From Mixophyes australis (lineage: Eukaryota > Chordata > Amphibia > Anura > Limnodynastidae), in contig JAVHZZ010000008.1 in assembly GCA_036250195.1 (NCBI GenBank), positions 6,271,434 through 6,335,433 of the forward strand: DNA of 64,000 bases, given 5' to 3'. Shown here piece by piece: positions 1 through 64,000 of the stretch (within the stretch, counting starts at the first letter, position 1; each line of letters starts with the position of its first letter). The notes beneath the pieces are model-generated. The model was given only the letters and a program-made list of their open reading frames with translations, was not told where the DNA came from and ran no database searches. The position numbers and the translations under genes were made by a program.

Positions 1-478
1 TCCTCCTCCAGTTCCTACGCGTTTTGGAGGAAATCTCAGCACACCTTCAAAATTGAGGCACATTTTCTGAAGCTCCACTGACATTTTGCACATTGTAATT
101 GATCTCCATTGTGTGTATTTCTGGTTAGTTCAGTGGTTCTCCTCCAACCTGAATTTTTTTAAAACTGTGACGTGTCCAATCTTGTAGAACGAAACATTCT
201 TCTTCCACCTCAGCATTGTCAGGTTTAAAGGATTCAGGTCTGGACATGGATTCTGTCTATAAGAGTCAATACGGGTCATAAAAAATCGAGGAGTACAAAC
301 AAATGACAGAGCTTGTTACAGTGACATAATGTTTTTAAAAACAAATGAATTCCCATGTCAGAAAGATTTGTAATGACAAGAAAATGTTCTATTGTCAATT
401 TAACTTGCTGACGAGTGTTACTGCCTTATTAAATGCCTTTTATTGTCTGCATAAAATTCTACAGTGCTGAGGTATAAT

Positions 479-492
479 ACTACTACTACAAA

Positions 493-523
<31 letters not shown>

Positions 524-549
524 GCTAATAATAATAATAATAATAATAA
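479..549. repeat. TAC/TAA triplet microsatellite
   Basis: Runs of (TAC)n passing into (TAA)n, possibly the tail of an old retroelement. Confidence 0.9.
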
Positions 550-777
550 CTAGACAGCATGTTGTATATAAGATCAAGGATTAAAGCTTTCACTACAGCA
601 GTTTAAAAAAAGTTCTGTCTCAGGCACAATCCTGAAATTCAGTGATTTAGGTCACAGACATTTGAAATTTTTGAGATAGTAATATCACACCCCACACACA
701 CAGGAGCTGTGACTTCAAACGACAAGAGGTCACAAAGTGAGAAGAACTATAATGTACAATAGAAAACGTGGGTCAAG

Positions 778-1450
778 GCTGCACTCTCAGTGATGTCACT
801 GGTTCCTAGTGACTGAATTGGCTGCAATCTCAGTGATGTCACTGGTTACTAGTGACTGGATTGGCTGCATTCTCAGTGATGTCACTGGTTCCTAGTGAAT
901 GGATAGGTTGCATTCTCAGTGATGTCACTGGTTACTAGTGACTGGATTGGCTGCATTCTCAGTGATGTCACTGGTTCCTAGTGAATGGATAGGCTGCAAT
1001 CTCAGTGATGTCACTGGTTTTAAGTGAAGTGATAGGCTGCACTCTCAGTGATGTCACTGGTTCCTAGTGAATGGATAGGTTGCACTCTCAGTGATGTCAC
1101 TGGCTCCTAGTGAATGGATAGGGTGCATTCTCAGTGATGTCACTGGTTCCTAGTGACTGGATAGGCTGCATTCTCAGTGATGTCACTGGTTCCTAGTGAA
1201 TGGATAGGCTGCAATCTCAGTGATGTCACTAGCTCATAGTGAATGTATAGGCTGCATTCTCAGTGATGTCACTGGTTCCTAGTGACTGGATAGGCTGCAT
1301 TCTCAGTGATGTCACTGGTTCCTAGTGAATGGATAGGCTGCACTCTCAGTGATGTCACTGGTTCCTAGTGTCTGGATAGGCTGCACTCTCAGTGATGTCA
1401 CTGGCTCCTAGTGTCTGGATAGGCTGCACTCTCAGTGATGTCACTGGTAC
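778..1450. repeat. 43-bp minisatellite, array 1 (about 16 units)
   Basis: Tandem units with core CAGTGATGTCACTGG then TTCCTAGTGAATGGATAGG and CTGCATTCT. Units differ at a few positions (actgg/aatgg, cact/catt), so the array is not freshly homogenised. It lies downstream of the PLPP3 3' end. Confidence 0.95.
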
Positions 1451-2069
1451 CGTACCTTGGAACAAAAAAAATGGCTTACAAAGAGAATAATTTTAAACCA
1501 ATACAATTTTTACTGGAACTTGGAAGAAGCTTTTAGGCTTTTAAGCTTTTAAAAATAACAACTATGTACTATAATGTATACCTATATAGAATAACCCTTA
1601 AGGTTAGGATGAGGTGGGCTACAAGGAAGAAAAAATTGATTGTTGAACTGATGAGATGTACTAAGATCAGAATAATTATTTGCAAGTTTGATATATTCCA
1701 TTACATATTGGGCTGTATTGGTACTATAAGCCATTGGGTCTGGATGCACAGTTGACCTACAGGGACATATAATGTGCATGCTTGTACCCACAGTTCCTTA
1801 AATAAAAATGAAATATCTTTTGTTGTTATTTCTGAGAGGCAATGCTCTTCAGACACCCAATAAACTGCATTATGTACTGTATACCAGTCCTGAATATTGC
1901 ATCTTTTTATCAAAACAAACAAGTGTTTGCAGTGAGACGTACCAGTTGCATTCCACTATGTGCCATTCTATGTATGTGCACGGGGAGGTAACCTGGAGCT
2001 CTCCCTTTGTTGTATAACTACAAGTTCCAGCATTCCCTGTCATTCCAAGGAAGCTGGAAGCCGCAAGTA

Positions 2070-3890
2070 ATTATTATTATCATTTATTTGTTAGGCGCCA
2101 CAAGGTATCCGCAGCGCCGCACACAGTACTAACAGTAGACTATACCGGGTGAAACCATACAGAACAATGAACAAAATATACCAATACTTCAGAAACTCCG
2201 GCCAGTCATATGCAGTAAAGACGGAGCGGAAGAACAGGTATGGAGACAGAAGGGGAGGGGGCCCTGCTCATACGAGCTTACATCCTAAGGGAGGGTAAAC
2301 AGACCAGGCACAAGAAAAGCCAGTTGAGGCAAGAGGAGAGAAGGGAGGACGAGCTAAAGGGAGGAGATGGGGGTTAAGTAGATGGTTGGTAGGCTTTGAG
2401 GAAGAGGTGGGTTTTGAGTGCACGTTTGAAGGAGCACAGAGTAGGAGAGAGGCGGATGGAGCGAGGGAGGTCATTCCAGTGAAGGGGGGCAGCATGGGAA
2501 AAGTCTTGGATTCTGGAGTGGTAAGAGGTGATAAGAGTGGAGGAGAGGCGGCGGTCGTTGGCCGAGCGCAGGGAGCGAGCAGGAGTGTGAATGGAGAGGA
2601 GGTTAGAGATATAGGGGGCAGTAGACTGGGAGAGAGCCTTGTAAGTGGTGGTGAGGAGTTTGAAAAGGATTCTGTAGGGGATGGGGAGCCAGTGTAAGGC
2701 AAGGCAGAGAGGGGAGGCAGAGGAGGAGCGGTGTGAGAGGAAGATGAGTCTTGCGGCCGCATTGAGTATAGAGCGGAGAGGGGAGAGATGGGAGTGGGGG
2801 AGGAGGTTACAATAATCGAGGTGGGAGATGTTGAGTGCGTGGATGATAGTTTTGGTGGCATCCTGAGAGAGAAAAGGACGGATGCGGGCGATGTTGAGTA
2901 GTTGGAAGCGACAGGCTTGGGCAAGGGAGTGAATGTGGGGAGCAAAAGAGAGAGAGGAGTCGAGGGTGACACCCAGACAGCGAAGTTGGGTGACAGAGGA
3001 GATGGTGGTGTTATTGACGACAATAGAGAGGTCATGGTGGGATGGGAGTCTGGGCGGAGGAAAGACAATGAGTTCAGTTTTAGAGATATTGATTTTGAGA
3101 AAGCGCTCGGACATCCAGGAGGAGATGGCGGAGAGGCAGTCTGATACCCGAGCGAGGAGGGTGAAGGAAAGATCAGGAGAGGAGATAAAGAGTTGAATGT
3201 CGTCAGCATAAAGGTGATACTGAAGACCGAAGGAGGAGATGAGAGCACCAATGGAGGAAGTATAGAGCGAGAAGAGTAGAGGACCGAGAACAGAGCCCTG
3301 AGGGACTCCTACAGGGAGAGGGGAGGGAGTAGAGGAAGAACCAGACATGGATACAGAGAAGGAGCAATTAGCGAGGTATGAGGCGAACCAGGCATGGACA
3401 GAACTAGAGAGGCCGAGAGAGAGAAGAGTTTGCAGCAGGAAGGGGTGGTCCACGGTGTCAAAGGCTGCAGAGAGGTCAAGGAGGATGAGTACGGAGAAGT
3501 GACCCTTGGATTTGGCTGATAGGAGATCATTAGTAACCATGGTCAGGGCAGTTTCGGTAGAATGGAGGGGGCGGTAGCCAGATTGGAGAGGGTCGAGGAG
3601 GGAATTGTCCACGAGGTGCCTGGTTAGGCGGCTGCAGACAATCCGCTCAAGTAATTTGGAGGCATAAGGGAGAAGAGAGATAGGGCGATAATTAGCAAGA
3701 GAGGTGGGGTCAAGATTGGGTTTTTTGAGGATAGGAGAGATAAGAGCGTGTTTAAAAGAGGAGGGTACTACACCAGAGGAGAGTAATAGGTTGAAAAGGT
3801 GTGCTAGGTAACAGCAGGACGTTGGAGAGAGAGAGCGAAGGAGGTGGGAGGGAATGGGATCGAGAGGGCAGGTATTTATTGCCCACGTAA
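2070..3890 (-). mobile_element. 5'-truncated L2/CR1-type LINE with long open RT frame
   Basis: Minus-strand frame running 3,969-2,374. Recognisable LINE protein starts near 3,885 ([14 protein letters not shown]) and contains [22 protein letters not shown] motif [13 protein letters not shown], motif [15 protein letters not shown] and motif C YADDIQLF (YADD at 3,210-3,199), followed by the thumb and C-terminal part. The endonuclease domain is missing, so it is a 5'-truncated insertion and cannot be autonomous. About 500 codons are uninterrupted, which suggests a fairly young copy. The 3' end (2,130-2,070) runs gcggcgctgcggata...aaataaatgataataa, an A/T-triplet tail typical of L2/CR1. The upstream codons 3,969-3,886 are host sequence. 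Plus-strand ORFs here are shadows. Confidence 0.88.
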
Positions 3891-4892
3891 TGGGAAATAA
3901 ATAATTGTCAAAAAATTTTTGGGGTGTTTGATCATTCAGAATTCCAAATACACAAAAATCTTCCATCACACACTTACCAGCTATGTGTAATAGCCTATTA
4001 TATAAGATTTTTATACTAAAATAGCTTTTAACATTATATTTTATACTTTCACTTGTGAACGAGTGATTCTTACAAGTAGAATGAAACTATTTTAGTTGTT
4101 TATACTACGAATGAATGAATATTTGATGTAGGAAAAAACTCAGTAACGAGGTTGACCGAGGAGACGTCATTGGTCTGTCGGACATAACTTGCTTTGCAGC
4201 TGCTCTGGGGGTCTGCGGAATGTGAGGCAAAGTAGGACCACATAAGTGATTTGTATAGTAATGATTGAATGTATAGTCACAATTAATTAGCTGCTGAGTG
4301 CAGATATGTTTTACAATTTTCCATCATAGAAATTGCAGACGGAGAGTCGGAACAAGACTAGAAGGCCACTTAACTTCCCAATAAATGCCACCAATCACCT
4401 GCTTCCCAGTCCCTCTTTCCTCTGTTACTGCTTTACATACATTCCAGTATGAGCTAATGTACAGCCAGGGCCAGCTGGATGCAGGAAGCACGGCAGGATA
4501 GCCTGAGGCGGCACAGAGGAAGTGTAGGGGTGAGACTTGTATGCGCAATGAAGACACTGCCGTGAATGTGGTGTGAAGCCATTTCCATGCAACATGACAT
4601 TGAGGGATATCTACTAAAATTGCTTAAACCATCAACCAATCAGAAACTAGCTGTCATCTGTCTTGTGCAATTTACACCATAAAAGCAGACATCTTATTGG
4701 ATGCCATGGCTTTAGTACACATGTCATCATGTGATATCATCGGGATTGCCATACAGGGTAGAAAGGCCGAGTTAAGTGTGTGGGAAACGTCAATCAAACC
4801 TCCAATATGCATTACTAATAGAGGCACGCAGAATGGATCTTATAGTAATGGGTGCCCTAGTTGCTGTTAGACCAAATTTGCCTTGGATCTAT

Positions 4893-5230
4893 GGGCAGCA
4901 CGGTGGCTCAGTGGTTAGCACTTCTGCTTCACAGCACTGGGATCAAGAGTTTGATTCCTGACCATGGACTTATCTGTGTGGAGTTTGTATGTTCTCTCCG
5001 TGTTTGCGTGGATTTCCTCTGGGTGCTCCGGTTTCCTCCCGAACTCCAAAAACATACTGGTAGGTTAATTGGCTGCTACCAAATTGACCTTAGTCTCTCT
5101 TTCTGTATTTATATGTACTTTAGGGAATTTAGACTGTAAGCTCCAATGGGGCAGGGACTGATGTGAGTGAGTTCTCTGTACAGGGCTGTGGAATTATTGG
5201 CGCTATATAAACAGCTGATGAGGATAATGA
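4893..5230 (+). mobile_element. tRNA-headed SINE with L2-like tail
   Basis: Starts gggcagcacggtggctcag; the pol III A box (TGGCTCAGTGG) and a B-box-like GAGTTTGATTC are visible. The body has the gtgtggagtttgtatgttct block, and the tail (ctgtacagggctgtgg, tggcgctatataaa) is L2-like. Nearly full length and moderately diverged. Confidence 0.85.
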
Positions 5231-5629
5231 TCTCTTAGTGCTGAAGGTAAGGGGAACTTGGCAACAAAATGTTGGGCTCATTTGCTAGAGCGGTTCTGAC
5301 TGTGTAAAAGTAACTACTAAGAATTAAAATATAATTTTGTGATTTTGCTCATTTTCCCCTATCTTTTGCCCTTATTATAAATATGTTTAATTCGATTAAA
5401 TTTAATGAAAGCCCTATTTTATCAGAAAAAAAACAATATAAAATTTGTTTAGTTAGGCTTAGAAATAAATAAGTTCCAAGTTATACCCTACAAAGCTGAC
5501 ATAGCACAATTTTTTTTAAAAAAAAATCTGGTCATTAGGGTGCAAAAAAGGGTTTATTGGTCTTGTAAGTTTCATCAGTTGCAGAACTAATTCTATAATG
5601 ACTGAGTCAGTGCTGCAAAGCAGGAGAAC

Positions 5630-5790
5630 AGGGGAGCAAAAGAGAAGGTCTTTCTCATAGCAACCAATCAGATTCTAGCTATCATTACCTAGAATGTACT
5701 AAATAAATGATAGCTAGACTCTGATTGGTTGCTATGGGCAACATCTTCACTTTTCTTATTAGGAATCTTTAGTAAATGTAGCCTTACGTC
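5630..5790. mobile_element. Foldback MITE, partial copy
   Basis: Complementary core catagcaaccaatcagattc and tgattggttgctatgggcaa around a short spacer; the right end tttagtaaatgtagcc resembles the family end, the left end is lost. Confidence 0.65.
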
Positions 5791-6624
5791 TAAAATGCAT
5801 GGAGCTCACTGCTCAGAAGTTTCCATGATACTTGTAGACAATCAGTTGTGTCAGTCTTCAATTTTCAGATCCTCCGATTTATTTTTTTTGCGTTTCTCCA
5901 AATGGCGATAGAAGGATTTTATATCATTACGTAGATGGTAAAATTATGTAACGAGGGCTTTTGAATATTTAGGTGCTGATTTAGAATTAGATACAGTTTT
6001 TGGGGGGTTTTTTGCGCTAGATACGCATTTCGTATCAAAAATGCATGTGTCAAATATGATGAATGCTACCAGCACCAGTTTCTAGTCCAGTGATGGACAA
6101 CCCGATACACTTTGGGGGACATCGTGCGACTCACTTACCTTCAAAAGGGCCGCATATCACCCAAATCACAGGAATAGGAAAAAACAATACATTTAATCAG
6201 AAAAAGAGACACCTATCTGTAAAAAACTGGGGGGCACAGATAAAGGCTCGGAGGGCCGACTGATGCTCATTACTGCTCTACGCTTCTGATTGGCTGATTG
6301 ATAGGGGCAAGAGTCGGCTCAGCAGCCTATTAGGAACATTTTAAAGCAAAAAAAAAAAAATGCGCCAAAAAAGTCCAGTAATCCAACCCAAGGTAGCTCA
6401 CTACGGGACGGGCGGGGGGGCAAATGCCCCCCCCAGCCCCTGTTGATTGCATATCGACTCCTCCAGTACTTAATTCATTAATGTTCATACATGTGACTTC
6501 ATTACAGTATTAAATATACATGCATGTAAATAAACTTTTTAAATGTGCACCTTCATCCTACATAAGTTCTCCGAGAACGTTTCGGCTCAAAAGCCATAAC
6601 AACACACAAAGCAAAATGTAAAAT

Positions 6625-8140
6625 AATTAACCAGTTATGAGCTTTTATTTAAAAAGCATCTTTGTACAGCAATTTCTGCAAAAAAAAACAAAACTTTTTT
6701 CAATTTTGTATCCTACAAAAGTATTCGAGTGATAATCTTTTTTTTTTTGTTTTTTTACAATACGAAACATTACAAAAATACTGACAATTTATTTCATTTT
6801 TTTTATACAATTCTCTAGTTGTAGTTTTTTTTTTGCTTAATAGTGAAATTACTACCACAGATCTAAAAAATATTTTAGTTGACTATACAAAAATTAAACT
6901 GTCGCAGCAAAAAAATAACACAGGTCAAGACACAGTTAATCGTCATAGTGGATATATCTAAAATTGTTTTGTTTTTCAGAAATAATATTTTACATAGTTA
7001 AAATTTTAATGTTTTATACATTATTTATATAATATATCATATAAAAAAAAATCATAGATTGCTATAGTTGAAATGATAGGACGGATTCTCTGTAATATGG
7101 GTGCACAAATGGTAAATTTATAAGATTGATATAGTCCATTTAGGTGTAGCCCTTTGAAAGGTCTTTATACGTGCCTTTAAATCTTTTTTCTTGCTTTCTA
7201 TTAACCCCGAAACTTCATTTTGAAGATTGTTTATGATTAGTACGTGAAATGCGTTGGTTTTCTTAACCCAGACAACGAGACTGGACAGACTACAATTGCC
7301 TTTTGAGTTAGGACATACCGTCCAGCGGTACTTATCGAAACAGCTGAATTAATGTACATTGGGTATCAACCCCAAAGTTTATAGTGCTTCAAAAATCTCC
7401 GAGCAAGACAGACTTCATTTCGACGGACGCAAGATTGTTTCGGACAACTCCTGTTTTCTGTCTTGCCGTTTTCTGGTTGCCTCGAGAAATAGAGATACAG
7501 AAAGGGTGTCGAGTTGGTTGTTGTCCTTAGTGGGAATGCCTGACTCAGGTTTAGAAATTATTGGTAAATTACACATATTATATTTATATATATTTATATA
7601 TATATATATTCATTTGCACAGAAAGATCCCTCTGGTATTGTCAATCATTCCTTATTCACACAGATACAACCTCCACAACATGACTCCTGGGAACGACTAC
7701 TAATTACAGTCAGTGCTTTTTTTTCTTTCTAAAGATATATAGTGCTATCATTAATTGCCAACTTCACTACGAGGCGATGAGATCTAGTTTCAAAGATGAC
7801 TCCCTTCTGTTACAAAGAAGAAAAAAAAAAGTTTAGCGTTCATAAATGTATGAACAATGTGTTGTTCATTAAAACATGAACAGATAAAGACCAATTGTAC
7901 ATCTGGGTACCCAACGCGTTTCGTCATTGCTTGGCTTTCAGTTGGTTGAACATCCCCCCTGCATTATGCAACGTTGCAATTGAAAGGCCGCGTAGCAGAC
8001 TTTTTTCTTTTCTTTCGTGGTTTTCTTCTTTTGGTTGGGTAAAACAGTCTCTCCCTACATTCTAATGTCTGATGAGATATGAAAGCAGCAGGTCATTGGA
8101 TTCACTGTCAGAAGTTCTTCTTCATCGGTTTTTGTGGTTC
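6625..8140 (-). other. PLPP3: Probable PLPP3 3' UTR
   Basis: About 1.5 kb of AT-rich, repeat-poor sequence between the stop codon and an AATAAA followed by a GT-rich stretch. It holds homopolymer T/A runs and AU-rich stretches, in keeping with a long, unstable-type 3' UTR. Its limits rest on the poly(A) signal alone. Small ORFs here (for example near 7,359-7,703 plus) look like chance. Confidence 0.6.
6644..6649 (-). terminator. Poly(A) signal AATAAA for PLPP3
   Basis: AATAAA on the minus strand, followed about 30-50 nt downstream by a GT-rich element (ttgtgtgttgtt, 6,598-6,612 approx.). A second AATAAA at 6,793-6,788 lies slightly earlier in the transcript and could give a shorter end. Confidence 0.5.
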
Positions 8141-8251
8141 TTATACAATATTTCTGTCAATTATGTCCACAGGTGACAAAGACTCCTTCTTGACTGGGGG
8201 AGGGGGGCAGCTCTTTTTCGATGTCTTGAAAAGGTCCGACACGAAAAACAC
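8141..8251 (-). CDS. PLPP3: PLPP3 exon 6 (residues 272-307, C-terminal tail and stop)
   Basis: Acceptor ttccgtag. It encodes [20 protein letters not shown] followed by [16 protein letters not shown] and a TAA at 8,143-8,141. [10 protein letters not shown] and [10 protein letters not shown] match the mammalian tail. The middle (SKKSCPPPP) differs, and the protein stops after DRNIV instead of the longer His/Asn/Met ending of the human protein, so the tail is four residues shorter overall. Confidence 0.95.
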   Translation of the reverse strand: MFFVSDLFKTSKKSCPPPPVKKESLSPVDIIDRNIV

Positions 8252-11200
8252 CTACGGAAGAAATGCAATTTTAGTTAATCGGATCTCATGAAAAGCTTTA
8301 AACAGCTATATATATTTAGAGAAAGACAGCATTGTTTTCATTTTTCCCTCTCCCCTCCATATTTACAATAACCTCCTGCCCTTTTAAAGGACCACAAAAA
8401 AAGATTGCAAATTGATCCAATCAAAAAATTATTGTAACATTTTCAATTATAGGTAAAAATCTGCACAACATGACATAATTTAATGGGCCTGATTCAAAAA
8501 GTAAGTAAAAAAAATGTAGTAAGTTTTCTCCTGGACAAAACCATGTTACAATACAAGGGGTGCAAATTAGTTTATTATTTTACACATAAGTTAAATAATG
8601 GCTGTGTTTTCATCTAGCACACAAATACTTGATCGCTTTATTTTTACACTGAAATTTAAAGTTGATCTAGGACATGTTCTACCCCAACTATACATCTGTC
8701 CCCACATTTTATAATTACCTCCCCCCTCCAAAGCAACATGGTTTTGCCAAGGTGCAAAGTTACTCCTTTTTTTGTTTACTTAATGAATCAGGCCCAATAT
8801 GTTTTGAAATTGTATCTAATCTTGCTATCTATCTGAGTGCGAGCTACCGCTTTCTTTAATTCTCAACGTTACTCCTCTAATGGCCACTGGACCTGCTGTT
8901 CTATGGGACCTCTGCGGTTCCTGAAGATCGAACATAAACTGGCGCTGAGAGTTTCGCCAGAATAACTTGTCTAGTCTAGCTAACGTCCAAACCCCAGACT
9001 GTGAAATCACAAACGATCACTATGACGCCTGCTCCTTTTTATTGCAATGTTACAACAAACTGCATAGAGTTCTTCGGAAGTTGGGTTTAAGTAGAAGAAA
9101 AAAAAATGTTTTAACTGCTGATAATAGTTTTGAAACTTTTTTTTGTGAAACTACAAGTCCAAGCACACCCTGCTGGCTTCTGGGACAGGTAGAACCACAG
9201 GTTCTAGCAGACAGCGGCTGGGATGAGGTAAAAAGTACAGCTGACTAAGTCTGTGCGAGCCTTGACCTTACATGAGGTTTGACACCAATGGAAGGAAGAG
9301 ATATAGGGACACGATTTCCTGAATACCCAATAACGGAATCCGTTTCTGCAGGATGTGAAATAGACGACATTTAACAGAGAGCAGGAATATAGTTGCAGCG
9401 GAACAAGGGTGTGTGGGGGGAAATCACCAGGAATCTCCACCTAGTTTCCTCAGCCTCCCAGGGCAATCTACAGTCCAATGTGTCAGCTGGGGACAAGACA
9501 CAATGGAGAAAGCAAAACGTGCAAGACTTAAAAATGTCTGATCCCTCTGAGGTCATTCTAAACCCCTGTTTTAGATTTTATTATTTCAAGGGTATAGACA
9601 AGTGTTTCCCAAACTCAGTCCTCAGGTACCACTAACGGTGCATGTATTCCTTCTCTCCTTGCTGGAGCACAGGTGTAGTCATTAGTGACTGACACATTAT
9701 AATTCTACCACCTGTGGATCTGTTACAATGTATCAGTCAGTAATGAATACACCTGTGCTCCAGCAAGGAGATATGGAATACAGGTAACTGAGGACTGAGT
9801 TTGGGAAACACTGTTGTAGACTTTCGGTATAAAGTGATTTTATGCCGTTCTGCACGGAAAGCTGAACGTATTTGTGTTTACGGATAAACATGGAAGCAGC
9901 CGTAATCTGTACAGACTGAATAAATGACCGTAGACCGGTCACCTTCACACGGTAACGCAGTCATTTTCAGGATTCGGTCTATCGATTTACCAGGAACCAA
10001 GGATATCACTAAAGCATGAAGTGTATAATCTCTGGGGTAATGACCCATGGGATGAAATTGTAATGCAACAATAACACACAAACTCCTACATTTCTTGCAT
10101 TGGCTTTCACACAATAACTTTTAAATAAGCCACATCCAGAGTGGATTCTTATTTTAATCCATAGGACAGAATCTACAACCATAATCTGTGTGCCATTCAC
10201 AAACGTCTCTTCCTAAAGAAAGCTAACAGTTCTTCCTAAAATCTATTACCACCTTTGGAATGTTAAACGTTTCATTATTTGAAGTAACGTCAGTGAAATT
10301 ATGAGTAGTTTTAAAACAAAAAAAAAATCCTTATTTCAAAGGCTTCGCTATGAATTTCTTGGAATTGTCATAAATTCTACTGGAAAAAAAAACTAGAAGA
10401 AAAAAAATTGTTAAGCTTTGGACGAAATGAAAGACTATATTAGTATAATAATGTATTACATACAGGGCTAAGTAGGTCATATTCACTTTTCCCAAGTGAA
10501 TTTCAAAAGTGACTGTTCGTGTCATTAATATATTGATTGCTTGTGAATTCAGACTTAAAACACATGTAAAACCTTAAATTTGCTTTTGCAAACTCCGCTC
10601 ACTACGCTCAGTACAGTGTGTTTCAGCATAACCTCCGTCCAAATATTTTAGGTTATAAAAAATAAATAAAAGTATTACAAAAGGTCAGAAGAGTTTGCTA
10701 TAGTCTCAATAAAAAATATTTAACATTCACTTCTAAGTCTAACGTGGCAGCTTTTATCAAGATACATATAAATTAGAAGGGAAATCTTTAAAAGTCAATT
10801 AGTTCTTATTAATTATCTAGTCCCAGTTGGCACATTTCAGTTTTTCGCTGTATATAGCTGTGTGTCTGGACCATGTAAACTTGCAGCAGTAGTTATAAGC
10901 AGAGTGCGTGCAGTAATCTTGTTTAAATGTTGACTTAAGGGGTGATTACGGTACATAAAGTTACAGCAGCAACTTTCTTTGAAGGTTTACCTGGTATTTC
11001 AGAGTGACAGGCCCGAAATTGTTGAGTTACTAATAGGTTGTCCTTTGTCTCTATCCTGCAGCTGTGGTTCATTCCACTATGGCTTGAGGTTATACAAACA
11101 CCGGCAGGACTTACGAAACACAACCCATCCTGAGCGAAGTTACCCAGTTAAATATTCCTGGTGCTTCAACTGTGTCACACAATAAAAGGGGGTGGGGGGG

Positions 11201-14200
11201 CGAACAGAGAGGGAAGGGGGGAAAGATTTTTTTTTTTCACTGGGTTTGGTCTGTTTCCTGCAAAGTGAGACCCCCGCCCAAAAAGTAAACTCCCGATCTG
11301 GGTTAGGAATGTGGATTCATTCTGGGCTGATCCGTCACATTTTTAGGCCTCTCTATTTTTTTCTTTTGCATATTTCAGAGAAGTAAAAATATAACTTTGG
11401 GCACTTTTTGTTTTTAAAAACCGCCTGCCAAGCGTTAAAGGTCCGATTACTTTGGCGCGCTGGCTGCCGGTGCTCCTTAAGAATAATCCCTATGACAACT
11501 GCCCTCAGTCACGTTTTAGCGGATTTTTAAATCGACCCCGTAAAATATGCCATAGAGAGCGTCGAGGGAGTTTACCGCGTACTAAGATGCCAAGGAGCAA
11601 GAGCGATTGTAATAAGGATTATAATAATCCTTCAAATAACTCATACTTGCCAACTCTCCCTGAATGTCCGGGAGACTCCCTGAAATAGGGGTGATCTCCC
11701 GCACTCCCTGAAGAGTCTGGCATTCTCCCTGATGCTGAGCCAGTACAAGACGTGGTTGGCTTCACCACCTGTGGCATGATGACACAGTTCAGAAATTGTG
11801 TCCTATGTCCACGTATTGATGCCTATGGAGGTGGCCATTTTCATGGAGACCAAGATTTAATCAAAGACTGACAGGTAAGACAACATGACTTCAGTAATGG
11901 AGACAGTCTCTAGAGATTAATTGGCTGCTTTTCTTTAACGCATAGTTGCCTACTCTCCCAGAATGTCCAGAAGACTCCCGCATTTCTGGGAGAGCAGGGC
12001 AACCTCCCGGTTCTCGCCCCTGCAATAGATAAGTTGGGGGGGGGAGGCTTAAGACACAAATATCGTGTCATCTTAGCCCCGCCCCCTGCTATAAGTGCCC
12101 AAAATTGTGAAAATCGTTTAGGAGAGGGGCCAAAATGATGCAATTCGTCAAGGCCCGCCCCCGCACACCCACCCACCTCCCACGGGATCTCCCTGAAGCC
12201 AACGAGAAAAAGTTGGCAAGTATGAAATAACTGCGGTTTAATCTTCCAATGTTAGCAGAGGTTTATATTTTAGATTGCAAGCTTTGGTGGTCAGGACCTG
12301 TTCTTTCAGTCTTTATTTGTGTTTGTCGCTCCCTTAGACGCTCTTGTACAATGTGGAATAGGTGGGTTGTATGGAACTGACAATGACATGAGAAGTCATG
12401 TCTGAGGAGCACAGTATTTATTGATAAATCTTAGCAACTATCTAATGATTATTATAATAATGCAGCCATTCAGGGGACTGTTTCATCGGAAGTCGTGATT
12501 GATTTGACCTCGGCTGAGGAAGCAATATGGCCGCTGCCAGTTTAGCAAACTGAAATCTGCAGAGAAGTACAGTTGTTCCTGCTGAAGGGCCCTTGTTCAC
12601 GCGTTTGAACATTTAAAGACAAAAAGTTAAATAAATCTACTTGTAACTATTCCTTCCTAAAATTGAGATATCACTGAACCAATAATCAGTTTGTATATTC
12701 GCCAAAAACCGTCGCTGAGGTATGAGGTACCAAGTGGCTCATGCCTCAGTGAGGTTACTGGCAACCAGTGAGTTGATAAGTTGCGTTTTTATTGGTTCAG
12801 CTCACACAATGGCTGCATCCTCTCGTGCATGGGCGACGAGACGGGTACACATTAAAATAATCCATTTTAGGATGTTACAATGACTCTATTGGAAATAAGA
12901 TGCAGATTTTCCTACCACGTGGTTTGTCTAGAGCGTCAGACTGAACTCACATCCTGCTACAGAAGTGCGGGGATGATAATGTACATTTCCTATAACATAA
13001 AAGATGATTCTGTGACAGCAGAGCCCTGCGGCGGTGAGATCTCTTCACGCATTGCGCAGTGAAGATTACACGGTATCAGGAAAGACGTTGCTGTACGTCT
13101 GGGAAGAATTAAATCATTTTTATTATTCTCTGCTCTGACATTTGTGTGACAATGAACAGACAGTAAAACACACATGTCCGCATTACTCTGCCGCCCCTCT
13201 ACCCCATCCGAAACAATAACGTGATAGTGTTCAGACTGTGTTACAGTCTCTGCCAGTCAGAACGGCCCCATTCATAGAGATATTATCTGTTTGTAAAGGG
13301 GGAAGTGGAGGACAAAGCTGATTTGCATATGTCAATAAATCATTAAAGGACAACTGGCTCTACAATATAAGCTGCATTTTATTAGTCACTGATTCATGTA
13401 AACATTTGGGAGTTCTGCAGAATTTAAAATATTTCAGAGACAGTTTCCATCCTGAGGGAAACACTTTCTGCGCGCACGACATCCTAACCTTTTAACCATT
13501 AAAAGCATTGTCCGTCTGAGCCTAAAAGTCAGTGGTTTTTGTCTCTCCAGAAAGGATAAGTGATTTCATAATATAAATATAGAGTAAGGACATTGCGTGA
13601 TCTGGAAACAACGCACGACACAAGTCTATGGTCGTGTCAGCCCAGCTGTTTCCTATACAGCTGTCCTGTGGCACTTTGTAAAAAATCTGCCCCCCCCCCA
13701 GCGACAGAGTGATGGCTGGCATAGAAACCCAATCATTTATTCATTGTCAGCCACAGAGAGCAAAAATAGAAGTAATAAAGAGGATGAAACTTCCATCCAC
13801 CTCACAATATTTATCCTGATTAGCCGGAGGACTTGGCAGAAGTGGGGCGTAGCTGACCAATGAGAGTGCGCCAATATAGGATATGAGCTGATCACATGAC
13901 TTCTTTGGACAATACCGCACCTAGCCATTAGGCAAACCGAGGGAGGGTTCCTAGTGCCTGGAAACCCCCCTCCAAGCCTGGGGCACTGTATAATTGAGGT
14001 GGTTGGACCATGCCTCCGCTTCACACGGCTCTGCTTGAAAAAGGAAAGCTGTGTGCACCTAACAGTAGAGCACGCAGCATTGCCCATGTATATTATGGGG
14101 ATAGGAAGAGTTGGAGAGCAGCCAAGTACCATCTAATATTATAGCCACGCCCCCATGCATGTTGGTCACGCCCACTGGCGGCGTGATGTGGAAACCCCAA

Positions 14201-17200
14201 ATCCTGCGTTTGTCCCTGTAGCCAATAGCTAAAAATATTGAGATGCGGCCAGGGGGCTCCCCACCCCGTCCACCTACTTTAAACTGTACCTGTAGTGTAC
14301 ACACATTGGAAAAATCTCCTTATAAATAATAACAATTCTACACTCATCTGTAATAAGTAACAACAGGGGTCACTTACTAACTGCATTCAGGTGCTAACAT
14401 ACACTAAACTGTAGCAAATATTTGCTTGCATTGTGTGACTTAATCTAAACAGATACAAGCTGATTGCTGATTGGTTGCCGTGATCCAGAGCAAACTTACA
14501 TCTAACTGCACCGTTAGTAAATTGTCACAAGTTTGCAAAAACTAAACTTTACTACGAAGTAAAAAATACCTGAGTTTGGTTGTGCAATAACTAAATGTAT
14601 AATCTTGTGAGGTGAAACAACTGAGGACATTGCTGCCTTTAATGAAAGACTAAATTGTGCAATCTCTTGCAGCCCCCCCCCCCTCATACACCCCAAGCCC
14701 CTGGTGTTTTTTCTTTTGTTGACCGGATCCTGGAACTCAGATAAAACTGGAGACACAGCTTGATTACATGTTAATTTTTCCACTAGGCTCCCAAATGAAG
14801 TGGGAACACGTCACCCTGGCGGCGCTCTGGTAGTTGTTTGCAGTATAAGTTTCATGAGACGAAACATAGCTGTAAGCTGCAATCATGGTAAACGGATTTT
14901 CACAAATCTACAATCAAGAGGTTTTTCCAATAAAGAGGAGCTGGCAGAGTGTGCTGGGCTGGCGTGGGCTGGCAGAGTGTGCTGGGCTGGCGTGGGCTGG
15001 CAGAGTGTGCTGGGCTGGCGTGGGCTGGCATGGGCTGGCAGAGTGTGCTGGGCTGGCGTGGGCTGGCGTGGGCTGGCAGAGTGTGCTGGGCTGGTGTGAG
15101 CTGGCAGAATGTGCTGGGCTGGCGTGGGCTGGCAGAGTGTGCTGGGCTGGCGTGGGCTGGCAGAGTGTGCTGGGCTGGCGTGGGCTGGCAGAGTGTGCTG
15201 GGCTGGCGTGGGCTGGCGTGGGCTGGCGTGGGCTGGCAGAGTGTGCTGGGCTGGCGTGGGCTGGCAGAGTGTGCTGGGCTGGCGTGGGCTGGCAGAGTGT
15301 GCTGGGCTGGAGTGGGCTGGCAGAGTGTGCTGGGCTGGCGTGGGCTGGCAAAGTGTGCTGGGCTGGCGTGGGCTGGCAGAGTGTGCTGGGCTGGCGTGGG
15401 CTGGCAGAGTGTGCTGGGCTGGCGTGAGCTGGCAACACAGATGAGAAATTCTCCAACTAACTAGTGCAAAAGACATATGGTTCGTCTACTCCATACAATC
15501 CTTGCTATAATGCCTTTTCCATCTGGCAGTCCCTATGTACTCACATAAAAAGCTCCGCCCCTTTACATGACACCGCTGAGCCGTATACAAATGCTCACGG
15601 TTGCGCTTCTGCGTAGGTTTGTGCTAATTTATCATCCTCATCAATATTTATTTATATAGCGCCAGCGCCATAGCGCTTTACAACTGGGATCAAGCAAATC
15701 AGTCGATTCTGCATTCTATGGTGCGCAAAGCAGAAACCGCAATTTACATTCCTGCCCTCCTCCTAATATAAGACCTTCTAGGAGTTTTACGATTCATTTC
15801 TTTCTTTAACTTAATGCCGAACAGTGAAATTCATGAATAAAGCAGATACAAGCTCTGTGCCTACAACACAATCACACTTTATACGTCTATGTCTCAGATC
15901 TCCGAGTCACAGCTCATTGACTCCGTCGTTAGATAACTCGGGCAGAATTCTTTCAAGCTCTCCTCTTTATGGGAATTGGATCTGGCTGTTTAATTTCCTG
16001 TGTGAACTGTTCCCCACGTGCTGAATACTTACTATGCAGTACGCCACCAAAGCCCCCTGGACGAAGCCCGCCAGCACGTCGGTGGGGTGATGCTTGTGGT
16101 CCGAAACCCGGGACAGCCCTGTGTAGAAAGCCATCATCAGGAGCGTGAATTGCAGCAGTGGGCGCAGTAGGCGGGCTCCTCTCCATGTAAATCTGGACTG
16201 CAGGTAGAACTGCAAAATAAAACCATGTTCTTGTTACATTTACTGTCTGCTTATATAAAACAAGTCATGATAAATATATAATGTCACGTTTCAGTGCAAG
16301 GTGAGTGAAAAACTAACAAAATTTCTTTGGTCATCGCATATATTCTCTGACCTCCTTGGCAGTGAAGCTTACAATTCATAACATGATAGAAACTTTCAAA
16401 TATATCCAGGGTTATAACAAGGTGCAGGAGGGAAACATTCTACAAAGGAAGAGAAGTATTAGAACACGAGGACATGTACTGACACTGGGGGGAAGAGAAG
16501 TATTAGAACAAGAGGACATGTACTGACACTGGGGGGAAGAGAAGTATTAGAACACAAGGACATGTACTGACACTGGGGGGAGGAGAAGTATTAGAACACG
16601 AGGACATGTACTGACACTGGGGGGAAGAGAAGTATTAGAACACGAGGACATGTACTGACACTGGGGGGAAGAGAAGTATTAGAACACGAGGACATGTACT
16701 GACACTGGGGGGAAGAGAAGTATTAGAACACGAGGACATGTACTGACACTGGGGGGAAGAGAAGTATTAGAACACGAGGACATGTACTGACACTGGGGGG
16801 AAGAGAAGTATTAGAACACGAGGACATGTACTGACACTGGGGGAAGAGAAGTATTAGAACACGAGGACATGTACTGACACTGGGGGGAAGAGAAGTATTA
16901 GAACACGAGGACATGTACTGACACTGGGGGGAAGAGAAGTATTAGAACACGAGGACATGTACTGACACTGGGGGTAAGAGAAGTATTAGAACACGAGGAC
17001 ATGTACTGACACTGGGGGAAGAGAAGTATTAGAACACGAGGACATGTACTGACACTGGGGGAAGAGAAGTATTAGAACACGAGGACATGTACTGACACTG
17101 GGGGAAGAGAAGTATTAGAACACGAGGACATGTACTGACACTGGGGGGAAGAGAAGTATTAGAACACGAGGACATGTACTGACACTGGGGGGAAGAGAAG

Positions 17201-20200
17201 TATTAGAACACGAGGACATGTACTGACACTGGAGGGAAGAGAAGTATTAGAACACGAGGACATGTACTGACACTGGGGGGAAGAGAAGTATTAGAACAGG
17301 AGGACATGTACTGACACTGGGGGGGAAGAGAAGTATTAGAACACGAGGACATGTACTGACACTGGGGGGAAGAGAAGTATTAGAACACGAGGACATGTAC
17401 TGACACTGGGGGGAAGAGAAGTATTAGAACAGGAGGACATGTACTGACACTGGGGGGAAGAGAAGTATTAGAACACGAGGACATGTACTGACACTGGGAG
17501 GAAGAGAAGTATTAGAACACAAGGACATGTACTGACACTGGGGGGAAGAGAAGTATTAGAACACGAGGACATGTACTGACACTGGGGGGAAGAGAAGTAT
17601 TAGAACAAGAGGACATGCACTGACACTGGGGGGGAAGTAGGTTCAGAGGAAATGACTTCACAGAAAGGGTAGTGGATAAGTGGAATAGCCTCCCATCAGA
17701 GGTGGTAGAGGATAATAGAGCAATATAAACATGCTTAGGATAGACATAAGGACCTCCTTACAAAGAACTAAGGATCGAATAGGGTTTGAGGTTACAATAG
17801 ATTAAAAAAATGGGGAGACTACATGGGCCAAGTGGTTCTTATCTGCCTTCAAATTCTATGTTTCTATAATGGACATCATTATATAATATTAATAGATCAT
17901 GCAAATATTGCCTAATTTTCACAGTTATGTCTTCACTTCATTTAGTTTTACATCTCAGCTTTGTCAGGGGCGCACGCAGGGTTCCCCCCCCCCCCCCCAA
18001 AAGAAAACATATAGAGAGCAGCTACATTTCGGCGGTACAGTGCCGCTATGTAGGGACACTGTTCTTAGTGGAGGGGAGGGGTTTCTGGAGAACCAAAAAT
18101 TCCCCCTGCGTGTTTGTATAGACACAAACAGGTGACAAAACGTTGTTCTGCAGAATGACTGAGTCTTTTGTGTTTTACTGAACATCTATAGAAAAATAAA
18201 TGAAATTCTCCTCCATAATTTAGCAACATGGTTGCAGGACTTGCTATTACTTTTTATTCATTTGAAATAGAGATCTAGTGAAAGCAATTTTTTCCCTTGA
18301 CACACTGACGCCTACAGAAACCGAACTCTTAATTTAGCTAAAATGACATTTTCTGGCACGGCCGGTGATTGGGAAACGAAGGCCAGAGGCGAACTGAAGC
18401 TGTCACAACTCTGGATGTTGAGACTTGTATATTTCTCGGCCAAAGAAACTACTGTGCAACATAAGATCTCCAATCTTAACCTCCATTCTTCATACATCAT
18501 AGACCGAGAACAATAACTCAGTTCTGTCTCTTACTGTGCATGAGGGACAATTACTCTCCTGATTCTGCTGGCACAGTACCGATTGGTGGACCTAAAAAGG
18601 GGGTGTGGCTTACACCGAAATGGGTGGAGCCTTGTCCAAAAGTGGCCTTTTTGGGAACAGCGTGGGGCCTATTTTATCCTATTTTGCAAGTCTAAACGTT
18701 GGGAGTCGCAAATCTCTCTGGCTGCGAGGTACATTTTTTTTTTTGGGGGGGGGGGGTTTGGAAGGGGATTCACAAGTTATTGGAAATCAGTTTCTTCATA
18801 AATTAAAAATAAATAAAATCAAGACGTTTTCATGAGAGGCGATCTCCTTAGAGTTATATAAAGAAGGAATTTAATCGCTCACAACATGCTCCTTCATTCT
18901 GGATGTTGCATTAAAAACAAAAGCCCAAATTTCATGTGGATTATTTTCTTTCCTTCATTTTTTTAACCTATTAATCTGTACTAGTTGACTAATTATCTTG
19001 TCAAATTAATAACACGCGAGGGAGCCCACACATTGCCCCAAAAACTGCAGTGTATACATAACAAAAAAAATAAAATAAGGCAACGGCTTAGAGTTGTTTA
19101 AAGAAGCCGATCAGGTGACAGCAAAACTTTTATTGTTTATTTTTGTTTCAAATTGTTTAAGTGAGGTCGTCTGTTGTCACCAAAGACCACCTTTACTCTT
19201 GTCAGGCCCCTGGTTGTGGCCATAAAATGCATAATGATTTGGGGTGGGGGCAGGGGGGCAAAAAATATATTGTCAGATGGTCATTGTCCCCTTGTTGTTG
19301 TTTCCGTTTGAACTTTGGCCCGAACCGCTTACTAGGTTCCTGTGGGAACCGTATGAAACAAAGGGGGAAGAGACACAGGAAAATTGAATACTTTCGTCCC
19401 ACGATTCAAAGCCGGCTGTGGGTGACCAGGGTGAGATGAGTGGAACAGGCAGCTTATAAGACCCAATGACATATCACACACCCTTCCTATAGGAAGGAAG
19501 CCGAGGGCCTGGTCTGTCTGACTGTGCGAGAGGTCAGATGTATATTTTTAAGTTGATTCATATATGTCCGGAAACGTACGCACAATACTCAGGGACAAGA
19601 ATTGGGAAATATTACTGTCTGACACTTACATATAGAGAGGGAGAGAGAGAGAGAGAGAGGGAGAGAGAGGGAGAAAGAGAGAGAGAGAGAAGAAGAGAGA
19701 GAGAGGGAGAGAGAGAGTGAGAGAGACAGAGAGAGAGTGAGAGAGACAGAGAGAGAGTGAGAGAGACAGAGAGAGAGTGAGAGAGAGAGGAAGAGAGAGA
19801 GAGATAGGGAGATAGGAGAATATAGGGTAGAAATATAGAATATTCTAACAATGACATCAGACATCACTGTGTACTAGGAAGAGCTCTGCGTTGTATTAAA
19901 ACATGCATTGTCCTCTGCAGGTTGCTCCCTACACAAGAATTAAAATGCACTCATCACCTATACACAGCGGAAGCAGCGATTTTATGAGTTTAGCAAGAGT
20001 CACAATAATGCAGTCTATCAATATAGCACAGTGGCTAGCATTGCAGCCTCACAGCGTTGGGGTTGTGGGTTCCATTCGGACCAGGACTCTCTATCTGTGT
20101 GGAATTTGTATGTTCTCCCCGTGTTCACGTGGAGTGTCCTCCGTGGTGTCAAATTTTCTACCACAGTCCAAAAACATTCTGGTAGGTTAATTGGCCTCTG

Positions 20201-23200
20201 ACAAAATGGACCCTAGTTTGTGCACACGATAGGGAATTTAGACTGTAAGCTTTAATGGTGCCGTGAGTGATGCAAATTATTACGTATCCTCTGTACAGCG
20301 CTGCGTAATGCGACTGGCGCTATATAACCAATAACTTAAAAAATTTAATTCCACGCTTCCGATTTGATTTCAGGGTTTCATTTGTTTATATTTTATTGAA
20401 AAGATAAACTAAGTTGTATCAATGTACTAATATATTTCATGGAAACATAACAGACAACTAAACATCTTCCTGCACATGTGATATGTTATTATATATACTT
20501 CCTGGAGCAGTTTGTATTATTGCATGACCTTAATCTCCTCAAAACCGTATTTCCGATTTTTCCTGCAAGTTCTGCAACTTTCCCTTCCTACCATTATACA
20601 GATGACTGATTTTGCTTGTCTCATACTGACATCAAGTGTCAGCGCCTTTCACTTCCAGTTGCCCTTTGACCCCGGAAGTGATGTTTCCTCTGTCATTAAT
20701 GATCATTCAGAGTTTTCGGTCAAAATTTACGGCCCTCTGTGAAACTATGACGTGACTCACACCTAAGTGTTAGTCAGGGACGGCCGAATGCCAGATTTTC
20801 CCAATAATCCTAAAAATCACAGATTATACTGATTTATTTCATTACTCGCAGCCAAACTGGTGCTATAAGGCAATTAAAAAAAAACATTGCATAGTCATTA
20901 TAGAAGTTCTAATATATATTACATAGTTTTAACAAAAGTTTAATGTGCGCCATATTGAGAGGATGAAGGTATAGCTGTACCACACTTAAGTAACTCATAT
21001 GGTGTATGCTGGGAATTGTAGTTCCACAACAGCTGAAGGGGCCAAAGACTGCCTACCTCCGCTGTAGATCGTTTTAATTTTTAGCAACTCTGGAATAAAA
21101 AAGTAGTTGAAGGGTTAATATCGTTCCAATACAGTATATTAATTTGATCCAAGTGCATAATATGAATCACTGTCCTAGGTCTATATTAACTCCTACAACT
21201 AAGTCCAAAACTAAATTTATTTTGAGTATTTTGCCATGTCTTGTTCATTTGTAGCTTAGAAAATTGTGACTGGTACACAGAGTTCTTAACACTTATAGAG
21301 ACAATATACTTAGTATCCAACAGACTGTGATTTTATTCACTGCCATTTAAAAAGAGCAAGAAATAGCAAAATAACTGTAACAAGGTGTAATATTGTCATC
21401 TACGTACAGACTGGTGATTCCCCTGACTGACATCCGCATTCTACATTGTATCCGGCTCTGCTGTACTTTATATAAAAATACAACAACAAGAAGAGACAAG
21501 AAACTATATTTAAATCCTTAAGGTATTTAAGCCCCAGGATCCCAAGTGTGGACATACAAAATGCTGATTTTATTACTTAAGGTGGAATTTCCATTGTTTC
21601 AAACTGCATTGAAAAGTTTCCGGTTTCACGAGCAGATTGAAGCTCCGTGAAGGAGTGATAAATAAATTGTTAAGGCCTTAAAGAGTGACCCTGATAGAGT
21701 AACATCAACGTTATCACCTGGGTGGGTCGTCCTGACCTCTCTGCTCACCTTCCAATCCGGGGGGAGGGGTGTTCCCTATGAAATACTATGACTACCAATG
21801 TCTCCAGTTCATCTCAGACCTCCGTCATTCCATTGTCGTATCAACTGCATGGGAAAAAACAATGGTCCCAGATTGCGATCGCCTGTGTGTTTTGATAGGG
21901 GTAATCCGATCTGTTTGGAGACTAACAAAGTCCATTCAGACGGGTCTTATCCCACTCGGAGATACAAGACATTAACAGACTAGGTATCCTGGGAGGTAAT
22001 GAGCGATCGACCAAAAGATTATCCCCCTAAATACTTAGAATAGCACTGTGCACCCTTGTTGTAAAAGATATACTATCTCTTCTACAAATTCATCGGATAC
22101 ATGGAAGTGTAGTCAACCCACCCACGCTGAGATCTGGCCCTACACTACGAGCATATATGGACCCCCCCCCTTCCTTACCCCCTCAATTCCATTTCCCATC
22201 ACTGTTTGTAGTTCTGTTGAAATGTCATTCCTTAATTTATGCACTGTCCCCTTATACCTGTCCTTCAATAAAGCTTTGTGCATGTGATTCCCCCCCCCCC
22301 TCTCACCTTCCTCTCCCTCATATCCACTGCTTATTTTAAACTTTTGCATTGTTAAACAGATGGATGGTGCTTGATGTATAGTGTAAGATGTCATATCTTG
22401 TACCATATGTCTTTTATTGTGTTTAAACTATGTCTGATTTGTGTTTCACGGTGTATTGTGCTTTCAGCTGTATCTTTTTAAATATGAAGCAGCATTTTTT
22501 CAATCAAAAATAGAAGGATGATATCTGTTATCCAACTTAGCCAAAAACGTGAGGACTACAACATTTTTGGATAACGAGTAGAGGTCTTCCCTTGATCCTT
22601 GTTTTCCCAACGGGCTCCTGAATTCTACATCACTTTGTCCACTGTTTCCCCACAAGGAAACCTAGGCATGGATAGGTCTTGAAACTGATTGGAAAGATTT
22701 GCACCAGCCGATGCCGTAAGACCAGTGCGGAAATTGTCCTTCTAGTACAGTGAAATGTGTATGACCCTCAACATGGATCCAGAGAAGTTTATAAGTCGAG
22801 CAAAGATTGTTGGAGGTCAGGAGACTGCGAAGTGTTCAAGCCCAACTGGAGTCTAGAGCTTGTTCTGGAAACACCTAAAGATACATCTCTGTGTTGTCAT
22901 ATCCAGAATTGGATACAGAAACACCACATTGCCCATCTAAGTGTCCTTTATAATATGGTAATCTAATTTTTTAATATCGGTAAAAGAAAAGTATTTTACA
23001 AAGAAAGGCGAAACCACCGTCAAACCCTTTGCAGTTTAGACTAGTCAATGAGTGACATAGCTGCTGCACTTTGAGATTGAGAAGCCCTCTGTCGGCTATT
23101 GAATTATTCATTCCTTCTCTTATTGTATTCCCACGTGTCTAATGACTGCGTTCCCATGTACGGTACCTGCACACTGCTAAATTTATATTCTGCTTTTCTT

Positions 23201-26200
23201 TGTACTCCCAAACAACAACTTGTGATGCACTAACCCAGACGTACAGACATGTTCACGGCAGAGGCTGGACATGACGCAGACCCTAAGGACTATTGTCTTT
23301 GGTGGACGTTTGGTGGTATATTTACTAAACTGCCCGTTTGAAAAAGTGGAGATTCTAGCTGTCATTTATTTAGTACATTCTACAAAATGACCAGAATAAA
23401 TTATTAAATTATTTTATTATTCATTACCTAAAAGCCAAAGAGCCGAGGGAGCATGAACACTGAATGATATATAATGTAGAAAATCGTGTTAATCCTACAA
23501 TCTCTACTGTATTACATCCAGGTAACTTCAGACTTACAAGTACTTTTATGTTTGGAATGAGAGGTGATGTGTTACGTTATAATCACTTGTTTGCTTTATC
23601 CAGGTGAATGTCCGTGACAACGACGACTCAAAGCGGCGAATGACTCATTAATATATTAATTAGGAAGCGGATATTATGATTCACGCATAAATCAACAAGA
23701 TAATCTGTTACAAGTAACATCACAACCTTTGCCCTTGTCTCTGACTGTACATAAATCCACAACAATGACCCTTAACTAAAAGATAAACAAGATTTCAGCT
23801 ATGCCAGGCGTGATTTATTCCTAGTCTCTCCCTCTGCCAAATGCAACAACAACATTTCCGGCCGGACAGGTTCTTGTGGTGGCAATATTCCGAAATTAAA
23901 AGTTTGAGCAGCCTCCAGGATTACCCAGTTCTTGCCAAGGGCGCTGATTGGTTACACTCAGCGTTGGCTCATTAAACTGCAGCAGCTTTACAGAGTCTAC
24001 CTGTGTCCCCATGTTTGTGGCCAAAGAGAATTCCTGGCCATGCAACCTATCAGTGACATTGCTGAGACGCAAAGTGCCTCGTGCCTCAATGGTGTTACTG
24101 CTTCCTAGTGAATTGTTACACTGCTGTGCCTCATGCCTCCGCAATGTGTGCTGGTTCCTAGTGAATTGTTACACTGCTGTGCCTCATGCCTCCGCAATGT
24201 GTGCTGGTTTCTAGTGAATTGTTACACTGCAGTGCCTCATGCCTCAATGATGCTAGTGGTGCCTAGTGAATTGCTACACTACTCTGCCTTATGCCTCAGC
24301 AATGTTACTGCTTCCTAATAATTTATTAAACTACAGTGCCTCATGCCTCAATGATATTACTGCTTCCTAGTGAGATGTTAAACTACAGTGCCTCATGCCT
24401 CAATGATATTACGGCTTTCTAGTGAATTGTTACACTGCAGTGCCTGATGCCTCAATGATATTACTGCTTCCCAGTGAGTTGTTAAACTACAGTGCCTCAC
24501 GCCTCACTGGTGTTACTGCTTCTTAGTGATCTGTTAAACTGCAGTGCCTCGTGCCTCAGTGAAGTTACTAGTTCCTAGAGAATTGTTACACTGCAGTGCC
24601 TCATGCCTCAGTGATGTCAGTGGCTCCTAGCTGATAAATAGACGTTACAGTTGTACGCTGGGGTCTTCCTTTCCCACCTCACTTAAAAAAAATGAACTTG
24701 GAATAGTGGTAAATCCTAATAATCATGTTTAAGCCCCATATGTAACTCATGAATGTATATTTTTGTTGTCACCAAAGAAAAAGAAACTGCAACCGGGTTT
24801 CTATAACTAGAACTCACTGTTCAGATTTGGGGAAAATGGAAGTTAAGAAGTTTTTATTTTTTTTTATTTTTTTGTTAAACGGCCAAAACAAAACTTTCAT
24901 TCAGTAACAGAAATAGGTTAAGTTGTGTTTTAATAATGTCGGGGGAAGGAGCTAAGAAAAACAGTTACCTACATGCAGAAGAAAATGATGGTCTCTTTAG
25001 AGCAGCTTAGTTGACTAAATGTTTTCATAGCATTGGGAGCAGGGAGGGAGCTGGAGGAATTGGGGGGGGTCTTACTCTGCCACCGAGAGAAATCCAGCAC
25101 CTTTCCCCTCTAACACCTGCAGCAGGTAATATTTCAAGGCAGAGCAGCTACTAGCCCTGTTCTCAAATCATTTTCCAGACATTGAGCATAAAAAATAAAC
25201 AACTTGACGTAATATTACAACGATTTCTTGTCTTCCACTTTCAGATGACTTTTATTCGTTGCTTTTTACAGGCAAATTTAACTAAATACGCTGCTTTAAC
25301 TTTCTGAATTTCGTTTTCCACCAAATCCTTTATAGAAATGATCAAAGTGGTTACATTATTCATCACCTTTGGATACGACACAGATGTCCTCTGCCTACTG
25401 GATACAATTGTGACTTCCAGGCAGGTTAGTTTTATTTTCATCCCCCTTAGACGTGACAACATATCTGCTGCATAGGCTCAACAGCGCCCAGTGCAGGGAC
25501 CTATATTCATCTGTTCTAATATACAAGGATAACCACAAATAAACAGCGGGCAAGAGAATTGCAGAAGTTTCCATTTAAAGTGGTCTTAAGGCGATTTAAC
25601 TAAAACCCAAAGTCCCCCCTGAGCTGCCGTCCAAACACATGGCTGTAAAACTGGTTTATATGAAATGAATGTAACTTACCACCAAATACAGCATGGTGTA
25701 CATGGAAAAGGAGGCGTGCCCGGAGAAGAAGGACTTTCTGTAACATAAAGGTTATATAAGATAAGAATAGACATTCCTTGGACTTTAGACAACGTTTATC
25801 AGATTGTGCAAGCGCTGACTCATCGCTTTATCAAGCTATAAATCATGGAATAAGTGTAGACGGGTCCATTGGACAAGTATACAGTGAGCGCACATTAATC
25901 AGATCAGATAAACCTGGAAAACAGGCAGAGATAGCGACTCTGATGGAGGAGCGCGGTGCGTGATACACAAAGCTTCACGTTGCACAGATCAATTTCAGAC
26001 ATTTTGGTAACGATTTCTATATATGACGGCAAAAGTAGGGAAATGAAAACGGATCCGCTTCGACTAAAGAACTGTTTTTTAAAAAAAATTATTCGTATGG
26101 TACACTCACAATAGTATACAAATATCTCAGAACAGATGTAGGTGACCTGGCGAACTACAATTCCCAGCAGCATCTAGCCGAGAGCCAAAGGTATTTTGAA

Positions 26201-29200
26201 TCTTTTTTTTTTGGCATGGGAACATAACAGAGAAATTGACATTTGTAAAAAAGAAACGCACCTGGCTTCAGTAACTTTGCTCTCCGGCCCCCGACAGGTA
26301 TAATCCTCGATGTATCTTCCGGTACAATTGAGCAACGTGATATCTGGGTCACAGACAGCCAGGAAATGGGGCCGCAGGCGTCCGATAGACACCTTGGCGA
26401 TGTCCGTGAAGGATTGGCTTATGGCGCAGCCAAATAGGAAGCACCCGACCTGTTTGTATAGGGCGGCCACGTAGGGATTGCGGATGAACGAGTAAGACTT
26501 CACTTTCAAGTAATAGATTCGGAAGAATTCTCCAACAATGATCTGCGGAAAACAATGGGGCGAAATTAGAGAGAGGAAAGGCAGAGCAGTAACACAGTCA
26601 TTGCACTAATTATTCTTCATGTACCTTTGGGCTAAAAGCAACGTCAAAGTGCGTTATAATTGACTGCGTTATTGTATTGACCAGTGTATTGCAATGTACT
26701 ATGTCTTATTTTCTGAGCTGTTTGTGCATTATAAACTCTTTATTTCGTCATCAGCAAAGTCTTTTATAGAACACAATGTATTGTAATTGTGTTCTTTTTG
26801 CCGCCAAATAAATTCACTTTGTGGGGATTATTTAAGAATACAACAAGCTCCCACGTAGGTTATTACAACTTGTAAGAAATTAAAGTTTATTCAGATTATT
26901 CAGTCACCCGTGAACCAAAATCGCTTCCATGGTTGTCTTTACGGAGGGGGGGGGGGGGGGGGGGTGGGAATAATACAATTATAATACATTAAAGCTGTTC
27001 CACCCTCTTAACTAAGATATCAGCACATGGTGGGGGCAGCAAAGTTGGAACTGCTGAGGAAATAATACAGTGGGTTTATTCTCGACCCCTTTGAAAAGTT
27101 TTCCAGTCATTAAGTCTTATTTACACATGAATGCAGTAAATCTTGATAAACCAGTCATCGGTTGTTTTCTCATGAAGCAATTTTAGTTTGGCAGCGCGGG
27201 GTCTGTTTGTATACCACAGCGTGCGCCGGGAGAGAGCAAATCTTAGTATTTAAATGAGGGTATGAACGATGACAAGGGTGCGATAGTGGGAAAATGATCT
27301 ACATAAACCACAGTCTTTGGATTACTAAGCGATGGCCAAATTCATGGTCTGGTTTAGGATTCAGTAACAGATTTTAGAGAGATTCGTGGAAAAGTGGAGG
27401 TGTTGTCCGTAGCAACCAATCAGAATCCAGCTCTCATTTTCTAGAATGTACAAGATGAAAGAAAGCTAGAATCTGATTGGTCGCCATGCACAATTTAGCA
27501 GAATTCTCTATGACAGGATTTGGTATTAAACCTCATCCTCAGACATGGAATTGGTTCCATGGTGATCAGCATTTTGATAATATAGTATTTAAATGCCTGA
27601 CATAGCTCCCACATTACTAGGTCTCCTAAGCAGATGTTAAACAATTGCTGAGTCGCACGTCATTTTTATCCTCTCCACTGTGCATAACCCCTGATCCGCA
27701 GGGACCACAGTAAATTTTTAAATAATGGACGTCACAGCAGGCTCCTCGCCATAAATCAGAGCTATGATCTAAAGAGAGAATTCTCTCATCACTTTGGAAG
27801 GGCGCATAATTAAAATCAGACTGCAACGTGATGACCAACTGTCTCTGAGTACAGGACCGGAGCCTAAATCGCTCACGGTCACACGATGGCTCCTCTCTGA
27901 ACTACAAGCTGCCAGTTTTACAGAAAATGGCGATATTTGTGTATCGGTGCCAAACATTCTGCTTTTGTTTGTTTGTGTTGCTGTCGCGGCACGAATACTA
28001 TAGACGCGCCATTTTTGCAACTTTGTAAGCCCTGTACATTATAGTAGTATACAGTATTTATTTTTATTTATAATGCGTGTGTTTTGTAGGAGAGAAAGGC
28101 TAACATGGAGGGGTCAAATGAATTCGGAATACAGACAATTTCCAGGGGTAGATTTATCAAACCTTTGTTGCCCAAAGTAACCAATCAGAGTCTAGCTATC
28201 ATTTTTTAGAATGAACTAGATAAATGAGAGCTGGAATCTGATTGGCTGCTATGGGCAACACTTCTACTTTTCCTTTTCAGAAAGCTTGCTACATTTACCC
28301 CTTGAGACCAGAATGTACCGAACTCCGTATTATTACATATCTGTATGAATTGTACTATAAATGTCTTAAAATCTGAATATTGTTCAATGCATCCCCGTTC
28401 TATTATTTTTTGCCACATAATCAAACACTACTGGAGACAAACATTATTTTTGGTGGGACTGAATCAATATTCAGCTGTCACTAGCAACTAGCGAACCGAT
28501 GCGATTCTGTATTTACGGGAATAGTAGCTCCGCCCACAAAGTGACGGTTAGAATCTACGCAGTCAATATTGATGCATTCAAAAAAACCAGACAAACACAA
28601 AAATTTATAGGACTTGTAGAACTATTTTTGCCTAAGAATATAAATGTGTATAGTTATAAATACCATAATATAAAAATAAACGAGTTTGTAATGCACTAGC
28701 GCTCTGATTTAGCATCAAGATGGCAACTACAAGTTCCATGGCGTTGAAAGAATGTCTTTTAAATGTCTGTAAGTAAAGGGTGTTGATACACTGTTTATCC
28801 GTGTTTATTTTACTCTGACGTTCCCATCTCTCTTTCCTTATCTGCCACAACCTGTGTTGGTGGTCTTAATGATTACACAGATGTAGCAAGCTGTAAAAGA
28901 ATTAATTGGAGAATTAAGTCTCCGCCAATTAACCGTCGTGGAGTGTTTTCTATTTTGGTAAGAAAAACAGATCCCAAATAACAGACGTCCATGTTGTATT
29001 GAACGTCGGGGTAGAAAAGACCCTGATTCTTCACAGATGTAACTGGTGTTAGGTGGCAATTATCTCAAAATTGGATGTAATTGTCCATTATCAGCTAAAT
29101 GGTACTTGAGCATCTTTTAGAATTACTTCAACATCATTTTGGAAATGTTTATTCGCAATAAAAACCGTAAGCTCTTTGGGGAACTTTCATAACTTTCTAT

Positions 29201-32200
29201 TATTATACTGTATGTGTGCTGTAATCTCAATTTTCTATTACACAACAGTGGCAATAATATTGAACTAAAAAAACAATAAACTTTAATGGTGATATGTGTT
29301 CTGATTGAAACTCCCAAGCGAAATAATTTTTGTTTAAGATAAAACAAATTTATTAATGACTTCAGTAACTTTCAATAACTTTAACAATGACCCGGGGAAT
29401 TCACCCGATTGCCATTTTGTGTTTGAATGACCTCATACCCACCGGTGTTTTAACCAGTGTTCGGCTACATTGCGTATGAGGGTGTTTGTATAAAATCCAC
29501 CAATCAGGTATTAGGAAATGAGGCCTAAGTACCTGATAGGTGGATTATATACAAATATAAGTAGAAAATAAAAAGCGGCTTTAAATTTCACACACTTAAA
29601 AAACAACTCCTCACTTATATGATCTGTAAGATAACACAGAAAATTGAGATTACGGGCAGATACGACAGTGGATATACAATAAACGTGAACATTTTTAACA
29701 TGAAATATAATCTTTAAGGGGACAGGCAAAGAGCTAACACTGGGGCCTGAGCCCGAGATAAATTCATATATGGAAGAAAAGGCAAATTCCCAACACGATG
29801 CGAAAGCAGATAATGCAGTATAAATCAGTAGTAATTAAAAACAGATACACATAAAACAGAAATAAGAATAATTGCTTCCAGAAATGTCGGAGAAAAGAGG
29901 GGGGTGAACTCTGTGCTGTTGAATAATATTAAATGTGGTGCGTGGCTTGAGAAATGTTTTTGAAAATCCCAATATATTATATTCCTGTACATCTATCTCT
30001 GACTTACCACATGCTAGTGACTTTAAACTACAAGTAACTTGTGTGCACAGAGGGGTTTGTGAATAATATGGGAGGGTATGAAGGGGTGATAAGAGTTATA
30101 GGATACAATGGGGTGAGCTAGGTCAAGATACAAGTAGCTGTGAGTGTGTGTCTATATTAGGAGCAGGGACTGAATGAGTTCTCTGTACAGCGCTGCGGAA
30201 TTAGTGGCGCTATATAAATAAATGATGATGATGATGATGAAAATCTGGAGTCAGGTTTGGGGGAGACTGTAAAATTATAATGTGTCATTATATTGTGTAT
30301 CTAAGTGATTTTAAGCACCCAACAGAAGACAGCTCAGCGTAAATGTTCTTAACCTCCTGTTGGACCCAGATTGTATCGGTCAATCCGTTTTACATTCCAT
30401 ATTTAACCAGTAATGGATTATGTACTTCTGTTTAATTGTTTAATTTTGGTCTACTTAAGTATAGTATCCTTAATGAATACAGGAGATTGGGACCGTGTAC
30501 AAAATATTAATATTAAAGTAAGATTAATAATGATTTTTATTACTGGTACAACCCATTTACAAAATAAAGCAACATGGCAAATCTAGAAGACATCGCCGAC
30601 TGTCTGTGGTCCAGGCTGATAGGTTAAGAACACTTTGCCGCTGTGTTTGGAAGACAACTGAATGCAACAATAACAAAAACAAACCAAAAAAAACCCAGAA
30701 GAGAATATTGGTAAATGACAGGTAACACACTTACAGCAAGGATGGAAATGATTATACCAACAACAGTTAGGACAACATCATTAATTGTCTCTCCAGATTT
30801 GCTGGGGTACTTGATACTTTCATCGTCACAGTAAAACCCCCGGTGATATGGTTGGATTTTATTAGATTCAATAATCATGAAAGGAAGGCCAGCTAGCGAA
30901 AGAGCGAGAGAGGGAGAGAGGGAGAGAGACAAGAAGAAAATAATGTCAATGCACAAGGTAATGCACATAAAATCAAACACCGAAGCACAGCACGGGCCGC
31001 CCGGGGCGATGCAACCTTTTCTGACGGTAATGACGTTTCCTGCGCGGATTGTAAGAAGGTGCACGACACAGTGCCGGCGCGTCCTCCCGCCACCTGCGCA
31101 GAAGACGTCACTACTTTAAGAAGTTTGCATGGACTCGGGGCAAAGCCGGGCGCGGTGTCGTACATTTCACTTACAGAAACCAGCGTCACCAACACCCCAA
31201 ATGAAAGGAGCAGTGGGATAGACACAGTGCTTTTCTGAAACTCATATCTGATGCTCTGATCACTGCAGAAAAACCCCCGCTGACGGGGCAAGATTAGAGA
31301 CGTGCAGTTCATCACCGCTGCAGGGGCAAACGCTGTCGGGATAAATGGTGAAAGGTCACGATTACAAAGCACTCCCACAAGACCGCTACTTACTAAGGCT
31401 GACTTATCACAATCTATTGTTTGATTTGGTTTTAACAATGGCTTCCCCCCCCAATTAATGATATAAAAATGTGTCTTCTGTTACCAACCATGCAAAGGCC
31501 ACTAATGGAACATTTAGTAGGTTGAGAACGCTGCCCTCAATTTATTAATTATGCACTGTTTCATTCTATGATATTTTTTGGCCTATTAAAGGCCCGTGCA
31601 CACATAAGTGCTGAGAAAATGGGTAAAACGCGTGAAAACTGATTTGGTGGGTTTTTGTCATGCATTATTAACGCGTTTTGCACCGTTAATTAGCAGCTGA
31701 TAAGTGCATTAGTAACGGATATGTGTGAACGTGCCCATGGTGTATTGTGAATGATAACAAATTAGCATTGTCCTTTAATTGCCAATAGTTTTCCAATTAA
31801 AAAACACCAGAATAGAGTGTAATGGGTGAGGGGCAATAACACTATTGTGCATCCCATGCTAATTGGCCAAACCACCGGTGATCATGGTAGCACTTCCTTA
31901 ACCAACTTCCCTTTAAATTATCATAAAATTGGTCAAATTAAATATTAAAACTAATATATTTACTGTATCCCTTCCTACTGTTGGGCTCGTTAGTCATAAT
32001 ACCAAGTTATAAGCTGTATTCCAAAATGACTATTCTATGCAGCCTCTTGAAGCATGAAACTGAAAAATAGGGACAACATTTTAGCTACTCAACCTATAGC
32101 AAAACATTGATGGCACGGAAGCATCGCATTGGTCAATGGGTTTAATCACGCTTCCTGTTCAACTTCTCTTGTCAATGGGATCATTAGAAAAGTTTACACA

Positions 32201-35200
32201 CATTTCCTCTTCAAAACAAATACATAACTTTTTCCCATCAAGTTAAAAAACAAACATAAAAACAAATGTTTAAAAACAAAACATAAAAGTGAGATTTTGG
32301 ATAGAATAGAAAGTTAGGAAAAAGGTTTACTCCTCTGACACATTACATAACAACCATAAACTAGCACTGAAAGGCGAATAATATATATATTTATGTTGCG
32401 GACAGGCTGACCTCCTAGACTTAGGATATCTTACATATAAACCTCGCTCTATTTCACTCCCTAAACATTCTAGAACTCCGCCAACTAAACTAAGTTCTAC
32501 AACTTGACGTGATCCAACCAATCGCAGGACAGGAGCAGCGAAAAACAGCTTAACCAGTGTCTGTGGGAATGCCACTTACGTGGCTTAGTGTCATTACTAT
32601 TATATTAGGTCCAGGCTCTTCTCCAAATGATTTGCACATGACAGATCTGTGGAACACATGTTCCTATACATAGTGTTAGTGGAATGTTAACCACTTAATC
32701 TCTGGCAGAGGCTTGCACGTGACAAAGCCGGCACATGTCATAATATAACAGGGCAAGCCATCTAATCCGTTTGTTAGCAGAAGAGTTGCCGATGGAAGAG
32801 GTTAAGTATTTTCAGATGTGACCATAAGAGACTGGAGGATCTTTATTCATTGATCCAATAAAGTGGCTGACGGGGATTTAGCTATCAGTTACCATGAGGT
32901 GTCCTTGAGATTTAAATGGAATATCCCTGGATTTTCCTTTCAATTTAGATGTCCTATAATTGTTTTGTTTTTTTTGTTAAGTTAAACTTGTGGTCTAAAT
33001 GGGATATGTTTAATCCAATACAGAATAACCTCAAAGATTTAAAAAAAAAATCCCCCATAACCAGGAAAAAAATATATCCAGTTGATGCCAGTGGTCGTAG
33101 AGGTATTATTGTAAGGAATGGCTGCCTAGGAAGGCGATTTCTACAGCTGTTATCTGAAGATTTATCTTGATGAACCAAGAGTTTCAAAACATTTACATTA
33201 GTGTCTCTAATTTACAGGAAAGTTTGGGCATCATTCTGCAACAAATTATTAATCATAGTCTAACAACTATCTTTACCTGTCCTGTGTTATGTATACAGCA
33301 CTGGGCAGTGCTGGTGGGAGGTATCCTTAACGAATAACAAAATCAAGGGGTAACGAACAGTACACAAATTATGTTTACTTCAACCGGAGTATTGGCATAG
33401 CTGAGAGACGCTTTCTTTAATGCCACCACTGGGTGGCACTGTTCTGTTGCTGTCTGCATACGATCATTTAATTTGCATAGGTATAGAAAGATATATGGCA
33501 GCTCCCACTCTACTAATAGCATATGGTCAGAGAAGATTGGGGAAATAATGTTTAACTGTCCATTTCTTAAAACATGTTTAGAAATGTTGCAATATGCGGC
33601 TTAGAAGGGTTGATGTTCTCCGTCATCTCTCCCTCGGGGGAGGAGAAGCAGTCTAATAGCTCTGGCTTACGTGATAGGCTCGAAGTCAGCTAGTTAACAG
33701 ACGGGCTATGTATAGATTGGTTGCTCTATACACAGTGATGGCACGTACAAATTTAAAGGTTAAATAACTGACATGCTATGCTTTACAACTTGATCTTTTG
33801 TCGTATATTATAAGACTTGTTCAAGAACCATAGAATCTGCTTTTTTTTTTTTTTTTTTTAAATTGGGTGGGACATGACACACTCCATCACACCCCACCTT
33901 GAAATAAAGTTGCAGAGTTGCTCCTTATACTATCAGGTGATTCTGCTTTCAACACGGAACGATTTACTGACAGCCAAAGACAGGTTAATGGTGCTCGGTT
34001 TAGACTAATCTTCACATGGCAATGGTGATGGAGCATGGAAATTTCTCTTTAATATTTAGTAGCATTTTAATTTTGGGAGCCGGGCCAGTGACTTAAAGGG
34101 GGGGGAGGGATTGTTGCCGACCTGTATAGAAGCGTTTCCTGGTATGTGATACTAGACTTAGACTCACACAGTAAATATTATGATTTCACGCATTTGCCAG
34201 AGTTGCTATTTTAAGCAGTTAAGGGCTACTGGTCTTGGGGTACGTGTAAACCTCATTTGGTTTGCAATATGCGCTCAGATTATTGAAAGTGGCTGCCAGC
34301 CAAAGGGACTGAAAACTGAATGTCTTATTTTCTGTTTGGGACTCTTTGAAGCTGCAGCATTTAAGGAATGATGTCTGCGCACGACACCTCCGCAGAGCTA
34401 CCACCCTGCCAGTGTTATTAAACAGCAGTTACACCTATAAAATGATTTGTGGGTCCAATTAATGTGTTCATATATTTATTCTAAACCGTCTATATTTGCG
34501 CTTTTCATCTGAAATAGTCTTGGCTTCCCCCCGTCTCTTAACGTAAAAATATATAAAAGTTACTTAAAAGAAACTACGACAACTAAAAATATGCTTTTCA
34601 ATGGTTTAGGGGGAATGGTTTTATTTCTGCACTCACTTCCTAACCAGTTTCAAACTTTCAGATAGTGGCCTCTGTAAACTAAAGGCATCTTGTGTTTAAA
34701 AGGGGCTTCGTTTGAGCTCTCAAAATCAGATCAGAGCACCTATAGCGTACACGCAGCAGAATAAACCATATTGTGTGGAGCAAATTCATGAGAGCAGCCC
34801 AGACATTCATTAGGGAGCAGTGCACCATCAAAGGACAACTCCTTAAAGCATGCCCCCTCTGCACAGAAAACAGGGAGAGAGATACCCCCACCGCCCAGCC
34901 TGCCAAGAACTGTCATGTGCTAGATGTCTTTGCCCTGGCTCTCCAAAAGCTCTTTGGAGCCGGGGAAAATGAGCAGCTGTCCAATCCCCTGGATTCAAGT
35001 AATAATGGCTTACCCTGCAAGGAGGTGTCTATATGTTGTACAGGAATGATATCACTGGTTGCTAGTGAAGTGATTGGCTGCATTCTCAGTGATGTCACTG
35101 GTTCCTAGTGACTGGATAGGCTGCACTCTCAGTGATGTCACTGGTTCCTAGTGAATGGATAGGCTGCATTCTCAGTGATATCACTGGTTGCTAGTGAAGT

Positions 35201-38200
35201 GATTGGCTGCATTCTCAGTGATGTCACTGGTTCCTAGTGAAGTGATTGGCTGCATTCTCAGTGATGTCACTGGTTCCTAGTGACTGAATAGGCTGCATTC
35301 TCAGTGATGTCACTGGTTCCCAGTGACTGGATAGGCTGCATTCTCAGTGATGTCACTGGTTCCTAGTGACTGGATAGGCTGCATTCTCAGTGATGTCACT
35401 GGTTCCTAGTGAATGGATAGGCTGCATTCTCAGTGATGTTACTGGTTCCTAGTGAATGGATAGGTTGCATTCTCAGTGATGTCACTGGTTCCTAGTGACT
35501 GAATAGGCTGCATTCTCAGTGATGTCACTGGTTCCAATTGAATGAATAGGCTGCATTCTCAGTGATGTCACTGGTTCCTAGTGAATGGATAGGCTGCATT
35601 CTCAGTGATGTTACTGGTTCCTAGTGAATGGATAGGCTGCATTCTCAGTGATGTCACTGGCTCCTAGTGACTGGATAGGCTGCATTCTCAGTGATGTCAC
35701 TGGTTCCTAGTGAATGGATAGGCTGCATTCTCAGTGATGTTACTGGTTCCTAGTGAATGGATAGGCTGCATTCTCAGTGATGTCACTGGCTCCTAGTGAC
35801 TGGATAGGCTGCATTCTCAGTGATGTCACTGGTTCCAATTGAATGAATAGGCTGCATTCTCAGTGATGTCACTGGTTCCTAGTGAATGGATAGGCTGCAT
35901 TCTCAGTGATGTCACTGGTTCCAATTGAATGAATAGGCTACATTCTCAGTGATGTCACTGGTTCCTAGTGACTGGATAGGCTGCATTCTCAGTGATGTCA
36001 CTGGTTCCTAGTGACTGGATAGGCTGCACTCTCAGTGATGTCACTGGTTCCTAGTGACTGGATAGGCTGCATTCTCAGTGATGTCACTGGCTCCTAGTGA
36101 CTGGATAGGCTGCATTCTCAGTGATGTCACTGGTTCCAAGTGAATGGATATGCTGCATTCTCAGTGATGTCACTAGTTCCTAGTGAATGGATAGGCTGCA
36201 TATAAAGTGATGTCACTGGTTGCTAGTGAAGTGATTGGCTGCACTTTTATTGAAATTGGTTCAGTTTTAAAATAGCCACAAGTACAAATAATTTTCTGTA
36301 CCAGGCACTAGTACATTTTTCATATCATTCTCACGTTTGTAAAAGTACATTATGCTTCTATGGCCCCACGCTGGAGGCAAAATAGAACATTCACTATTAT
36401 TTTATGCTCTTAAAACCACAATGACAGCTCCCACGTTCTAGATTGCCTGAGAAAAAGGATTGTGGTAAACAATCTTAAAACGGCAACGACAGTTTCTAGA
36501 AAACCACCAGCTGTATGAGAACAGGAGAGCGGTATTCTGGTCTGACACTTATACTCATACGATCGTGGGACTTAGTGTACACAAGATTATATCTGTCAGC
36601 TTGTTTGTGGCCAGTTATGCTGATCTTTATCTTGGTGTTTACCTTAATAGTAAAATGTTTTCAGTGTTTTGCTGCTACTTATAATTCAATATTATCCTTT
36701 CTTTGTTTACTATTGCGCTGTGTTTGGAAAACTTGATATATACTGATATAATAAAATTGTTACAATATGACAAGGTGTGTGCAGGTAATTGATTTACACC
36801 CTTAGAAGAAATGTAATCTTAAATCTTAAAAGAAATGGAATGATAACGACCTTATTCATGAAAGTGCGCAAAGTTATGAGAGATGTTAATACTGGATTAT
36901 TATTTTTTTCCAGCATTAGTAAATATCGCTTTGCAAACTATGAACTGACACACTGTATGATTCTAGGTTACAGTAAAACCTTCAAGGATAATTTCATCCA
37001 AAACTGAAAAGTGCAACCAGGTTTCAAAATCTTCCTTAACTGGGGTCCAACGTTCAGGACCCCAGTTCAGGATGTCCTTCTGCTGGTCCACTAGTATTGT
37101 TGGTGGACCAAACGCTACACCACTAAAAAAAAAGAGATGGATCGGCAGGAGCAAGCAGATTGTGGTGGGGAGCTCTCAGGATAGCCTGAATGCTGAATCC
37201 TAGGGATGTCACCCTTTTCGACCCAATTGTGCTTAGGATATTACATCCATTTTCAGTTTGTGGTGGATTTGTGGCCTGCGGGTCAATATGGTGATTTAAG
37301 GAGAGGGGGGGGGGGGAGTTGGTTGTAGTCTAGAACTTAAGAAGTGCTTTGTAAGCCCACGGCAATGTGGTACACCCCAAAATGCTTCAGCCAGCCCCCC
37401 CTCCCCCCAATGCGTAACAACTCTCCCTGTCCCGATTTGCAAAGTGACAATGTCGTGAGGTAGGAAAACAACCTGTAACATCTCAGCGTCCAACTTGTAA
37501 CAGCAGGAAAACCTGGATAGTCCTCCAAAACTGGGACTATTCTAGGAAAGTTGGGACACCTTGAGGCAGCTGGAGAGGATGTGGGCTAGAAAGGAAACAG
37601 TAAAGTAAATAGCTGCATGCACTCGTGGAAAAAGTGGCTGTAAGTTGGATGTTAAACGAATAAATGTGAGTAACTGGTGACAAGAACACTTTAAAGCAAA
37701 GCAAAACGCTCAATGTCTTAACGCTAAAAGCCTTATTTAAAATACTTCTGATATTTAACAGCGGTGCCGGCTCCACAGCCAAGTTTAAGGACAGTATCAA
37801 ATTGCGCAAGACTTTTTTTTTAACAGTTGATTTCCGTAGCTGTAACGACATCTCTGAAACTCGTAAAAGGCCAATAATTGTAAACACAGCTTTAAATGCC
37901 GGTCTGCAGTGGAAGTCGTTCCATAAATGACTGGTTGATGTAATATTACGATTAAGCCGAATCCCAGGATGGGATAGCAAAGCAAAAAAAAGATTTATGT
38001 ATCTTCTATGTGCAATTGGAACTTCTACAACCAACTCCGTCAATGTTTCTATTGTGGACGCAGAACTTCAGTGCAGAGTGCTGCCACCTGCATAAACAGC
38101 GGACTCGCACTGAATGGGCATCAAGGCTCAAACCCTGGAACCGTCGTCGGTTAAAGGGGGGGAAAAAAAAAAAAGGAAATATTTGGCATGTTTCTACTAA

Positions 38201-41200
38201 GTTCACTAATTACTTTTTGGGGGAAGAGAAAGCATTTTAAGGAATTTCCTATGTCGATACATATATTTTGGGCTCTCAATCTAAAGACTTTTACGACAAC
38301 GGTAAATTTATGACGCTCGCGTGTTTTTATGACTAATTCAGCACAGGGGTTGCCAGACCTCGAAAATAGTCTCTATTGACGATTTTATAAAAATTTACCA
38401 ATGGCAATTTGTTTTTTTTAACAACTCATTATGTATACAGGAAGCCGGCTGTGCTTAAGAAAATATTTCCCCCTGCAAACAATCTAATGGATCTTCAGTT
38501 CCGTCAAGACCCTGTCATTTTTATTAGTATATTTATGCTAGTGGTAACTCTTTTATAGAAGGCAACTAGTATGTTAGGCTTAGGGGGTACTGCTGAAGTT
38601 AATACTCAGGGGATCCCACTATTACCAGAAGCTGCGTCTCTTGTCGCTGGCACATTCAGGGGTAGATTTGCTAAATCTTCTAAAAAAAAAAAAAAAAAAG
38701 TGTAAGTGTTGCCCATAGCAACCAATCAGATTCTGTCTCTCATTCTCCAGGATGTACTAGATAAATGATAGCTAGAATCTGATTGGTTGCTATGGGCAAC
38801 ACCTCTACTTTTCCTTTTTAGAATTTTTATGTAAATTTGCCCCAAAGTCTGTCCATAGCTCAGATCGGCGGCTGACAACGTGCTCATTTACCATCGTGAT
38901 CCAGCCCCTCACGGCTTTAAGGGTCATATATTTGCAATATAGGGGGCAGCACAGTGGCTCAGTGGTTAGCACTTCTACCTCACAGCAATGGGGTCATGAG
39001 TTCAATTCCCTACCATGGCCTTATCTGTGTGGAGTTTGTATGTTCTCCCCGTGTTTGCGTGGGTTTCCTCCGGGTGCTCCGGTTTCCTCCCACACTCCAA
39101 AAACATAGAGTTAGGTTAATTGGCTGCTATCAAAACTGACCCTAGTCTGTCTGTGTGTGTATATGTGTATGTTAGGGAATTTAGACTGTAGACTCTCTCT
39201 GTCTGTCTGTGTGTGTGTTAGGGATTTTAGACTGCAAATTCCAATGGGGCAGTGACTGATGTGAACGAGTTCTCTGTACAGCGCTGCGGAATTAGTGGCG
39301 CTATATAAATAAATGATGATGATGATGATGAATATAGGCATATATGCCTATTTGCTATACATAGGGGAAAATTAGCCCTTTAAGAGATCTAGCACCATCA
39401 AAAGAGTTGGTCGGCTACCTCTCTTTCTCATCCCTTCTTCCCTTCTCCCCCTTCCTCGACTCCATCTCCGTCTCATCCATGTGCCTGTCTGTCTTCCCCT
39501 CCCTTTAGATTGTACGCTCCTTTGAGCAGGGCACTCCTACCTCCTGTTTCCATCACTTTTAACTGCGCTCTCCAGCTACTCAGTTCACCTCCTCTCCAAC
39601 CCTCTGCCCTCTGTCTCCTCTCGCTTCTCTCCGCTCCCCTCAGTGACTCTTTACCTGTCATCCGTGCCCACCCTCTTGGGCCATAGTTACCTGCCTATAC
39701 TCACTTTTCCCCTCCCTCCCTCTCTTTCATGCTGTGCCTGAGCTCCCAGAGTTATAGTGCTTACTGTAACTTGTACTGTGCTGTTTCACCTTGTACTGTG
39801 CCATTGTTTGTCCTTGTACGGCGCTATGGATACTTTGTGGTGCCCTATAAATAAAAATTAATAATAAAAATAATAAAAAGATGGATGGGTGTTTTAATTA
39901 TTTTTTATTTAAATTACAGATATGTGCATGTAAATATATAATCATTGACTGTTAAAAACACTGATGTTTCTCAAAAAGCTTTTGCAAGTATGTTGGAAAA
40001 AAAGCAATATCTCCCCAAAGCATTAGCAAAACAAGACATCATCTGTAAAAATCTTACCAAGTGGAAGGAAAGTTTCAGAGAAACAAAAAAAAGTGAATTG
40101 AGGGCATCAATGAACAGAACTTAACGTGAGGAGCATCCAAAGTGCTCTTTAATAGCGCTGGTATTCAAGCCTTGGCTAATTATGCTTACATTTGCTCAAT
40201 CACCTGGGTTGAATAGGGATTCCGCCACGCTAAATCCCCCGCCTTTGTCCTGTGGCACGCAGGTTTGTGAGGATCACATGGCAACAAGGGAATCCTTTCA
40301 ATTCCCACGGGAGGGATTTCACTACCCTGGTGGCTCAGGCACTGACCTCCATTCACCGCTCCCCTACTTTCACAGAGACAAAGAGCGTGCAAAGAAGGAA
40401 GCTTTGTGCTCGGTCTACATTCAGAACCAAGCAGGCTATTAAATCCGCACCGGGAGCGAACAGGTTAAACGGCCCAGCAAGCAAAAAAAAGCTGTCACTC
40501 ACCAGGCCCCCTAAACAATATATACACTGTTCCTTTATATAAAAATTAAAAAAGAGATTGATAAGCCCCGATGTCTTCTTAAAGAGCCGGCGACAATGCT
40601 CCGCTATCTCGCAGTGCGGTGAGAAAATGGCCTTGACAAGAGCTCAAGAAGGAAACTGCCTCTTTCCCCTCCATTGTGCGGAAGTGTCAACAAAGAATCC
40701 TCTGATCTCTCAATGTAAAACACTAAGGAATGGAAAACTTCTCTATTCCGCTTTTTAGATTTCTAGGCTGATCAACAAAAATGGACACTTAAGATATTGA
40801 GTAACAGTTATCCTAACCCTTTATAAAAAAAAAAAAAATAGCACCAACATATTCTGTACAATCTGTCAAATGTATTCTCTGGGTGGCTCAGTGGTTAGCA
40901 CTGCTGAGGGTCAAGAGTTCGATTCTGACCAGGGAATGGAGTTGTGTGGAGGTTGTATGGTATCCCAGTGGGTTTCCTCCAGGTGCTCCAGTTTCCATCC
41001 AAAAAACAGACTTATAGGTTAGTTGACTACAAAACAGACCCTAGTCTATTTGTGTAGGGAGGAGGGGTGGGTAGGAACTTTAGATTGTAAGCTCCAGTGG
41101 GGTTAAAGCGAATGACTACATATCACGACTTTGTGACTCCGTCACGTGACAGGGTAGAAGGAGGCGTGGTGATGTTTTTGCGTCACCATAGCCGCGCCCC

Positions 41201-44200
41201 GCTATAAAATGCCTAAATTCACAGCATTGAATAGCGGGGGTGGGGCTTAATAGCACAATAAAGCCCCCCCTCTCCGATATTCAATGCTGTGAATTTTTTT
41301 AGGATCCGGGAGGGTTGCCCACTCTTTCGGGAGTCCGGGAGGACTCCCCAAAATTCAGGAGCTTCCCGGAAATTCTGGGAGAGTAGGCAAGTATCCTACA
41401 TATAATCTGCACAACGCTGCGTAATATGATTGGAACTATATAAATAAATACAATTCAGGCACCTCAGTCCCTTGCCCAACAGAGCTTACGATCTAATCTC
41501 CCTGCCACACAAACACACACTAAGGACCATTCACGCAGAAGCTAATTAACCCACCAGCCTTTCTTTGGATGGTGGTGGAAATCGGAGGAACGCAGAGCTC
41601 TAACACCACAATCATTGCTGGTTTCTGAGGCGCTGCTGAGATGAAGAGATGTTTTATTAAAGAAAGTTAAACCTGCCTGGACCAAAATGTTATTAAAATG
41701 GATGATTACAAGAAACTGAATCCGAGGCAGGTGCAAACATACAAACATACACTGACACATGGAAACATGCACACACAGACAGACAGTTGTGCTCCAGGAC
41801 CCTGATTTAAAGCACATAAGGCAGATTTGGGAAATGAATGCATTATGAATAAACATTGGACCTATGAGTCACTGCGCCTTTGAATTCCCTAATTAATCAG
41901 GCAGTTACATCTCCACTAACTGAGACATGTGCTGATTTTATGTAAGTTCTTTTCACAGGATTCTGCAAGACAAGAGAGCCTCAAACAGGACATATAGAGG
42001 AGAAGAACTGGACTAAGTGACTTATAATTACATGTGGCAGTCCGGCCAAAGCATCAATAAGGGGGAGGGGGGGGGGGGGGTGATATAATCAGGGCTGCTT
42101 GGAAACAGATTAATCAGGAGTGTAAGCAGGACGGTAACGTTGAAGTGTTGTCTAGTGACTATGTCATTATGCAATTACATGGAATCCTCTTACCCATAGG
42201 AAGAGGCAGACGTTTACATTGTTCATTCCCCTTCCTCAAATATTTCCACTTAGGAGGAGAAAAAAAGCCATTTTTTTTTTCAATCAATAGGTCATTGTGC
42301 ATAATTATAAAGTGACGGCGTCGGGGAGTGAAATTTTGTGATGAGAGAACAGTTTTCAGCAACTTTCACTATGGTCTTACAAAAGTACATATATCCGCTT
42401 TTGTCTTTTAAAGCTAATAAGTTATTTGCTGAAACAACGTTACACTTGTTTTTGTAAGCGAGAATCGCTTTAAATGACTTTAAACTAAAACTTTATCTTC
42501 GGGATGAATAAAATAAGGGTAATCCTGTTGCTGAGAGCCTTTCTTGAAGGGCTATTTGTGTTTTTCCATTAGAATTCAGCCTCTCAGTTCTCTTTGTGTC
42601 TCTGTGATCTCACTCGTACTGAGGGAACTGTTAAGTTAGATAGTGATGGCTACATTTAACAGAGCAGTGAGAGTAGTATATTATAATAATGAATGTAAAT
42701 ATAACATAAGTAAAAACGTTTTTTCCAACTTCTTTCATAACCACTCAAAGAATTATTTCTAAACGTCTGCTAGCTGTAAGAGAAGCATCAGGAGCAGGTG
42801 GTCAGAATCTCCCAGACGGCAGTACTCCTGAGGATGGGAGTACCGTCTTTTAAGTAGTCAGACAAATTTGACTTCAGGAAGTATTAACATTTTTTCACAG
42901 CTTCTCTCCGATACAGCTATACTTGTATTATTCACCGAGAAACAATCTAGAATCATTTAACAAATAAGGATTTCATCTAATGTATCTTTGATGCTGGCCC
43001 TGTACCAAATTCCCTGTCTACAAATTCATCGACTTTCCTCTGCAATTGCACTGACTCCGTACTGTAACCGTCCAACAGATCAAATGCATTCTTTCCAGCC
43101 TCAATGTTTATCCTCGAGTACCCAACAACTTGAGCTGGCACCATCTAATCACTAACGCCTGAGAACCTCTAGAGAAAGAGCCGCTATCTGATGTGTAAGC
43201 ACAGGCAGCAGATACACAAGCGCTGACAGATTGTTTCTCTATTGTCTTCCCCCCGGCAGATCCAGTGGGAAAGCGTCAGAATCACGCAGCAAGCAGACAT
43301 ATTATCGCTGGATCCTGGTGTCAGGGCACGGCGGTGATGACGTGCAGTCCAAGTGGAGGACATGACAATATGGAATAGATAAATTTCCCATGGTTAATGT
43401 TATTCTTCTAGCGGCTGCACATTCCGTGGTGAGGTACAATAAGAAGTTACATGGAAAGGTCTATACTGGAACAGAGTAAGACACTGGTGTTGCGTTAAAC
43501 GCTGGTGACTGAGATTGCCGAATGCAATCGTGGCTGACTTGTGTTGTCTAACCAACACTCGCATTGGTGATTGGGTTGTGTCATTGGTGAACGCAAGTCA
43601 ATGCAGCAGACAGCGGCGAAGAATGGCGCTGCAAATGCAACTGGGGTATGGGTCTCCATTCCATGCCCAATTATACGATTTACTGGCGTTAAAAAAACCC
43701 TAATAAGAGTATGTATTTTTATCATATTTGCCAACTCTCCCTGAATGTCAGGGAGACCCCCTGAAATAGGGGTGATCTCTCTCACTCCCTGAAGAGTCTG
43801 GCATTCTCCCTGATGCTGAGCCAGTACAAGACGTGGTTGGCTTCGCCATCTGTGGCATGATGACACAGTTCAGAAATTGTGTCCTATGTCCATGTCTTGA
43901 TGTCTATTGAGGTGGCCATTTTCATGGAGACCAAGATTTAATCAAAGACTGACAGGTGAGACAACATGACTTCAGTAATGGAGACAGAAATGTAAAAGAC
44001 ACTTCAGTCTGTAGAGATATATTAGCTGCTTTTCTTTAACGCATAGTTGCCTACTCCCCCGGAATGTCTGGGAGACTCCCGCATTTCTGAGAGACCTCTA
44101 GCTGGATTTCTGCTTCAAGTAATGACAGTTTTCTGGGGGTGAATAAGAAAATTCACAGGACTTAGTTGTCAGACGGCAGCTGATTAAATATTACCTCTCT

Positions 44201-47200
44201 AGTACGTGAGAAAGTTCCTCCATTATAGATTAACTTGAATATTCAAAACCTAATTGCCATGAAGATCTATTGGTATACAAAGGCCCCTTCAATACATGCT
44301 ACAGTGTGCAGTATAGATCTCATTTTCATTTTGTTTCAGTTTATGTAAATCAATACAAGGAAGCACTCAATCTTCAGTGGGATAGAATGTTACCAAGGTT
44401 ATACAGATAAGTATGTAACAAAGTACAATAATTATCACCTGGATACTTATCCTGTAATTCTTCAGGACTTCCTGTTTAGAACATTAAGCATAGTCTAGCG
44501 CTATTTCTGCAGTCAGCAAACAGGCTCAATATAGCCCATTATTGACCGTGTCCGACAGACCACTCCTCACCAGTGCCGTGGTCACCTGTGTCCTGGGCCA
44601 TTTGGTCATTTTGTTGGACCAGTTCGCTTTGTGGCCAAACTAGGGAAGTCTCTCGATACTGTCGACATTTAATAACTATCCTCTAGATTTCATCAACCGT
44701 TTTGACTCAGAACATCTTAAAACCACCAAAAATGAAAAATCCCCCAAAAATTATTTATTGAAATTCCTCTCTACCTAAACATTTTTCATGAGAAACATTA
44801 GGAGTGTGTACACGATAGATCCTAAACAGGCACCAAGTATACAAAACCTGCCTAGAAAAATTCAAAAAGATTGTAGAGGTCGACACAAGTTTATCTGTAA
44901 AGCTGCCATGAAAGCAAAATTTGGGCTGGAAGAAAAAAATATTTTAATCCAATTTAAATACGTTTTCTGCGCCACCCCTCAGATGCCGCTTCCCTTCCCA
45001 TGGATAGAGATCAATTTACAACTAATTTAGGACCAGGACCATTCAGGATCCGTGTACCTGCCTCTAATAAAAACACCAGAACTTCTGAAGCTTTATTTCC
45101 TCTCTTACCGATGAGTTTTCCACTGCAGAGAATCAAACTACAAACACAGAAGAAGTCCAAGTAAAATCGAATGTTTGTACACCGAGAAATTGTACACTCC
45201 TGATTTCTGCACATTCCTGAGTGCACTCCTCAAAAGGAATTGCTTTGCATTCAGTCCAACGTGCTGCTGTCCTCTTGAAAAGGTTCATTGTTTGGACCCA
45301 TGAGCTTTCAAGCATGCTGTATCCTGAACTTGAACCCCAAAGATTTTTTTACTGGTGAAAGGTTTGAGCCGCACCGAGCACTGCCAGCAGGACTGTGGTG
45401 CATAATAGGCCTCTAATTCTTACAATTCAGAGTGTTCCAGGGAATCTTTTTCATTGGAAGAAAATAAAAGCGTTTTTTCTTTTATTTTTTAAAGAAAAAC
45501 AAAGAGGGATTAACAACGAGTAGCGGGTTCAAAGAAAGTTCTTTAACTGCTCTGTAGGATAAAGTCAAGTCTAACAGTTTCTCAAGGTGGTTCTGGATTA
45601 AGTTGATTTTGAAGATTAACCTAAACAATTCTTGAGTAACTAAAGTAATTTACGCTAACATTCTAGAAATAAGAGAGCAAACATTATGACCAGGACAGAA
45701 AGTTGTCCTCAATGATGTCAGATTCATATTCCAGGGATATTTGTGTGATGAAAGTTCTACAAAGACAAAGGACACTACACCCCCAACATGATCTGACCAC
45801 TGGACATGATCATAATACAATTCTATTACACTCTATACAGACATAGGACACTACACCCCCAACATGACCTGATCACTGGACATGACCATAATACAATTCT
45901 ATTACACTCTATACAGACATAGTACACTACACCCCCAACATGACCTGACCACTGGACATGATCATAATACAATTCTATTACACTCTATACAGACATAGGA
46001 CACTACACCCCCAACATGACCTGACCACTGGACATGATCATAATACAATTCTATTACACTCTATACAGACATAGGACACTACACCCCCAACATGACCTGA
46101 CCACTGGACATGATCATAATACAATTCTATTACACTCTATACAGACATAGGACAGTACACCCCCAACATGACCTGACCACTGGACATGATCATAATACAG
46201 TTCTATTACACTCTATACAGACATAGGACACTACACCCCCAACATGACCTGACCACTGGACATGATCATAATACAATTCTATTACACTCTATACAGACAT
46301 AGGACACTACACCCCCAACATGACCTGACCGCTGGACATGATCATAATACAATTCTATTACACTCTATACAGACATAGGACACTACACCCCCAACATGAC
46401 CTGACCCCTGGACATGATCCTAATACAATTCTATTACACTCTATACAGACATAGGACACTACACCCCAACATGACCTGACCACTGGACATGATCATAATA
46501 CAATTCTATTACACTCTATACAGACATAGGACACTACACCCCCAACATGACCTGACCCCTGGACATGATCCTAATACAATTCTATTACACTGTATACAGA
46601 CATAGGACACTACACCCCCAACATGACCTGACCACTGGACATGATCATAATACAATTCTATTACACTCTATACAGACATAGGACACTACATCCCCAACAT
46701 GACCTGACCACTGGACATGATCATAATACAATTCTATTACACTCTATACAGACATAGGACACTACACCTCCAACATGACCTGACCACTGGACATGATCAT
46801 AATACAATTCTATTACACTCTATACAGACATAGGACACTACACCCCCAACATGACCTGACCACTGGACATGATCATAATACAATTATATTACACTGTATA
46901 CAGACATAGTACACTACACCTCCAACATGACCTGACCACTGGACATGATCATAATACAATTCTATTACAATCTTATGTATACAGAAATTTTCAAAACAAG
47001 AAAATGCTTTTTCTAAGCCAATACAATCAACTATAAAAATCTTATTTTAACCACAATTTGAATATTTTCAAATATCACTTGAGATGAAAGCCCCAATGTT
47101 ACTACTGTGATGGCCTCTATCACAAATCCTTCTTATACTATATCTATATCAGGGTCCAGACAGGTGTTACCAGCACAGAATAATGCATCATGATGGAGTA

Positions 47201-50200
47201 GCAAGAACGAAAACATTTCAGAAACTGTCTCCCATGTTAATCACAGCACCATTCAACATTGCTTCCATCTGAATGGGGCTTAGACAATGAAGCAGATGCA
47301 TATTGAACCTGCTTCACAATGCACAGTTCTTTCACTCAGAAAATACTGTTTTCATGCTCCCATTAGTAACAGCTCGTAAAACAATGCCCTGCAATTTAAG
47401 GACAAAATGATACTCACTTTCATTGTGACTTTACCCAGGTCTTAAGGCAGCGGCTTCTTCCACACAGTCAGGTGTGCAAACTGGTTACAAAGTATCAATT
47501 TATTATCATAACAATGACACTGCGAAAGAAGATTATTTTTTCAATATTTATTGTAACTATTTATGATATCTGGGTATACACAGAATGATATCTAGTTCTA
47601 AAGAATAAAACTGCTATATTACGAGGGGTAATATGACAGACATGGATGTATTATTCAAGATGGGATTGAGGAATGGGTTCTGAGGCCGGTTGCTATGGAG
47701 ACGTCCCTTTAACAATGTCCATTGTGGAGGCTATTCAATAGAATTGGTGGGAAAAAAAATAACTGGCATTAGGCTCTATTGGAGTTATGTACAGCATGAA
47801 TCGGCATTCACGGAGACATTTCTATGGCCGCTTAAAACACATAGCACAATGTCGTATTCACTTTTGAAAGATACTAAATTAGATCAGGCGTTTTGAAAGG
47901 ACCATTGTTCTAGGTTTGTGGCTGAGCTCCCTCTTGGCTCTCGTGGATTTCCTAATCAAATGGGTGATGGAGAAAACGCATGTAAGGTGGCGTTTCCAGA
48001 GATCGTAGCACGAGGGAGGAATTACAAATCGCAGCAGATGATCATCACCATTTATTTATATAGCGCCACTGATTCCGCAGCGCTGTACAGAGAACTCACT
48101 CACATCAGTCCCTGCCCCATTGGAGCTTACAGTCTAAATTCCCTAAGATACACACACACAGACTAGGGTCAATTTGTTAGCAGCCAATTAACCTACTAGT
48201 ATGTTTTTGGAGTGTGGGAGGAAACCGGAGCACCCGGAGGAAACCCACGCAAACACGGGTAGAACATACAAACTCCACACAGATAAGGCCATGGTTGGGA
48301 ATTGAACTCATGACCCCAGTGCTGTGAGGCAGAAGTGCTAACCACTGAGACACCGTGCTGCCGCAGATGTATACAGGCACAGATCTGCCCCTGTTACATC
48401 AGGTGATGCAAAGATGGCGCGCAGCGCACAGGTAGGGGAACACTTACTGGGGTTCTATAAATTCATTTTAGACTTTGCCTACAGCCTTCTGCTCCTGTAA
48501 GTTACAGAACTCTTCTGCAACTTCTAAAACCCTTGTCATACAGCCGGCAGTGCGTTATCCTATATATTACATCCCTTGTGTATTAATGAATAACCCTATT
48601 ATCTAGAATAGGAGGGGGGTCACTATTACTTATAACATAAGTCTTCCAAATCTTGAGTGATGGAACCAATAAGTGGCACTTCCTATTTTCATGGCTGGAT
48701 CAAGATTAAAAGTGGAAAATAAGACTATATGCGGTAAAAGTGGTTCTCTCACACACAAAACGACAGAGCTTTCCTGTCAGCTGTTACAACAAAACCTGTA
48801 GATACTACATCCTAATTGCCCTTGGATTTTGGCCAACAAAGCTATTGAGTATACGGTGAAAACAGCTCTGCCTGGCTGCAGACTGTACAAAGAAGGCAGG
48901 AAGAGAAAACGATATTAAATAATAAAAAAGAGTGAAATGTAACAATACTGGAAAGGTAGCAGCAAACATCTTTTTTCTTCTGTTCAACAAAATCCAACAA
49001 CATATTTTCACTTTCAGAAGAAAAGGACGTCTGTTATTTTAAGTGGTGAATTATGAGCCATTTCTGAGATACGGGAGGAAAACCTAGGAATGTAGTTAGT
49101 CTGAAAACCCTGACTGACCTTTTACCTTCTGGTTTTAAGTTCTGACAAGACTTTGACCCTGTTCCACATTGTCAAACAAAATCTATTCCTTTCAAGCCCC
49201 GTTGTTAGTCACTATTTTACTGGTTGTGTGTATGACCTCAAAACCCCAAATATTCATTGTGTCAATGCAGGATTTTCATTCTGTTTCTTTGTGCAGTTGA
49301 CTTCATCATCTAAATGCATATCTTCCTTGTATAAATTACGAAGGCTTATAATCCTCATCATTTATTTATATAGCGCCAACATATTCTGTAGCTCTTTATA
49401 ATGTACCCATCTTAACCATACTTCTCAGCCGTTCTGATTTAGGTAGGACAGTTCCGATTTGAGGGCACTGTCCCACTATCCCGATCGGAAGGGCTTTGGG
49501 AGAGTTGGGAGAGATTCTGTTCGATGCCGCTCTGCATCAAGGCGTTTGGAGGGGAGGAGAAAATGATCAGCCTAGCGCTTCGAAAGTGTGAGGCACACCT
49601 CTGGGGTGTGGCCAGTCGGTGACCACGCCCCTCGATCCGATGCAGCCTATCCAAATGTTGGGAGGTGTGTTCTAAACAAGGCCAGGCAGCCATTTTGTCA
49701 GACTATTCAGCCTATCAATGCACTAGGAACTAGTGTCCTCTTGTGACTCACATCTAGTGTCCTCAAAAATCCTCAGTTGAGGTAGGTGGCAAAAATAAAA
49801 TGGCTTCTTACCGTTATTCATACAAAATAACAGATTTCAGCTGTTCATGCAAACGTCCACTAGAAAGCCATTTGAATTCTAGGCCGCACGGTGGCTCAGT
49901 GGTTAGCACTTCTGCCTTACAGCACTGGGGTCATGAGTTCAATTCACGACCATGGACTTATCTTTGTGGAGTTTGTATGTTCTCCCTGTTTTTGCGTGGG
50001 TTTCCTCTGGGTGCTCCAGTTTCCTCCCAAACTCCAAAAACCTACTGGTAGGATAATTGGCTGCTAACAAATTGACCCTAGTCTGTGTGTGTATCTATGT
50101 ATGTGTGTATGTTAAGGAACTTAGACTGTAAGCTCCAATGGGGCAAGGACTGATGTGAGTGAGTTCTCTGTACAGCGCTGTGGAATCAGTGGCGCTATAT

Positions 50201-53200
50201 AAATAAATGGTGATGATGATGACCCTAGGTGCATGATTACGTTGTTCTGTGGAAGATCTCTGCCTAGCATATAAGGCCAGCTGGTATTATGGAGAAGTGA
50301 ATTGTTATTTATATCCCAGGTAGCAACAACCAAAGGTAAAATAGATATAAAAAAAACAAACAAATAAAAACAGAGAGAAGACAACTTGTCAAAAGTTTTA
50401 TTTTAAACATCTCTTCTTGCCTATTATACGGTTCTGTAGCTGCCGGCGATTAGTGTATTGCAATAAAGTGATTCTGTAATTAGATAATGCACTACGTCCC
50501 TCCCTACACTTACCGGCATTTTAAAACAGCATTTATTGGAATCCACTAACGTTCAACGTAATGTTATAATTCAAAACGATTTGTTTATAGTACTTAAAGG
50601 CAGCCACTCACAGTATTCTCATAAGTAACACATTACTCATCAAACATAATGTATCTAAGGCAGAAATACCCCTTGAAGCCATTAGGAAATAAGAATAGAC
50701 AAATAACTCATATTGTACTTTACTTAAAATTTACCTATCACTAACGAACGGACAGGCTGCAGGCTCATTAATACTGGATCAGCTCATAAAAGGGGCTCTG
50801 TTTTCCTTTAAATATGCATTATGACATTTTTCAGCACGGTAGCTCAGTGGTTAGCACTTCTGCCTTATAGCACTGGGGTAGTGAGTTTGATTCCTGACCA
50901 TGGCCTTATCTGTGTGGAGTTTGTATGTTCTCCCCGTGTTCGCGTGGGTTTCCTCCGGGTGCTCCAGTTTCCACCCACACTCCAAAAACATACTGGTAGG
51001 TTAATTAGCTGCTAACAAATTTAACTCTAGTTTTTCTGTGCATGTTAGGGAATCTAGACTGTAAGCTCCAATGGGGCAGGGACAGATGTGAATGACAAAT
51101 ATTCTCTGTCAGTGCTGTGGAATTGGTGGCGCTATGGGAGTGGCCATATTGGGCATCTATCTAGCATGCAAGAGATTACAACAAAGGATGCAAATCATAG
51201 TTTCCATTTAGATACAATGTATCAGAGTAATATAGCCGCTTTTATTTGCATCACGTTTGAAGGTTAGAGGGCTGCACCATGCAAGCCTCTGAAGTGTATC
51301 ACATTGCCTATCACTGATCTCCACAGAAGAGTCCTCAGAGCAGGTGTCTGTGTATAAATACTCCTTATCAAGCAGCATAACTATTATTATTATATCCACT
51401 TATGGGAAAGAACATATGACTGAAGGTGACCTGCAGAGTCCGTTCTACAAGGAGCTAGGCTCAGCTAGCTAAAGTCTCACATTTCAAGACTTGGACCAAA
51501 GCTGCAGAGTCAGCTCAGGAACCTTCATAAACTTCAAGATTTTTAAATTTATTTTTTTAAGCATAAAACAGCAAAGTTGTTAAAAAACGACAAAAAAATA
51601 CAGACACATATATATCACTCCAGTGCCAGTCTCCAGACCATGTCAGGCGTGGCTGTGTAGCTCGAAGCTCCCTCTTTAAAGACCAACAGGCAGATCCTGT
51701 TTCCATGAAAAAGAGTAATTAAGGGGGAAAAAAAGTTAACAGTGACTGAATTTCTCTCGAAAATTCTGACCACAAAAGAGCACATTACCTGCTGTTTAAT
51801 TAGACTTCCCTGGAAAGTTTAAATTTCCCATTTGCTCTGTGCCCACATTACAGACCTATTCTAAGTTATTGTATTTTCAGACGGTGAGTCCCCAAAACGG
51901 CAGGATGAGGACACGTACATACACAGGTGCACTGTACAAGCTAACAATTCATGGCTTGCCGAAGCCACAAAGAGTTAAATACTTCCCACCCCGCATGGCT
52001 AACCTAAAATTATTCCAGATGGTCCTGAAACCTCTTCCAGTGCAGTAACACCGGAAAAAGAAACATTTCTGTAAATATTATTAACTGGGTGGGTTAAATT
52101 ACTCCAATCTGCTGCCCAGAGTTGGAGGAATACTTGAGATTTTCCTACCACCTTCGCTTTTGATAACATCAATCCGTCTTGGTTGGAAAATGAAGATTCC
52201 TGCAAGTCTGGAGCAAATCAGCTAATAATTCCTCCATACACATCTCTAGGAAGGTTCAACAGAGTGTGCACCTGTCAATCATTCATAATAGAAGCAAAGG
52301 GTCTGTAGGTACATAGAAGTGTTCTTCAGAAGAACGCTGGATGCAATCATGGGGAGGTACGAGGTCCAAGGTTGTCATATCACAGCTTTACTAGTCTCCA
52401 TAGCCTCCAGTTCACCTAGGGCTGACGTAACAGGTTCTGCCCACGGTTTCCAGTCATTTTTCTAGGATAGAGCCTTGGGGAACCAGGGGATTTTAGGGCT
52501 GAGTGGAAACACCGGTTCTGCTTCTCATCTAACCTTCTTTCTGAGCCTGTCCCAGAAGCTTCTGCCCTCAGTCAGTCCATGATGTATTATTGCAAGGAAG
52601 TTATCAAGTTGTTGCCATTATGTTATTCTCCTCTCACCCCCACTGGTAATTAAGGTTTATAGTAAACCCCTCGATGTTCTAAGTGCAAGTTAAAGTACAG
52701 GGTTTTAGCAAGTAGCTAATCTTCCTCCTACCTGTCCATTATGGGCGAAGCTAAAGATTTCAGAGACCTTTAGTTGTCTGCTTTAGCAATTTGTTATGTA
52801 AATGCGACTGATGTTTTTCTTCATATAGACTCTTTGAGATGCGGAATGTTCACCATTGAACCCTTTGTCAAGATATTCATTCATGAAAAAACATCAACTC
52901 AAATTAGTCAACTGTGCCCAGTGACAATAATTAAGTACAACAGCAATTATCTGCTTTATAAAGAGGACAAATTAACCATGTTCTTGGGTGCAATGATTTA
53001 CTGTATGGGGGGGCTTTAACTTTGTCACAGACATTGAGTTTGGGTCTACAGGGGATGTTAATATATTGGTCTATGGAGCTGGCTTTTTGAGGGGTGCACT
53101 GGAAGGAAAGTTTGCAGACCAGAAAGTTGACTCTTATTGTATCAGTCTAAGGAATTCAGCAATAATGACGACCTGAATTCACTAATTAAATGCTAACCTC

Positions 53201-56200
53201 CCCCTGATAAAGCAAACATCTCGTTGACAGCCAGTGTCCTTCCCTTGATTTATAGATCTACTCTATTGCATATGACTCACAGTACTGTATGTTTTATTGT
53301 AGTACTAAAACATGACCCAAAAACCTGAAGTCACCGCAACTCTTATAGATCTTCAGCCAGTGGTGAGATACAGGCTGACTACCCAAAGAGTTTTTGTGTA
53401 TCGAGTCCCTAATTGAAGACTGCGACATGGAGATACACATATACTTCTCACACACTGGTGAAAACCAAACTCCATCTGGTTGATGATGATGATGACCAGC
53501 TTTGCAGTACTGGACTCTTCCGGGAACGTTAATATTGGCCTTTGACATTGCAAATGATGTATTTTGAAATATAAACATCTGACAGCCAAGTTTCGTAAAC
53601 TTCAATCACTTTCACTACAGCTCCGAATAACTTTTTTTTTTTACAAGTTCAGTTACTGCCCAGTGAAAACATATATGAGGATCTTCAATATCTTCTTCGG
53701 GGTTACAATTACCAGTTAACATCACCCACAGTCTCTTGAAGCGTCTGCACAGTGTCACGCGATATCTCTTCCTCCTAGAGTGTTTGGACATCATATTACA
53801 CAGCCAACAGCAGTAAGTGAGCATCAGAGAAATCCTGTGACACTAAAAAGTCCTTAGAGGAACACTGTAACCGCACTCTGGGATCAATGGTACATGTTAA
53901 TTTCTATCTCCAGAGACCTTATACCGCTCTCTGCACATTGAAGACAGCTGTCAGCTCCTATGCACACATTCTCCCTATAGCAGATTGAATATCATCTTGC
54001 TACAACAAAAAAAATTGCTGCACCATCAAAATCAAATGGCAAATCCACAATAAATGGTCTGGCAACGTTCTCAATATTACAGGTGGAAGATTAGCTGGTG
54101 AGTTTGTGGTCAGTGCTGAATTAGCTCTTATATTTGGAAAATTTACAGTGCAAACACCAATCTAATCTGCCAAATTTTATCTTTTGAATTTAAGAACATA
54201 AGACTCTTAGGTGGAATCTGTCCCTTTAATCTGGATGAAAACTACAGCTACCTCCGAAAGGCTAAAGGGATAAATACTAAATACTTGCAATGATGCAAAT
54301 CTTTATTAAGATTATTCTGCAACCTAGGACGACTTGAACGCTGAACTTTTGAAAAATCTCCACTAAGCACTGAAACGTAAAACGTTTAACTGCAAAACGT
54401 AATCATTCAAACAGTTTACACCAGTAATGAAAAGAGAGAAATCTATCTCTCCCCATACTAAACTGGCCAGAAGCCAAGGTAGCTTGTATATCAATGGGAC
54501 ACTTACTAAGTTTAAAGAACCTAATTCCAGCCAATCCCCACCATCCTCGGTTACACGAAACAATACAAAACAGATGTCAATTATGCAATGATTGACATAT
54601 TCTGCTGAATTTTTAGAGACCTGCTCAGGCACCTAAGCAAACTCCAGAAATCCAGAATCGCTCGGCTACTTATTCCTTGTTGACGTGTAGCTTAGCAATA
54701 AAATAAAAGTGTTTCATAAGTACACTTCATGACATGACCTTTGGATTCGAGTCATTATGAGTGTTTTTATGGCTGTGAATAACACATTGACATTTGTCTC
54801 TGAGAAAGATGCACTAAAACAGGAGACATATGTGGATGGCAGTGGTACAACCACATAATGTTAATATCTCATGGCTCCTACACTTAACTGTAGTTATCAT
54901 ATTTCAGTCATCAATAACCAGCAGCTTTTAGTTGGACGGGGGCTTGTGTCTACTTGTGGTTTTGGAAAATGATTTTCTAAGTGTTCTGCAGCTGAACGAA
55001 CCAGAGACTCCACAAGTTAATTAGTGCAGAAAGCAATCTGGAGAATTCAGTCTCAAGACAAAAAAAAAAAAGATGGAGAGATTATTCTTTGAAGATACTG
55101 AGAGGATCTCTCCTAAATCTGATAAGGCTGAAACAATCTTGCCAGGACAGCACTGCAGCCCTTTCAGGGATCAAGTAGACACAATACATACATACAGGTC
55201 TCCCAACCACTGTGAAGTCAGTTTGAGAAGTTTTAAATAATAAAAGTTTATGCTTCTTTCCTGCACAGTATTTATAGGCAACTTTGTACCCAATCTGCAA
55301 TCCCCCCTCCACCCCCCCCCCCCTTTCATACCCAGGACCACACAGCAGTGTGTACAACTTAATTTGTTGGTTTATATGATGAAAGCTGCACTTTAAACAC
55401 TCACATGCAATTTCATGTGCATTAAAAGTAACAGAGCATGTGTGTGCGTGTGCGTGTGTGTGTGTTTGTGTTTATATATATTTCTAAGATTTATCTAACA
55501 CACAACTTAAATATATATCTATTTACATTCCCAGTATATTTCCCGAAAGCCAGATGCAGACATAGTATTGTGCATGGATAATAAATGCATCTAATCAATT
55601 AATTCAGCAACTGGGTTTTTTTTTTTGGACCTTCCACTGATAAATAATTATCAGGACCAGTATTTCAGGATTTTCTAGGTACTTTCCACACATTAAATAC
55701 ACTTTCCTTTTCAGGCTATCCTTTTACAACACAACTGGAACTCAATGTAGCTCCAGTAAATCTGACATCAGGGATATTGAGCCAGTGAAAGTTTGTAACC
55801 AGACCAACAGGCAGGGTAAGATTTAGAATCCAGTTTTTTCTCAACTAAAATATTATCTAAAACTTTTCTGATTAAATAAAAATATTTTTCTTCTAAGAAA
55901 CAGAAACGTTTGTAGCTGGAACCAGACAGAAGACAGAAACTAACTCTCCTGCACAATGGATATTACAAACACTACTTTTTCTTTCTCAAGCAGAAGCTTT
56001 TGGGGGGAGTGTGGAAAGTTAGCAGATTACCAGGGGAGTTCGGTGTCAGAGAGGCTGTAAACCAGAGCTCAGCCTACTCTAATGCAGCTAGTTTACTATG
56101 TAGTATGAGAGGCTGGGAGCAATCAGGAAAAAAACATATAAATAATTGTCAGAGGAGTAAAAAGAGGGATGCAAAGTACAGGGATCTACAGTCCTTCAAT

Positions 56201-56429
56201 GCAACAGGGTTATACTGGTGAGTGACAGCCCTCCTTGCATTGAACCGAGCATGCAAACGGTAAAGAGAGAAAATAGGGATTGTTGCTCACCTACTACAAG
56301 GCAGAATAGGTCCAGGAAGATTAGGAGAATCCTCTTGCAGTTCCCAGTGCCATTGTTGTTGTTTAAAGTTGTACTGCCCCCGTTCCTGCCCTCTGGTGCC
56401 ATGGCTTTGTCATATTTGTAGTTCTGCAT
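8141..56429 (-). CDS. PLPP3: PLPP3, phospholipid phosphatase 3 (six-exon gene, span of coding region)
   Basis: Integral-membrane lipid phosphate phosphatase that dephosphorylates lysophosphatidate, phosphatidate, sphingosine-1-phosphate and ceramide-1-phosphate at the outer face of the plasma membrane (family knowledge). The six exons, all joined by GT/AG sites, total 924 nt (139+158+281+58+177+111), giving 307 residues plus stop; the human protein has 311. The N-terminus [14 protein letters not shown] and the end of the tail [10 protein letters not shown] identify PLPP3 rather than PLPP1 or PLPP2. The three PAP2 motifs are intact: C1 K149-x6-R156-P157, C2 S198-G199-H200, C3 S245-R246-x5-H252-x3-D256. 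A sequon lies at N171-C-T in the second outer loop. The dityrosine Y109-Y110, reported as a sorting signal in human LPP3, is kept. The human RGD is replaced by RGP at 183-185 (approx.). Six membrane segments are expected. An alternative exon 2b lies in intron 1. The ATG is the family start and has A at -3. Confidence 0.97.
8485..8795. mobile_element. Foldback MITE, GGGCCTGATTCA ends
   Basis: Inverted ends GGGCCTGATTCA and TGAATCAGGCCC, with further complementarity inward (aagtaagtaaaa versus ttttgtttactt). The flanking trinucleotide AAT is present on both sides. It lies 234 nt from the exon 6 acceptor, within intron 5. Confidence 0.75.
9600..9813. mobile_element. hAT-type foldback MITE
   Basis: Ends AGTGTTTCCCAAACTCAGTC and the complement GACTGAGTTTGGGAAACACT, with arms continuing through cacaggtg...cacctgtgctccagcaagga. 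The flanking octamers gtatagac and ttgtagac match at six of eight positions, compatible with a decayed 8-bp TSD. Confidence 0.75.
11642..12224. mobile_element. Composite hAT-like nonautonomous element with 8-bp TSD
   Basis: Ends are perfect 14-bp inverted repeats, CATACTTGCCAACT and AGTTGGCAAGTATG. Flanks are perfect 8-bp direct repeats AAATAACT (11,634-11,641 and 12,225-12,232); 8-bp duplications fit hAT-type insertion. An internal second end-like sequence, catagttgcctactctccca, begins at 11,941, so the unit looks like two related elements fused and moved together. No transposase coding. Confidence 0.85.
12712..12800. repeat. Single degenerate unit of the 43/52-bp repeat family
   Basis: Reads catgcctcagtgaggttact, ggcaaccagtgagttgataa, then gttgcgtttttattggttca. 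The last part matches the sequence that follows array 2 (gctgcacttttattgaaatt, ggttcag), so both sit in related flanking DNA. Confidence 0.55.
14940..15436. repeat. GC-rich 28-bp minisatellite
   Basis: Unit ctggcagagtgtgctgggct plus ggcgtggg, with interspersed 10-bp sub-repeats ctggcgtggg. Because the unit is free of stops in several frames, long ORFs (up to 197 residues) appear on both strands; they have no family resemblance and are treated as artefacts. Confidence 0.95.
15628..15692 (-). mobile_element. L2-type 3' tail fragment
   Basis: Short minus-strand relic: tatttatttatatagcgcca followed by gcgccatagcgctttacaac, matching the LINE/SINE tail signature. Confidence 0.6.
16033..16209 (-). 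CDS. PLPP3: PLPP3 exon 5 (residues 213-271, catalytic motif C3)
   Basis: A 177-nt exon, phase 0 at both ends, acceptor ttttgcag, donor gtaagt. It encodes [20 protein letters not shown] followed by [11 protein letters not shown] and motif C3, [12 protein letters not shown], where His252 is the expected phosphohistidine nucleophile and Asp256 its partner, then [12 protein letters not shown] of the last membrane segment. It is very close to the mammalian protein. Confidence 0.97.
16446..17636. repeat. 44-bp minisatellite (about 27 units)
   Basis: Unit attagaacacgaggacatgt, actgacactg, gggggaagagaagt. Very homogeneous; differences are mainly G-run length and a few substitutions, for example gaacaggagg at two units about 132 bp apart. 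The last unit runs directly into the retroelement remnant. Confidence 0.96.
17637..17870 (+). mobile_element. LINE ORF2 C-terminal remnant and 3' end
   Basis: One frame reads [20 protein letters not shown] followed by EVVEDN, the characteristic C-terminus of vertebrate non-LTR retroelement proteins, then degrades into stops. The 3' part (atgggccaagtggttcttat, ctgccttcaaattctatg) is a dispersed repeat end. It directly abuts the 44-bp minisatellite. Confidence 0.65.
19634..19812. repeat. GA-rich microsatellite
   Basis: (GA)n with a superimposed pattern gagagacagagagagagt. Ser/Leu-rich ORFs read from the minus strand are artefacts of this repeat. Confidence 0.93.
20024..20330 (+). mobile_element. 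tRNA-headed SINE, diverged
   Basis: Same family as the copy at 4.9 kb: cacagtggctagcattgcag head, B-box-like GTGGGTTCCATTC, body block tgtgtggaatttgtatgttc, and tail ctgtacagcgctgcgtaatg with ggcgctatataa. More diverged than the other copies, so older. Confidence 0.8.
24040..24640. repeat. 52-bp minisatellite sharing the 43-bp core (about 11 units)
   Basis: Unit of roughly 52 bp: tgcctcatgcctcaatgat, attactgcttcctagtga, then ttgttacactgcag. The section CAATGATRTTACTGCTTCC-TAGTGAATT corresponds to the core of the 43-bp family, while the rest is different. Units are more diverged than in the 43-bp arrays. Confidence 0.88.
25680..25737 (-). CDS. PLPP3: PLPP3 exon 4 (residues 193-212, catalytic motif C2)
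   Basis: A 58-nt exon, the family's usual size, too short to show as an ORF. Acceptor gttacag, donor gtaagt. It completes Arg193 and encodes [19 protein letters not shown], which contains motif C2 (SGH, 198-200); the histidine is the general acid/base-type residue of the PAP2 active site in family knowledge. Confidence 0.97.
25738..26261 (-). other. PLPP3 intron 3 (524 nt)
   Basis: Short intron between exons 3 and 4. Near 26,151-26,170 it carries ACTACAATTCCCAGCAGC, similar to the ZNF143/STAF-type element found in dispersed vertebrate repeats. Nothing else recognisable. Confidence 0.8.
26262..26542 (-). CDS. PLPP3: PLPP3 exon 3 (residues 100-193, catalytic motif C1)
   Basis: A 281-nt exon, acceptor ttccgcag and donor gtgcgt, phase 0 in and phase 2 out (Arg193 is split AG|A). 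It encodes [20 protein letters not shown] with the YY pair at 109-110, then the near-invariant [17 protein letters not shown], catalytic motif C1 ([10 protein letters not shown]149 to P157), and the second outer loop with [20 protein letters not shown]. That loop carries the N-glycosylation sequon NCT at 171 and reads CRGPES where human PLPP3 has CRGDDS. Confidence 0.97.
27385..27505. mobile_element. Foldback MITE, partial copy
   Basis: Core only: cgtagcaaccaatcagaatc and aagctagaatctgattggtc. Outer ends are eroded. Confidence 0.6.
28145..28301. mobile_element. Foldback MITE with CCAAT/X-box-like arms
   Basis: Ends GGGGTAGATTTATCAAA and a near-complement CTACATTTACCCC. Arms contain gtaaccaatcagagtctagc and gctggaatctgattggctgc. 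Same family as the copies at 38.66, 27.4 and 5.6 kb. Confidence 0.78.
30130..30241 (+). mobile_element. SINE tail fragment
   Basis: Only the 3' part: gagcagggactgaatgagtt, ctctgtacagcgctgcggaa, tggcgctatataaataaa and a GAT triplet tail. The tRNA head is absent. Confidence 0.75.
30735..30892 (-). CDS. PLPP3: PLPP3 exon 2a (canonical, residues 47-99)
   Basis: The exon matching mammalian PLPP3: [20 protein letters not shown], then [19 protein letters not shown], then [14 protein letters not shown]. It completes membrane segment 1, forms outer loop 1 with the family signature [12 protein letters not shown], and most of membrane segment 2. The acceptor (ctag) follows a very long CT-rich tract; the donor is gtaagt. 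It is 158 nt, phase 1 in and phase 0 out. Confidence 0.97.
30893..30940 (-). promoter_or_regulatory. CU-rich splice-control tract before exon 2a
   Basis: On the transcript strand this is an almost pure pyrimidine run made of CUCUCU/CCCUCU blocks (30,898-30,935) leading into the ctag acceptor of exon 2a. It gives 2a a strong acceptor; CUCUCU blocks are also the binding preference of PTB proteins, known repressors at mutually exclusive exons. The regulatory role is inference. Confidence 0.4.
30893..31174 (-). other. Short intron between exons 2b and 2a (282 nt)
   Basis: Separates the alternative exons. It contains the CU-rich tract at its 3' end and a CpG-rich middle (31,000-31,160), and no further coding signal. 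ORFs running through it in both directions are read-through from the exons or chance. Confidence 0.8.
31175..31332 (-). CDS. PLPP3: PLPP3 alternative exon 2b (mutually exclusive with exon 2a)
   Basis: A second exon-2 copy. The acceptor is ...tatcccgacag and the donor gtaagtgaa. The 158 nt equal exon 2a exactly, entering in phase 1 and leaving in phase 0. Joined to exon 1 it encodes [16 protein letters not shown], then [16 protein letters not shown], then [20 protein letters not shown] and S, without a stop. RGFxCxDxSIxY is the loop-1 signature shared by LPP proteins, and the pattern RGFFC...STV resembles the alternative exon 2 of PLPP1 as known from its two isoforms. It would replace the end of membrane segment 1, outer loop 1 and membrane segment 2. 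Its polypyrimidine tract is weak compared with exon 2a. Frame, length, splice sites and family motif all point to a working exon; expression cannot be seen here. Confidence 0.85.
31591..31736. mobile_element. Foldback MITE upstream of exon 2b
   Basis: Imperfect inverted ends GGCCCGTGCACACATAAG and ATATGTGTGAACGTGCCC about 260 nt upstream of the exon 2b acceptor. No coding content. Confidence 0.5.
35047..36244. repeat. 43-bp minisatellite, array 2 (about 27-28 units)
   Basis: Same 43-bp unit as the array at 0.8-1.45 kb, here inside intron 1. A 3-unit (129-bp) pattern of variants is repeated between about 35,560 and 35,820. It ends at gctgcacttttattgaaatt. Confidence 0.95.
38659..38843. mobile_element. 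Foldback MITE with CCAAT/X-box-like arms, best copy
   Basis: Ends GGGGTAGATTTGCTAAAT and GTAAATTTGCCCC. Arms gttgcccatagcaaccaatc and gattggttgctatgggcaac are mutually complementary, predicting a long hairpin. An A-run separates the left end from its arm. Confidence 0.8.
38943..39331 (+). mobile_element. tRNA-headed SINE, full length
   Basis: Complete from ggcagcacagtggctcagtg to the (GAT)n tail. A partial internal duplication around 39,165-39,240 repeats the segment gttagggaattttagactg, so this copy is longer than the others. Confidence 0.87.
39420..39885 (+). mobile_element. L2/CR1-type LINE 3' end fragment
   Basis: CT-rich stretch followed by ttagattgtacgctcctttg, ttgtacggcgctatggatac, tttgtggtgccctataaata and an A/T-rich triplet tail. 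This is the same 3' end type as the LINE at 2-3.9 kb. No RT coding is retained. Confidence 0.7.
40878..41451 (+). mobile_element. tRNA-headed SINE split by a nested insertion
   Basis: Head gggtggctcagtggttagca to about 41,123, then a 272-bp foreign segment (41,124-41,395), then the tail resumes at aatctgcacaacgctgcgta through aactatataaataaatac. The SINE is also internally shortened. Confidence 0.8.
41124..41395. mobile_element. hAT-like segment nested in a SINE, 8-bp TSD, internal hairpin
   Basis: Flanked by identical CTACATAT octamers at 41,116-41,123 and 41,396-41,403, and it interrupts the SINE. The right end (gggagagtaggcaagtat) matches the family at 11.6 kb; the left end does not match it. 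A perfect 19-bp inverted repeat, AAATTCACAGCATTGAATA and its complement, sits inside near 41,213-41,294. Confidence 0.7.
43723..44093. mobile_element. Truncated copy of the composite hAT-like element
   Basis: Starts CATATTTGCCAACTCTCC and follows the 11.6-kb copy closely, including ctgatgctgagccagtacaa, gacacagttcagaaattgtg and the internal join ctttaacgcatagttgccta, then stops at about 44,093. The right end and its TSD are absent. Confidence 0.8.
45770..46975. repeat. 76-bp minisatellite in intron 1 (about 16 units)
   Basis: Unit cactacacccccaacatgac, ctgaccactggacatgatca, taatacaattctattacact, ctatacagacatagga. Highly similar units; a variant with cccctggacatgatcc occurs twice about two units apart. 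Confidence 0.95.
48036..48363 (-). mobile_element. tRNA-headed SINE, full length
   Basis: Minus-strand copy: the tail (atcatcaccatttatttata, tagcgccactgattccgcag) comes first and the head ends at 48,363 (caccgtgctgccgc). Close to the 49.9 and 59.8 kb copies. Confidence 0.87.
49348..49402 (-). mobile_element. L2-type 3' tail fragment
   Basis: Short minus-strand relic, aatcctcatcatttatttat followed by atagcgccaacatattctgt. No head or body remains. Confidence 0.5.
49881..50222 (+). mobile_element. tRNA-headed SINE, full length
   Basis: Head ggccgcacggtggctcagtg, body, and tail gcgctatataaataaatgg plus TGATGATGAT. A and B boxes are recognisable. Confidence 0.87.
50832..51135 (+). mobile_element. 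tRNA-headed SINE, tail cut short
   Basis: Head cagcacggtagctcagtggt to tggtggcgctat; the final taaataaatga tail is missing, so the 3' end is truncated. The tail half is more degraded than in neighbouring copies. Confidence 0.82.
56291..56429 (-). CDS. PLPP3: PLPP3 exon 1 (residues 1-46, start codon)
   Basis: Coding part of the first exon. It begins at the ATG at 56,429-56,427 and encodes a cytosolic N-terminus, [14 protein letters not shown] followed by an Asn-rich stretch (NNNNGTGN), then [15 protein letters not shown], the start of membrane segment 1. The exon ends after the first base of an Ala codon (phase 1) at a gtgagc donor. Both candidate second exons (30,892 and 31,332) begin with two bases that complete this codon to alanine. 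The frame continues open a short way into the intron, which is chance. Confidence 0.96.
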
Positions 56430-56910
56430 GCTGATGGAACAGTTGGAAACAATTTTCTTTAAATCCAGGCTGCCCAGTTTTGCACCCAGTCAGTGACAGC
56501 GCAGAGAGAGCTCCTGGCTGTCCTCTGTTGACAATCCCGGAGAGCAAAGTCCTTTATGTGTCTTGTGGGTCAGATTCACCGTTGCAAATGCGCAAAGCAA
56601 AAAAAAAAAAGCTCCCGGGCGCACGATCCTGGCTGGTTGGACTGTTGTTTTTTCTGCAGTCCTGTCTCGGTTGAAATGAATGGAGGGGGTCTGGGTAATA
56701 ATAATGCACAGCGCTCCCAGCCTGTTGCAGAAAAGAGCTCAGTCCGTTTGCTGATAAAATATCTGAGTTGTGTCTCTGTTCCTGCTCAACTGTGCTGTCC
56801 CCCTGCACTTTTATTCCAGAGGCTGATTTCCACCCCCTGAAGTTACTGCCTGCTCTTGGCTCTGATGAGATTTTCCTTGTACAGCCCCCTTCCTGAAACT
56901 TACTTATACA
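56430..56910 (-). promoter_or_regulatory. PLPP3: PLPP3 5' UTR and candidate core promoter
   Basis: Sequence directly upstream of the start codon. A TATA-like TATAAGTA lies at 56,908-56,901 on the minus strand; a start about 30 nt below it would give a 5' UTR of roughly 450 nt. CpG density is only slightly raised, so there is no strong CpG island. A 124-residue open frame at 56,928-56,554 has no family resemblance and would at most be an upstream ORF. The transcription start cannot be fixed from sequence alone. Confidence 0.35.
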
Positions 56911-57397
56911 TATGATAATTAACTGCACATTTGTTTCCAGAAAAAAAAAAATCAGGAAAAGCTGAGCCCGACAGAATTAGTGACAGCCTCTAGGATTCGC
57001 TGCAGAACAAATGAGAGGAGAACTTTTTTACTTTTACAAACTTGCAGAAGTTAAAGCTCCCCCTGGCTCCGCCCCCCAGGGTTCCAGAGTGACACTTTGT
57101 ATCCTATAGATTGCAGGTAGAAGGAAGCAGAGCTTCTATAAGTCCTGGGGTGGGGTCTTAGGGCTAAATAAAGCTTATTTGGCGCTGCTTGCACCCTCAG
57201 ACCTGGAAATGTAAATCTGTTTTGTGTGTGTTCATTCACATGATGCCATGCATGTAAAAACTTGTACAAACTGTCACCAGCAATTTGCTGGCATGTCTGG
57301 GGCTGGGTCACCTGATCTCTTAACTCATTGCTTGCCACAGGTACCTTAGCTGTACAGCAGAGCTAAGGCAGCCTGTGATTCTACAACTGCGGGGGGG

Positions 57398-57459
57398 ACT
57401 ACAAATTCCAGCATAGCCAGTCAGCCACAGGTAAGCAGGGCATGCTGGTCCTTGTAGTT
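57398..57459. mobile_element. Small foldback with ACTACAA arms upstream of PLPP3
   Basis: Arms ACTACAAATTCCAGCATA and CATGCTGGTCCTTGTAGTT around a 25-nt spacer. The arm resembles the ACTACAA-TCCCAGCATGC (ZNF143/STAF-like) sequence spread by repeats; related single arms occur near 21,001 and 26,151. Confidence 0.55.
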
Positions 57460-58005
57460 CCACAACAGCTGCAGAGGTTGCCTGAGCCTAAATCATAGCG
57501 TCCTGGGAATTTGCAGGTCAATGACAGCCGGTAGCTGCAGGTTGTGTAACCTGCCGCCATCTCACCAGGGTGACACAGGACACTTTAAAGCTACACTGCA
57601 CTGCAGATCCCCAGGTAGCCTGCAAACTGCTTATAAATAGGTACTTCTTGTCACGAAAGAGTTAAGTCCCGCCCAACAGCCTCAGGTAATGTGTGTTTTA
57701 TGCTCATTAACTCATATAGTATTACAATACAGCAAGTTTACAATGTAATGTGTGTGTTTACCTGGATTCACTGTCTCCTCCCAGCAACTTAGGTCCCAGG
57801 GACTAAATAAATGACTGATGTAAACTGTGATCTTTGGTGTGACTGATATATAGCCTACAAGTGATATAATATAATATAATATAGTACAATATAATATATA
57901 AGCAACTGTACTGTACAATATCTGAACCCAGATAAAAGGAAGATTATAAATGACATTGTAATAATCTCCAGCTATCTGTAATCATCATAACTAGCAGCTT
58001 TATGG

Positions 58006-58151
58006 TTATATATATATATATATATATATATGAATATTTTTTACACTATCTTTTGCCAGAAACAGTTCTACTGACATAACAGTGTGCGTGTGTGTGTGGG
58101 GGGGGGGGGGGGGGGGGGGTGTGGGGGGGTGTGGGGGGGGGGGGGGGTGTT
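58006..58151. repeat. TA run followed by a long G-rich run
   Basis: (TA)n at 58,008-58,031 and, from 58,081, a GT run passing into G tracts of more than ten bases broken by single T or GTG. The exact length is likely to be assembly-sensitive. Confidence 0.85.
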
Positions 58152-59837
58152 GGATATATTTCACTTCATATGTTAGCAGATCAATCAGAATTGTTTCCCT
58201 CACTCATATTAATATATGCAGAGGTATAAAGTTCTCCATGTGTAATATTACAATATGTCAGACTGGACACTTAAAGGAAACATCCACTGAAGATGATTGT
58301 ATTATATTTGTGATATTCCCATATTTCATTTGAGCATAAGATGATCTGAAAAGGATTTTTAGTCATATTTTGTTCCGCTGCCTTATGTTGGAAAAAGGAA
58401 ACGTAAACTTCTAAGCTTCTCTGTAAGGGATAAACGTTCTTGCAGAGTGCAGCAATATCGTTGCAACAAAGTACACAACTATCACTAGTTGTTTCTGGTT
58501 ATTGCAGAGATCTGGGGGGGGGGGGGGGGGGGAAGGTGACAGTCACAGATAATATCTTCTCTAACTCCCCCAATACACCATGGAAAGTATCTTATTACCT
58601 AATATTTTATAGTGTAAATGCTGGTGAAACATTGAGGCACTACAACACAGGATGTATGTCTGTATATATTCACAGATACATTGTGGCTGTATATATTTAC
58701 AAGGATGTATAGACAAGAATGAAAACAGGGACTTTATGGGGAAAAAAATGGGACAGGGACATTCATACCTCACAAGATTTGAGAATGGAAAAACTGGGAC
58801 AGATATAAGTCCCACCCACAATCCACTCAAATGACTGCCAAATCCCGCCTCCATCCCCACCAGCCAATAACAACTTTCCAACAGGCCACGTCCCTTTCAG
58901 AGTCCAAGCATTAGGACTATAGACAGATATGGGTGTTGGAGTAACAAGACATGGCAGATGCAAAGGGTTGGGGCCCCAGTCACCATAGATATCAACATCA
59001 ATGTGTCAGCAAGTGTTTGTCATCAAAACTGTAACAATTGTATGTATATGAACCTTAGTTACTTCTTCTACCTGTCCAATTAACATAACGTAAACATCTG
59101 GCTCTCTTTCAATACTCAATGGAAACTCCGGTCAGCTGCACCATCCCATGGTGAAAGTTACTGAATTTACATGTATGCCAAACCTTCCCCCCCCCCCCCC
59201 CAATTCATCCTTTCCTTGTATAAACGTGTCTAAGCATCGGATACCTTGCTTGGGCTGCAAGAATTATTCCTTTATTCAGTGACCTGTAGCTGCAGGCCCG
59301 ATCTTGGTGTTTCTCAGTAAAAAAAAACCGTCATTCAGGTCTAAATTAACATGATGTTATCCCAACCAGAGTGTTGAGAACTGAGCTGGGATTCAAGAAA
59401 TCAACAGGGCCCCGTTGCATTGAAGCCTTAACGAATCCAGACGTGCGACTCCCAGAGGCCTTTGCAGTTTTTTCAGACGTCCAGTAGAGAGATACCACAG
59501 GAGCCTTAGTGCAGCTGTCTAGACTGGAGAAACTTGCTGAAGAGTCTCAAAGTGTGATAAAGATCTAACTCTGTCTGTCATCTTTCTCACGTGTCACAGT
59601 GACATCTACAATGTCTACATCTGTAATCTTAAATATGGCCCGTGATGGCATTATAGTGGTGCCTCAATGCTGGACTGACATCTTTATCACATTGCCAGTT
59701 AAACACCCCCTCCCCTTACTAATTATAATTCTATCTGATATTTGCCAGATATGTTGACTAGAGCCAGTCATCAAGGATCTAATGATTTACTTACTCCTTG
59801 TAGAATGTTCAAATCTGCTGAGGAACAGGGGTAGACT

Positions 59838-60177
59838 TCATCATCATCATCACCATTTATTTATATAGCGCCACTAATTCCACAGCGTTGTACAGAGAAC
59901 TCACTCACATCAGTCCCTGCCCCATTGGGGCTTACAGTCTAAATTCTTTAACACACACAGACAGACACACAGACTAGGGTCAATTTTGATAGCAGCCAAT
60001 TAACCTACCAGTATGTTTTTTTGGGAGTGTGGGAGGAAACCGGAGCACCAGGAGGAAACCCATGCAAACACGGGGAGAACATACAAATTCCTCACATAAG
60101 GCCATGAGTGGGAATTAAACTCATGACCCCAGTGCTGTAAGGCAGAAGTGCTAACCACTGAGCCACCGTGCTTCCGC
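59838..60177 (-). mobile_element. tRNA-headed SINE, full length
   Basis: Minus-strand copy with an intact tail (catcatcatcatcaccattt) and head (gccaccgtgcttccgc). About 3.4 kb upstream of the PLPP3 start codon. Confidence 0.86.
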
Positions 60178-63100
60178 TTGCTTACTGTCAATGCCAGCCA
60201 ATTGCTGGCTCAGCCGGGATTCACGGTAGCCAACCAGTTCACTAGGAATTAGTGATGTCATTAGGTCCAAGCACATTCAGAAGATGCTGACTTACATAAT
60301 ACATTTATAAATCCATCCCCATAGACACCATGTCTATGGGGAGATGCGGTAGAATAGCCCTTGTGCTTTGCTATTTCTTTCATCGTAGGATAATATTATC
60401 AGCTTTTTGTGGTCTGGAATGGAAGGCCGGACCTTTACAGAGCAGTAAAAGAATCAGCCCAATTAGCCCTACGCAGGTTGGGTTTAACGTAAATCTAAGA
60501 ACTGCATCTGTCAGCAAAATTCTTCGAAAGTGCCATGGTATAAAAATAAAATGTTTATGAGCAAAGACTGCAAAGAGAATATTTTATTGTAGCGTTTCCC
60601 AGAATGGGTTTTAGTTAAACTTGAGATATTTAAAAAGTTCTGTAAACAGTTCTAGAATCAGCAGATCCAGAGATGGACAAAGTCACAAAGGTTTGCATAT
60701 TTACCGTTAAAGGTCAAAGCAATATGGACTTTATATAAGTTTCACAGCTAACAATGATGTTATGTGAGAGATGCACAATCTGTAGGTCGGAGTCGCCTGA
60801 TTGTCAGACACGCAAAAGCATGTAGAGCGCAGAAGTTTGTCTCTAAAAATGATAATATCACAGGTCGCAAAAAATGGAAGTAAATAACTCTTATAGAAGA
60901 GCAGCGAAAAACTACGGTCATATTCATTGACGTTTACGCGACCAGGTGCGTCCGCCTCTCCATCAGAGTCATATGCGTCTGGTTTACGACACGTCCTCAT
61001 CATCAGCGAGTATATGCACGTTTGCATAAACTGTACTCGGCCGACGTAAGAACGCCACTTTCCATCCCCAGACGCCTCACCAGGTGCGTGAAAGTGCCAG
61101 AATCGCACATAAACACGCTCCCACTCTCTGGGCACATGCAGAGCTTTTCACGCAAAAGATGTGACGCAGGCTTGCGCACATCCCGCTGTGCATTAGTCCC
61201 CTATGTCAGTGCTCTGTGGGACTTGACAAACAGTATTAGCATTTGTTAAAAAAAAATATTTTTCAGAACATAGTTTTCTACTTGTTTGGGAATCTGGAGA
61301 GAGCAGGTGACTTGCAGGAACTTGTCTGAAACCTTCGTGGAATTCTACAAGGAGGTCTGTTCACGTTATCTCCGACCACTCTACACAACAATAAAACAAT
61401 TAGCTGATGCTTGCATGGAAAAAAAAGAAACCTGTTAAAATATGAGTGGTGGGCGGCTGGATTCCTGTGGCCGTGATACCCCCACAGATAAAAGATAAGT
61501 GACACCCTCCAAGGCACAAATCACGGTTAATGTCTATCCATCAACGACAGTAAGCTCTCAGCATAGCTTTACAGGAATGAGACTTCATTGGATGGTTGGT
61601 TGTTTGGAAAGAAAATCATTTGTGTATCTGCAAAGCAAGTTCAGATAATGGGGTACGACAGAACCTCTTAGGACATCGGTGGGCAACAGTTCAGTAGCCG
61701 CTGAGCCTTTACCAATCTTATCAGAATGGAGGCAGCCGACATCCGTGTCACGTGACCTCCCTTTGCGCAGTGCAGAACGGTCATGCGGCATACGCGGAGG
61801 ACGGAGTGCGCTGTGCTCTCTCCTCTTCCTTTGTGTGGCCCCTTGGAAAGCTGAAGGGCCACCCTACATCTCTTTCACGTTGCCCCTCACTGCCCGAGGA
61901 AGACACAAAACCCCTAAAGTTGTTTTCTGGTCTGTCCAGAACTACCCCAGTCCCAAAGACTGAATAAGAATGTTAGATTTCCTTCTGAAGACCAGGAAAT
62001 TTTTACAACAAGTTCAGGAAAATTGTGGCTCTCTATTCGCCATAGAACCACAAGTCTCAGCAGCCAGTTCTATAACAGCCTCTGGTTTCTGATAAACGTT
62101 TTAGAGGCCGCAGATCACAGCACAATATTTCTGGGTTCAGCGATACAGACATTGGCCGCTAATTACTTTATAATTTTAGATGACACTATCATGCTATGAA
62201 AGAGAGATTCTAATGAATTACCGGTAATGAGTCATTTACTCCACACTTATACAGTAGAAACATTGTATTGAAATGAATAGAGGTGCTGGAATCCCGTGAT
62301 TAATTACATAACATAATTTCGGACAATGCCCAGTGGTCCGGACTATTTCTGTACATCCTGTGACTTTACGTCCTTAGTGAATGAACTCATTTTTGAGGCG
62401 CTAATTCGTGAAACCAAACCCTGGTGAGTAACAGAGCATCTAACTGGATGGGAAGGGGGGCTTGTGGGGGGGGGGAGACCACAAAAAACATTTTATAACT
62501 ATTATATCATCTTGTACAAAGGGTTTGAAAACACTACAACACACGAAGCCCCAGGATCCTTTCAGAAAATAGGCCCAGCAAATACCCTGCCTGCAGCAAA
62601 GCCGGGAGGGCGTGTTTTTTTTAAGAAAATTATTTTTTTCTTGGTGGAGTTCATTATAAGGATGTGAATTAGTCAACAATGTGTTGCATATTTATTTAAA
62701 TTGATAGAAAATAATAGCTCGGGGAGAGTAAGATTGGTTAAGAATAAAATATTGTTTTTTATCTAAGGGTGGGGGGGGGGTCATATTTCTCACCACTCCA
62801 CCATGAGACCCTTAACCTGGAACTGTTGCACGCGGTCACCCGCCAGCAGGTCTGAGTTGTCAGCACACAGTATACATTGTGATTCTTTGATTAAGATTTC
62901 AGCCTCTGACACTTTGTAGCTGTGTCAGTGTGAGACCAGTAATCCTGCAGAATCCAAGTTCATTATAACAGCTCCTGGCGCCCTCGGTGACCTCTAATAC
63001 GTTGTTTCAGCAGCTTCGCTCAGCTCTCCTCAGGAGCATTATAGGAGGGTGCAGGGTTGGGCTGTGACTATCGCCCCCTAAATTAGCAACTATGTTCTGC

Positions 63101-64000
63101 TTGAGAATGACTGGTAAACCCGACTAAATTGTGACACACAAAGGGCTTTATATGTGGCATCTGAGTGTCCATCTACACTAAACAGAGCAAACAAACGGAG
63201 CTACAGATAGGGATCAATGATCCCTATGTACAACGCAGAGCCCTTAATCATTTATAGAGAAGGAATCCTGGGTTCTCCATAAAGTCTATAGACCATTTTT
63301 TATCCACAGAGATCAATAATGCACAGGATGAAACCTGCTTAGGTGGATTACGTTTCCTGATCTGATTATTGATCGTTCCATTTAAGTGATCGACAATCTG
63401 TTTTTGGAATGTGAGAGTTGAAATATTCTTAGGAGAGGGATTAAGGATAAAAGTACATTGTAAAAGTTGGGATCTCGATCATATTGCTGGTTTGTTATTT
63501 TTACCCGCTACCTGGTAATTGAAGGAGAACTGCACCCACAAATGGAGCTGAGTCTCCCTAAAACTAACAGAGATTTTTCCGGGTGTCCAAGGCATCATCT
63601 GATAGTTCTGTATACTAGAATCGTCTATGGCCTCAATGGGGCAGTTGCTATTATAACAGCTGTTTACAAACCTCACTGTGAGGCTGATTCCTTATGGAGT
63701 GTAAATACCGATATGTGTCGTATTTTGTGTAAAAATCACTCTGCACATGATTAGAACCGGACCATACACCAGAGAACGCAGCAACATCCAATTCATCTTC
63801 GAGCGCAAAGGACACTTATTACAGCCTATGATTTCAGGCAGGGAACGAGTAGTGTACTGGGCGTATGCAGGTAGTCAGTGTACAGTAAGGACGTGCCAAG
63901 CTGGAGCGCACACAGCAGCGTCCGATTCAAGCTTTGGGCATCTCTCAGGTACGTGATTTTCAGCCGTATCACCTGCACACAGCAGGTCAGGTGTAAGTGC

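Follow-up and report, generated by a model that had tools for sequence, protein, structure and literature searches.

PLPP3 encodes an enzyme that breaks down the lipid signals LPA and S1P. The locus analysed here raises the question of whether a frog PLPP3 gene carries, beside its usual exon 2, a second copy that can take its place and, if so, where this copy came from and what it would change in the enzyme. We use 'window' for the whole stretch of DNA analysed (64,000 nucleotides of Mixophyes australis). An earlier note on this sequence had proposed a second, mutually exclusive exon 2 at 31175-31332. From the sequence comparisons below, we consider it highly probable that this block serves as a functional exon (2b), used in mutual exclusion with the canonical copy and swapping part of transmembrane segment (TM) 1, outer loop 1 and part of TM2. 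An origin by one old tandem duplication is probable.

The PLPP3 gene and its two copies of exon 2

The whole PLPP3 coding region is contained in the 64-kb window, on the minus strand, in the order exon 1, 2b, 2a and exons 3 to 6. The encoded protein includes a PAP2 domain (Pfam PF01569, E 2.1e-26) with catalytic motifs in exons 3, 4 and 5, which we take to be those named C1, C2 and C3. Attribution to PLPP3 rather than to PLPP1 or PLPP2 is given by phmmer (E 2.6e-142 with human PLPP3, against 6.4e-81 with PLPP1 and 9.8e-75 with PLPP2). Over exons 3-6, the nearest of nine species compared is Pseudophryne corroboree (identity 0.94). The features are as follows:

56291..56429, minus strand: PLPP3 exon 1, coding part, 139 nt, ending in phase 1 (...GTAGTAG, then donor GTGAGC)
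31175..31332, minus strand: alternative exon 2b, 158 nt; acceptor CCCGACAG, exon start CG, exon end GTTTCT, donor GTAAGT; encodes TM1 (outer half), outer loop 1 and TM2 (first half), with helix limits as predicted in the model of a homologue
30893..31174, minus strand: intron between 2b and 2a, 282 nt
30895..30934, minus strand: CU-rich tract ahead of the 2a acceptor, 40 nt with 16 CU motifs and a pyrimidine content of 93%
30735..30892, minus strand: canonical exon 2a, 158 nt, donor GTAAGT, 282 nt downstream of 2b
26262..26542, minus strand: PLPP3 exon 3, 281 nt, catalytic motif C1 (K...GRLRPH)
25680..25737, minus strand: PLPP3 exon 4, 58 nt, catalytic motif C2 (SGH)
16033..16209, minus strand: PLPP3 exon 5, 177 nt, catalytic motif C3
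8141..8251, minus strand: PLPP3 exon 6, coding part and stop, 111 nt

Both copies of exon 2 are 158 nt long, run from phase 1 to phase 0 and are bounded by AG and GTAAGT; 2b joins exon 1 in phase 1 and exon 3 in phase 0. When the window was searched on both strands for an AG followed by 158 nt open in phase and a GTAAGT, exactly two sites were returned, 2a and 2b. The open block with AG acceptor, GTAAGT donor and the phases of 2a was thus correctly described in the earlier note. That it is open by chance can be ruled out, since the full pattern occurs in the window at these two exons alone and the sequence is conserved elsewhere.

Exons 1, 2b and 3-6 together encode 307 amino acids, as do exons 1, 2a and 3-6. 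If both copies are included, a stop is encountered at codon 105 and, if neither is, at codon 111. The reading frame would therefore enforce the one-of-two choice that had been proposed: each PLPP3 transcript would take either 2b or 2a, and transcripts with both or neither would presumably be cleared by nonsense-mediated decay.

The two copies are only distantly similar. In the window, 13 of 45 aligned residues are identical (16 to 21 of 44 or 45 in nine other frogs), and across the ten frog species the identity of 2a and 2b within one species ranges from 0.29 to 0.47. Their equal length, also pointed out earlier, is real but in part a coincidence; each has an extra codon at a different place: 2b of the window and of the other advanced frogs compared has NCTS or NSTS where Bombina, Discoglossus and Ascaphus have NTS, while the single extra codon of 2a is located elsewhere.

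As far as the accessible accounts of them go, OGDH 4a/4b, SNAP25 and PKM resemble the PLPP3 pair in having homologous neighbouring exons and a one-of-two choice. The PLPP3 pair is unlike such vertebrate pairs (for example, OGDH) in the position of its best branch-point-like site, a TTGAC that precedes the 2a acceptor by 54 nt and lies about 228 nt away from the 2b donor, with an AG-free zone of 123 nt. At this distance steric exclusion (by a short intron or a distant branch point, as in OGDH) is not expected, and we consider it unsupported. The CU-rich tract before 2a has no counterpart in the 40 nt before the 2b acceptor. As a guess, this tract is a candidate PTB-type regulatory site, and control might then be exerted by PTB-like proteins.

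Exon 2b in other species

The earlier note had suggested searching other species with the exon 2b peptide, and homologues were found in frogs, coelacanth and teleosts. A protein search gave eight matches to the 2b region, all of them PLPP3 isoforms of frogs and 61-87% identical over the region. A profile built from five frog 2b peptides gave 301 protein matches, and the species counts rest on the best 120 of these 301. Among the matches listed, 2b is present in PLPP3 of at least 19 named frog species, a range that takes in Ascaphus, Bombina, Discoglossus and Xenopus as well as many advanced frogs. It also occurs in PLPP3 of Latimeria (coelacanth) and of teleosts (for example, Ictalurus, Brienomyrus, Denticeps and Fundulus), and at least two hagfish proteins among those listed include a 2b-like exon. 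Leptobrachium has RGFSC where others have RGFFC, so that a scan for the RGFFC pattern missed its 2b. Two caecilian PLPP3 proteins among the matches listed (Geotrypetes and Microcaecilia) have 2a. The matches listed, which are proteins and not genomes, include no 2b in a named amniote (reptile, bird or mammal), salamander or caecilian PLPP3.

Exon 2b is already included in the automatic annotation of frogs, coelacanth and catfish, mostly under the name 'PLPP3 isoform X2', which is the same exon as 2b of the window. The frog rows are automatic models and speak for transcription only indirectly; the catfish evidence, described below, is better. The proposal of a second in-frame exon 2 is borne out, with a coding sequence conserved in frogs, coelacanth and teleosts. 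The exon had been described as 'kept here'. It is indeed kept, but this understates its distribution, as it is widespread in frogs, present in fishes and already annotated automatically.

No published description of an alternative exon 2 of PLPP3 was found in the literature on splicing of these genes (most subscription journals were outside the scope of the search). One mouse-cell paper matching a search for PLPP3 splicing has nothing on such an exon in the accessible part of its text. The kind of system, a pair of alternative exons, is already known. What may be new here is the recognition that frogs, coelacanth and teleosts have 2b in common, that it is probably a homologue of the PLPP1 switch and that amniote PLPP3 has possibly lost it.

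Origin of the exon pair

PLPP1 (LPP1/LPP1a) has a homologous pair of exons in the same place and in the same order, with an STV/RGFFC-type exon upstream of an LPF-type exon. The PLPP1 variant exon with a similar RGFFC...STV pattern, mentioned in the earlier note, is probably homologous to 2b. The pair belongs to a different gene, and the loop and TM2 sequences differ. Two segments of exon 2 occur together in 15 proteins, many of which are read-through gene models; 2b precedes 2a in 12 of the 15, in PLPP3 and PLPP1 alike. The other three are P0039, in which a PLPP1 2b is followed by a truncated 2a-like segment, and P0027 and P0028, which are self-repeats.

Shared residues were compared in a set of 57 rows hand-picked from 148 proteins together with three human rows and the window, with 2a and 2b labels assigned by eye. 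LPF and [DE]T are present in all 22 rows of 2a type (PLPP1, PLPP2 and PLPP3) and in none of the 25 PLPP1 or PLPP3 2b rows, all 25 of which have [SGN]T; these two diagnostic columns were picked out after reading the sequences. One 2b-type fish row of PLPP3 in a wider set (P0114) lacks [SGN]T. In coelacanth and teleosts, 2b is present in both PLPP1 and PLPP3. Mainly because of the same exon order and the shared residues, we think it probable that the pair derives from one tandem duplication before the PLPP1/PLPP3 split, 2b then being kept in frogs, coelacanth and teleosts.

Separate tandem duplications in the two genes, with the likeness due to convergence or gene conversion, are rather unlikely in view of the common order, of residues that unite 2a of all three genes to the exclusion of 2b, and of the presence of 2b in both genes of the same fishes. 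The trees leave some room for them. In the tree of 57 rows, the 2a exons of the three genes are grouped (support 83/94) and all eight invertebrate rows lie outside this group, one of them (Plakobranchus, on a long branch) inside the PLPP3 2b group. A reduced tree, which left out Galemys PLPP1 2b and the invertebrate, hagfish and PLPP2 rows, raises the support of the 2a group to 94/94; holding 2a and 2b of PLPP3 together in it gives a tree 2.6 log units lower, with an AU p of 0.316. In a tree of 98 rows, for which the careful search was unfinished, support for the 2a group is 73. Here identical segments were entered once, the hagfish row P0056 was moved out, and no window or human rows were used; 24 entries were skipped, including the hagfish P0052 (for short ends, an unmatched core, a missing or ambiguous constant part or unclear type).

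The cleanest of the duplication tests is a comparison of three four-group topologies with these 98 rows and 53 columns. Its AU p values are 0.634 with one ancient duplication, 0.365 with independent duplications (2.2 log units lower than the ancient duplication) and 0.416 with a crossed arrangement. Unconverged quick trees were also compared, in a first part with these 98 rows. Those in which PLPP3 was held together scored higher than the free one (p 0.764 and 0.644), the constrained trees exceeding it by as much as 10 log units; the quick trees thus do not discriminate. The earlier note had placed the duplication before the PLPP1/PLPP3 split and had suggested a tree of exon-2 peptides. Exon order and the two diagnostic positions speak for that date, and the best trees do group the 2a exons, but the AU tests reach no decision.

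The eight invertebrate rows of the 57-row set have LPF in none, [SGN]T in six and [DE]T in two. Since these rows lack LPF, mostly have [SGN]T and fall outside the 2a group, 2b may be the ancestral, invertebrate-like exon and 2a, the exon of the human PLPP3 record, the derived one. Amniote PLPP3 would then have lost 2b and, with it, a switch for tuning substrate use that is retained in frogs, coelacanth and teleosts. We offer this tentatively, and put it at slightly less than an even chance.

Use of exon 2b and the protein it would encode

An exon of this kind might serve mainly in regulation. Joint inclusion of 2b and 2a would give an unproductive transcript and hence less PLPP3 (a poison-exon role), in keeping with the early stop in that combination and with a length that is not a multiple of three. 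We consider this improbable, given that the open frame of 2b and its RG..C.D core are kept from fish to frogs and that an in-frame product is available from catfish. This catfish row (P0037) is a 302-residue frame in which 2b is joined to exons 3-6 without 2a. It is carried by six contigs, each of at most 2833 bases, and is identical, letter for letter, to part of a channel-catfish isoform (P0036). The short contigs and the exact containment make it very likely that P0037 is a transcript; we infer that it represents RNA rather than a processed gene copy. A further row, P0044, comes from blue catfish and stands in UniProt with no genome contig; its source is likely to be the full-length cDNA project for that species (PMC2902525).

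Conservation was measured in 45 pairs from ten frog species that have both exons, with about 45 residues compared. Identity averages 0.73 in 2b, 0.80 in 2a and 0.88 in exons 3-6, and in 37 of the 45 pairs it is lower for 2b than for 2a. It is very improbable, however, that 2b is a decaying relic, annotated since it is open but little used, as this lower conservation and its absence from the named amniote, salamander and caecilian PLPP3 proteins among the matches listed might suggest, for the open frame and core motif are retained in frogs, coelacanth and teleosts and the splice sites are intact in the window.

As a functional alternative to 2a, 2b would leave the catalytic core in place (the catalytic motifs of exons 3-5 are the same in both isoforms) and exchange the stretch from the middle of TM1 through outer loop 1 to the middle of TM2. 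A change in the TM1/TM2 region and outer loop 1 had been anticipated, and this agrees with the predicted helix limits: 30-57 and 85-110 in the 2b isoform (Bombina) and 29-56 and 85-110 in the 2a isoform (Pseudophryne). These limits are from AlphaFold models of low confidence (mean pLDDT 66-67); a single mixture of 2a and 2b rows, in which 48 of 148 proteins were aligned, served for both. The closest PDB matches of the 2b-isoform model are to human LPP1, with an rmsd of about 14.5, and its packing is poor, so that the helix limits alone were taken from the models. In phmmer, the solved structures of human PLPP3 (25qp) and PLPP1 (9l0i, 9l0o and 9l0u) match the 2b isoform as homologues along almost its entire length. 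According to the alignments, exon 2 is of 2a type in both, unlike that of the 2b isoform.

The PLPP1 splice form LPP1a differs from LPP1 in exon 2. The two forms are reported to differ on S1P and FTY720-phosphate: according to a review (PMC7564803), S1P seems to be handled more efficiently by LPP3 and LPP1a than by LPP1 and LPP2, and FTY720-phosphate is converted by the former two and not by the latter two. By analogy with LPP1a, the swap in PLPP3 could be expected to affect substrate handling, and we see about an even chance that it alters substrate preference or the access of lipids at the outer leaflet.

Exon 2b of the window also encodes an N-x-S/T sequon (NCT, at 31301-31309) near the predicted end of TM1. 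Such a sequon is present in 10 of 17 sampled PLPP3 2b rows and in none of 15 PLPP3 2a rows. Within the 57-row set, nine of ten 2b rows of frogs have it, as does that of Latimeria; the corresponding residues are N-K-C in Xenopus and N-T-A in Leptobrachium. Most frog PLPP3 2b exons and that of coelacanth differ in this from the eight PLPP1 2b rows examined, which are without it. In the Bombina model the sequon (N56) lies at the end of TM1 (helix 30-57), probably too near the membrane, which weakens extra N-glycosylation as the main role of 2b. If the site is indeed too close to be glycosylated, its conservation in 2b is unexplained.

If the switch is real, PLPP3 of frogs and fishes exists in two forms, and results obtained in mammals, which show no such isoform among the matches listed, may not transfer to them. 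Exons 2a and 2b would also provide naturally swapped segments for locating the part of the enzyme that sets lipid preference.

The window contains several other elements. An open frame of 570 residues at 2374-4086 on the minus strand includes a reverse transcriptase domain (PF00078, E 3.1e-39) and marks an element of LINE type that lies downstream of the end of the PLPP3 coding region. A tandem repeat with a 43-bp unit (the same up to rotation) forms two arrays, one in PLPP3 intron 1 (35047-36243, 27.8 copies) and one beyond the coding end (776-1448, 15.7 copies). Further intronic minisatellites are located at 16447-17633 (44 bp, 27 copies), 45756-46973 (76 bp, 16 copies), 24073-24617 (52 bp, 10.4 copies) and 14938-15434 (based on a 28-bp unit).
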